From Ptychodera flava (taxonomy: Eukaryota; Hemichordata; Enteropneusta; Ptychoderidae), in NCBI RefSeq assembly GCF_041260155.1, contig NC_091933.1, forward strand, positions 25,596,674-25,660,673: DNA of 64,000 nucleotides, given 5' to 3'. The number at the start of each line of letters is the position of its first letter. Within the stretch, counting starts at the first letter, position 1. This document shows, in pieces, positions 1 through 64,000 of the stretch. The notes under the pieces were generated by a model that saw only the letters and a list, made by a program, of their open reading frames with translations, searched no databases and was not told the DNA's origin. The position numbers and the translations under genes were made by a program.

Positions 1-37
1 CAGAGTCTTCAAGAAAAGTTTCTCAAAATCAGCTTAT

Positions 38-376
38 TTGGTCAGGAGTGAAAACATCGAAATGTCTGATCATGACAATGAGTCTGTTGCGTCTGAAATT
101 TCTGACTTATCAGAATTTCAAGAAAAGCTACAAATCAAGCCATCTAATTTGCTTGAGTTTTTAGAAGACATTAAAGGCTTTAAAAATATGATAGAAAAAT
201 GTAAAGATTACTGCTCACATTTTAAAGTTCTCATAAAGTCATTTTCTAATTTATGCAGGTCAGATATTGTCACTAGTCAACAAAACGTTCGTATCCATAA
301 ACTTGTGGCAAATTTAAAGTTACAACAACATGTTAGACAATGTAAAAGCTTGGCTATTACTAAACATGGGAAGTAA
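38..376 (+). pseudogene. LINE ORF1 C-terminal remnant (probable)
   Basis: A 112-codon open frame lies just upstream of the endonuclease ORF. It is acidic at the start and lysine-rich later, with no zinc knuckle or RRM visible. Its identity as the ORF1 tail is inferred only from position and spacing: it ends about 30 bases before the ORF2 start. The true ORF1 start lies outside the window or has decayed. Confidence 0.4.
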
Positions 377-404
377 AATCGTTCTTGTTTTTGCTTGTCT
401 AGTA

Positions 405-1056
405 ATGGCAAGTTTCATTTCTTGGAACGTAAATGGTTGCCATGATTCTTTGAAATGGTATAACATTTTGTCTTCGTTGAAGTCCAATCATTATGCTGAT
501 TTTTATTTTTTACAAGAAACCCATTCTACAGTGGCTAATCAGGCTCAGTGGCAAGTAGTTTGGCGTGCGCCTATTTATTTCTCACATGGTACTAGTAATT
601 CTGCTGGGGTTGCAGTGCTGTTTCCGCGAAACAAAAATGTTGATGTTGTTTCTGTAAAAAGTGTCGTCCAGGGTCGTCTACTTCATTTGCATATTAAAAT
701 GGATGACACTTCCTTTCATTTGCTCAATATTTATGCTCCTTCAAGTGGAGATGATCGTTGTATTTTCTTTGAAAGTCTTCGTAAATTTCTCCTTGATTTT
801 GATCTTGATAATGAAAATATTGTCATAGGGGCGACTTTAATTGTACTCTTGTTCCTGATTTAGATAGGTCGTCTCATATTGAACCACACCTAAGTCTTCG
901 CAAGTTTTTTCTTCTCTTGTTCATCGCTGTAAACTTTCTGATGCCTGGCGTTATTTTCATAAGCAGGCTCAAAATTTTACGTGGCAGAGAGGAGAGCAAA
1001 AAAGTCGCATTGATACTTTCTTCATCAACAAGAGGTTAACTTCGAAAATTAAATCT
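405..1056 (+). pseudogene. LINE ORF2 endonuclease domain, frameshifted
   Basis: The likely ORF2 start is ATG 405, because the protein then opens at once with the endonuclease strand SFISWNVNG. The catalytic-type motif QETH follows at about 515-530. The GDFN motif sits in another frame around 830-845 after a one-base loss. A second frame change near 885-895 leads into SRIDTFF and SDHSLV (about 1005-1100), the last endonuclease motifs, which are in the frame of the RT ORF. Metal-dependent AP-type endonucleases of this class nick the target DNA. This copy cannot be translated intact. Confidence 0.8.
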
Positions 1057-2964
1057 GTGTCTATTGACTCTCCTACTGATTTATCTGATCACTCTCTTGT
1101 TTCTCTTGTTTTAACTATGAATTCGAGTGTCAACAAAAATCCAGTTTGGTGTCTCAATACTAGTCTTCTTAATGATGAAAATTACTGTACTTTAATTAAG
1201 GAATTCTGGGAAGGTTGGCGTAATGAGAAGGATAGGTTTTCTTCTCTTCAGTCTTGGTGGGATATAGGAAAACAAAAGATTAAAGAATTAAGTCAGCAGT
1301 ACAGCGTTGAACGAGTTCATCACTTTAAACGTTCCAAACAAAAGCTTATTGAGGAAATTCGTACTTTGGAAACATTGATTCATACTCAGCCTTCTCTGGA
1401 AACAATATATCATCAGCAAAAAGACCTGTTAGACAGTTTTCAGAAACTTGATACCAGAGGTGCAGTTATTCGTTCTCGTTTTCAACAGCTCAATGATTCT
1501 GATACTAATTCACAGTTTTTCTTTTCTCTTGAAAAATACAAAGGCTGTCGTAAATCCATTACTCATCTCCAACGTGAAGATCATACAATTACTGAAAATC
1601 AGAGAGAAATTCGTCAACTCACTCGCCAGTTTTATCAAAACCTGTTTACTGCTGAGCCTGTTTCACCTGAAGCACAAAATACTTTGCTTCATGATCTCCC
1701 TCAATTACCTGCTGACAAAGTTACGCAACTTGATGAACCCGTTAGTCTTGACGAGTACACCTTTGCACTCAAGAACATTGCGAATGGTAAAACACCTGGT
1801 GTTGATGGCATTCCTTGTGAATTTTATAAAAAATTCTGGTCTTTATTGGGGAACGATTTTCACCAGGTTTTTCAAAAGTCAATCTCCGATGGCCTTCTTC
1901 CAACGTCCTGTCGTAGAGCTGTTATCACACTCCTTCCTAAACAAGGTGATAACTCCCCCCTTAAGAACTGGAGACCTATCAGTTTGCTTTGCTCTGATTA
2001 TAAAATTTTCACTAAAGCTTTATCACTTCGCTTGAAGCAAGTTTTGCAAGATATCATTCATGTAGATCAAAGTTATACTGTTCCAGGCAGACAGATTTTT
2101 GACAATATTCATTTAATTAGAGATTGCATTCATTTTCATAATGACATGAATCTTCCTCTTGGTATTCTTTCTTTGGATCAGGAAAAAGCTTTTGATCGTG
2201 TCAGTCATCATTATCTTTTTCAAACTCTACATGCGTTCGGGTTTGGTGAAAATTTCATCAATTTTATTAAACTTCTATACACACAAACTGATAGTCTTGT
2301 CCATGTTAACAGTTCCCTTACTGCTCCAGTTCAGTTTTCACGTGGTATAAGGCAAGGTTGCTCATTATCAGGGCAGCTGTATGCAATTGTTATTGAACCT
2401 CTTTTACACAGAATAAGACAAAATGACAGTATTAAAGGTGTTATGATTCCAAATTCAGGTGATCGTAAATGTAAACTTTCAGCTTATGCTGATGACGTTA
2501 ATACTCTTGTTACTTGTGATACTGATTTTTTGAGGTTTAAATATTGGTTTTCTGTCTATGAGCATGCCAGTAATGCAAAAATTAACTATCGTAAGTCCCA
2601 AGGTCTTTGGGTCGGCTCATGGCGTGGGCGTGCTGATCGTCCGCTTGAAATTTCTTGGAATAGTATTGGTCTCAAACTCCTTGGTACTTATTTGGGCAAC
2701 AGTAACGAGTATTTTTCAAAAAACTGGAGTGAGTGTGTTACAAAGATTGACAATAAGTTATCTTGGTGGAATAGATATGCTCCTGCTATGTCATTCCAAG
2801 GCCGTGTTATCGTTATTTATCAACTTGCTGCAACTAAACTCTTTCATCGTTTAATTTGCCTCTGTCCCCCTGCTTTTATCATTGATGGAATTCAACACAC
2901 ATTTCTTAATTTCTTCTGGCAAGGAAAACATTGGTTGCCAAGTCGAACAGTTTTGCTCCATTGA
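1057..2964 (+). pseudogene. LINE ORF2 reverse transcriptase domain (Tx1-like)
   Basis: This 635-codon open block carries the fingers and palm of a LINE reverse transcriptase. GKTPGVDGIP, LLPKQGD and NWRPISLL are followed by the palm motif LDQEKAFDRV (motif A, first catalytic Asp), then RQGCSLSG and the catalytic YADD box at about 2484-2495. It is the longest uninterrupted piece of the element. The upstream endonuclease frame joins it without a stop from about 883 onward. The block ends where the frame is lost just after FFWQGKHWLPS; the protein continues in another frame. Confidence 0.92.
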
Positions 2965-4304
2965 AGTTAGGAGGGCAAAATCTTATCGATCTCTCTTCAC
3001 GTGTGAAAGCTTTCAGGTTAAATTATCTTCAAAGATACTTGTATTCAGGTCTGGATCATCCTTCATTTTTGTTTGCTGATTTTTATTTTCGAAGTGTTGA
3101 CAATCTCAAGTACACCTCTCAACTATTTACAGTGAATTTTCAGTCTGTTCCAGAATTTCTACCTAATTTTTATCTTGAGCTTTTGAGAGTCTGGAAGTCA
3201 TGTTTTTTCCTGAGAAAAAGGTGGACCCCTTTCAATCAAAGATATCTTCCATGAAGCCCTTTTTTCAACGATTGTGTTAGTTTTACAAACCCTCTTGATA
3301 GTTCTCTTGTTAATCACTTTATCAGTGCTGGCATTACAAAAGTTGGAGATCTTTTTGACCCTTTCCAAAAAACTTGGCGCTCCCCAAACCAGTTTAAAAA
3401 CATTGTTTCTATTCATTCGGATAGAATTTTAACAAATACTGTCAAGACGTTGGTTGATTCTATTCCCTGTGATTGGAAAAACAAAATCCACAGTTATTTT
3501 GAAGAGGAAGTTGATTTGGATGACGTTCATTCTTGTCATCGTCCTTCGTACTCTTTCGAACTTATTTGTAAAGACAATGATGACCATATTATTTTGAATT
3601 GTCCCTTGTATAAACTTGAAAAGGGTAGCATTTATAAATTCTTGATTATGTCCAATTTTCATGGGAACAATAAACGTCAAGATACAGTTTGGAGAGATCT
3701 GCTTTCACTTTCTGAAAATATCAAACCTTTGTTCACTTCTTGTTATCTCAGTCCAATTCCCAAAAAAGAAGGAGATCTTCAATGGCGTCTTCTCCATGGT
3801 GCTTACGCAACTGGCTCGTTTATGTTCCATTCTGGGTATAGCTCATCCTCTGATTGTATTTTCTGTAGTGCCAGAGATGACCTTTTACACATATTTTTAG
3901 AATGCCCTCGTCTTTCTCCTTTGTTCATTCTCCTTCGTAAACTCTGTCACCGTTTTCTTGGTCAGGAATGCAAAATTTTATTCTGGTGGTTTGTTTTAGG
4001 CCCACCCTTCGATAAATCGTACATGGACAAAAATACTTTTGCGCTTTTAAATTTTCTTTTTACGACAGCTAAAATTGCAATTCATGTGACGAGACGAAAT
4101 GCAATTAATGGTCATGATCCCTCAATCAGTAATATGCTTGTTTCTGTTTTTAAAAGGCGAGTTTGTTCTCGCATTCTAGAAGAATATAATTACTTCACGC
4201 TCAATTCAAACATAAGTGCTTTCAAAAACATTTGGTGTATTAATGACGTCATTGCTTCCGTAGACATTGATGGAACAATTACTATTGATTCAATTTTGTT
4301 GTGA
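2931..4304 (+). pseudogene. LINE ORF2 C-terminal region with CCHC knuckle
   Basis: This is the continuation of ORF2 after a frameshift. The frame is open from about 2931 to a TGA at 3252-3254 and then, in the same frame, from 3255 to the stop at 4304, so the TGA is a simple nonsense change. GDLFD (about 3340) and the knuckle C-x2-C-x7-H-x4-C (CIFC...H...C, about 3857-3906) are typical of the C-terminal region of L1/Tx1 ORF2 proteins. Function by family: RNA or target binding during target-primed reverse transcription. Confidence 0.85.
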
Positions 4305-5290
4305 ACACTTTTTTCTTTTGTGATGCTTTTACCTCTAAGCACACTTTCCCTTTTGCCAATACCTAACTCGTCCTGGGCACCGTACTCCTCACGGAATGGG
4401 AGGGGGTAGTCTGTTGAGAAGATTCTTCATTGGCATGTACATGCCATCTTAGAGTATGCCAACGAGGAGTTTTCTCAATATATCCCTTCTCATTGGCGGT
4501 TGGGTGGCTTTTTTCTGCAAGATGTAAGGTGTTGTTGTCCTTTTCTTTGCAAATTTCTGTCGCTTTTTCTTGTTTCGAAGTTTGTTTTTGCTTTCCCCCA
4601 TTCAGTGGAGATTTTTCATGCACCTCGCATCTTGCCTTCTGTCAATAACAAAATTGTGCTTTTTTCAGATGTAATTGGTTTCTTTGCCCATGTTGCAAGT
4701 GTTATAGCTACCTGTTTGCCTTTTCACCAGTTCTCTTCGTCTCGCTCCAGCATCAGTGTCTTTGCCACTTTGCAGTTTTTGCTGTTTTTTAATAGTTCAA
4801 CTTTGCTCAGTATGAATTGACCATCATTTTTGCCATTAAACAATTGTCTGATCTCATTTTTGCTTTTCGTCTCAAATTTGAATTTTGATATGTACTTTTC
4901 TGTACAGGAGATTAATTTTAGTAATAAACGTTCATTTGAAAAATCAAAAATCTTCTTCTTCTTTTTCCTCCTCCCTATTATTATTATTCTTCTTTCTTCT
5001 TCTTCCGTCATTTTTTTGCCAGTCTAGCTCTGGAAAACCGCTGCATGTACACTTCCCAAACTTGGCACATTGATCAGGGCTAATGAGAGATGGTGCAACT
5101 AACTCCTGAATTTTAATTAGTCACGTGACTTGGCAGCCATATTGGATTCTATGAAAATCGTAAGATTCTCGCGGGACTATACTCATGTAATAACATATGC
5201 TGACAAACGCAGAAATTTAGAAGGAATACAATCAGTACCTGTCGATTTGTTGGTGCTTAGCGATATAAAAATGTGACCTGACGAAATAAT
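4305..5290. other. Probable LINE 3' UTR and unassigned spacer
   Basis: There is no convincing coding sequence. The first 700 bases are T- and C-rich and are probably the 3' UTR of the LINE on the left. 4900-5020 is a run of short T/C repeats (TTC, TTA). The remainder to 5290 shows nothing I recognise. Confidence 0.4.
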
Positions 5291-5293
5291 TTG

Positions 5294-5958
5294 TCAGTGG
5301 TGGAATATAAAAAAATGAAACTTTTTTTTGCGTAATTCGACAAACTCATTGAGTCTATCAAAGTTACCAACGGTATTAGAATTCCCAGAACTGTTTGTCT
5401 GTAACAAACCATTTACATTCGATTTGCAGTAATCATAAAATAAATTAGCAATAACAGTATGATATTTTATATAGTTATCGTCAATTAAGAATCTGAGCAG
5501 ACAGTTCTTTAGGGAAAAACAATATTCTCTGAAGCTCTCCAAATTTTTGAATATCCTTCTGATCGTCAGAAAGAAGTTATTGTAATGAAAACGCTTTGCA
5601 CGGAATATCAACTTTTTCACTTTAGAACGCCAAAATTTATATACCTCGTATTCGTTTTTGCTATTATTTTTGTTACGATTACGAATGGCGTCTGCGATTG
5701 CAGCATTCCCCATTTGGGACGACATGGATGGTGTACACGTTTTTCTTTCAGGGGTGCATGCTTATCAAGTACTGCCAAATATAATTTTATCCATAAGTTC
5801 ACCCTTTTATCAGGGTCATCAAGTGAAGTCAGTTTGGACCAGGGCGCAGATTTCAAATCCAACAAGAATGCCTCTATATCAAAGTTTTTCATATTCCAAT
5901 ACCGTATAGAATCGTTTTTATTAGTACGAATACCTTCGCATGATACCCTACGGGTCAC
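5294..5958 (-). pseudogene. Antisense LINE fragment, endonuclease-RT linker (CR1/L2/Jockey type)
   Basis: Read on the minus strand, two overlapping open frames (5958-5617 and 5725-5294) together give the characteristic segment between endonuclease and RT. APWSKLTSLDDPD is followed by a WIKLYLAVLDKHAPLKEKRV-type phrase and then a basic region with KFWRSKVKKLIFRAKR. This layout is shared by CR1-, L2- and Rex1-like elements. The frame change between the two parts and the missing RT show a dead fragment. The exact clade cannot be fixed from this segment. Confidence 0.7.
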
Positions 5959-6552
5959 ACAAACTAGTCAATGATCGCTTAGATGGTAATGAGGTGTAAA
6001 AGACTTCATGTGTTATAGTACTGGGATCGTAAACAAAGATATGGTCAATAAAAGACTCAGCGTTTTCCGTAATTCTTATCGGTTGATCGATCAATTGAGT
6101 CTAGCCGTAAAATTCAGAAATCGATGAATTATTTCGTTGAACAACAATGAAAGTCAGAGTCAGTAGATAGGCTAGGTGTATGGTGAACGTAAAAGGTGCC
6201 ATTCTGTTTAATCAAATGCACAGGCGATAATGGGAAAATATATTACTCGAAAGTCAACAGCCTTTTAGAAGTCGGCGAGTAGATGAAGTCACGTATAACA
6301 CGAAAACGATGGTCCAAACCTGTTTGGCTGATGTGAGTTGAGGTCACCACTTTACCACCGTAACCACTGCAAAATGGTGGAGTTCTGTGTAATGTCAATT
6401 AAACAAATGGCCATAATGTGTCAGTTTACGTCAATTTGACTAGTTGAGCTTGCATGCACGTGATGAATGAAACAATGGCGGGGTGGTGCGTGGAAGCAAT
6501 TCTCCGATGAAAAAGAAAACTGCTGAAAGCTCCAACAGAATACGGATAGTTT
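5959..6552. other. Unassigned intergenic sequence
   Basis: I see no open frame of note, no splice-consistent exon and no repeat structure here. Confidence 0.4.
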
Positions 6553-6645
6553 TCAATCGGATTCGAACCCACAACATAGTCATACGGCATCAGTCGCCTA
6601 GCTGAGAGGCCACAGACACAACCACTCGGCTAATCTCATCAGTTC
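6553..6645 (-). repeat. tRNA-derived SINE head or tRNA relic
   Basis: On the minus strand a pol III A box (TTAGCCGAGTGGT, 6621-6633) is followed about 50 bases later by a B box (GGGTTCGAATCCG, 6558-6570). The A-box form and the long spacing resemble a class II tRNA (Leu or Ser type). The T-stem does not pair fully and no clean acceptor stem closes the structure, so a working tRNA is unlikely. A SINE head or tRNA pseudogene fits better. Confidence 0.55.
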
Positions 6646-7240
6646 TGAATTTCAGCAAGGTGGATAGTATGATACTTTAAATCGCAATAAATGACTTGAT
6701 TTTTGAAGACATCATCCCATGGAAGTCGATAATCCGAGTTTTTAGGACAGCATCGTGCGTTGAGCAACGTGTCAAATGTAAAGAGTGACTTGATAAAATC
6801 CCCTTCATAGCCTGAATTTTGAAACGAGTGACCTAAATTTATTATTTTTATATTTAAAGTTCTTTCGATTTATTGGACTAAGACATCAGAATCCCAGGCT
6901 CCAACGATCGTCTTAATTTAATATTTCAATGACAGATTTTAAGCTTGTTGTCATTTACGTTTGGTGTGAAGTATAACAAAATAGCAATGTGCTAATATAA
7001 GTTTTTTGTCTGGGGACTTTGAAGCATTTAATGGCCATATGCTACCTAATGGACCTACATAAGTTCTACTACACGTGATGTAGGTGCAAAATCTCGAAGG
7101 GATAAAACGACTGGCAATTTGTCCCATTTGTTTGATTCTAGCTTGCACACAGTTACAGCCATATTTCTGTCTCATTACCGGAGTTATCATTTTACAAGAC
7201 GGAGACTGAAATTATAAATTTAGAAAATTATTAAATTTGG
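6646..7240. other. Unassigned intergenic sequence
   Basis: AT-rich sequence to the left of the duplicated block. No gene, RNA or repeat structure was recognised. Confidence 0.4.
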
Positions 7241-9825
7241 ATGTTTCGAGCCTCACACGCGCGGGTACCTTCTTTTTTACTTTTTCTATCAAAAAGACGG
7301 AAGCAGACACCGAGAAAAATTGTTTCGTTTACTTTTTTCTAGCCTTACAAAGACGGGTACCTTATTTTTTGTCTATAGGGTTATTTTTTATCATGCAGAA
7401 GCCGAAATAAGGGAAATTTTATTTATCTGTTTTTCCAGCCACATTCGGCTGGTACTTGGTTTTATTTGGATGAATCATTAACTTGGAAAAAAGACGAAGG
7501 GGACAAATTTGTACTGCCTGTAATGTTTCTGCCCTAATCACAATAAATTTAATTTTTTCTGTCTACTGTGGTTAATAAACACTAGAAGTTAATGTAAAGA
7601 GGTGAGTTGTCCTAATATTTGTTTTAAATCTCCCCGCTCAAATCAAATAGAGAGAAAAAAAGTTCGCCCTAATGGCGCCCTATGGCACAAATAGACAATA
7701 ATCCGAGGCGACAAAGGAGCAACTCAACCTTGCTTCAGTTTCTTTCAAATGGAAGACATTTCGAACCAAACTGAAAGAAAGGAAATAACCCAATATGTTA
7801 TGAGGCAAGGCCTGATACAAGTATTGAGAAAAAGCAATTTAGACTAGAAGGTTAGAGTTTGTACTCGAGAGTCTCGTGCCCATAGAGCAATAACGGAGAA
7901 GTGAGTGTGTATGAAAAACGGGTTCTGTAACTCTTACAAATCGTATGAACGGGAACGGCATATCTTGAGCTGTTTTCATGCATATCATCGCTAGAAAGTT
8001 AATTCTACACTGTGTTTTATTGACTTATATCGAGACTTGTAAATACCAAGATAAGGGAATGTTGAGAAAAAGGGAAGGAGTAGATGAGTCGAACGGAAGT
8101 AAACAAAGAATGGTATTCATAAGTGTTGCACTTGTCATCTTGCTCTTCAAACGAACAGAATCCCTTTAAATTGTATCCAAGCCTTCTGACGTGGGGATGA
8201 TGCATGTAAGATAAACCCAAAGAGATCCTATAGCCTTTTTAGCTTTGCGCCTTTCACAACTATGTCGATAACAGTAGAATAATAATTTAGGCGTCTTCAA
8301 GGATATTCATGCAAACACGGTAATTTTATAGATTTTTACTCTATATTCCAACAGGAGCAATAGCAACAACAACAACAGCGAATGGACCGCAAATTTATAA
8401 CAAGAATAGCTTATGTTCCCTTTGGTCAATTTTGTTGGCTGCATCAAGATTTTGATGAAACTGCTTTGCCATTTCACCGCTAGTGGCTGACTCTAAATCT
8501 AGGATGCGTCAATGACGATAGTGGTCAATCCATGTGAATGCGCTAGTTTCTCGTGATTAAGAGTCAGATGTTACCAGTTTTACTCGTAACAGCAACCGAA
8601 TGGCAATCGCAAGTAATTTCAATGCAATTCGTGAGAGTATGATGGAGCTTTACACATCAGTACCGTCGTAGTGTGATTTACAGTAATTTATTTTACCTAT
8701 TTATATATTCATTTATTTATTTTGTCATACACAAGCAGGCTGTTTTTGAAATATTCTACTAAATATTAAGTAGGGTTTAAATTGTTATATTACAACATAC
8801 AGGGATTTAAAATGATTGAAAAAAGAGACAAGTTGAAGACGATTGTTCGTTGAATACGGCGTTGTCAAAGGCAAAATACCTACGAAAACTGCAAACAGTT
8901 GTCACAAATTTACTGTTGTAGATGTCACACATGCCAATGTGCGCTGTTAAAACGAACATGAAAACACATAGCTGCGACACTGCCAATTCTTGCCCCATCT
9001 ATTCTCACAAAAATCACTTACAAAAGTGGTTTCAGCATTCGTCCTCTCATGATCGACGTGTTCTTGGGATTAACAACAACCATACTGGACATGATTTATT
9101 TACCGAGCAAAGCTTTGTTTTTACTTTCTCCAGTTAAGATGGTGCAATACACATTACAAAACTTCTTAAAACATAAACATAAGTCACATAAAGTAATTAA
9201 ACTCTCCACGTTCTATATTGTATTCATGCCACGTGTTTCAGTCATTGTGTCTGCTGTACGTTCTGATACATGCGTGGGTTGAGTGATCCTAACCAACCAT
9301 GCTATTCTCTGACCAGCAAAAATGATAATCAACGCAACAGAGACTTTCTAGAGACTAAATGGGCGTATGTTTTCATGCCTTTAACTAAGTTATCTTTTGA
9401 GTAAGTAAATAAAAACTATGCAGTCTTGGTTCGAAGGACTGTTACGGATGTATGAATTGATAAAAATGGAAACAATCAAAGGGTGCCTGGTCCTAATGTT
9501 CACAAGTGATAAGGCAACACGGAAAAGGTACTTTGTGTTCATCACAACTCAGCTGACAAATTTTATCTTTATTGAAGGAATAAAACAAGAGAGGTATTTT
9601 ATTCAAAATTGCTAACACTTTCTTGCATAAAAGTAAAGTTAAAGTAACTCTAAGGAAGGAAGAGGAAATTATGGCCACAGTCTAATAAAAAATTGAAATA
9701 AGAATGTCAGATACAGAGACTTCGTAAAGTGCTATTTAGTTTTCGACGATCGTTCGCCGCAAGGTTTGTAAAGTCTTCTCTGCCCTCTACTTCCTCAACA
9801 ATAACAGGTTATATTGGAAATGTCG

Positions 9826-9981
9826 ATGAAAGCGTGAATATTTATGATCTAACGAATTCAACGATTCAGTGTTTGCAATGACTTGTGTAACAGGAGAAAA
9901 ATTGTTCGTGGCCAACAAAAACGAATATAAGCTCTTCGGTCTGGAACATTTGGACATACATAGAGTAACCACTCACCGATC
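9826..9981 (+). promoter_or_regulatory. Conserved 5' proximal block of copy A (putative promoter/5' UTR)
   Basis: The 150 bases before the start codon are nearly identical to 17230-17386 before copy B, apart from a ten-base indel and a few substitutions. That is visibly more similar than most of the surrounding unit. A TATA-like AATATAAG lies at 9924-9931, about 55 bases before the ATG. Promoter function is inferred from position and conservation; recent duplication could also explain the similarity. Confidence 0.35.
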
Positions 9982-12900
9982 ATGACCGGCATCACGATGG
10001 TGTCCACTTGTCGTTTCTTTTCTCCAATCTTGGTAACGATTTGCGTAATTATCGCTGGTGGCGTCGCTTGTGAAGAAAAGCCAAAGCCATCGGAGGTAAG
10101 TACATGTATTAATAATTCAAACGCTGTACACTAACTAGTGCTTATAAATTTCCCATTTACTAGGATCCTAAACTGTGGGAAATTTCTAGTTTGAAGACGC
10201 TTCGTACGGTATTTTATAGACTATGATTAATATTGTGACTACTAAGTCTAGACACTGGCTCAAAATGATATAACAGTATGAAGTTTTATAAGCCCGTTTT
10301 AGGAAACGAAATAAAAAGTAAATTATGGCTTACTTCTTCTCCACTCTGAAATACGAAATTGTCTTGCCACTGTCACCATTGCTGAATGTACACATGTTGT
10401 TTATCTCAAGTAGTCTTCTATTTGGTCCTTGACAATAGTTTAGCCCAAAGGTTTCTTAACTGAAAATATATAGTTTTATAATTGAATAATTGACTTGAGG
10501 GTTTTCGGATAAAAAATTGAAGGTTGTAGAAATCTCTCAGTAAAACGAAAAACTCTAAAGGATTCACCCATAGTATGTCAAGAGCTTGGATGGAACGTGA
10601 CAATTAAAAAATGCAACTTTATATGTTTGGATCAAAGAGGCTATACTGCCTAATTTTGTATAAGGAGAAAGCTTTGAAAATGATCGCCAAGTTTTATCAC
10701 CTTCGTTTCCCGAATTGATATAGACAATTTCCACATCAGGATAAACAAACAAGGCTACCATAAAGAGACATGTCTTTCATTTCTGCATTATATCATAAAA
10801 TCACTTAGCTATGCAAGAGATCGATTGTCCAAAAGTAGATCAACTAAATACGGGCAGTGTTGCTTTGATTTTGCTTGGAAAAAGAACGTGCCACCACTTG
10901 CTCTTATTACAAACTGCTGATGACTTGCGGATAGAATATCTGTTTGTGAGCAGAAGGAAATGTCACATACGCACTTGGTGATTCGATATTGTCACGGTAA
11001 AGCAAATGGGAGGGTGCGATATGCCAGGTTCGCGCTCCAATTATAAATCTTTATCTAAATTAACCCTTATTGTTGTGCACACTTTTAGCCAGTCTAAAAA
11101 GAAAAGAAGGTACATACAGTTGACTGGCCTCAGAACTATTTTTATACAGAGCCTAAGATTATGTTTGAAATGGAAAACTACTCGACCAACTTTATTTGAA
11201 CACATACAGCAATCAGTGTTTTGAGTCATCAATTCTGGTTAGGGCACAAGCACAATGACAAGGCATAGTTTTCACCCGTCATAATATTATCTACACGGTT
11301 CTGATGAGTTATACCTTTTGAAACACTTGCATAAGCGAAATAGTTCAATACATCAAACATTAAAACAAATGCACTACAGTAAGGTAGAAGCATTACATCC
11401 CTTTTTACAATGGTTTGGGTTGAACCGTTGGGAAGTCGGGAACTAGATATACTCTCTAAGTTGAGGAGTTGCCAACACTGACAGTTGTAATTATGCGGTT
11501 GTATCAGTCGATCACAAAGAGATCAACTCTGTGAAAGGAGGTCAGACGTAGTCAAAACATCACAGCAAGATCACCTAGGTGATAATTACACCTGACGGTG
11601 TTGGCAACCCCTCAATTTAGACCGTATGTCTAGTTCCCGTATTGCCAACGGTTAAACTGACATTGTTGCGTAAATAAGAATATGCTTTGTTAAGGAAAGG
11701 AAAGGATAGGTGGCGATTCCCTGTATCTAACCAGCTATCTCACCGTCTGAGTTTAAACTGTGTTCATCAGGGTATACGTTCGAACATTTCGTTCACAGCC
11801 TCCCAGGTGCACTTCTTGCTGCGGTCCGGCACCTGCTGGAATCCCCGGCATTCCCGGCACCCCTGGCAGCCCAGGACGAGATGGACATGACGGGGCCAAA
11901 GGTGAAAAGGGTGATACAGGTTCCCCAGGGACTGTAGAGAATCCTAGTGGTCCTCTGACTCATGTTATGAAACAGTGTGCGTGGCCAGTTTTGAACGATG
12001 ACCGTACCAGTGGTATCATCAAGGTATGTCAAAAGACCATTCGTACATTTGATACTGGCAGTGAAGTCATGGGTGATAAATGGGCTAGGAAAAAAACTTG
12101 ATTGTTGCAGAATGAAATCTAAAGTTGTGATCATAATGCGAATAGATTTCTGTCCTCAAATTTAAGTCGTTAAACGACAACCATTTTTCATAAAATTACC
12201 GAATGCCAATCTTAATGTGATTGGCTCATAAGATAGCAAAATACGGAAAACTCAAAACAGATAAACAGATGCCAAGCTGTCGATAACTCGAAATCTTACT
12301 CAAAAGCTATCAATCCTCATCATACTACAGCAAGCACAATTGCACTTGGAAGACGATTTTTATAAAGGCAGTAGTTGCTACTTCTGTGGATAGATAAACA
12401 AATTGAAACATTAACAGGACATTTAAGCCACTTCTGAATTGCGTTTGACAGAGTTCAAATTTAGTTTGGCTTATTTCAGCACTTTTCAGAAACGTGGAAG
12501 GTAAGCATGTTAAAATGTAAATAATACCCCTTTTGAATACACTGCATTTACCAAAACATGCGTGTCTATAGTTGTAAGAAATTTTGATTTCAACAAGGGT
12601 TTTAAATTCCGTCAATACAGGTGTGTGAATTCACCAAACGATCTGACAGGACAGCTCTGCGAGTCCTATGGAATGGTGATCTGCGTTTTATGGCGAATAC
12701 TAATGGCGTAGGAGCTTGCTCTCGTTGGTACTTCACTTTCAACGGTGAGGAATGTAGCGATCCAGTACCCATAGACAGCTATATTTACTCAAATAGTGTC
12801 AATAATCGCCATCGTACAACTTCAAGTAAGTGTTAAAACTTAGAATTAAATGTTATGCCATGACAAATAGACCACACAAACAGTTACAACCCTGTTCAGG

Positions 12901-13993
12901 TGAATATCAAAGATGCTAGTGTTCATTTTTCGTGAACAAGGGCGGAACCCTTTTCTTGGCAACAATGAATGGGTAGAAGAATTGTGGCATTATGTTTTTA
13001 CCACTCTTTAGGTATGCCATGTATAAATTCTGTAATAGCCTTTACTATTTGTCAATGTTTCGAAACGTTGCTTATCAATACATCCAGAAATACGACACCA
13101 TTGATACTTGGTTTAGAGATAAATGGTTTGTGACTCTGAAACACCAATTATGTACTGCTGTACCTCACATGCACAAATCAGGAAATTTCAACGGATACAA
13201 AAGCCACGACGGCTTTTCCCGGTTGACATGTTACCAAAGTGCATGACGTGGTTTAAACAGTAGTCTACACCGTTAACCTGTAGGCGCAAATGGTACAATC
13301 TATGCTGCGACCGAACAATATCGTTGTGTGTAGACCTATAAGTGAGTAAAATGTACTGTAGCGGATGTTCCGATTACGTCATTTTGCAAATTAATGTGTA
13401 ATCATTGGGAACAGATTTTCGGATACTCAAGCTTTTATAATTCTGTTCTTTGTATAACCACTTGTTAGAGTTCATTTTCAGGCTCATGGGGTGGCTTAAG
13501 GTTTTCCGGCTTATGTTTGTGAAAATCGAACATTTAATTCTCGCCATGGAGTCAACTCAGGGATGGCGGCCATTTTGAATTTCAGGTGTCTAATTAAAAC
13601 ATTGAGTTATTTGTTTCCCTTGTTCCAAATTTCGCCCTGTGACCAAAATTTTTTAATGTGATTTTTAAAGGAAATTAAAAGTTTTAAGTATCCTTACAGG
13701 AAGTTTGAGCAAACATTTAGGTCTTTCAATTTCAAGGAGTGTATTAAGAATGTCACTATGATAGATGCGTTTTAGGGGTCCATCTTACTTGACAGCTTGG
13801 AAATCTACCTGCCTTCTAATATCTTTATATTTTCTTCTCAGTCGAAGGGCTGTGCTTCGGTATATCAGCTGGCAGAGTGGATGTGGAATTCCGTCTCAGG
13901 AGGTGCAACGGTTACACAGTAGACGGCAGGCCCTATACCGGGCGGCAGTCGGCCGTTCGAATTATCGTGGAGGAAATTCACCTAGCGGATTAA
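9982..13993 (+). CDS. CTHRC1-like secreted collagen-stalk protein, copy A
   Basis: Four exons: 9982-10095, 11799-12023, 12621-12825 and 13842-13993, all GT-AG, phases 0, 0, 1, giving 231 aa (human CTHRC1 has 243). Exon 1 encodes a hydrophobic signal peptide (residues 1-30) then EEKPKPSE. Exon 2 has a Cys cluster (RCTSCC, 41-46) and ten Gly-X-Y triplets (52-81) including [13 protein letters not shown]. Exons 3-4 encode the globular C-terminal domain with [41 protein letters not shown] and RIIVEE, all diagnostic of CTHRC1. Family role: secreted, glycosylated trimer that modulates Wnt/PCP signalling and matrix; the role here is inferred. Odd feature: the near-invariant TGWNS motif reads TGRQS (Trp to Arg at residue 216, codon 13943-13945). 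A 240-bp foldback element sits in intron 1. An AATAAA lies at about 14514. Confidence 0.85.
11418..11658. mobile_element. Foldback MITE in intron 1 of copy A
   Basis: Two arms of about 85 bases are inverted copies of each other. AACCGTTGG, GGGAACTAGA and GTTGCCAACAC in the left arm (11423-11480) are mirrored on the right as GTGTTGGCAAC, TCTAGTTCCC and CCAACGGTT (11600-11655). The corresponding site in copy B (about 18660-18790) lacks it, so the insertion followed the A/B duplication or was lost in B. No clear target duplication was seen. Confidence 0.7.
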
Positions 13994-14780
13994 GTAATTC
14001 CGTAGAAATACTGCAATTGCAGATCTCGATTATCGAGCGTAATCTCCCACACTCTGAAACGTAGTTAGAAATTTATGCTAGTTTTTAAACGAAGGTTTAA
14101 TCAACTTACGCTTGTTAACAGCCACACTTATTTGCAACAAAGTCATCACTTTGATCTGTGCATTTAATGTGCCAAAATTATACGATGACATAATAACCAG
14201 GCAGTTTTTCTCTTTCATGGAGTGAAACTGTTACTTTCGACATTTCACAATTTTGTTCTAACATTTAACAGTCGTCTATCTTCTCCCGAAAATTATACCA
14301 TAGATCCTACCAACGCACTGCATATCTTTGCAGTTGTAGTGTTGACCGTGACATTGGTGTTCGGCATGAACATTTGATACAATACAAAATCAGGCAGTAT
14401 TGAAATTGAAACAAGGCACTGCGACATACAAACAGAGCAAAATTATGGAAAATGAATGCATTACATGTTACAGCATATGAAGAGTCAAAATGTATTGTAC
14501 ACATTTCCGATCCAAATAAAAGTAAGCTGACTCTTGTGTTCCACAAGTTATTTATAGTCATGTTTCATTTTGTTTGTCAACCTTTGAACACGTAGGACTT
14601 GGTAACTTATGGTATTTTACCGGACCAAGTGTTCATTTCAAAAAGTTAAGTATCATAAAAATACACCGAGTCGGGCTGTAACTTAGTGGAATAACAATGC
14701 ATAGATCTTGAAAACTCTGAGTCCAGGTTTTCCGTATTTCACTACTTTTTTGAGCTCCAACAATTACTAGGGGCAAAATC
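13994..14780. other. 3' flank of copy A
   Basis: Presumed 3' UTR and spacer. An AATAAA occurs at about 14514. The last part (14650-14750) is shared with the flank of copy B at 24600-24690. No further coding sequence was seen. Confidence 0.4.
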
Positions 14781-17229
14781 CCGGAGGGATAAACTTGTCA
14801 TAAAATAATGCTTCTAGGTATTCCTGTCCAATTAATCGAGTTAGCTTTGGACAAGACGGCGGCTGACATGGAGAAAAAATGTTTCTTTCTAGCCAAACAA
14901 GGGTGGGTACCTTATCTTTTTCTGTTATCGGGTTATTTTTAATCATGCAGAAGCCGAGGCGAGAGAAAATTTATTTATCTGTTTTTCCAGCCTCAATTCG
15001 ACTGGTACTTGTTTCTCTCTTTTTATTTGGATCAATCAATAACTTGAAAAAAGAGATGAATACTGCCTGTACGTTTCTTGCGTAAACAAAATATATTTAT
15101 CTTCTTTCTGTGTATTCGAGTTAATAATTATACAGCAGAAAGTCAATATAATGAGGTGGGTTGTACGAATATTTGTTTTAATCTGCCAGCTCAAAACAAA
15201 TAGAGCGAAAAACGTTTGCCTCATCGGTACCTGCACGGAATCAATGGACAAAAATCCAAAGGAGAGAAAAAAGGAACTTCAACCTTGCTTCAGTTTCTGT
15301 GAGATGGAAGACATTTCGAACCATACTGTGAGAAAGGAAGTGACCCAATATTTTATGTGGCAATGCCTGATATAAGTATCAACGAGAAAATTATTGGGAC
15401 TGCTACTGTTTGTAATCTGAAATCTCTTGTCCAGAGAGCAATAACAGAAACGTATGTGTATAACGGGTTGTGTAACTCTGACAAATTGTATTAACAGGAA
15501 TGACATATCTAGGAGCTGCTGTCATGACCATTATAATACCTAGGAAGTTAATTGCATACAGTATTTTTTACTTATATCGAGACCTGTAAATACAAGGGAA
15601 TGTTGAGAAATGGGAAAGAGAGATGAAAAAACGCGAACGGTAGTAAACAAAGAATGGTATTCATAAGTATTAAATTTTTATTCTTGCTCTTCAAAGGACC
15701 AGAATACGTCTAAATTGCATCCAACCCTTCTGACGTGGCGACGTTCCATGTAAAATAAGCCCAAAGGGACCATATAGGGTTTTTAGCTTTGTACCTTTCA
15801 TACCTATGTTGATAACAGCAGCATTCAGCCGTCTTCAAGGATATTCATGTAAACATGATAATTTTATACCATTTTTACTCTATTTTCCAACAGGAGCAAT
15901 AGCAACGACAAAAACAACGGCGACAGCAAAAGTGCTCATGTTCCCTATGTCAACTTCGTCGGGTGCATTTAGGTTTTATGAAACAGCTTTGCCATTTCAC
16001 CGTTCGAGGGTGATTCTAAGTCTTGCTGGTGCATAGAATGCGTCAATGACGATAGTGCTCCAGTTTTACTCGTAGCAGTAACTTAATGGCAAACGCGAGT
16101 ATTTTCAATGTAATTCGTGAGAGTATGATAGAGCTTTACACAGTACCGTGGTAGAGTGATTTTACAGTATTTTACAGTATTATTTTACCTATTTTTTATA
16201 TATAGACAAAATAACAAAAACCGGCTGTCTTTGAAATATTCTACTAAATATTAGGTCGGGTAGTTTCCTTCACAGTTTTACACGTAACAGTAACTGAATG
16301 ATAATCAGTGCAATTCGTGAGCGTAGGATCGAGCTGTGCCTGATACACATTGGCACTGTCGTATAGTGATTTACAGTAATTTACTTTACCTATTTTTGTA
16401 TTCATTTATTTTGTGATACAGAAACAGGATGTCTTTGAAATATTCTACGCAAATATTAAGTCGGGTTTAAAGTGTTGTATTAAAACATACAAATTTTTAA
16501 AATGAGTGAAAAAAGAGACAAGACGATGGTTGGTTGAATACGGCGTTGTCAAAGGCAAACATACCTACGAAAACTACAACAACTGTCACCTAGTCAATGT
16601 TGTAGATGTTACATATGTCAATGTCCGCTATTAAAACGAACATCAAAACACATAACTGTGACACTGACAATTCTTGTCTCATCTGTTCTCATAAAAATCA
16701 CATACAATAGTGGTTTCCGCATTTGTCGTCTTGTGATCACGTGTTCTCGGGATAAACAACAGCTATAACATAATTATTTACCGACCAAAGCTTTGTTTTT
16801 ACTTTTTACCAGAAAGTCTAATATGCGCTGCATATTTTAAAACTTCTCAAACCATAAACACAAGCCACATAAAGTAATGAAGTTCTTCACGTTCTGTATT
16901 GTATTCATGCCTCGTTGTTTTAGTCCGTTCTGATGCAGGGGTTGGGTGATCCTAACCAACCATGCTATTCTCTGACCAGCAAAAATGATAATCAACGCAA
17001 CGGAGGCTATGTGGAGACAAAATGGGCGTATGCTAGAGTGCTTTCAACTACGTTATCCTTTCAGTAAGTCAATTAAAACACTATTGGTTTGAAGAACTGC
17101 TGCTGCTGCATCAAGTGATAAAAATAGAAACAATCAAAGCTTGCCTGGAAATGTTCCAAGGTGATTAAATTGAAGCAACACGGAAAAGGTACTTTGTGTT
17201 CGTCACAACTCAGCTGATGCAATAACAGG

Positions 17230-17386
17230 CTAAATGTCGATGAATATTTATGATCTTACGAATTCAACGATTCAGTGTTTGCAATGACTTGTGTAACAAG
17301 AGAAAAACTGTTCGTGGCCAACAAAAACGAATATAAACTCTTCGGTCTGGAACATTTGGACATAATAGAGTAACCATTCACCGATC
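17230..17386 (+). promoter_or_regulatory. Conserved 5' proximal block of copy B
   Basis: Counterpart of 9826-9981, with the same TATA-like AATATAA (17329-17335) and very few differences. It precedes a gene that can no longer make a full protein, so its conservation mainly dates the duplication as recent. Confidence 0.3.
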
Positions 17387-17463
17387 ATGACCAGCATCAC
17401 GATGGTGTCCACTTGTCGTTTCTTTTCTCCAATTTTGGTAGCGATTTGCGTAATTATCGCTGG

Positions 17464-17468
17464 TACGG
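17464..17468 (+). other. 5-base frameshifting insertion in copy B exon 1
   Basis: Copy A reads GCTGGT then GGCGTCGCT; copy B has ACGGT between them. The insertion makes a short local duplication (GGTACGGT). The exact placement is ambiguous by a few bases. Confidence 0.8.
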
Positions 17469-19654
17469 TGGCGTCGCTTGTGAAGAAAAGCCAAAGCCAT
17501 CGGAGGTAAGTACATATTTTAGTATTTTGAATAACTGTTCCCTAACTTGTCCTTCAAATTCCCCGTTCAAAGATCAAATTTATAGCTCTACCGGCATCCT
17601 AAACTGTAGCAAATTTCTAGTTTGAAGACACTTCGTAAGGTATTGTACAGACGACAACTAATATTGTGGCTACTACAGTTTTACGCCAAGCTCAATATGT
17701 TGTGTCGGTATGGATTTTTATAGACCTATAAAAGTCCATATCGATAACGGAATTTGCAGAGTAGATTATAAATTACTTCAGCTTCTGAATTGTGATTTAT
17801 GAAATCGTCATGTCGCTGTCACAATTGCTGAATGGAAATCTGTTGTTTTTCTCACAGATTCTTCTGTTAAGCCATTGACAACTGTTTACCTATGTGTGTG
17901 AACTAAAATATGATGTTATAATTCAACATTTGACTTTAAGGGCTTGCGAGTAAAGATTTCAAGGTTAAGGAAATCTCTCAGGGCATGAGAAACTAAATAT
18001 TTAAGGGATTTAGCCATTGCATGTCAAGAACAGTGACAACAATGACAGTTATAAAGTGCAATTTGACATGTTTCGATCAAAGTAGCTATACAGCGCATAT
18101 TTTTGGTATGTTGAGAGTTTTGAAAATGCTGGCCAAGTTTTATCCCCTTCGTTTACCGATGTGAAATCGTACACTTTCCTAATCTGGATAAACAAAAAGG
18201 CTGCCGTAAAGAGACTGCTGATGACTTGTGGATAAAGTAAAGGTTTGTGAGCAGAAAAAAATGTCAAATACGCACTGCGACCAGCGCTCTTTCACAATAA
18301 TGTTGTCATGCAGAAGCAAATGGGAAGGCGTTGAATGTCAGGTTTGCGTTCACACTATTAAGCTTTAGTTGAAATCCTGACACACATTCTTATCCAATTT
18401 AAAATGCAATGAAAGTTCACACAGTTTGACTGGCCGTTAGCGACTATTTCCATCTAATGCCAAGTTCCTCTCAGGGCCAAAGGTTCCGTTTGAAATGGAA
18501 AATATTTGACCGACCTTACTTGAACACACACAGCAGTTGATGCTTTGATTCATCAATTATGATTAACACACGAGAAAGATGACATGGGCTTAATTTTGAC
18601 CGTCATAATATTATGTACATGGTCTAAATGACTTATATCTCTATCGCAACACTTACATAAACAAAATGACTCCATACATCAAACACTAACAGTACCACTG
18701 AAAATGGTAGAAGCATTGCATGAAGTATTTGCCTGTTTTTAGAACGGGGCTATACTAACATACTTTGACTGACACGATTGTCGAAAGTAAGAATTTGCAT
18801 TGTTCAGGAAAGTGAGACTGCGATTACCCCCTGTATTTGGCCAGCAATCTCTCCGCCTGACCTTCATCTGTGTTTTTATAAGGGTTTACTCGCGAATATT
18901 TTGTTTGCAGCCTCCGAGGTGTGGGCCGGCACCGGCTGGAATTCCCGGCATTCCCGGTACTCACGGCAGCCCAGGACGAGACGGACGTGATGGGACCAAA
19001 GGTGAAAAGGGTGATACTGGACCCCCTGGGACTGTAGAGAACACTAATGGTCCTGTGTTTCATGTTATGAAGCATTGTGCATGGCGTAATTTGAACGACG
19101 CACGTACCAGTGGCGTCATCAAGGTATGTCAATAGTTTATCTCTACATATCAAACTTACTGGCAAAGAACGGATAATGCTTGTGCGCACAAGCACGGTCG
19201 ACATTATCTTTCAACAATTCAAATCGGACTAAGAAGTGATCTCTTGGTCGTGGTAAATAAATGTCAGAAAAAACATGAAAATTTCAACAGATATCCTTAC
19301 TTGAATTCCAGTTGACCAATTCAGCAATTGGGATCATATGGAACTTAGAAATCTGATTGTTGTTCTTGTTTATGTTGTTATTTGCTGATAAAATTGAAGA
19401 AAACTAATTTGTTGATGCCGTTGTTTCAAGAATACCTTCGTAAACGAGAATAATACAATAGTGACATGGCACTTATTATGCACAGAACCGAACGTTACGC
19501 TCTTTCTTGAATGTCCAAAAGAGTTCAAACAGAAACCTCCTTCCCGCTTACTCATCGGCCTTTTATGGCCAAAAATCAAGACCTGTTTACAACCGATTGA
19601 TTGGAAATTTGTATGTCGAGAATCAACATGGAATTTAATGAACCACACACAGAC

Positions 19655-19924
19655 ACATACATACATACATACGTACGTATGTAACGTACATATGTACGTA
19701 TGTACGTACGTATGCATACATACATACGTATACATACATACATACATACATACATACATACATACATACATACATACATACATACATACATACATACATA
19801 CATACATACATACATACATACATACATACATACATACATACATACATACATACATACATACATACATACATACATACATACATACATACATACATACATA
19901 CATACATACATACATACATACATG

Positions 19925-19955
<31 letters not shown>

Positions 19956-20247
19956 CATACATACATACATACATACATACATACATACATACATACATAC
20001 ATACATACATACATACATACATACATACATCCATCCATCCATCCATCCATCCATCCATCCATCCATCCATCCATCCATCCATCCATCCATCCATCCATCC
20101 ATCCATCCATCCATACATACATACATACATACATACATACATACATACATACATACATACATACATACATACATACATACATACATACATACATACATAC
20201 ATACATACATACATACATACATACATACATACATACATACATACATA
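19655..20247. repeat. Compound (ACAT)n/(CCAT)n microsatellite, intron 2 of copy B
   Basis: Irregular ACAT/ACGT sequence (19655-19730) is followed by a pure ACAT run (to about 19920), one GTTACAT interruption, more ACAT, a CCAT block (about 20030-20113) and ACAT again to 20247. Both strands stay open for hundreds of bases (His-Thr-Tyr-Ile and Met-Tyr-Val-Cys repeats); these frames are not genes. Confidence 0.95.
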
Positions 20248-20864
20248 GCACATAAACCCAATCAAAGCAACGAATACATCGCGAGTAAAGGATTTCGGAA
20301 CAATTATGTCCGCTAACAGAACTAACTAACCAGGACAGAAAATTCGAGAGTAATTTCCTTATTGGATTCAAATCCCAATAAAGCACTTAATGTCAAGTTC
20401 GAGAACTTTCGGAAATGAAACCATAAAAATAGGATTTTAGGCTTTCTTTTGAGTTGCCAAATATATATATAAACATTTTGACTGTCACTCTCCTCGAAAT
20501 AATATCATCCTTGAGAATATGTACTTTCTCTCAGTCGGCATGATGGGATAATGTATGTCGTTGACGACCGTTTCGCCTCCGATTCACCAATCTAGCGTCC
20601 TTAAAAATGTTAGTATCTCTCTTAGATGGCAATGGACACCCACGAGACCTGTACATCCTCATTTTCCTTATAGTGACTTCTCGGTCGCCGTGCTTATGAT
20701 TCCTACAAATTGTCCACGACTTTATTAACGTTATCGTTGCAAAGTAATTCCGGAGTCTCACGCGAATAACGAAAATAATCAGCTCAGAAGTTATAGTAAC
20801 TAAAAGTCGAATTACCAGAGCGCTATAAAAGGGACAAAATCGCATTTTTACCTTTTTGTAATAT
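20248..20864. other. Intron 2 insertion of unknown origin (copy B)
   Basis: Sequence between the microsatellite and the MITE with no counterpart in intron 2 of copy A. A 104-codon minus-strand frame (20531-20845) has no recognisable domain and is judged fortuitous. Confidence 0.35.
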
Positions 20865-21566
20865 CACAGAGTAACATAAACAGAGTGGCAACACTTGCAT
20901 GCCCTTTGTTCCATGGTCGTCTCGGTAGACTATTGGCTTTTCATATTAAAATGAGCTTCAAAGGTGTTAAACTTTTTGGAGGCTTTGTTTGTGGTTGATA
21001 ATTACACGAGATTATGCGAAACATACGACGAGATGGCATCGTACTGCCAGTCGCGTAGCAACCATAGTTACTTTGTGAGCTCTCAGGCCAGAAACACTGC
21101 TTCACGCCAATCAAAACATAACACGCCAGCAGTTTCATAAACATGTCCTTTCTTGACGCACGTGTAAAAGAGGGTATGACTGACCGTAAACCATTGAGTA
21201 AAACCAGACAGTATCGATAAAAGACTTTCAAATTTGGTTCAAACACACTCATTATATATTCATAAAAATATGAGAGGAATTTTTAAAACGGTAAAACCCA
21301 CTTTCCTGAAGCTCAAAACACTCCCGTTTTTGCCAGCACATCAATTCCGATCAGCACCACACGACAACAACAACACAAACTTTGTCGAACATACTTTCGC
21401 TTAACAATTGGTGAAAATCCGAAAATTACCGAAGGGTGCATGGTCGGCACTCTTCGGAAAAGAGAGCCAAGAGCTTCGTGATGCGAGGCAAACATGGATT
21501 GCTTACGTAACCGCTTCACGCTTTAAACAATAGCTGTTGCCACTCTGTCCATGATGTTACTCTGTG
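20865..21566 (+). mobile_element. MITE copy 1, CACAGA termini, 7-bp target duplication
   Basis: A 702-bp element with terminal inverted repeats: CACAGAGTAACAT... on the left and ...ATGTTACTCTGTG on the right, about 28 bases in all, including ACAGAGTGGCAAC/GTTGCCACTCTGT. It is flanked by the exact direct repeat GTAATAT (20858-20864 and 21567-21573). Two relatives lie at 41158-41857 and 44445-45139. No transposase motifs were seen, so it is non-autonomous. The superfamily is not settled: 7-bp duplications are atypical for hAT (8 bp), and P-like or Dada-like origins are possible. Confidence 0.9.
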
Positions 21567-22695
21567 GTAATATCAAGAAAACCGGGAATAGCTGCATAAA
21601 GGCACTCAGTGTACAAAATGACGACGATAAATAACTGCAAAAGAGTTAAAAATTACACCTTTCCTGATTGTTAACAGATGATTTCGTTTGTGACTTCAAG
21701 ACACTGTCAAATGGATTAACCTATTCCAACTTGTTTTCCTGCGACATTGCCACAATATCAGGGAAAGCTGCTACCCCTATCTGTATGAAAGATGCCGCTA
21801 ATAAGGATTTCAAAAACTTGCATAAGGTGCAACTTTTATGTAAAAATGTAATATCAGCCGTGCATGGTGAAAATGGGGCATTGAACCTGATTGTTTTGGT
21901 AGAGACTGTAAAATGATCACTGAATCTTTCATCTTGTCTGACTTGAGGCAGAGCTGACGTTGTACACATTTGACCAGTATTTTAAAATATACTACTTTTA
22001 GTATCAAAAACATTCATGGAAAATGTTCAAGAAAGAGCGACTTTTACACTTTTACATTAATTAAACTTTCTTAAATACATGTAGCCAAAATCAGCCATTA
22101 GAATCTCAAATTTGAATTCACCCGGGAGGGGTGTTGTCCAGGTTAAATATATAAATGATTATGATTGAAATTCAAAGCAAACACAGCCACCTAAGTGCTT
22201 TCTTGGAAACACCGGTTCGTCCACGTAAGCCTTGCATTTTTAATATTTGTTGAGTATCACAGTAAATATTTAAGAAAAACTCTGAAAAGCCTGTGTATTA
22301 TAGTATATATCACCAATGAACGTCATTTTGGAGCAGATTTCATATCAATTGATCTTTAAGTGTGAATGACTCGGCAAAAACTGGCAAGACTATAAGGAAT
22401 ATGACAGGTAAAAAAGTAATTTTTATTTTCGGTCATGACTCTTTCAGTTTTCAAAACGTTTCAGAAAGATAAAAACATACCAAATATAAATGATTCCTTT
22501 TTAATCACATCACAAGTTCCCAAGCTTGTGTGTCCATAAATGTTAGTTATGTTAATGTTATAAGTTAGGGTTTACATCTTCTTTATGCAGGGATGTGAAT
22601 TCACCAAACGATCCGACACAACAGCGCTTCGAGTCCTGTGGAATGGGGATATGCGTTTGATGGCGGATACTAATGGCGTAGGATCTTGCTCTCGT

Positions 22696-22698
22696 TGA
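22696..22698 (+). other. Nonsense codon in copy B exon 3
   Basis: The exon 3 frame, counted from 22591, places TGA exactly at the Trp of the conserved RWYFTFNG motif (TGG in copies A, C and D). It is a single G-to-A transition. Confidence 0.85.
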
Positions 22699-24532
22699 TA
22701 CTTTACTTTCAACGGCGAGGAGTGCGACAATCCACTACCCATAGACGCTGTCATGTACTTTACTTCCACAAATAATCGTCACGCCAAAACTTCCAGTAAG
22801 TGTGAAAGTAGTGAACGTGATGTCATAACATACAAACCATTGGTCCTAGACCGCCAAATAATCCCTGCAAAAACCCTAGACAAGATAATTATAACAGCCA
22901 GGGCATTTATTACATGTGAACACGGGCTAATGCGTTTTCCGCTCAAAAATGACAATGGAAACTAGAAAGTTGTATTTTACATTTTCTAAGATAAACTCTG
23001 TAAAAGGTATGTTACAATCGTCAGTCCCTCTAGGTAATGCTTCACATGTTGAATTTTGTAGGAATTCAAAGCAAATCTCCATTTATTGATACTTGCTTTA
23101 GAGATAAATGGTAGGTCGGTTTGAAGCTAAAGTAATGAACTTTTCAAAAAATCCACATTTTTTCCTGTTGACATGATAGCAAAGTGTATGGATTTGTTGA
23201 AGAAATGGTCTGCATATTGTTGGTTTCTAAGAACAGTCGATTCAACAGATGTCGTGAACAAACAAAATCGTTTCTCATAATTGAGTAATAATTAAACGCC
23301 GCAGTTATTCTCTTGAAGATGTTTTGTCTATATTCTGCCACATATTTCTGCAAAGTCTCTATAGTAAGATAACACGAACCTCGAAAATGAAAGACTTAAA
23401 GTTTTGCTCGAAATTTCTTCAATGACACGTTAAACCATACTCTTAAACAATCAAGAATAAAAATCAGAGATTACCGTGCAAACATTGGTACTAGAGAAAC
23501 AATTACCTGACATTTACCGAATTTTGAAATTCAAAATGATCGCCATCTCTGTGTTAACTCTATAGAGAAACATCAATTTTCGAATTTTCAAAAACTATGA
23601 CGGTGAAAATTTTCCTTACTCCAAAAGCTTTAAAGGAACAAAGTCGGTCATTTTTCATGATCATTTATTCATTCTCGCGATGGTTTCATGTATCGTGTCT
23701 TAAACCGGGGTCGAATATATGCATGGTCACCCATTCATTCAGTATCTTTCAACATATCAAACAATATAAGTAGTATCTCGAATTAAACAAAGTTCATTAA
23801 AAATGGCCAACTTTGTCCCTTTTAAATTAGCCTCATAAGTGGTAGATGAGAGAAGAATTGTAAAAATTTAAGTCTGTCCCCGCTCTGTTCCCTAGGTGCA
23901 TTACACCTAAATGTTGCCATGAGTATTTCAAGGCAGCAATGTTTATGTGATTGATGATAAGTATATAGTAGTCCATCTAACTTATTGAACGGGATCTTTC
24001 TACCTGCCTCATTATGTCTTTACATTTTCCTTTCCAGTTGAAGGTCTCTGTTACGGTTTATCAGCAGGCAGAGTGAATGTGGAATTCCGTATCGCAGAAG
24101 GATGCCCAAATACCTCATTATCGAGCGGCAAGCCCTACACCGGATGGAACTCGGTTTCTCGAATTATCGTGGAGGAAATTCACCTCGCAGATTAAGTAAC
24201 ACTGTACTCTAAGATTTCGATCGCAAAGCTTGACCTCACACATTGAGTGACTAAGTTCAAAAAAACGCCCAAGTTTCAACGCTAATTTTTAATGACGTTT
24301 CGCTTGAGAATGACCGTTTCTATCCCATTAAAGTAGCTCTACTGTGATCCACAGAATATTCATAGTCGTGTGTCATTTCATTTGTAAGCCTACGTATGAC
24401 TTAGTAACTTACGACGTTTTAGCGTGTGCATTTTAACAGATTAATTTAATGGGGCTCTGATGTAAATTACAATATTTTTATAACTCAGACTACCCTCTGA
24501 AAATAAAACATGAGTACACAAATAATAACACA

Positions 24533-24535
<3 letters not shown>

Positions 24536-24582
<47 letters not shown>

Positions 24583-24583
24583 T
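24536..24583. repeat. (AAT)n microsatellite
   Basis: About 15 AAT/TAA units in a row, downstream of copy B. Confidence 0.95.
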
Positions 24584-25169
24584 AAATAACATCAAAATGT
24601 AACGAGTCAGGCTGTAATTGAGTGGAATAGCAATGCAAAGATCTTGAAGACTCTGTGTGCACGTTTTTAGTTTCGGAGCTACACAATCAAAATCTGGCCA
24701 AGCGGTATAGTGTAGTTTCCGTATGATGTTAGATATTTTCTGACCTCACGCAGGCGTAGACCTTCTTTCTATTTATTTCGGTTATTTTTGACCAGACAGA
24801 AATCGTTATGAAGAAAAATTTGTTCTGTGCACTTCCTTGCTTAGCCTGACTGGGCTGGTACCATTGTTATCTCGTTCTAGTTTGATTATTAATCTTTGAA
24901 ACTGGAAACTGGAACAAGTTGTTTCTCGCCTACACAAAGAGTTTCTCTCTGTCTGATTATCAGGGTATTTTAAACCAGGAAGCTGAAGCATTAGCGGGTA
25001 GTAGACAAGTTCCCAACGAAAGATGATACTTTGTGACAGATTGCGGCTGACTGTTTTGCCGCTCCGATACTACACACGCAATGAGCGAAAAACCTCTGGC
25101 CCTTACAGCATAGCAGTTTCAAGTTACAGGTGGGGTGACACTCGCGCTCTCAATCGTTTCATAAGCGAC

Positions 25170-25418
25170 GGACCATTAGATCTTTGTGGGTGGGGTGGTC
25201 ACCATCAGAATGTGAATATTTTTTTTACAATCGTAAATATTTGATTTTTTTTCAAGCGAGTCGTGATGTGCTTTTCTAAGTAAACTCAGGTTTATATTTT
25301 TTGCGTTCTGATTTTTTATTTTTTTATTTTGCAAACTAGTCTTAAGATTTTTTCCCTAAACTTTTTGCTTTGAATTTTTTTCTGTTTTTGACCACCCCCT
25401 TCCAAGATCTAATGGTCC
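25170..25418. mobile_element. 249-bp MITE-like foldback element
   Basis: Ends read GGACCATTAGATCTT on the left and AAGATCTAATGGTCC on the right (15/15 inverted match). A second matching G/C-rich segment lies just inside (GGGTGGGGTGGTCA and TGACCACCCCCTT). The interior is very T-rich. No target duplication is evident. Confidence 0.75.
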
Positions 25419-26393
25419 TTCCCAAGAGGAAAGGTAAAAGGGAGATGTGAGCCAGTTTACCGCTTATTTCTTTATAGAGGTATCCAAACTGATTACAGTT
25501 AAAATCAGTTTCGACAATAAAACTGGTATGCAGTTTTGTCTCACAAACTGAAGATAGCGATTTTTTTAAGCACGTTCCTCTTCGCGATCATGTTCAATTC
25601 AAAGTAGCTCAAAGCTTATCTGGGCCTCTGATTTACCAGAAACGCTTGTCTCTGTGATAATTAGTCCTTGCATTTAACGATTGCCATGTCCTGGCCATCG
25701 AATGCAAGCATTTGTGCAGCACTAAGGGTTTAACTATAGGTGAACCCAAGGACATCCTTCTTTGTGTGATGAACAATGTTTTACCTTTCACTGTCACAGA
25801 CTTCAGAACTACTTTCAAAATACTAACGTCGTCGTATGGATATTGCCTCCAAAACAAAATAAATCAAAACCTTTGAAATGAAACACCAGAGTAATACATG
25901 TTGCTGAAAGCAACTCCTTGACTATAGGCTGATAGAAAAGAAAGTTAAATTATCACTTTAAAGTGAATGACAAAGTACATGGTTCATTATGGACGAGAGG
26001 TTTGCATTTAGCAGAAGACGAACCATCCTCAGCTGATTTTCTGACTCTCAACTTTATTGTAATACATAGCTTTTTGTGTATTAAATGGAAAAGTTGTTGA
26101 GGAAAAGACTTATTTGTGTTGGTGCGTGCAACTCCACTGAGGTGTTTAGTCTGCAGTGGCAAGTTTTTTCGAAGTCAAAAATTAGCCGCGTTAAGGGTAC
26201 ATGTTTATTGGTTACGATACAGTATAAATTGTCACACTTGTTTGCTTCAAATTTGATATCAGATGAATTGTATATAAGTCGCAAAATATCAGGGAAAAAA
26301 AACAATTAAAGCTATTATTGACGTCCTCCTTATCAATTCGAAACGTGGGTTGTGTATATGTCAGCCACTGCGTGTGAATTCGGAAAATCCAGT
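25419..26393. other. Unassigned spacer between copies B and C
   Basis: No supported gene. Several 60-75 codon frames occur on both strands without recognisable content. Confidence 0.35.
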
Positions 26394-26439
26394 GTTTATA
26401 CACAGTCCCTCTATCTGGATAGAGGGACTGTGGTTTATA
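26394..26439. mobile_element. 32-bp perfect palindrome with 7-bp flanking duplication
   Basis: The stem CACAGTCCCTCTATC (26401-26415) and its exact reverse complement GATAGAGGGACTGTG (26418-26432) are separated by two bases (TG). Identical 7-mers GTTTATA lie directly outside (26394-26400 and 26433-26439). CACAG/CTGTG ends plus 7-bp duplications match the signature of the roughly 700-bp elements elsewhere in the window. This suggests a minimal transposon derivative of only two fused termini. Confidence 0.7.
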
Positions 26440-27120
26440 TGAATGATAAAAGGAAAAAACTACAGTTTTGGGGTGAATGATTGTCTACGTTTGTTTAACA
26501 TCTTTTTGTTAGCGGTATCTTGAATCTTTCATACTTTTATGAAACTATTTCACAAAGAGCTCCTTCAGTTGACGTAGGAAGAGGTGGAACCCGAGAACAA
26601 GTTCTTGAATTCCATCTCTGTACACAATTGAATCACATATAGATCACTAGAGTAGTCCAGACAAAGGCCAGGAGATTAAGTGTAAGCTGAGCACGACTCG
26701 TTTGGCCCAATCCAAATAGTGTATCTTGCTTAGGAGAAAATGCCCAAATGTTATTCTTAAAACCGTAAATTTTGATAAGAGATGGTGTTCCCTGTTTAGG
26801 AGCAACATCGGAATGTTATTCTTGAAGTCGTAGATATGGATAAGGGATGTGCAAACACTTCATTGAGCAGATTACTTGACAATTAAGTATAAATATAATG
26901 CCTTGGAAATATCTTCCACCGGTAAACACTCTTGGCTAAGTTTACTCTTTGACTCAGCACATTCCATAAGTAAGCAGCGCTAGGAGAGACCGAGCGGCTT
27001 TGAAATTGCCGATTACGACTGTGTGGAACACAACCTCAACGCCCATCGCGAGCATCGCTAGCCATAGCCTCACTGTTACTTCAACATCGGAGATTTTGTA
27101 GGCTGTAAAAGTGTATCATC

Positions 27121-30100
27121 ATGGAGGCAGCAAACAACCGCAAGTTTGGTTTCGTCTTATCTGTAATGTTGATGCTAATGCCTGCCGGAATACATGCTCA
27201 GGGTACATCTGGATCGAACCAAGTAAGTTAACACGCAATACAATGGTACACGCAGTTCGATAAAATTGTTGTGGTCGAAACCTCATGATTCAACTCAACT
27301 CGGGTTTACATAATAGTTCATATCTTGGACTTAATACAGTTGCTCAGATGTATACCCAGGATAATATGTCAATAATTACACGATTTCCACTTCAAGAGGC
27401 TAGGAAAAACTCAAACGTAATCTTCAAAAGCTTATGTTTTCACAGCTTAATATATGGTATTGCAAGCCAGATATAGGCACGAGAGACATTTCTGCGTGGG
27501 CAATTTGTAACGAGTATGTACTATAGGGCTGATTGGTTTTGTATTTTTTAACCGCGCCAAGTTGTCGCCGGGCTCATCTGTTGGTTAGAGAAAAACGATG
27601 CGAAGCGTAAGTTTAAATGATTCATATTTGATGTGTTAACTAGCATTTACACTGCAGAATTCTGGCTGTACTGCTTGCTGTGGTCCTGCACCTGCTGGAA
27701 TTCCCGGCATTCCCGGCACCCATGGAAGCCCGGGAAGAGACGGACATGATGGGATCAAAGGCGAAAAAGGTGATTCCGGACCCCAGGAGATGGGCTTCTC
27801 TATCGTGATATGAAACAGTGTGCATGGGATAATATAAACTACTCTGGCCCCAATGGCATTATTAAGGTAGGGTAACAGACTTCCGTTATTATATTTCTAT
27901 CTTATTAGTCATCGACAGGTAACGCAGGACAGTGTTATCGTACCAGTACAATTGTAAATCTATTTGAAAAGTTGCAAGCAAACTTAAAACTCAGTGGTTG
28001 GTACTTACAGCCCTGCCAAGGAATACATTGATTTTGTTCTACGTCGCCACACAAAAGTTATCATTCTGTAAGTTTGTACATTGTAAAATGTCATTTATGG
28101 GGAAAAATATATGGAGAAAGACGATTCTCCAAGTATAGCAAAATCTGTGTTTTTTCTCTCGCGAAGCTTTGCTACAGCAATTTTCTAGGTACTTCGATTT
28201 TAAGAGCATTTGCAAGAGACTTCAAGGGGCATGGCATCATAGAAGTAGTCTAACTCGCTACCATGTCCACTGTCAAATGTACAATTTTATCATAGTCATT
28301 GGTTAAAATTTCATATCAGCACTTATCTCATATCAGCAAATGGTATCGGAAATTAGCGGTAGAGATAAGGGCGCCTGTTAATGAAGGAAAAACTGACAGC
28401 GTTGAGGAACACCTCTGGGTGAATTAAGGGGGAAAGGGGTATGAGGAATGCAACACTCTAGGGGGGGGGGTGGTTACAAAACACTGTGGTCGCAGAGAGG
28501 GACTTGAAATATTCGATATCGAATACCATTTTTTCACGGCACTTTCACGGGACAAAAGAGAACCATGTGTCTCTAATGTCGTGAAAAGTTCACAGCTGTT
28601 TTTTTATCGCAATGAACGTTGCCACACTGTTAATTTTATCAGTGTGTAATCGCCAAGAAGCAAAATTCAAAACAACGTAGGTTTAAAACAAATTACAAAA
28701 ACAAATTAACATATCTTTTAAAATGTTGAATGATATTGTTTAAAAACATCGACATCGCAAACCTTATCAATCAAATCATTAAAAGTCGTGAAGTATCCAA
28801 TTAGGTCATTTTTGTAACATCAACACTACAGTAAGGGATGTTTAGTAGAGGTCTTGTTTAGCAGAGTATCTAGGTACGCATAGGCAATGGTTTACATGAA
28901 AAAGAGATCCTGTTTTCTTCTTTGTTTTCAAAAAAAAACTCATCAGGCCAGGAAGAAAAAATAAATTGTTCATCGGAATCGCCGCTTCTACTTTGGCATA
29001 TTTGGAATTTTTTTTTTTTTTTGATCGCGGCAAATTCTTACTTCCGCATTACAAATATTTTTAGTACTGCCGCTGGTGGCGCCCTACACTGTGTAGGGTT
29101 TTCGCGGGCATGGGATTTTGAATGAGATTTCATACATGTTCGGACTTTAAGTTGACCGCCAACACGTTGTTGTGACGTCTGAATTTGGCGAATCACGACG
29201 CAAAGTGGGTCGATTTGGCCAGAAATTTGCTCGTTTTGTAAAGGTTAGTACATGTCACATCATGAGTATTAATTTGATCGCCAACATTCGACGTGATGGC
29301 CAACAGTTAGTTCCAGAGACGCTATATTCAGTGTTTGTCCTGATATTACGTTCGGCGATTTGTTCAACAAGATCGTGACAGCAGATGGACGGTGCATCCG
29401 ATTGAATGAAAATTGCATCGAAAGTATAAAAATGTACGGCAATGACAAAACATATGGTTGCGTCGATGTTAAAGTACGATCTGAATGATGACTATATAAC
29501 TTCACTCCGATCACAGTACAGTGTTTAAAATGTGTATATATAGACAGTGGTAAAGAGGCCAAAACATGGGGCCAAAGTAAAAGGAAAAAACTCAGATGCT
29601 AGGTCCCACCAGGACAATATTAAAGGACAATACTGAATTGTTGAATTTCAGTGATTTGCTGTACATTTCAGTTTTATTCTGAGAGAATGTTGAAATGCTC
29701 AGAATATGTTGTGCAAACACTAACTTGTGAATGTAATGGCCTATGTTATTGTTGGGAAATATAATATTGAATTCAGTTACCAGTATCAGTGTTTCTTGTC
29801 TGAGATGTTTCTGGTAAAAAGGGAAACAATTATCTTGCCTTGTCTGCATCTGTGCAAAAATGCCAGAGAACCGAGTTTACCTTCGGCCTAAAAAAAAATA
29901 AAAAAAAAAATTTCGCTCGCCGCTCCTGGGACTTGGTCCAAAAAATCCGATGATCAAGATTTTTTTTTTCTCTGGCCTTGACACATACAAATATGTCGAA
30001 GAATTGAAAGATTTAAAGGACCATCATTATGTCTCTCTATTTCTTTAATAGGGAGTAGAACAAAATGTAAAGTTGATTCAAAGAACAAAAAATATGGAAG

Positions 30101-32205
30101 TCTTACAGTTTAACGTTTTTCTTGCATTGGCGAATGATACCACATCACCAGGTATGAAATCAGTGCACACTAACACACAGCTAAAGTTCTGTAGTGAGTG
30201 AATCGGAATATAATAAGCTTACTTTGCCGAAAATGTCTTGCGTTTTTTTAATTTGACAATAACTTTGGTAAAAGTAAATATATAGCGCCAAATTACAGCA
30301 TTACACAAGTAAAAGATTCAGATTAGAACATTTTAGGCCAGTTTTCAGTGCTTCATAATCCATACAACGATATAGAGCAAAAACATATTTTGTCGGCGGG
30401 GCGTATGTCAGGAAGGGGACTTCAAAATCTTTAAGAGCATGGCGGAGAAACTTGAATACCTGGGGATGCGGGGGGGGGGGAGGTAGGTGTCTTCAAATAA
30501 TCTTATATAACTACCATCCCCATAGATGTTTGTGAATTTGAACGCTGACTAACATATCGTTAACTGTCGTTCTATATCCCTTCAATGAAGGAGTGTGAAT
30601 TCGCCAAACGATCCGACACGACCGCGCTCCGAGTCCTGTGGAATGGTAATCTACGTGTAAGGTCACGTTCAGTTCCAGAATCTTGCTTTCGTTGGTACTT
30701 CACATTCAACGGAGAAGAATGCAACAATCCAGTGCCAATAGACAGTGCCGTGTCCTCTACGAGCGACGAAAACCGTCACCGCGTGACATCAAGTAAGTGT
30801 GAATGGAATACAGATGGTACATCATTGCGTTTCTTACCAGTCAAATAGAATCAGATACAGGGAATGCGCTCATTATTTTTTTTGCCCTGAAGCTTTGATT
30901 TCGTCTTCGATTGGTCTTCGCCTCCCTTCTCGGAATCTACGCCGCGAGAAATCTTGCATAATAGTCAATCAGAATGCCTTGTATAAACAGGGAGAACTTC
31001 CTTCACTGAACATGACCCTGTCACGCTTCTCGAAAAACTCATCCTGAGATCATCTTCTTCGGGGGTGCGGGGGGGGGGGGGACTAATCGCTACATTTTGT
31101 AAAGCTATCAGCACCTCAGATTATGGCAGTCATGGCCAAGGATGGACGTGTAATATCGCAGACACGAAATATATTTCAGGTGTTCTCACGATAAAGTAGC
31201 AAGAGTCCCTACTCGCTATTACTTAGCTTGATATTCGGACATTTCGAGCCCAGAGATACCTTACTCTCATATTCCTCTATTTTTAAACTTCCAAAGATAA
31301 GTTTTATGCAGATCTTTCTTTACTTACTTAGATTTAAACAGTACAATTATGCATGGCCAGTCTTATCTCAGCCAAAGCAGGCTAGCAATGTAGGGCAAGG
31401 CACGAGTGTATAGACTGGAAACGCAAAAAGTTGATAAGTCAGTTGATAAGTTGATAAGATATTATTTGTATTCAGACTATGGTGAGATGACGTCACAGAG
31501 CGAAAGCTTTCCGAGAATCGCCATTATTTCCCTGAATAGTTTTGTAAACTGTAACAGGATCTTTTAAATGGATGGACTTCTTTGGGAATCAATTTACCCT
31601 TCTGTGTGCTTTCTGTAAAGTAATAGCTTTTAGCACTTTTCTAATTTCAGAAACCCCCTTAGACTGTGTTTGTACACCCCGGTCATAACTCAACTCTTCC
31701 TTAGTATTGATCAAAAATATATGAAATGGTCTCGAAACGTTTTCCCTGATAAGGTCATTATGACTAATAAGTACGCGACCTCTCTCGTCAGTCAGTCAGG
31801 CTACTGGCTGACTCAACGCCTTCAATAAAACCCTATCATAACAATTAAAGAATCCTGGGAGTTATTTTCTTGTGAATGTAGGCAAATGCTTTCAGCGTAT
31901 GAAGAAATGAAACAGAACAATTGACTTCTAGATGAATTCTCTTTGCATGTTCAATACTGTCATAAAAATCCTTCTTTTCATCGATTTTGATAAGTGGGAG
32001 TGATACGTGGAACGCTTCTCCTTACGCTCTGTGTCATCCTATTTGCATTTCAGTAGAAGGTCTGTGTTATGGTATACCACCCGGCAGAGTTAATGTGGAA
32101 TTCCGTCTCTCAGGATGTCCAGACGTATCTCCAGGCGGTGAAGCCTATACTGGATGGAACTCGGCCTCTCGCATCATTGTCGAGGAAATTCTCACATCGT
32201 ACTAG
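27121..32205 (+). pseudogene. CTHRC1-like copy C, one-base frameshift in the collagen exon
   Basis: Four exons: 27121-27222, 27658-27866, 30591-30792 and 32054-32205. The start ATG 27121 opens a signal peptide ending near HAQG. Exon 2 begins NSGCTACCG and carries the Gly-X-Y run, but is 209 rather than 210 bases. A base appears lost in the C run at 27781-27784 (GGACCCCAGG where copy D has GGACCGCCTGG), after which the frame meets TGA at 27811-27813. Beyond the lesion the codons again spell KQCAW and GIIK in the shifted frame. Exons 3 and 4 are clean: [42 protein letters not shown]. The exon 3 acceptor is AAG rather than CAG. This is either a young pseudogene or a sequencing error in a homopolymer of a working gene. 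An AATAAA lies at about 32449. Confidence 0.75.
27223..30590. other. Introns 1 and 2 of copy C: content
   Basis: Apart from exon 2 (27658-27866) this is intronic. It has poly-G (28462-28471), T and A homopolymers (28989-29003, 29888-29908), and a G-rich patch (30465-30482). An open stretch at 29160-29245 is followed by GTTAGTA and looks faintly exon-like, but I cannot support a gene. Confidence 0.4.
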
Positions 32206-34735
32206 TTCACTGAGCCGAACATTACTTACCAAACCTTTCAAAAATCGAGTGGCTGGATTCGAAAACAACCTTTATAGTGGATGAAGCCCGATTAGTGTAA
32301 TTAGGTGTTGTCGCCATGTTATATTTGTCGAATGCTCATTAACAGTAAAATCTTATTGCAGTTAGTTCTGTATTTTCGTCATTTTAATTGCATGTTAATG
32401 TTTTGATTTTAAATCCACCGGCCCCTTGTATGAGCAAATTATAAGGAAAATAAATGAAGTCAGGAGTCCACTTTCAGAAACGGTAAACTTTGGATTTAAG
32501 GAAAAAATACAAAGATATTTTAGAATCATGTGAATTCCAACTCATTTAGAAGAGACGCTCTTTTGAAAACATAAAACAAAAATGGGCATAGTTGCAATGA
32601 TATCTAGCCTTCTTGGCCTACTATGGACAAAACCCACCATTCTAAAATGGGATTCTTCACACGAAAAGCTGACTGTGCTACAATGTGTTATATATTGCGT
32701 TTGCCGCAATCGACCCAGTGAAAATGCATGACCACCGTATCTCATTTATATAACGGAAATGTGAACCACAGATGCACTGCTTATAGCTGGAAGTGTTTGC
32801 ACGAAAATTAAAGTGTCCAAGTTAACTGATGAAACCCTTGAGTTCATTTATAATAGGTCTCTTTCGAAATTGCTTAGTTTGTGTCACATGCTGTAGTTAA
32901 TGCTGGCAGCCGTGCACCCGCTTTCTAAAAACAGGCCACAGGTGGCGTTGACAGTGCAGCTGTAAATTTGCAGTGTCTATTCTCCTGAAAAACGTTTGCC
33001 TAACAGGAAACTCTGACAAAATGCATCATGCCCGCCACCAGGAAATTGCTTAGAGAGTCGTTTCTTTTCTAAAATATCAGATGACTTGTCCCTGACACAA
33101 GATAACCCAAGTACTCATCGCCTCAAGCAATTGCTGCCTCGATTTTCCTTGTTTTCGAGTGAGAAATTCTTCGTTGTAAGAGGGCGCTCTTCTACAGTAG
33201 ACATGGTTCAGTAAAAACTAGTATTTGTAATTCCAAGGGCCACTCTTTATCCTTACACAAACGCATCTTCTCAAGGAATACCCACCTCTCATGGTTGCTC
33301 TGTTAGTGCTAATTTTGAATATTCCTCCTTCAACGTCTTTATAAAAATTCCCCGTCACAGTGTACTTTGATTTATTTGTGGAAACTTTGGATGTATACGC
33401 TCCAGAATTTTTTTTGTAATTTAAGAGGTCTTAAAAGTGCGTATATGGCAATGGCAACAACAGCCGTATGCGAGGGGGACATTTTCAATATTGGTGCTTA
33501 CTCGTCGACTTAACTTTCTCTGAAAGGATACTCTTAAATATAATATTTTATAACATCAAGAACTAAATTAACTGGGCGCCAATATTCTAAATGCTGCCAA
33601 CCTAATAGCGTCACATATTGTTCCAAGCGTTACCTCAATTAATAACATGCCAAAATACCAAAATTCGGAACATCCTTCGATATCTCAAACCAACAGGGTC
33701 AATGTCTCACATTGTCGCCATTACCCTCTTTGCCTGTCATAGCTGTGTTATTGCCAAGTTGTTGAGACTGTCTGATGATCTCCCTGATTGAAACATTCCC
33801 TAGCGGCATATCACCATACCTCATACGTCAGCTTGTGTAGTGCACATGGGGAAGGGGGAGACAGAGATTTGGCGTTCGCAAGAGGTTAAAATGTTTCCGC
33901 TTTCATAGTTGCGTATTCGCCGCTATATTTAAGCTTAAACATTACACTTTGATGCCTTATAGATTGTTTATCTCCGCGGCCTGTTTCACATATTAGTATG
34001 TCAACTTGTGTTGTGTTTTAGCAGTGTTTCCGGGCAAGTTCAGGGGCTTTTAAGGCTCATCTAATTTGTAGATTTTTAATTATTTACAGAAACTTGAGGA
34101 GTCTGAAACTAGAGTTACGTTCTATCTGATAGGCTGTTTGGGAATATTCAAGTAGCACGATCATTTTGAGCCAACCAATCGGCCGAAAGCTCCCGAGACG
34201 CTGCATAGAAACCAAATGTTGACACCGCTCACTAATAGTGTAACGTCCTCCCAGTTCACTCACCCTCCAGACAAATTAAAGAAAATTATCAATCATATGT
34301 CGCATTTTGAATTTTAGCCGATTTTCTTTTTATTTTCATAGGTAGAGTAGCTGCACCTTGCGTCTGTAACTATAGATGTATTAAAAGTAATTTTATCAGT
34401 ATATAGATGTGTTAATGTCAGTCTGTAATTTTCAATGCACACAATTTATCATGACACTGCATGTAACTGAAGCTGACACATCAATATGTTGATTGCAGCA
34501 CAGCCTTAAACTTTATTACGAGATGGCAAACGTAACATTCAACGTCTCGGGTCTTAGTCCACTGTGTACATTCGCTACCAAGCTGTATACTTTTTCTAAA
34601 CTTACATAACTACAAAATTGTCATTTTTATACAATGGTCATCACATGGTAATTTTCTCGCCAGTCTTTGATTGATTCTCAACATTAAACAAGATCACACC
34701 ATGGAATATCCTGTAGTCGATTGTTCTCATCTAAC
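32206..34735. other. Spacer between copies C and D, left part
   Basis: Starts with the 3' UTR of copy C (AATAAA at about 32449). From there to 34735 I see no coding sequence, RNA gene or clear repeat. Confidence 0.4.
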
Positions 34736-34747
34736 TTCTACAAATGA

Positions 34748-35465
34748 TTAAGATAAGATAAGATAAGATAAGGTAAGATAAGATAAAACTTTATTAAATC
34801 CCTAAAAGGGCAATTTGAATGCCTGTTTGACGAACGATACAAAAAAAATTCAAAAGTCAAAATACACAAAAAACACAAGGCCATGAAAGCGATAACAGAG
34901 ACAAAATGAACATGGCTGTTAATTTCCACGATTAAATTTTGCGATAAAAAAACTGATAAAAAAACTGATAGCTTGTGGAATAAAAGAGTTTGCGTAGCGC
35001 TGGGTACGGGCTACCGGTGGCCTAAGTCTGCCACTTCTAACAATGCGTTTGTCGACCAAGTCGTGATGTAGCGGATGAGTCTCATCGGTCAGAGTAAGGG
35101 TTACTTTCTTATCAAGTCGGTCATGGTAGATAAGGTCAACTTGTCGCTGTGAATTTCCGATGATTGTTTCCACCTTCTTTATGATTTTGTCAAGCCTAGC
35201 TTTCTCTTGCTTTGAGATGTTACAACTCCAACAGACAATACAATAACTTATACACTGCTGATAACGGCATTGTAAAATGCAGACAGGATCTCTTTCCTTA
35301 CATTAAAAGACCTTAATTTTCGAAGACAACACATACGGGAATTAAGCTTTTTCAACATTGCTTCAACATGAAAACGCCAGCAAAATATACTATCAATAGT
35401 GATACCCAAGTACTCATAAGTCACAACTCTGCAAAAATTTTCACCTTTTATAACAATTTAATTAA
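34748..35465 (-). pseudogene. 3' end of a LINE (Jockey-group type) with microsatellite tail
   Basis: On the minus strand, from 35465 down, the frame reads YLGITIDS, then CWRFHVE, KKLNSRMCCLRKLRSF and FYNAVISSV. After a frame change comes NISKQEKARLDKIIKKVE and, at the end, RLRPPVARTQRYANSFIPQAI. This is the standard carboxy-terminal part of a LINE reverse-transcriptase protein. The end is followed by a run of TTATC units (34748-34788 on this strand), the kind of short-repeat tail that many CR1/Rex1/Jockey-group LINEs carry instead of poly-A. It is 5' truncated, with at least one frameshift. Confidence 0.75.
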
Positions 35466-36983
35466 AAGTATGACGCTATCTCCTATCTCCTATCTCCTTC
35501 TCGTATGATCTTGAATCAACATTCACATGCTTTGGTCACGTGAGGGACTCTTCGAGATGATTTCTCTATAAGGGAGGAAGTCACATAGTGTGTGACCGCG
35601 TGAAATATGGCTTGAAGAGATTCACGTGGCGTCCACTAGTTTCTCCCACCCTATTCTCCAAAAGGAAAACAAGAAGACTTTTCACTGGCCCTTCTCATTT
35701 CACAACCCACTCTCTGCGGTATGATATGCCCGGCAAACCCTTACATATGTATAAACCCTACTGTATGCCCACCTATTGGCCTATCTGACCACTCATGTGA
35801 AACTAAGATACCGTTTGCGGACACATTTTTGGACAGCCTTTTGGTGTGATCTGTATCAGCCCCGGGCAATCATTCGATCTGTATGAACAAGCAGTCTTTC
35901 CTGGCAACATTAAAACGTTGACTAACACGCCTTTGCTTTCGCGAGGTTTGCTTTAAAACGGTTTTAACTTGCTAGAGACTAAGATGGAAGCAACTATTTC
36001 GATGCTTGTTCGACAACGTTTGAAGTGAATCATTTATGTTCTCGACTTGTATCGTGGCTAGACAATATGACGCCCATTCTTTAACAAAAAATAAGAAAAC
36101 AACAACCAAGAACAGAGTTGAGCCCTCGGGTCGACTTAAAAGATCTACCAATAAATGCCTTGAGGAAATCAAATATCTTCTTTCAGCCTAAGGAACATAA
36201 GCTGTAACTTGTGGCAAGTTTTTCAGTATTCTGCTTCTGTATATCAACTACCGTGTCTGACCCTAATCCGTTTGTCATGCTGAAATTTCGAGTTTTCTTT
36301 TTATCAACACAGCTTGTATGTGTGTAGTGATCCATTGTTTATTGTTTACAAATGAATTCTAGTCCGGACTTGAATACAATTTTCAACAATGACAATGGAG
36401 ATAATACTCATGTAGGTTGTGTTGATATGCTAAACACTTGGCATTAAATTAAAGGTTAGGGATTCAATGAAGAGAGTGTAGTGAAACCACAAACAAAAGT
36501 TCTGAAAAAAATAGCCAACAGATAGAGCTTATGGAGCTTTAAACACGAGTGCACTCCAGGTTGCTTTTTCTCGCCGTCATATATCATCAGTAAAAAATAT
36601 CAACGAGAACGACGGGCGTCTGAAGTACTCGACTGGAAGACATCTTCGCCTCCCATGGTCTCTTGTCCGGGCAGCCTGATTTTCCCCAAAATTAACAGTG
36701 GGGGGCAGCAGAACTAACGACCCGTGCGAGTGGACGATGATCCGTTGCTGAAGGGATGTCCCAGCACTTCGTCGGACCCCTGAGGAATGCAAGAAGCGCC
36801 CTCGGGCGACGGATCTGCCAGTCTACGGACGCACAGACTCTGGTCATTCTATTTCCAATCAAAAACGCGTAAAAAAAACATCCATCTTACAAACGTCGAC
36901 ATAATCAGATAATATCTGGCTTAGCTTTCAACCTTTCTTCAAGATCATAGCTTTCGAAAATTGACCTCGGTTAGTTCTTCAGG
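35466..36983. other. Spacer upstream of copy D
   Basis: Contains a short CTCCTAT triplication (35480-35502) and a more GC-rich patch (36600-36830) of unknown nature. No gene recognised. Confidence 0.35.
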
Positions 36984-39900
36984 ATGGAGAAAACCTGTTA
37001 CTGCGACTTTGGTTTTATCTTAACGGTAATTTTAATTCTGATGCCCGCTGGAACATATTCCCAGGATACGTCTCCGCCCAATCAGGTAAGATAATATATT
37101 GACAAACGCGAGTTTAGTAAACATGCTTGAACATCGACTCCTGAGGTATTCCACTTTAAGTGGTGTGTAATGAAAGCTTGGTAGTATAATGGATGGCTCA
37201 TCTGCTGGCAATTTAAATTCAAGTTGCTCAAAACCTAGCTGTCGCAATGCACAAAAAATTACATTGTTCTATGCTCATATTTGTCATTTCAAGTTTACAA
37301 GATACTCAAACGGAATGTGCACAAGCTCATATATTCGATGTGAATTTAAGAAATTAAAATTAGTATTACTTGCAATGTAGACATAGAGGGAAAAGAATTT
37401 CAGAGTAAGCAAGAAAGTTTACACGGCGCCAAGTTGTCTTTAATAGTTCTGACCAGTCGGCCAAACAAAACACGATATAGATCATGGTTTAAATGATTTA
37501 AATCAGAAGTACTCACAGCATTGCTTGGATAATCGATCAAAGGCCCGGGATCCAAGTTTGAGGCCGAAGGCCGGACCTTGGTAGTAGTAAAAAGAATGGA
37601 AATTTTGACACAACAAAGTCAAAAACCAACAAAAATAAAACATCAACCCTAAGAAAATAACATTGGCCGGTCGAAAATACCTTCAAAAGTTAAAATCTGT
37701 ACTCCGGTAACTACGTTTGACTGATACATGCCAAACCTATGCGAAAATTCACTGTCAGGCAATTCTCCGCATTCACGTTGCCAATTCACCATAGGGAATC
37801 AGAGGATTAATCATTCAAATACAAAGGATTATGGAAGTGAAAGTACACTTCCCAACGATGGACTAGCAACGTGAATGCGAAGAATTTTCGCTCAGATCTG
37901 GTATATATAAGTCAAATGTATTACCAGAGTAAATATTTTAAATTTTCAAGGTATTTTCGAACTGCCGATGTTGATTTTTTGACGATGGATGGTTTATTTT
38001 GTTGGTTTTGGACTTCTGGCTGATTTGTTGCATCAAATCTTCCATTCTTGACACTACTGGCTGATGTTTAGCGTTCGGCCTCAAACGTCGATCCCGGGCA
38101 ACTATCCAAGCAACGCTCCAAGCACGCGTGATTTATATTTAAGTTAACTGGCATCGCGCTTAACTTTGTGTTATTATAACAGAATTCTGGCTGTACTGCT
38201 TGCTGTGGCACTGCACCTGCTGGAATTCCCGGCATTCCCGGCACTCATGGCAGCCCAGGACGAGACGGCCGTGATGGCGTCAAGGGTGAAAAGGGCGACA
38301 CTGGACCGCCTGGAGAAGCCGTGGGAACTACCGGGCAATTTTATCATGACACAAAGCAGTGTGCATGGACTAATATAAACGACGACCGTACCAGTGGTAT
38401 CATCAAGGTATGTAAAAAACCGGTTTCAGCTTACTTTTTAACCCATTTGCCAACGGAGGACAGTAATTGAGAGACCCACTGACGTTCTCAGTAATTAATC
38501 TATTGGCAAGTCATCAACTCCCAGCCCAACAACTAAAAGCCAAAAGAAGAGTGAACATGCATGAAGCTCGCATGTAGAGGGCCGTAACAGTAAAGCTGCT
38601 CAATCAATAAAATGTTGTTTTGCCAGTTTCATAGCAACAAGAAATGCAATCACATTACGGGAGATACACTTGGTATCATGGTGTCTTGTACCTATCGTAC
38701 AATATAAGCTTATACAAAATGAAATTCAGAAACAACAACTATATTTCGAAACAGCGGTAGATACGAAACGTAATTAAGGCAGTTCACGCCTCGAACTTAA
38801 AACTTCTGCTCAAAGTTACTGCAAGGAAACTTTCAACTTCTTCAGTTTTTACGGCCGGGGGGGGGGGGCGGAAAAATCCAGGGCAGGGTCATCGTAATTT
38901 TGGAATCCGCGAAGGGAGGTCATCGCTTTTTCACTGGTAGGAAAGGGGGTCACCACATTTTCAAAACCATAATATCTAAAATAAAGTTCACTTTATGCCA
39001 TGGCCATGATCGACCCTCTTTACCGGCAGGCCACCTTGACCCTCTTAACCGGAGGGCTGCCTTTTGCGAACCACTCCAATAAAGTTTACTTTATACAATG
39101 TCCATGGAAATAAGTTGTCTATGGAAATGAAGTTAAAAATTGCCTTACAGTCGTCCTAATTAACAGACGTTTGCATGGATGTAGCTGAGAAATTTGTGCA
39201 CTGGCATCTCTGCTACATGAATAAAGTGCGCTGCGTACCGGAGTTCAAATCCAAACCGTGTGGGTAAATTTAACATATGGGTTTGGGTTATTTTTCAGTC
39301 GGGGGGGGGGGGGGGGAGTCATCAATTTTTTTTGTCTGACAAGGGGGGGTCATCTTTTTTCACGAGAAATGCAGGGGGTCTATATTTTTTTGAACATCGG
39401 CGACAAGATTTTGCCGCCCCCCCCCAGGCCGTAAAAACTGAACGGTCCCTAAATACGAAGAAGTGGCAGACCAAAGGAAATATTGTAAAAGTTTGAGAGC
39501 CCAAATATTTGTCCAAAAGGCATGTACCTTCAACGCTTTATAAACATGTGCAATGTGTGAGGCAATGCTTAAACAGGGCTGTCTATTCTGTCACGCAGGA
39601 GTGCGAATTCAATAAACGATCCGATATCACCGCACTCCGAGTTTTGTGGAATGGTAATCTCCGTGTAATGTCAACATCCGACGCCTGCTTTCGTTGGTAC
39701 TTCACTTTTAACGGCGAGCAGTGCAGCAACCCAGTACCCATAGACAGTGCAATTTACTCTGACAGCAATAAGAACCGTCATCGAGTAACCTCAAGTAAGT
39801 GGGCAAAGGGGAAAGTACATGAAGCGTGTCGTCACGGCAGTTTTTAGTTACTGTAGACTATCGTCTATAGCAGCTATTGGGATGGGTATCCGTCCGGAGC

Positions 39901-42489
39901 CCGTCGTCAGCATGTATGTATGTATATATGCATGCATGCATGTATGTATGTATGCATGCATGCATGCATACATACATACATACATACATACATACATGCA
40001 TACATACATACATACATACATGTATGCATGCATGCATGCATACATAAATGCATGCATGCATGCATGCATGCATGCATGTATGCATGCATGTATGTATGTA
40101 TGTATGTATGTATGTATGTATGTATGTATGTATGTATGTATGTATGTATGTATGTATGTATGTATGTATGTATGTATGTATGTATGTATGTATGTATGTA
40201 TGTATGTATGTATGTATGTATGTATGTATGTATGTATGTATGTATGTATGTATGTATGTATGTCCGTTTTTGAAGATGTCCGTCCACTCAAGTATCATGA
40301 GAACCGCAGTACTTACAGACTTGATATCTTCTTCTTCATAACCACTGGTCAGACAGCTTTGATAAGGATGATCTCACTCAGATTTGTTCAAAAAGTGATG
40401 AAATATGCAAGTTTGTATTTTTAAGGCAATTGTTGCCATTGTTGGTCAAAAAATCTTTAAAAATCTTCTCCTTCAAAACTGTAGATCAAACAGCTTTGAT
40501 ATTTAGGATATAGGTCCCTAGGGATGACCTTTTTGAGATTTGTTTAAATTGTGCAAATATATGCAAATTTGTATTTTTAAAACATTTTTGGTCAATTTTT
40601 TTCACCAAAACCGCTTGTCTGACAGCTTTAATATTTGGTATATAGCTTCATAGGGATGATCAAAATGTGACATATTCAAATTATGATGAAATCTACAATT
40701 TTGTATTTTTGGGGCAATTTTTTGCGATTTTTGGTCAAAAATTTTGTTTCTCAAAATGTACTCGTCTGATAGCTTTGATATTAGTACAGGTTCCTACAGT
40801 TGGAATAAATTTGATATACTGATATTATGATGAAATCTACAATTATGTATTTTTGGGGCAATTTTTTCCATTTTTTGGTCAAGAAATTTCTCTCAAAACT
40901 GCTCGTCTGATAAGTTTGATATTGTCTATACAGGTTCCTAGGGGTTATCTTATTTATGAAGCATTGAAATAATGATGACATCTGCAATTTTGTATTTTGG
41001 GGACACTTTTTGCCATTTTTATAGGCACAGATGGCAGCTTTCTATGCTGGCTATTGATGAATGTCTGTGTATATGGATATGACCCATACTGAAACAGTTC
41101 TTCTGCCATAAGAATACACTGTATCGCCAAAGGACCTCTGCACTCACTATATCTGGTCACAGACAAATAGAAAACACAGACTTGCAACGCGGCATAGCTT
41201 TTGTTCCATGGTCGTCTCGGTAGACTATGGCCTTTTCATATTAAAATGAGCTTCACAGGTGTTAGATTTTTTTTAGACCTTTGTTCGTGGTTGGTAATTG
41301 CACGAGATTATGCAAAAAGTACGACGAGATGGCATCGTGCTGCCAGTCGCGTAGCAACCATACTTACTTTGTGAGCTCTCAGGGCAGAAAAACTGCTTCA
41401 CGCCAATCAAAACATAACACGCCCGCAGTTTCATAAACACGCCCTTCAATGACCAACTTTTAATAGACGATATGACTGACCGTAAACCATTGAGTAAAAC
41501 CAGAGAGTATCGATAGAAGATTTTCAAATTTGGTTGAAACACACTCATTATATATTCATAAAAATGTGAGAGGAATTTTTAAAATGGTAAAACTCACTTT
41601 CCCGAAGCTAAAAACTTTCCCGTTTTCGCCGGCACGCCGATTCCGCCCAGCACCACATGACAACAACAACACAAACTTTGCCGAACATACTTTCGCTTAA
41701 AAATTGGCGAAAATCCGGAAACTACCGAAGGGTGCATGGTCGGCACTCTTCGGAAAAGCGAGGCGAGAGCTACCTAAGGCGAGGCGAACATGGATGGGTT
41801 ATAACCGCTTCACGCCTTGAAAAACACCCGTTGCAAGTCTGTGTCTATTTGTCTGTGATCTGGTATTATGCTATATGTGTCCTCTGTACCATCTAAAGTA
41901 GCTTCAGGGACATTTGCCCTATGTTTGAAAACTCTCATCAAGAGAAGCAGATAAACACGATGTGTTGTGTATGGATGAATTCTGTAAAAGTGGGCACGTG
42001 TTTTGTCGTTCTTCAAGTTTCAAAATTTGACATGTTCAGCTTATTCAGAAAACGTCTGACGTTGCCTCACTTGTTTGAGGCACAGGTAGTGTTGGCGAAT
42101 TTCAAGTAAAAAAAGATGAAAAGATTATATTTCTGATCAGCAAATTTTATGAGTTAGAGGCTAACGTTGGAGTGTGTGACTCATGCCAATGTGCTAATTA
42201 ATCCATGACAATTAATCGTTGCAAAAATGTATAGAAGATAATTTTTCAAATTATCAAATAAGCTCCATCTCTCTAATGGATCGGAGTTTCACTCTCCTCT
42301 CCTAACAATAACGTAATGCAATTTTTTCCCTCAGTCGAAGGGCTGTGTTTCGGCATACCATCTGGCAGAGTAAATGTGGAATTCCGTCTCTCAGGATGTC
42401 CCGATTCGTCATCAAACGGCCAAGCCTACACCGGGTGGAATTCGGCCTCTCGCATTATACTAGAGGAAATTCACACATCGTACCAATAA
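36984..42489 (+). CDS. CTHRC1-like secreted collagen-stalk protein, copy D
   Basis: Four exons: 36984-37085, 38183-38407, 39599-39794 and 42335-42489, all GT-AG, phases 0, 0, 1, giving 225 aa with no lesion. Residues 1-27 are a signal peptide (hydrophobic core [13 protein letters not shown]) ending near YSQ. 35-43 is the Cys cluster NSGCTACCG. 48-77 holds ten Gly-X-Y triplets including [19 protein letters not shown]. From KQCAW to the stop is the globular domain with [60 protein letters not shown] and [13 protein letters not shown]. By family it is secreted and probably trimeric, acting in Wnt/planar-polarity or matrix contexts; that role is inferred. The stop TAA lies within an AATAAA (42485-42490). 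Its introns host three kinds of inserted repeat. Confidence 0.88.
37519..38115. mobile_element. Long foldback MITE in intron 1 of copy D
   Basis: Left end TTGCTTGGAT (37520-37529) and right end ATCCAAGCAA (38104-38113) are inverted. The arms continue inward for over 100 bases: CCCGGGATC, GTTTGAGGCCGAA and CCAACAAAA on the left are mirrored as TTTTGTTGG, TTCGGCCTCAAAC and GATCCCGGG on the right. The middle has further self-complementary segments (GCGAAAATTC near 37740, GAATTTTCGC near 37881). No target duplication was found. Confidence 0.75.
38843..39440. mobile_element. G-rich MITE in intron 2 of copy D
   Basis: Terminal repeat CAGTTTTTACGGCC (38843-38856) and its exact reverse complement GGCCGTAAAAACTG (39427-39440), each followed inward by a run of G (left) or preceded by a run of C (right). 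The interior has more GGGGG-rich segments, including 39301-39317. Open frames through it are glycine- and phenylalanine-rich artefacts. Confidence 0.75.
39910..40263. repeat. Compound (ATGT)n/(ATGC)n microsatellite, intron 3 of copy D
   Basis: Starts with mixed ATGC/ATGT and ACAT units and becomes a pure TGTA run from about 40087 to 40263. It is opposite in polarity to the ACAT array in copy B. Confidence 0.95.
40340..41030. repeat. Satellite with period of about 135-146 bp, five units
   Basis: A block with GTCTGACAGCTTTGATAT, a GGTTCCTAGGGATGA-like middle and TTTGTATTTTTGGGGCAATTTTT recurs at about 40345, 40484, 40616, 40762 and 40905. Units are diverged but their order is constant. It lies in intron 3 of copy D, between the microsatellite and a MITE. 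Confidence 0.8.
41158..41857 (+). mobile_element. MITE copy 2 (diverged termini), 7-bp target duplication
   Basis: A 700-bp element related to 20865-21566 along its interior and in the same orientation (TTCCATGGTCGTCTCGGTAG near the left end). The termini differ: CACAGACAAATAGA... left and ...CTATTTGTCTGTG right, with an inner AGACTTGCAACG/CGTTGCAAGTCT pair. Exact flanking repeat ATCTGGT (41151-41157 and 41858-41864). No transposase seen. Confidence 0.9.
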
Positions 42490-44437
42490 AATGACCTGAA
42501 AATAAGGCCGCAACGCTTTTAAATCGTCGAGTAATACATTCGAAAACTATTCTTTAAGGTTTAAACTGTTAGGGCGACTTGCAGCGATTTGAAAGCTTTT
42601 ATCCAATTGGTTGGCAGAATCTCACCATTATAATGGAATAATGAAAATAAACTCCCTAAGTTGCTGTGAATAATGAAAATCGACCAATCGACCAATCAGA
42701 TATAACCTTGCAAACACGCTGCAAGTCAGCCGAACTGTTACATCGGCCAATGCGATGTTATCAGATTGTTTTATTCGTTGGCTGCTCATATTACAAATAT
42801 TTACTGCCTGTAGTTCCGCTACTTTCGTCACTGTGTTAGTTATGGTGCATGTTATGTTATTTGCATGATAATTTTGATTCAGTTTTGAGAAACTGTAGGC
42901 AACTATAGGGCACTGTAAAAGCAGACTGAATGTGAAATTCTGCAATTCACCACCTCATTGAAACATAATAAAGTAGCTTGATCAATGTACGGTCTCCCAC
43001 GGTAGATGTTCAAAATCGAGCGCTATTGTCAGTCACCCTTTCAAGGAATGTAAAAATCGGTGACAAGTTGCGTCCACCCCTTCTGATGCTGTGATACCTG
43101 ATATATCATATTCTGAAACACGTGTCTTGATATTTCGATATGTAATTTCGATTATTTTAATTGTAATAATGCGCAAGCCTTTAATCGTTTATCTTGAATA
43201 AAACAGAAGGGAGATGCAAGAATCCCACTTTTCATATATTTCAAGACAATGGGACAAACTTTAAATTCAATAAGTCAAGTTGTCGTTTTGGAGTGACTAA
43301 TCACGTCCAGGTGAAGTGAAATCTGAAATCTTTTGTTGAAAGTTCACAGAGTAACTATAACATGTTGCCTATTGCGTTTATTCCTTCTGCACTTTACAAA
43401 TGTAATATTCAGTAAGTCAGCTCATAATCGATTATCACATGCGTTTGACTCGACACGCGTGCGTGCACGTTCGTTTGATCGGAGCTGACATCAGATTACG
43501 GGACCGTCCACCTAAAAAAGATGGGTACATTTTTGCTCCCGAGTGACATTATCATAACGTTGATCATTGGGTTGCTCATCTTGGTCGGGGCAACTCAGCC
43601 ATAGTTCCATCTGTATCGACGGGCAAACTTTCATTCCAGCTATCGCAACTTCTTCATGAAGTTCTTCGTGTGTCTGTACCAGATCCGTTCACAGAATCCG
43701 CGCTGACTCCTTTCGGATACGCCGATAATGCCACGGTTTTTGTTTTTAATAAAATTCTGATATCACAATGGGTGGGTATAAATTTAATCTGTAATCTGAA
43801 ACAAGATTTTTCATCTCCATAATGACCAGCTAATACTGCCTTAATTCGATTTATTATTAATCAGGGGTTGCCTTCCACCAGTAAGAATATAGAATGATTG
43901 GTAGACCAAGCTACTAAAATAGCAGATAAATGACAAAATTACACCCACTTTGACACTCTGTTTTGTAGTTTAAATCATCAATTGTATGAGACAAAGCAAA
44001 TTATAGTAAACATTAGGTGATATCAAAATTGTATCAGAAATTCAAGGAATTTATTCATCCAGGGCACAATTTAGGACCGGTCATTAGAAATAATAATTTT
44101 GATTTAAGAAATACGACAAGTGGTACTTTCACACTATCTTACGGAGTGAGGACGATGGGAAAGAAATGATAACAATAAAGAAACGTGTCACTTAGCAACA
44201 AAATGTAACAAACATTTTTTTAAAAATACTATATTGCAATCCGGCGTCAGTCCCGATAAAACGAACGATAAAAGGCGCGTGCGTCGGGTCAAACCAATGG
44301 GGTCTAAGTCATAGCGAGAACCGATTATTATGAGTTGACCTTGGTGCATGTTACATTTGCAGAGTGTAGAAGGGATAAACGCAGTGTACACTATTTTATA
44401 GTTTCTTTGAGAATTAACCACAGATCTCAGATGTTAC
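42490..44437. other. Spacer downstream of copy D
   Basis: No supported gene. A stretch without stops at 43548-43815 on the + strand (about 90 codons, containing ESALTPFGYADNATVFVFNK) lacks an ATG and matches no family I know. It could be a relic exon or chance. Confidence 0.35.
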
Positions 44438-44444
44438 ATTACCT

Positions 44445-45139
44445 CACAGAGTAACATACACAGAGTGGCAACAGCTATTGTTTAAGGCGTGAAGCGGTTA
44501 CGTAAGCAATCCATGTTTGCCTCGCCTCACGAAGCTCTTGGCGCTCTTTTCCGAAGAGTGCCGACCATGCACCCTTCGGTATTTTCGGATTTTTACCAAT
44601 TGTTAAGCGAAAGTATGTTCGACAAAGTTTGTGTTGTTGTTGTCGTGTGGTGCTGATCGGAATTGATGTGCTGGCAAAAACGGGAGTGTTTTGAGCTTCA
44701 GGAAAGTGGGTTTTACCGTTTTAAAAATTCCTCTCATATTTTTATGAATATATAATGAGTGTGTTTAAACCCAATTGAAAGTCTTTATCGATACTGTCTG
44801 GTTTTACTCAATGGTTTACGGTCAGTCATACCGTCTTTTACACGTGCGTCAAGAAAGGACATGTTTATGAAACTGCTGTCGTGTTATGTTTGATTGGCGT
44901 GAAGCAGTGTTTCTGGCCTGAGAGCTCACAAAGTAACTATGGTTGCTACGCGACTGGCAGTACGATGCCATCTCGTCGTATGTTTCGCATAATCTCGTGT
45001 AATTATCAACCACAAACAAAGCCTCCAAAAAGTTTAACACCTTTTAAGCTCATTTTAATATGAAAAGCCAATAGTCTACCGAGACGACCATGGAACAAAA
45101 GGTATGCAAGTGTTGCCACTCTGTCTATGTTACTCTGTG
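44445..45139 (-). mobile_element. MITE copy 3, 7-bp target duplication
   Basis: A 695-bp element very similar to 20865-21566 but in the opposite orientation. Ends are CACAGAGTAACATA and TATGTTACTCTGTG, with exact flanking repeat ATTACCT (44438-44444 and 45140-45146). The interior can be read as an open frame in all three copies only because the copies are alike; it shows no domain. Confidence 0.92.
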
Positions 45140-45751
45140 ATTACCTGGACGCGATTGGTCACGCCAAAACGACGACTTGACTTATTGAATTTAAAGCTTG
45201 ATGCCGTTGTCTTAAAATCGACGAAAAGTGAAATATCTTGCGCCCCTTCTGTTTTCAAATTTATTCTAATTAAACTTACGATATACGAAAAGTGGATATC
45301 TTGCATCTCACTTCTTTTTTATTCCAGTTAAACGATTGAGGGCTTGTGCGTTATTACGATTGAAATTATCGAGATTACAAATCGAAAATATAAATGTCAA
45401 AACAGGTGTATAGAATACAGTATATCAAGTATCACAGTATCAGAAGTGGCAGACGCCATTTGTCAAGGATTTAGTATGAAGGGTTTCTGTGTTTTTTTGA
45501 AATTCTTTAGTCAATAGTCGGCATTGGTCTTTTTAATAGACAAAATTGTAAGAGTCACATTCTAGTTGGAATGTTGATAAAGAATTATTCAAAATTCAGT
45601 GCTCTGGCATATCAAAATATGTAACATGGAAATAAAATCAAAAGAGTATTGTTTTTCAGAAGCGTACAATTTGTAGAAGAATAAAACAACCTTTGACAAT
45701 AGCAGTGACGATAGTAATCATGATTATGCTGATGATAATGATTGATGACAA

Positions 45752-45796
<45 letters not shown>
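45752..45796. repeat. (GAT)n microsatellite
   Basis: Fifteen uninterrupted GAT/TGA units. Confidence 0.95.
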
Positions 45797-45862
45797 CCAA
45801 ATGATTACAGCTCAAACGACGATGCTATGTGGCACTCAATAATTCACAGAATTATGTTTTAT

Positions 45863-46037
45863 ATTGCCAGTAGAATGCAATAATCGTCAGTAAGTTTATT
45901 GCCAGTAGAATGCAATGATCGTCAGTAAGTTTATTGCCAGTAGAATGCCATAACCTTCAGTAAGTTTATTGCCAGTAGAATGCAATGATCGTCAGTAAGT
46001 TTATTGCCAGTAGAATGCAATAATCTTTACTAAGTTT
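45863..46037. repeat. 35-bp minisatellite, five units
   Basis: Units start at 45863, 45898, 45933, 45968 and 46003, each opening ATTGCCAGTAGAATGC and closing with AAGTTT. Units 2 and 4 are identical; units 3 and 5 are the most diverged. Confidence 0.95.
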
Positions 46038-46517
46038 ATAACACATGTCATGCAAAAACTGAACAATATAGTACAAAAATATTAAATGTGAAGACAAGTG
46101 TTGCCATACAAAGTTTTGTTCTTTACATTTTGGCGTCATCACATCGAGACCGAGCTGAGATTCTTTGACCATTCTTTGATTTCGCCTTCGTTCACTTCTA
46201 ATATTGTTGCAACGTTGCGAAGGCCAAGCCAGTCTTTCAGCAACGCTCTGCACGGGGTTGGTGAATGGCCAGACTGTAATCCCGTAAAATTGGTACCAAA
46301 TGATTACTTCGTTTCAAAAACAATATTGTGCACGTTTTCACTGCTAGCACAGTGTATTGCAAACAATATTCATCTGGGAGTTGTGATAAATAAATGCCAT
46401 GTATTTTAATACATGGCATGCGAAAGCCTTGCAAGTATCATATGTATGCCTACTACTTTATCCTGCTATATTTGTATTCTAGTAGTACATATCTCTTAAT
46501 TATTACCCTCCCTAATC

Positions 46518-46596
46518 CCCTTCATTAATTTGTTCTACCTATCACAAACGTGGGGATTTATCGCCCTGATACAATAACATCCTTAGCAGCTCATAT
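46518..46596. repeat. Partial direct repeat of the hairpin arm
   Basis: CCCCTTCATTAATTTGTTC... to AGCAGCTCATAT is a diverged direct copy of the left arm that begins at 46597. Confidence 0.7.
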
Positions 46597-46913
46597 CCCC
46601 TTCAGTAATTTGTTCCATCGATCACCAGCACAGAGGCATGTCGCCCAAACCCAATAACTCGTAAGCGGCTCAGAAAACCGTCTTACTTTAATGAATGAAT
46701 GAATGAATGAATGAATGAATGAATGAATGAATGAATGAATGAATTGTGTAATTAATTAATTAATTAATTAATTAATTAATTGATCGATTAATTAATTAAT
46801 TAATTAATTAATTCATTCATTAAAGTAAGACGGTTTTCTGAGCTACTAACGAGTTATTTGGTTAGGGCGATAAGCCCCTGTGCTGGTGATCGATGGAACA
46901 AATACTGAAGGGG
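46597..46913. repeat. Large inverted repeat with simple-repeat centre
   Basis: The left arm (46597-46696: CCCCTTCAGTAATTTGTTCC ... AAACCGTCTTACTTTAATGAA) is mirrored by the right arm (46812-46913: TTCATTAAAGTAAGACGGTTT ... GGAACAAATACTGAAGGGG) with few mismatches. The loop is (GAAT)n (46690-46744) plus (TTAA)n (46749-46812). It could form a long cruciform. It may be a palindromic MITE whose centre expanded. Confidence 0.85.
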
Positions 46914-47309
46914 ACTACGGTTGGCAGTCAACAGATATGGACTGTTTTCCTTGAAATACTAAACAGAGATGGCGAGGGTCTCGCTTCTTAACGTTGACGT
47001 TATGTTTTTTGTTCGCCTATAAAGTTGCTGGACCCGGCATGCATATAATCCACCACCACACGGACATTCCACCTAGTTGACGTATGTCTCGCTAGCCTCC
47101 TCTCCTATCGACAATAGCTGAGTAAGCCCCATTCAAAACGCAGTTTTTATGTTAGTCCAATCGACTAGTGTCGACTTTATCAGCAAAACTGCTAGTCATG
47201 TCCTCAGATGAGTTAAGGCCCCAGTAATGCTAACTTATAACAATTAATTTTCATATTTCTGTTTAAAATGACATATTTAATGTGGGAAAGTAGAGCATAA
47301 TTGATTCTT

Positions 47310-47360
47310 GAATCGTATACGGTTTGCATGCCCAGCCCGCCTCACAAACGTATACGATTC
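47310..47360. repeat. Short hairpin
   Basis: GAATCGTATAC...GTTTG (47310-47325) pairs with CAAACGTATACGATTC (47345-47360) around a GC-rich 19-base loop. Confidence 0.7.
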
Positions 47361-47512
47361 ACAGTAAAATGAGTGAAAAATGACACGCGAAACGCAACGT
47401 AATGACCCCAACGCGCTTGCTCAACCACATCTAAGCAAGTTTTACCGTGCCGTCCATATGACAGTATACGGAAGGTATTCATGCTACGTTTGTAAGAAAA
47501 AATAAAATAAAT

Positions 47513-47586
47513 TCTCGTAATTACGAGTTTTGATTCTCGTAATTACGAGATTTTGTTTCTCGCAATTACGAGATTTTGTTTCTCGA
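47513..47586. repeat. Three tandem CTCGTAATTACGAG palindromes
   Basis: TTCTCGTAATTACGAG occurs at 47513, 47534 and, with one change (CGCAATTACGAG), at 47557, followed by a partial TTTCTCG. Each unit is a perfect or near-perfect 14-bp palindrome. Such units are widespread in marine invertebrate genomes as MITE parts; their function here is unknown. Confidence 0.75.
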
Positions 47587-48489
47587 CATCACTTTTCTTG
47601 TGATATTTCAGCTCAGCGAATAGTATTTGCGTGGGCTCCTTGGGCTTTGGTTTTATTGAACACTTCTGTTAGCGTCTATTTATAAACTCACGCAAAATCT
47701 CTACTGGCCAAGCGGGCCAGCAACTTTGAAGCAATCACTGGCCCTGAAGGAAATCAACTGGTCCGATCCTCAGGTCAAATCCAAAAATAGTGCACATTTT
47801 TTACCAGCGTTCAGTACAGGGGCGAAGAACATGCGATTGAAAAATTGAAAATGCACCACTTCAACATGCGAACATCAAACTGGATTTTTTGCCGTTTAAT
47901 TCATTTAAAGGAAAGCAAAATTAATGAAGATGACTATCAAATCCAAAGTTTGGGCAACTGATCTCAGAGCCAAACAACATATGAAATCAGTGAAAGGTTA
48001 AGCACAAACGCAAAACAGCCTTTCACAACAAATATTTCGAACATAGTGAAAACGAGCACAAGCGTGGGCTTGAAATATGTCAAAACACGGAAAAGCTAAG
48101 TGTCAAGAACTCCGATCAGCGATGGGTAAGTTTTGGCAGCACAAACACCGGATCACACACAAATGGAGTAAATACAACAGTTGACTCTTTCAAAAACGAT
48201 TCTGGCTTCCCCTCTTTGAGGGACTCATCGTCAAATTCAAGGAAGGGAATACAAAAAAATTAGGGCAACTGATGAAGAGAAATAATACTGAAGTGTCGAA
48301 ACCCACGTTGAAAGACGAATCACAAATTTAAAATGTAAGCGTAATCTTTACAGGTGACCTAGGCAAATGGCCATCAAGGTCAAAATACAATGAAGACGGT
48401 ACTTCGCACAATGTTTAAATATCGGACATTTACTTTCCAGTAGCGAAGTTTGACGTCCAACATGTGAAATCTATATATCGGGTCAAATA

Positions 48490-49080
48490 TCGATACTAGA
48501 CGATACCAGAATGACTTGCCTTCTGTCGCGGCACGCTGGGTTTGCGAAATTGCCTATATTTTACCTCAGGCTGATACATATCGGCGATTTGGGGACTCTA
48601 TATGATAATCGATACTAGACAATTCTAGAATGACTTGCCTTGCGTCTCGACACACCGGATCTGTGGAATCACAGATATTTACTCGATTTTTATCGGCGAT
48701 TGGGACTCTATATCGACACTAGAATGACTTGCCTTGTGTCTCGGGCACTTCTTGTCTATGTAAAATCGAGTTTTACCGGCGATTTCGGGACAAATGTCCG
48801 ATATATGTCGGAGATTTTACCACCTTACAGATCTTGCAAAGCCCGACTTCATCAATCCGGCTCTAACTTCGATACTGGACGATACTTTACTTGCCAAATC
48901 GCGGGTAAATATTCAATGTATATCGGGGAGATCACCACCTTACAGATCTCGCCCCGCGGTCTTGCCAACGCGACTTCCGTAGTCCGACTCTAACTTACAT
49001 TATACGATACTAGACTTGTGTAAAACGGTGGGTAAATATCCTATATCGGAGATTTCACCACATCACATGTCTGACAAAAC
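48490..49080. repeat. Degenerate tandem repeat of about 100-120 bp
   Basis: Phrases such as GATACTAGA, AATGACTTGCCTT, ATATCGGCGATT and CACCTTACAGATCT recur in the same order four or five times. The 117-codon frame across it has no domain and is a repeat artefact. Confidence 0.65.
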
Positions 49081-50468
49081 AATTCTAATTTCGATACTGT
49101 GTTGTCTAGTAGCTGTAAATATCCGATATCATATAAAAGTGCAATGTTGCGATGTCCTCGAAATCCAGTTTACCCCCCGAGTTGGCACATGCGACACGGT
49201 CGATACGCTAAACAATGACTCTATTATGACCACAACGAGATCTCGAACCTAACACATGATTAACAAATGGGGAGCATATTGAATAGCGCTCGTGAGAAAA
49301 AGTGAGGTAAGGTCTTTCGTTTTGATGCAGTACCGATCAGTCTGTTCACTTTTTATTAGCGAATTTCACGTTTTGCAAATCTCTTGAAGAATAAATTTCG
49401 TATCTTGGAATAATTTTGTGAGGTATTTAGCTTAGCAAATCATTCTGGTAAAATTTGTACATAGGGAAAGTTACTGGCCCGCGTCTTTAGGAACAGCAGG
49501 ACATCTTTCAAGAGTTACTGGTCCGGCATGAAAACTGCTGGTCTCGGGCCATCGGGTTAGCGTGAATTTCGCACGCTACACGAGTCCTGCCATGCCGGCC
49601 ATACAACACATGAACAGTGCGACATGTGCGACATGTGCGAAGTCAATCAACAATTACAAATATTTTAAGAAGTAGGGACATCATTGAGCAGTTGTTTGAG
49701 TGTTACCAAACGGAAAGGTAAGAGCTGCAACTGAACGCAGTGAACGGAATTATATGAGCATGCTACATCGTCCACAGTTTTCACTGAATGTGTTGAATGT
49801 GGTGGTGTCAAGGTCACTTCCAGCCTCAGCTGAGCTAAGTTCGGCCGGGAAGTTCTTGTCACGACACAAGGGAAACGCGGTGTAGTTGGCCTGAATTTTC
49901 ACTGAAATATGGTTCTCACTAGATTGATCAGTTTTGTGTTATGGATAACAGGCTCACGCCATCCAATGATCACCGGCCATGAATACGCGGCGTAACAGTG
50001 ATTGACATGTATGTCCCCTACTTTAACAACAACCCACCGTGCTGTACCCATTGCGCACCAGCCACTGCCGACTGCACTTTTTAATCATTATATGACGCAT
50101 ACATTTCGCCAGAATAGAATATTAGCCTACTCTGCCAATGTTCTCTGAAATAGTAGCAGTGCGTATTTGAACAGAGCGTATTTGAACAGAAAAGAACAAA
50201 GTTATAAATTCATTTGCCAGGTCACTTAACCAACGACCACAGACGATCGCCCGGACGGAGTGCTATGGCCCTAGAGTTGTTGCAAGCTAATTGATGTCAT
50301 CAGTATTAGCTTTCTTGGTTATGTTCTCAGCCTAGAAGATGTGAACAAACCCGCGCGGCACAGCATTTCAACTCAATAGGCAATATTTAGCGTCTGTATG
50401 TCACTACACTACATCAGCACAAATTTGGCTCATTTCTTCACGGAACAACATTTCACAATGAATGTACA
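49081..50468. other. Unassigned spacer
   Basis: Contains a small GACATGTGC duplication (49620-49640). No gene was supported. Confidence 0.35.
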
Positions 50469-51161
50469 GCTGCGTTCAAAAATGGGGGGGGGGGGGCTGG
50501 AGGGATCGCGATTGAAATCTTTTTTTTAGATCCCCCTGAATACCCTCAAAAATTTTCAAGTCCCCCGTCTATATGCTCGCAATTTTTCAAGTCCCCCCAA
50601 ATTATCAAATTGCCGAATGTTTATTAAGAATGTACGCAGAGTAAAAATAGACATGTATTGCGTTGTTCTGCACGCACTGATGTTCGACACTACCAAATTA
50701 ATTCATTTTTAAATGCATCAGTTGACTTTTGGATTTATTTTTGGTTTGTGTGGCTTGCATATTAATGAAGTTATGCAATATCGTTTTTTTCCGTACAATA
50801 GTTTCCCTATGGAGAAATTCACAATTTGGTAAAATGTAGCCAGGAATTCACAATTAGCATACTCTCTCATGATAATCTTTTTGTGTGCTTCTAAGCAGGT
50901 GCCATTGACCTGGCCAGAGTTGGATTAACTCAGGTCGGCTTTGACTGATGAATCCGAAAAGTCCACTTATGCGTCTAAAAATGGATAAATTTAAGAGCTT
51001 TCCTTTGGAAAATAGTTCTACAACCTACTGATAAGAGGTAGTGTCGAACATCTGCGAGGAGAACTACCCAAAAAAATGGAGGGTACTGGGAGGGCATATG
51101 AAAACAGTAAGATTTCAATCGCGATTCCTCCAGCCCCCTAATCCTTATTTGTGAACGCAGC
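50469..51161 (+). mobile_element. MITE with GCTGCGTTCA termini
   Basis: The first roughly 50 bases (GCTGCGTTCA, a long G run, GATCGCGATTGAAATCTT) are the inverted match of the last 50 (AAGATTTCAATCGCGATTCC, CCAGCCCCCTAA, TGAACGCAGC). A related partial copy in inverted orientation begins at 61721. No target duplication recognised and no protein. Confidence 0.8.
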
Positions 51162-51980
51162 GCCAGACTAATTGCGCGACAAACTTAACGTCGTTTCACG
51201 TTTCGTTGAGGTTTCTGCTTCATCCCCTCTTGCGCCGAAAATCTACAACTCCATAGCATGGCCCATCCCTGAGTAGGCCGGGTGTCTATAATTTGCGTCA
51301 CCTACCCCCTAGGTCATGTTTGCACGACCACGTCCCCACCTATCTAGGCAAGTGTAGGACGTACGTTTATTTCTTTCCGTGTTTTGCACTGGCAGAGACA
51401 CCAATCGCTCCTATCCAGCCTCGTATAGGCATCATTTACACCCTTTCCATTTATTTCCTTCCTTCGCTTCATGGGGGCGCTTCGTTCTCGTCTGCGGCAC
51501 AACAATCCCTTAACTTTGTGAGTAGGACAAGTCCTGCCCGTCCTGTCCCTCGGTCAAAGTCACAAGCCTGACCGTATGTCTGCACTTAACCCAAAAGGTA
51601 TCTTTTGTATTTTGTATTTTACAGGCTTTTCCTTTGAAAATGTATCAATAATTCCTGAAAGTTCAACTCATTCGAGTATTCTGTATATATGTAAATAATT
51701 ATTATCACTTGTCGGTAAAATACATGGAACGATTTTATTTCGTGATATAATTGATCAACTATCAGCACTAGTGTGGAATACATTACATAGAGTTGCACGT
51801 GGTACTGCACATTACAAAAAGGTCACCTTTCATTTGGGTCACCAATTTGAAAGTGGCATATGGATGATTATACGCATCGACGGATTTAACACACGCCATA
51901 TCATCGCCCCCTCCTTTCGTAGAGTGAACAAGTCAACGCTGAAAGATCGAACTACAGCTTCACTTCTGCACTGGCTTGCG
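51162..51980. other. Upstream region of the ABCC gene
   Basis: A 92-codon frame (51293-51571) resembles no protein I know. 51500-51620 has alternating CCTGCCC and TTTGTATTTT stretches. The promoter of the ABCC gene should lie here, but no TATA or initiator can be singled out. Confidence 0.3.
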
Positions 51981-52556
51981 ATGGCATCGTCTGAACAGAC
52001 ATGCTTTGTTGAAATGTGCGACAATTCAACTCACTGTCACCAAAGTCAACGCAATCTCGATATTGTATATTGTGGAATACACCTGTGCTTCCTCCTTCTC
52101 CTGTCCTCGGTGCTGATCATACTCGGATGTTTCACAGCCTTGCGAAACTATTCATCGAAAATACTTATACCCTATCCGGGACACAAAAGAAAATGGATAT
52201 TGTCCACTCTCTTGATTTTAGTGTTACTCTGTGGCGTTGGTGAAGGTGTTTTAACAGATCTGACTAGGGACTCTGTAATACAACCTCATCTCTATGTACC
52301 TCAGTCGTGTGCAATGCTCTGTGGACTAACAAGTTTAGTGTACTATAACTACCTGGAATATTGGGAACGACCTCACTTGACCTGGTTGTTGGTTCTGTAC
52401 TGGCCGACAGCTGTCGTTATCGACGTTGCAAGACTAATCAAACAAACAGGAGAAGTTGGGTTCGATATTACCATAATGAGACAAGTGGTTATCCTTATAT
52501 GCATCGTAATCTATGGATGTATGCTCTGTCTGGAAGTTAACTTAATACGAACAAAG
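51981..52556 (+). CDS. ABCC exon 1: TMD0 (five-helix N-terminal domain)
   Basis: 192 codons, ending in phase 0 before GTAAGC. Five hydrophobic segments: about residues 30-52, 71-92, 105-125, 132-152 and 165-187. GHKRKWILSTLLILVL, GEGVLTD and LVYYNYLE align with the SUR TMD0 phrases around its second and third helices. In SURs this domain binds Kir6; that is family knowledge. The single large exon is followed by the L0 exon. Confidence 0.88.
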
Positions 52557-55500
52557 GTAAGCCTTTGAAATATGTACATACAGCAAAAGGTGACTTCATT
52601 TATTTGCGAATATATGTATTTACTCACTCGCCATATGTCCGTGTCTGAACATTCACGTTATCAGCTTGACCTAAATTATATTCTTGATGACATTTCCGAT
52701 ATACGTGGGTGTGTATTGTATCTGTATATTACTGCGTGACAGACTGGTAATTTTGTCGAGTTCTACAACAGTCACACTTTTAGGAAAGAATACAGTACCA
52801 CTTACACCTAGCTCGTGCGTAACTCCATAAGAATACACATCTCAAAAGTGACTCTAAAGAAGTAGTAGATTGTTAAGTATAAATGTTGACACTTGTTTTC
52901 TTGTTTAATATATATGAATAAATAGTTTAGGCCCATAATTCTTTCAAAAGTTTGCTTCATAAAAAGAAATAATAATCGATACATGATATTTTTGGTAAAA
53001 AAGTTCAAAATCGCCAAAAACTTCTTGTTTAAAAATCGTCTGACCCTATATAAGCAAATTTATTTTACTAGAGTTTGTGTTTCGAAAAAAGAGCAATGTC
53101 CGAGCTTTTTAAAAATATTAGTTTTACGTAATTTCATGCTAGTTTAATTAATCTAATTAATCTAGGAGAGATAGAGTACCCCTACCCCCTTCCATTTTTT
53201 GTCTTTTCGAGAGGTACATGCTAATCATAAACTACCCCTGAGAGGTAGTGCATCCCAAAATATCCAATCTTAACATTGTTTTTCTTGTTCAGCAGGTTTT
53301 AAAGAGCAAAAAAAATACCCATGTAGTAGGTTTATTAGTGGGCTCCTCCAGACCACGAACTATCTTCTTCAGTTCGCATTTCCGATCGATTCCATGGTCA
53401 GATTTTGTGTTTCTGCCACCACTGGGTGACACGTGGACTTTCTTTGTATACTACTGACGTCTGTGCGACAGATTGATGTTTTTGTCGAGCTTGAATTTGA
53501 TGACAATGTGACACAGTCACGCTTTTCTTCAGTCAACATTTCCCATCGATTGATACTAGGGTAACTCTCAAAGTTACGAAGACAAGTCATGCCTCGTGTG
53601 CAAATTTGTTATTGTCCAACGATTCCATTGTCAGATTTTGATCTAGAATGGGCGTTTCTGTCACCTCTATGACGCCACACATACAAACGTCCCTCGACAT
53701 TTAAAATTACTCTCATAAATACAGTTAAAGATTGTACGTGTAATAGTATAGATTACATTTTCAAAGTGTATTGACAGTCCAAACTTACATTCATCTTGGA
53801 AAAACATAGAAAGTGCTTTACTCATAAGATGATAGCGGTGCATACGCTTCACTGGTCTGAGCGTTATTCTCCAACTTGTTGAAGTACCGTTCGGTTGCCA
53901 GTACACGATGATAGTTTAACGGCTGACAATAAATGTGATTTGACAGATTTTAGGATGGCGTTACAACGAAAAGGCTTGTCTTACTGATGCCAATAACAAA
54001 AAGATGTTCTATCGCTACAACTACGGTAATCTGCTATCAAAGATGATGTTTTCTTCCCTTAATTGGTTGTTCGTTCTCGGGTACAAGCGACCGTTGGAGA
54101 TGGATGATCTTGGGTGCTTGCCGTCGGATTTTAAATGCAGAAACGTATACAGAATTTTCCAGCAAGCATATGACTCAGAGAAGGTAAATGCACCACTCTG
54201 TACTTACTATATGCTATAGTTGATATTTTACGCATTTTTGACTAGCTCTGTGATAAGTGAAGAACATTTTGTTTGATTCGAAGTCAGCTTTATAATATCC
54301 GATCAGTTTGTGGTAGAGAAGATTATAAAGCAGCAAGATACATTCATATTGTGCCACCATGTCGGACCCGTTTTCGTTTGCTTGTTTGTTTATTTTTTGT
54401 TTTCAAAAGTGTCAGTGTAAAATAACGAGTTCGTTAACGAAGTTTGATATAAATGCACTTTTATGCGAAGTGAAGCACTGTATTGATCTCGTTTTACGCA
54501 CTCTATGATACAACTGAAATTCAAAATGGGATATGCGTAATTAAAATGCATGCCTTTATTTGAATGACAGCTTTCTTTATGTCAACACTTTATCATTTTT
54601 TCACTGAGAAGTGACAATAAGAGAAACAGTTCAACATCATTTACCAGGGATGCAAACGTTTGTGAAGTTACTGAGACGTTTGCATTTCACACATTTGCAT
54701 GTGTGGAACTGATATGTTCCAGTGTAACCGGTCATCATGAAGATAAGATAATTATATGTTAATCCAATGGTCGTGTAATCACACGAAAAATGTGGTAATC
54801 AAAATTTATATTTGTTGATGCCTATTATTTTAAAAATAATAAAGTGATTGTTCTACCTTGTGTTTCAGGCAAAAGCTCTTCAGAAAAACCGACCAGCGTC
54901 TTTGTGGAAAACGTACATAAGAGTATACGGCTGGCCGATATTACTGGGCGTCTCCTTTAGGGTGCTCGCAGATACCTGTCTCATTGTGATTCCTTTTGCC
55001 ATTGGGGGCGTAATCAGCTACGCAACAAGAGAGTACTTAAGCGAAGAACAACCTATTGAAAACGTAAGCAAAGCTTTCGGAGATGGTAAGGTGGTTTGAA
55101 AAACTCTCCAAGTTATATTTGAACGACTATCATAAGACTTTCATAATAAAGGTGGTAAAAATCTCTGTTTGATAGTTTCGTTACCACTCCGGAAGTGATC
55201 AGCTCTGTCAGTTGATTGATAGTATTGGTTTCCTTGATTGACAGGTTTAGTTCCCTAGTTGACAGCTTTGATACAGTTGAGTGTACTTGATTAACCCAAA
55301 GTCACGCTAACATTTTCGTGTAAAGAACGACATAGAAAGAGAGTTCATTCATTTCGTCTGTTGGCTCGCGATTGGTCGATCCAGCATTTCATATATCTTT
55401 AGTAACCTTTGGCAATTATTGTATCATAACTGATAAATGCCAATTAAATCTTGAACACGACTTGAACTAATTTCAAAAAATTGTGATCTTTTCATTGTTC

Positions 55501-58500
55501 AAAAGTGTGACGTGACCTGCAGCTTACGAATTACTGTTACAAAACAGTGAATAGCTAAAACTAAAAGGAAAAGTAGAAGAGCTTAAAGCCCCTGTAGCTG
55601 TAACTCTTGAAATTTGTCGACCTGAAAAAGGCTTTCTTTTTACTCTGGTTTCTACAGATTTAGAAGATATAGTCTTTACCACTGAAAAATTGGAAAAGTA
55701 AATTTAAATTTTAAGCGGTTATTTTGATTTCCCGCCATTTTTAAAAATTGGTAATAGTACAAAGAAAACATAGCATATGGTGTCCCAGTGGAAAAAAATC
55801 AGCACTATGCATTATATTGGACTACTCTGTTGTTTCTTTGAAGATTCCAATGCATAATGCACTGCGTACTGTGTTTTTTGTTTTATTTGCATAAGGGCGC
55901 CATTTTATGTTTGGGCAAACAATTATTATTTATCTGGCTCAAAATTGCACATGTAGTCCAGTGGACAGTTTATTCAACCTGTATTAACATCCCTCAATGA
56001 GTACATTCCCATGAGTTTGGATGTAAAATCACAAAAATAATGCAAAAAGATACAGCGGGCCTTTAAATTAACTGCTTAAACTAGCATTACTAAAATATCT
56101 TATTCTGCCGAATTAGTTTCAATTGTGTTCTTGATATTTGCAAAAAGGCAATTTATGAAAACACTAGTTTTATTCTCTACGCAGGTGTGCTACGTAACAG
56201 TAAACGAGTTCTTCAGCAACGGATATGTTCTGGTGATTGTCATCTGTTTGTTTTCGCTTGCCAGAGCCATTACAATGCGGTTTTCAGCTATTATTTTAGA
56301 TTGGTATGCTATACGTGTACAGTCAGCCCTTCAGGTAGGAGGAAGATTTTATGTGTTTGTTCGCGGAAATGTACCTGTTCATAGCACTGCATTTCTGTTC
56401 AAATTAATAGAATCTAATGAATTTATAACTTTCTGTATTTCAGGCTCTTACGTACGAGAAATCTTTGCATCTGTCGACTTCGAGTCTATCGAGCGGTGAC
56501 ATGACGGTTGGACAGATAACAAATCACATGTCGGTGGATGCTACTGCAATATTTTGGTTCACAATGCACCAGCCATGGTTTTGGGGTGGACCAATAATGG
56601 CAAGAAAATATTAATTTATATAGATATATATGTTTATGTGAGTGTATGACTCTCGATCAGTTAGTACCTTCAAGGCGGGGCCATAACTTGAAATATTTGA
56701 GCTGATAAAACAGTATGATTAAGTCATTAGCAATGCCACTGTATATTAAAACGCCAGTCTTGTCACAATACCCTGGTTTTACAACTTTTATTACATGAAA
56801 TGTAACTTTCCAATGTCGCAGTAGCAAAAAAAGTTGATTGAGACACATTATTTCAATTTCAAGAAAACTTTTATAATTTCAAGTGAATTCAAATACTCCA
56901 AGGCATCTAAACGGCGCTTTTCGATGATTTCTGTGGTACATCTCACATCAATCTGATTAAAATCAGATGTCAATATTGCGACGTTTCCAACTTTGGATGT
57001 GCTTTGCTGCTTTTGTCTAGCTGACAGCCGCGACTAATCACAGCTACAGGAGAAAAACAATGAGGAAGCCAAGGTGGTAACGTCGCCGTCACTACATCAG
57101 ATTTGATCAGATTGATCTCACATATACCTTGCTCATGGTTGTAACAGGCCCAGATGTTGAGAAACAGCAAAACTGATATATGCTTGACGACATATTACCT
57201 TCGAGAGATTGTCGTCATACTGAGAAAAAAATTCAGATATTCAAATTATTAACATGAAATTACTTGTCAAAGTCTGATCTTATCTGATCAAAGACGAAAT
57301 CCCCATCATGGAGAGCATAGTTTACGGATCTTCTTGTGTGATGCCATGCATAGTGTTTAACCAGGTGTCCGATCATTGATTCATGGAAATGCAAGTACAA
57401 GTTTATGGAGCTAAAGTGTAAATATTACAGATTATTTTTGAAAATATACTAGGTTGTCGTCATCAGTATACTGTTATATTACGAAATGGGCGTGTCTGCC
57501 TTGATTGGTGTGGCCTTCATTCCCGTTTTTGGCGTAGTGCAGTACAAGGTTACAGCTATTTTAGCAAGGCTGAAAAACCTCACACTGGTAAGTAAATACA
57601 GAATGAAATGAAAATAAATAATAAATAAGTAATTAATCATAAATAGCACGATAACAAAGAAAACATACGTATAAATGTGACTGGATGGCATACTGCATTT
57701 ACTTTTCGCATATGGCAATCTTACATCGATATTGATCGTCGGAATTAGGGCCAATGAGAAAAAGTCAGATATGCGCAGATTAACCCTCTTAGGCGACTTC
57801 AGGAACTTCGGGTCGCGCCTCGAAATTGAAATACTTCAGCTTCTCCTAAAAATTTCAGTTAGGTCACTTTACACCATTTCCTTTCACAATCAAGAATGAA
57901 AATCGGGGGTCAAATTTAGAACTTGTGAAACAAACTGCACAAATATTTACGACACTTGAAATTCACAATGGTCGCCATTCCTTGGTTTATTCAAAATGGA
58001 ACAATACATTTTTCGATGTACACAAAACAAGCCTGCGAAAAATGCATTTTCTCCTTGCGCTATGAAATGAGCCAAAACTAGTGGTAGACTAAAAGTATTG
58101 TAAAACTTTGATGGTCCGAATACCTGTCCTGGAGATGCATTCCACTTTTAGACACACTGCCTCCTCGGAAACAGATATTCACAAAATCTTAAAATCCTAC
58201 GATCTTTTCTGTTAGTTTAAGTGTGCCGGCACATTAACTTGCCGACAAAATTAACTTTCACTTGCTGAAATCGGAATGTCACTATTTTTCTTGCGATGGA
58301 GAAGCGAACACGAAGAATGCTGACCATTTTGAATTTCAACATAGGAGAATGGGAGGTAATTTTTGTAAAAAATTGATTGGTAGTGCCTGATATTGGCTTA
58401 CGAAATGGAATAAGCTAAACTTTTCTTGTAGTAACGTGTTAGCAAAGGGCCAAGATTTTTCTTTTCGGGGTGATAATTTCATTGTGAACACGATTGAAAC

Positions 58501-61500
58501 TTATTTTGGATAACTGCACCATCATGCTTTCACCTGAGTTCCGCTGTTTTAACGACTATGATGTTTTAAATCTCATATTACCTTTCACTTACCTTGTTTT
58601 TACTAGTATTTGAATATGTAACTATTTTACTTTGGCTTGGTATGTTCTGCGCCTGAGATGTTGTTTAAACATGGAAGGCGTATGCTGAAACGATCATAAT
58701 ATCGACCTGCTCTTCATATCACGTCAGAAAACTTCGGATACACGGTTGAAGAAAATCAACGAGCTACTGCAGGGAATGAAGCTGCTGAAGTTATGCGCTT
58801 GGGAAGAAATATTCTGCTCCTCTGTTGAAAAAGTCAGGGAGCAACAAGTCAAGTTGATGATGAAATCGGGAGCTTATATGATTGTGGGTCGTAAGTATAC
58901 AATAATAATTATTGCCATGTACAAAAATTTGGTTGTTTCGGACTTCATAAAATGATATGTCGATCCTACCGATTCGAACGTTTGATTTGTTTTATCAAGT
59001 ATTTTGTACAGCGGTCAATTCGTTTAAATGACTCCTCAGTTTCAGTTGAGAGTATTTGAATACGCACAGGGAAGGTAAACCGTGCTTTGGATTATCTCGA
59101 AATGTCAGTACACATTGAAGATAGAGGGGATGGCAAGTTTTAAATCGAAACGAAAATAGGAGACTAATTTCAGAAAAGAGTTTTCAAATATTGTGGATGA
59201 AGTTCTTTGAAGAGAGGCAAACATGTTCAGATATGGTCTCCCTTCAACAAATCCAACCGTGGTCTCATACAACAATTAATCAGAATCACCGTCAGTCAAC
59301 GTTTAGGTCTATATCACGCCGTTCGTTTAAAAATGTCCAACACTAAAATAGCAAAAGCAAGACCAAACTATTAAGACCGAAATTCTTCTTACAGTGTCTA
59401 CGGCAAAGACGGTAACCGCTATGGTGACGCTAATCGTAAGTTCCGGCATATTGCCTATGGATGAATTTCATGAACATCTTTCCAGTGTTGATTTGAGCTC
59501 AGTGTGCTTTATTGCGACATAAACTGGAGGAAAAGAGAAAAAGACTTTGAATCTGTGCAGCGATAGTTTTCATCAACAACTATAACCGATGTTATCGCAT
59601 GATTATATATTGCACGATGTTTCAATGTCTACCTCTGATAAATGTTATACATTTGAATTTTGCCAAGACTTGTGATTTTATCATGTTCCTTGACTGAACA
59701 TTGTGTGAAAGAATTTATAACCAGTTGTTATTTGCTTCTCACTTTTCGCTTACCTTCATCTTTTTTTGTTCTTGTCTCTTTGCTGCTCTGCATCATAATT
59801 TATATATTCGTGGCGTCATTTGACTGTCTTCTCGATCCGGAAACCTCTCTTCCTGTGCTGTGCCCTCTGCTAATCATGAAAGTCATTTGTTTCGTACTCG
59901 CTTTTAAACCCGGATCCGTTGACACCCGAGTTAGCTTTTGTTGCACTTTCATTCTTCGGTCAAATGGCCGTACCAATCTCAGTGTTTACGCTAAGTCTTC
60001 GCTCTACTGCCGAAGCCATACCTTCCATGAGGCGGATACAAACGTTCTGCGAAGCACATGAAATAGGGGACGCTGTGACCGGACTTCCACCGATGACGAG
60101 AGGCTTTGAAGATGTCGATATCGATGAACAGATAGTGGAGGACTGTGATGACGTCGTCAATAACGACCAGGGCACGGTATCGTTTCGTTTGATTGTCTGT
60201 TTATTAGTTTCATCCATTTATAAATCATGAAATCACTCGAAATCCTGTGTTGATAAATGCTAAAATTTATGCAGACAATTATAACGTTTATTACAGTGAT
60301 GTGATCTGTTGAAAGCAAACGCCGCAAGTCGTCATTGTAGGGAACTAGTCGACACATTTTCAAACTGAAAGGGTATGTTATATTCGTTACATGACATTAT
60401 TTCATGTCTGAAAACATCTCATTGGTAGGTGCTTGATTCATCAGAGGTATCTGGAACATATGGCCGCAATCGTAGTAAGAGAGACATTTTGGCCTCAAAG
60501 ACAGCTGGACAATCTGACTCAACTTCTTTACTCAAGAGTGATTACAACAGTGCGTATGGTACATTCACACCCGATTCCTCAGTCATTGAAACAACACTCA
60601 AAGAAAGCGATGTCCCTGAAGATATTGCATTGCAGGTAACAGTCTGCCGATTAGGCTGCCGAGGCAATTGATTTGTGCTATTTCGCTGTGTCATCCTCAT
60701 CACCATGCCGACACAATATTTCCATCGCTATAGGTAGTCACCAATTCACCAGTATTAAAATCAACTATGATATTTCCTGAATTCTGCGCAGCATTGCCAC
60801 CGTTCCTAACTCTTATGTGCGCATATATTTCTAAGAAAAATGTTGAATATTGAATCATTACATATCAGGCAAAATTCCGCCTGCAATGTGCAGATGGTTC
60901 GTATAGGTTACGTCTGATTAGCTGCAAATTGGTCAAAATGCGTAGACATAAGATCATACATAAGTCATGATGAAAATGTCATGTCGTGAAGACTATCAAC
61001 TAACAATCTTCCAAGTGACACTGTGATTATGTTTAAACACGAGGTTTCTTCTCACTACGTTATCGACAGATAACCGACGGAGCTTTCTCATGGAATCCAG
61101 ACGGTTCGGAAGATGTGTTGAACAATATCAACATCCAGATTTGCGTCGGTGAGTCAAATATTTTGTACAGTCAAAATAGAATTCGCCTGAAGAACAGATA
61201 TTCTGACTCACAAATTTTTACAATCCTTTCCCTTTATGTTCCTTGTGTGGCCTCATTTTGAAGCTTGTGAAGTAAATAAACTTTTCACAACCACCTTGTT
61301 TTTGTAACAAAATCAAAATTTTAATTATTCTCTAGATTAACATATGGATAACGATAATTTTGAATCTGTAAAGATCGGTCAATTTTAGAGAATGTTGTAT
61401 CCATTAACATTTGCCTGGTGACTCTGGAGAGTTGTTCTTGATATTGAAAGAGAGTGTTTACTTGAACAAAGTTTGAGCAAAGGCTTAAGTCTTTCAATTT

Positions 61501-61714
61501 CGAGGAGTGTGTTGCCTTCAGGAGGAGAACCGACGACACTGACATATCATATACCAAATTTTGGGCTAATTCGCTGTCGTGTCATTCTAATTGTCATTAT
61601 TAAACCAGGCTCTCTTGTAATGGTAATTGGGCTTGTTGGAAGCGGCAAGTCCTCCTTACTGTCCGCCATTTTGGGAGAAATGACCACTACATCTGGTATG
61701 GTGCAGTTCAATAG
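51981..61714 (+). CDS. SUR-like ABC transporter, subfamily C (ABCC8/9 type), 3' partial
   Basis: Twelve exons: 51981-52556, 53947-54183, 54869-55063, 56185-56334, 56444-56599, 57453-57587, 58728-58890, 59395-59435, 59883-60176, 60429-60635, 61070-61148 and 61609-61714. Every junction keeps frame, giving about 780 residues in the order TMD0, L0 linker, TMD1, start of NBD1. I chose ATG 51981 because the protein then matches the SUR N-terminus (short outer tail with NST glycosylation site, then TM1); an in-frame ATG at 51864 would add 39 residues. By family, SURs are regulatory subunits of Kir6 K-ATP channels, while other ABCC proteins export conjugates; which applies here is inferred only from similarity. 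NBD1 after Walker A, TMD2 and NBD2 are not in the window. Intron 5 appears to use a GC donor. Confidence 0.87.
53947..54183 (+). CDS. ABCC exon 2: L0 linker and elbow helix
   Basis: 79 codons, phases 0/0. The exon starts at ATT directly after a CAG acceptor. YGNLLSKMMFSSLNWLF followed by GYKRPLEMDDLGCLP is the ABCC lasso/elbow region that precedes TMD1 (compare the NLLSK...PID phrase in SURs). Confidence 0.85.
54869..57587 (+). CDS. ABCC exons 3-6: first half of TMD1
   Basis: Exons 54869-55063, 56185-56334, 56444-56599 and 57453-57587, all phase 0. FRVLADTCLIVIPFAIGG is a TM helix. NEFFSNGYVLVIVICLFSL is the next, and LHLSTSSLSSGDMTVGQI carries the ABCC coupling-helix region. ISILLYYEMGVSALIGV matches the SUR LLYYxLGVSALIG helix. 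Exon 5 ends ATG followed by GCAAGA; a GC-AG intron is needed to join it in frame to GTTGTCGTC at 57453. Confidence 0.85.
58728..60176 (+). CDS. ABCC exons 7-9: second half of TMD1
   Basis: Exon 7 (58728-58890, ends phase 1) has INELLQGMKLLKLCAWEEIF, the hallmark second coupling-helix segment of ABCC proteins. Exon 8 (59395-59435) is only 41 bases, yet restores phase 0. Exon 9 (59883-60176) contains LTPELAFVALSFFGQMAVPI, the last TM helix, then RSTAEAIPSMRRIQTF leading to the linker before NBD1. The exon 9 acceptor (ATGAAAG) is weak; its position is set by frame and by homology. Confidence 0.82.
60429..61714 (+). CDS. ABCC exons 10-12: NBD1 linker and Walker A
   Basis: Exon 10 (60429-60635) is a polar Ser/Thr-rich linker, equivalent to the variable region before NBD1 in SURs. 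Exon 11 (61070-61148) gives ITDGAFSWNPDGSEDVLNNI, the A-loop strand with its aromatic residue. Exon 12 (61609-61714) has VIGLVGSGKSSLLSAILGEM, a canonical Walker A, and ends in phase 2 before GTAAGA. The next exon (Q-loop, signature, Walker B) was not found up to 64000. Confidence 0.87.
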
Positions 61715-61720
61715 GTAAGA

Positions 61721-62190
61721 CTGCGTTCACAAATAATAGTGGGAGGGGTTGGCGTAATCGCAATTGAAATGCTGTCTTTTCAGATCACCCTCAATACCCT
61801 CAAAATTGTACAAGTCCCCTCGCTCGCAATATGATCAAAAATTTTCAAGCTCCGTAAATTATCATACAGCCGCATATGCAAGCACAGAAAAATAAATATG
61901 TATCGCGCAATTTTGCTCAAAGATGTCCGACACTACCTTTTATCAGCAGCTTTTGGAGCCTATTTCTAAGGCAATTTGTTAAATTGTTTTTTTAATGCAT
62001 TTGGATTTGTCCATCTACCGTAAGCCGACTTGAATTAATCCAACTTCAAGCAAGTCAATGGCACATGCTTAAGAGCACACAAAATGACAATCATGAGAGA
62101 GTATTCAAATTGTGAATTCCTGGCTACATTTTGGCAAAAATGTGAAAAACTGAGCAAAGTCGCCTATCGGATTTGTTTTTCAAAAGTAAC
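61721..62190 (-). mobile_element. Truncated MITE abutting the exon 12 splice donor
   Basis: CTGCGTTCACAAAT begins seven bases after the exon 12 boundary and corresponds to the right end of the element at 50469-51161 read in reverse. Interior matches include GACACTACC, GATTAATCCAAC-like sequence and CTGGCTACATTTTG in inverted order. The far terminus is missing. Confidence 0.7.
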
Positions 62191-62378
62191 GAGATATATA
62201 TGACTTAGACGCTACATATAAAAGTTTTACAAAATTGACAAAACTGGAAGGTTAAAACGTTCCATCAACTAAACGTTTCAACCTCTGAAATTGTATGTGA
62301 AAATTTAATTCACTGCATTAACTTGAAATGGATGGCTTTATATATTGATTTCAAGTTATTTTCGTGAAAATGTGACTT

Positions 62379-63215
62379 TCATCGTACATTTCTTATAATG
62401 GATGGTGACCCCATATGTCTTCTTGATTGTCCTTTCACTGCATCATATTTAAGACGAGACGAAAAGTGAACAACCTCAGTGTCTGTCTTCTCATCATTAA
62501 GTATTAGCATATTGGATTTCATCCAGCAGTGGATAACGTTGACACATACCTCGACAGAAACGAGAACTTCATCAGGTCTTCTACACACAACATAAATCTG
62601 TGTATCATCCGCATACATCATATGATTAAAACCATGCTGGACGATGATGTCTTCAAGTGGTTATGTGTACAGAGTAAAAAGAATCGGGCCCAGAACTGAG
62701 CCCTGGGGAACACTATACTCCATATGTGTACTAGCTGATGCTGCAGAGCCAACTTTGACGCACTGATTGCGATGGTGGAGATAAGATTTGAACCACGATA
62801 GAGCTGTACCTGTGATACCAAACCGAAATTGAAGTCTATGAAGTAGTATCTTATGATCAACTGTGTCTAAGGCCGCCGACAAGTCCAGCATGATGAGGAG
62901 AACGTCGTTTTTATCGTTGAGAGCAAGCATGATTTTATTATGAACACGCAGAAGGGCAGTCTCTGTACTATGATGAGCGCTATATGCGCTCTGGAACTTG
63001 GAAAACAGAGAGTGATCACTGAGGTAACTGCTCAGCTGCGATGCAACAATGCGCTCAAGAACTTTATACAAGAATGGTAAATTCGATAAGGGTCGATAAC
63101 TCTTCAGGATGTTTGAGTTGAGGTCCGGTTTTTTGAGCAGTGGTCGGATGATGGCACAATTAAAGTGAGTGGGCACACTTCCAGATGACAGCGATTCATC
63201 GAAAAGATGCACCAA
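62379..63215 (-). pseudogene. Antisense LINE reverse transcriptase fragment (L2/CR1-like)
   Basis: From 63215 down the frame reads KSYRPLSNLPFLYKVLERIV, FQSAYSAHHSTETALLRV, then LDLSAALDTVDH (motif A, usually SAAFDTVDH), and VPQGSVLGPILFTLY. After a one-base frame change near 62655-62661 it continues PLEDIIVQHGF and the catalytic YADDTQ (about 62615-62590). The element inserted in antisense downstream of ABCC exon 12. The fragment covers fingers and palm only. Confidence 0.88.
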
Positions 63216-63277
63216 AACTTGTTATAAATGGTGATATGTGAGACATAAACTGAATATCCTAAGGTTTTAGAACAGAG

Positions 63278-63970
63278 TTGTTAATATGTCAAATGACAGA
63301 ATCACAAAAAGTTGTTTTTCTGTGGGATTACATTCTAAGAGATAGAATCAAGAATTGGTCTTATGATATAGCTAATGCATTTAGAGATATTAATTTACAT
63401 AATGACTTTTTAAATCTTGAAACTTTAAATTTGGACTTTGCCTCTTGTAAGTTAAAATATATTGAAAGAAAATGGTGTACAGATGTGTGTAGAAAACCCA
63501 AGTTAAGAACCTATGTAACTTCGAAACATGAAACATTAAAATATGAAACAGAAAATTATTTACTGCAACCATTGTCAAGACCGAAACGCTCAATTCTTGC
63601 ACAATTCAGAACTGGTATTTTACCTTTAAAAGTAGAAACAGGCAGATTTCAGCAATTACCAGTGGAGGATAGAATTTGTAATTTTTGTCCAGGGTCTGAA
63701 ACTGAAGAAGAGAAACACTTTCTTTTCTGTATGATTCCCTAAGAGATACATTATTTGGAAAAGTGTTCAGTGCTCTTCATATTACTGATAAGGTTGAACT
63801 ACTGATGCCTAAAACAACTGACTTGTTTTCAGAAAGATTAACTCCTCTCACTCAGAATACTGTTACTTTTTTCTTTTTTTCTATTTATTTATTTCTTGTT
63901 GAAATTGGTTTTCTGTGTCTTATAAGCCCAAGGGGCTGGATGCGTCAAGTTTTAACATATATTGTACTAC
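63278..63970 (+). pseudogene. LINE-type C-terminal fragment with zinc knuckle
   Basis: The frame from 63278 to 63742 ends with ILAQFRTGILPLKVETGRF and RICNFCPGSETEEEKHFLFC, a Cys2-His-Cys type knuckle seen at the end of many LINE ORF2 proteins. After a frame change at the stop the reading continues (YRDTLFGKVFSALH) to about 63850. A short 3' tail with AGCCCAAGGGGCTGGATG follows. It appears 5' truncated; the clade is uncertain. Confidence 0.65.
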
Positions 63971-64000
63971 ACATGTTAGCAAATGTAAACTTTAAGTCCA

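Follow-up and report, generated by a model that had tools for sequence, protein, structure and literature searches.

A 32-bp palindrome between 7-bp direct repeats in Ptychodera flava, probably the excision footprint of a DNA transposon

The Window and the Palindrome Site

The stretch of DNA analyzed here, called the window, comprises 64,000 nucleotides of the Ptychodera flava contig NC_091933.1 (assembly GCF_041260155.1). It appears to contain four CTHRC1-like genes in tandem, which were grouped from repeat families (11796–14030, 18896–24206, 27655–32242 and 38180–42523); a CTHRC1_C (CTHRC1 C-terminal) domain was found in both of the two exons of the array that were scanned. A retrotransposon piece with endonuclease, reverse transcriptase and zf-RVT domains lies on the plus strand at 318–4304 and a second retrotransposon reverse transcriptase on the minus strand at 62661–63221. 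The window also harbors a piece assigned by Pfam to ABC-transporter TMD0 and two long tetranucleotide arrays of the CATA/CATG type (19926–20247 and 39912–40263), which are inverted relative to each other.

At 26401–26432 there is a palindrome of 32 bp, whose arms are complementary at 15 of 15 positions around a centre of 2 bp and which is directly abutted on both sides by exact 7-bp direct repeats (Table 1). The sequence-only reading had described inverted 15-mers, a 2-bp spacer and flanking GTTTATA at this place, and direct reading of the letters bears out both the description and the coordinates. The whole 46-nt stretch from 26394 to 26439 is predicted to form a hairpin of high stability (energy as DNA −15 kcal/mol; z −8.07).

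Table 1. Parts of the palindrome site and the three long elements used for comparison (positions in the window)
Feature	Position	Strand	Remarks
Target-site duplication, left copy GTTTATA	26394–26400	.	Read directly; exact copy at 26433–26439
Palindrome left arm CACAGTCCCTCTATC	26401–26415	+	Read directly; putative outer ~15–17 nt of the left TIR
Palindrome centre TG	26416–26417	.	Read directly; putative joining point of two tails
Palindrome right arm GATAGAGGGACTGTG	26418–26432	-	Read directly; putative outer ~15–17 nt of the right TIR
Target-site duplication, right copy GTTTATA	26433–26439	.	Read directly
Comparison element, 702 bp, non-autonomous	20865–21566	+	CACAGAG ends, duplication GTAATAT
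Comparison element, 700 bp	41158–41857	+	CACAGAC ends, duplication ATCTGGT
Comparison element, 695 bp	44445–45139	-	CACAGAG ends, duplication ATTACCT

Frequency of Such Sites

Simulating the window 20 times with a first-order Markov model gave perfect arms of up to 12 bp for loops of at most 6. When palindromes with perfect arms of at least 11 bp and loops of at most 20 were listed in the window itself, one per 12-bp bin of centres, 18 rows were obtained, and all arms longer than 15 bp lay in simple repeats of AATT or ATGC/ATGT. One other palindrome outside simple repeats has 15-bp arms (47513–47550, with an 8-bp loop), and a further one has perfect arms of 12 bp around a 2-bp centre (46394–46419). 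The former consists of the word CTCGTAATTACGAG, itself palindromic, present twice. Neither is among the window sites with flanking repeats of 5–10 bp. The palindrome taken alone is thus rare in the window without being unique, and the occurrence of 15-bp arms at 47513–47550 without such a duplication indicates that palindromes arise here by other routes too.

The palindrome together with the abutting 7-bp repeat is unique in the window. A scan for inserts of 12–44 bp with flanking 7-bp repeats and a minimum arm length of 6 or 8 bp, from which low-complexity sites were dropped, gave 26394–26439 as the sole site, and the same combination in 40 simulated windows yielded four hits at arms of at least 6 and none at arms of at least 8. 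Likewise, 30 simulated windows contained no site with arms of at least 10 bp, flanking direct repeats of 5–10 bp and a length of 22–100 bp. (A filter against duplications made of few letters drops the palindrome itself; the remaining 25 rows all lie in the ATGC array.) The combination of palindrome and flanking duplications is not due to chance.

Elements With CACAG Ends

Units of the form CA...TG, 24–4000 bp long, that are flanked by exact 7-bp duplications and whose ends agree at 10 or more of 15 positions were found by a scan at five places: the palindrome, three elements with CACAG ends (702, 700 and 695 bp) and a weak match of 2102 bp. A wider scan, which accepted any ends together with flanking repeats of 5–10 bp and from which low-complexity ends were removed, gave 14 rows in the window, shifted duplicates of the same elements included, as compared to 0.67 per simulated window. 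The palindrome and the three long elements recurred in it, all with 7-bp repeats.

Judged by their sequences, the three long elements are members of one non-autonomous family. In ungapped columns the copies at 20865 and 44445 are 98% identical in reverse orientation, and the copy at 41158 is 87% and 88% identical to the other two. Of the first 29 positions, 28 agree between the two ends of the element at 44445, which corresponds to a TIR of ~29 bp; the ends of the elements at 20865 and 41158 match over 13–14 positions, after which a gap is needed. All ends are bipartite, with an outer unit of 14–17 nt starting CACAGAG or CACAGAC and an inner unit starting xACAGAG or CACAGAC, located 15–18 nt from each end. 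Within each element the outer and the inner motif change together, as if the same transposase domain bound both. The outermost ends of the elements are more divergent than their interiors, as has also been reported for the CMITEs of corals (PMC2872659).

Both CACAG ends and exact 7-bp duplications are common to the palindrome and the three elements. It had been stated from the sequence alone that the ends and the duplication length of the palindrome match those of the 700-bp MITEs, which holds for CACAG and for the 7 bp but not beyond: the palindrome arm differs from either kind of MITE end at 5 of the 11 terminal positions and has CACAG alone in common with them. Repbase assigns ends to the same superfamily when the duplication length is the same and at most one mismatch occurs in terminal positions 1–11 (PMC4455052), and with 5 of 11 positions differing from both kinds of end the palindrome lies outside this rule. 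The rule is not decisive here, however, since the two kinds of MITE end themselves differ at 3 of 11 positions (the first 11 bases of the element at 41158 compared with those of its relatives) despite 87–88% identity overall, which indicates that the sequence beyond CACAG can change. With only CACAG shared, the departed parent of the palindrome would belong to another family, unseen in the window.

Origin of the Palindrome

We propose that 26394–26439 is probably the excision footprint of a DNA transposon that was cut by chemistry of the P-superfamily type. A transposon with CACAG...CTGTG ends would have inserted with duplication of the 7 bp GTTTATA and would later have been excised by transposase through widely staggered cuts, which left on each flank the duplication and a single-stranded 3′ tail consisting of ~17 nt of terminal repeat. 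The host's end-joining would then have paired the tips of the two tails or cut them back, followed by fill-in synthesis. As the tails would be inverted copies of each other, their join would be a near-perfect palindrome. Annealing of 17-nt tails with TG and CA tips would yield the observed centre. Parent ends identical up to position 17 cannot give a central TG through an overlap of 2 nt at the tips, and therefore the ends would have differed at positions 16–17 or one tail would have been trimmed; a blunt join of trimmed tails (16 + 16 or 17 + 15 nt) may alternatively have led to the same product. What the sequence shows is the anatomy of the site, its excess over chance and the five terminal bases and duplication length shared with three local elements; the widely staggered cut, a transposase from the P superfamily and the succession of steps are our inference, and the arms are likewise only putatively remnants of terminal repeats.

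The model for this proposal is the Drosophila P element, whose transposase cuts such that 17 nt of each terminal repeat stay behind at the donor site as 3′ tails (PMC2895639). The junctions compiled in that paper were recovered experimentally in spn-A mutant flies; those of Tables 2 and 3 were counted by hand. In 5 of 66, 2 of 23 and 3 of 25 cases (Tables 1–3, 10 of 114 together) the junction had the form 15 + (TA) + 15 = 32 bp and the 8-bp duplications on either side were intact; the form 14 + (AT) + 14 = 30 bp occurred in 14 of 66, 5 of 23 and 7 of 25, and the remaining 78 of 114 had other lengths, inserts or deletions (PMC2895639). By our reading of Table 1, both duplications were retained in 63 of the 66 junctions, with inserts of 4–44 bp (PMC2895639).

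By comparison with these junctions, the insert in P. flava, 15 + TG + 15 = 32 bp, coincides with one recurrent published class. For a footprint of this type one expects two intact target duplications, between which no more than 17 nt of each terminal repeat is left in inverted orientation, the two remnants being joined through a short overlap, after trimming or with filler; at the palindrome site GTTTATA is exact on both sides, and 15–16 nt per side, presumably of TIR origin, surround the 2-bp centre. The site is thus like the footprints of D. melanogaster P in its intact duplications, its inverted putative TIR remnants and its 15 + (2) + 15 = 32 bp arrangement, and unlike them in that the P duplication is 8 bp, the sequence is another one and the P junctions stem from an experimental spn-A background (PMC2895639). 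Against the proposal stands that most of the published P junctions fall outside the 32-bp class (PMC2895639).

A longer transposon could also still be in place, of which an interrupted gap repair or a deletion left only ~16 bp per end. Such an internally deleted element, which we consider unlikely, accounts no less well for the duplications and the arms, and internal deletion with retention of the ends has been proposed for the MITEs derived from P (PMC1562414). It does not, however, predict that the sequence stops at 15–16 nt on both sides, which the footprint model does. Less probable again is a mobile minimal MITE of 32 bp, in which two outer terminal repeats stand back to back and are moved as a unit by a transposase; to our knowledge it would be smaller than any known eukaryotic DNA transposon. 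The perfect arms and perfect duplications would fit a recent insertion of a mobile 32-mer, and with MADE1 there is a precedent for a palindromic element that has an interior of 6 bp and forms a family at 80 bp (PMC1784062). MADE1 resembles the site in P. flava in being a near-perfect palindrome, built from two terminal repeats around an interior of just 6 bp (37 + 6 + 37 bp); unlike the 32-mer, it has 80 bp, is derived from the mariner-like Hsmar1 and is dispersed as a family (PMC1784062). The 32-mer, in contrast, is present in one copy in the window and lacks the second CACAG-like motif that the local elements have 15–18 nt from their ends, and two ends 32 bp apart would probably be hard to bring into synapsis for steric reasons. 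If the 32-mer should be mobile all the same, this would mean that a transpososome can capture two transposase sites of 15–16 bp with almost no spacer, and the minimum size accepted for DNA transposons would need revision. A known kind of scar is more likely than a new, minute mobile element.

The two explanations without any transposon are less likely. A functional hairpin, either an RNA structure or a protein-binding palindrome, would agree with the strong predicted fold of 26394–26439 and with the presence of the further 15-bp-arm palindrome at 47513–47550, but it gives no reason to expect exact 7-bp direct repeats right at its borders, and no Rfam family reached the gathering score in 20000–46000; we regard it as very improbable. 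Hardly to be expected is filler DNA, meaning that a break with a 7-nt stagger was repaired by snap-back (polymerase theta-like) synthesis, which would have produced a hairpin insert. Templated inserts do arise in end-joining (PMC2895639), but CACAG ends and a 7-bp length that recur in three local elements would be left unexplained.

The idea of a footprint from aberrant excision, which had been offered from the sequence alone beside those of a smallest mobile unit and of a hairpin-transposition product, comes out as the best supported of the three, except that such a scar is not aberrant but an ordinary outcome of end-joining after P-type excision (PMC2895639). The accompanying remark that no element of this form has been described is contradicted by the P junctions (PMC2895639) and by MADE1 (PMC1784062). 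Should 26394–26439 be a footprint, past activity of a long-stagger transposase that cuts in the P manner would be suggested for this animal, and the ~16 outermost nt of a family otherwise unseen in the window would be available as a handle for finding the parent. Footprints of this kind can be mistaken for tiny MITEs.

Searches for Empty Sites and Further Copies

An empty site was not found in the window: the joined flanks reached at best 67 elsewhere on both strands, as compared to 60–77 for six shuffled flanks on the plus strand. No further copy of the palindrome arm is present in the window, and BLAST of 25401–27600 against the window revealed no paralogue of the palindrome site. Besides itself and the inverse of the palindrome, the BLAST query matched 37000–37094 (95 bp, 71.6%, ~740 bp from the site) and a local repeat at 26716–26849.

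In IMG/VR, which is not meant to contain the host, no stretch had 12-mers of the arm 2–20 bp apart, and a 23-mer of the MITE interior was likewise absent from it. Prokaryote genomes, a collection also not meant to contain the host, gave no match to the 32-bp palindrome when its two central bases were left free. A single 15-mer arm matched 16 viral stretches, 10 of which have one sequence context in common; in none of the 16 was an inverted 11-mer of the arm found within 1.5 kb, and the matches were set aside as unrelated.

A full-text literature search with the 11-mer CACAGTCCCTC gave matches that were judged unrelated from titles and the beginnings of abstracts. At the same level of titles and abstract beginnings, which is no proof of absence, the literature on 7-bp duplications, MITEs, palindromic minimal elements and P excision named no mobile palindrome of 32 bp.

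Superfamily of the Source

By analogy, a source of the local elements in the P superfamily is plausible. All three have duplications within the 7–8 bp of this superfamily; exact 7 bp was a condition of the CA...TG scan, and the wider scan for 5–10 bp likewise gave 7 bp for all three. Galileo, a member of the P superfamily, has 7-bp and rarely 8-bp target duplications (PMC4168063). It thus resembles the palindrome site in its 7-bp duplications and differs in its long, internally repetitive terminal repeats and its target motif GTANTAC, the likeness being one of description (PMC4168063, PMC2775673). Among the four target duplications in the window only GTAATAT is near GTANTAC, and four are too few to show a P-like motif.

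The P elements of D. melanogaster and Anopheles have 8-bp duplications (PMC2895639, PMC1562414), and the terminal repeats of those from Anopheles are 27–31 bp long (PMC1562414). A length of ~27–31 bp is attained by the 44445 element with its 28 of 29 positions, the other two elements matching over 13–14 before the gap. The Anopheles P masters are like the local 695-bp element in their TIRs of 27–31 bp, and the existence of short non-autonomous relatives is a further likeness; the Anopheles elements and MITEs are unlike it in their 8-bp duplications; here too the likeness is one of description (PMC1562414). Nine pieces of the window scanned with Pfam contained no match to a P transposase or THAP domain, nor did the one reading frame scanned of a local element (112 aa) have a Pfam match.

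Transib and RAG have a CACAG-like heptamer and a 5-bp duplication, and were rejected on this length, 5 bp versus 7 bp here. The duplication of Dada is 6–7 bp. We know of no hAT scars that keep 15 nt of each end. As implied by an example command in PMC4455052, hAT families include some with 7-bp duplications. The scars of other superfamilies are unlike the one found here: the review PMC3878927 gives overhangs of 2–3 nt for Tc1/mariner, none for piggyBac, and flank hairpins with random footprints for hAT. A hAT source was set aside because hAT scars arise from flank hairpins (PMC3878927).

Other Candidate Units in the Window

Six to seven further candidates came out of the wider scan, their arms being 10 bp long and their repeats 5–7 bp. 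At 56948–57115 there is a unit of 168 bp with perfect ends of 10 bp (TCAATCTGAT) between exact 7-bp repeats TCTCACA, which is not CACAG-ended. A unit of 266 bp at 46623–46888 has well-matched inverted repeats in its first and last 40 bp (CACCAGCACAG...), the arms of which may be longer, and has ATCGAT on both sides.
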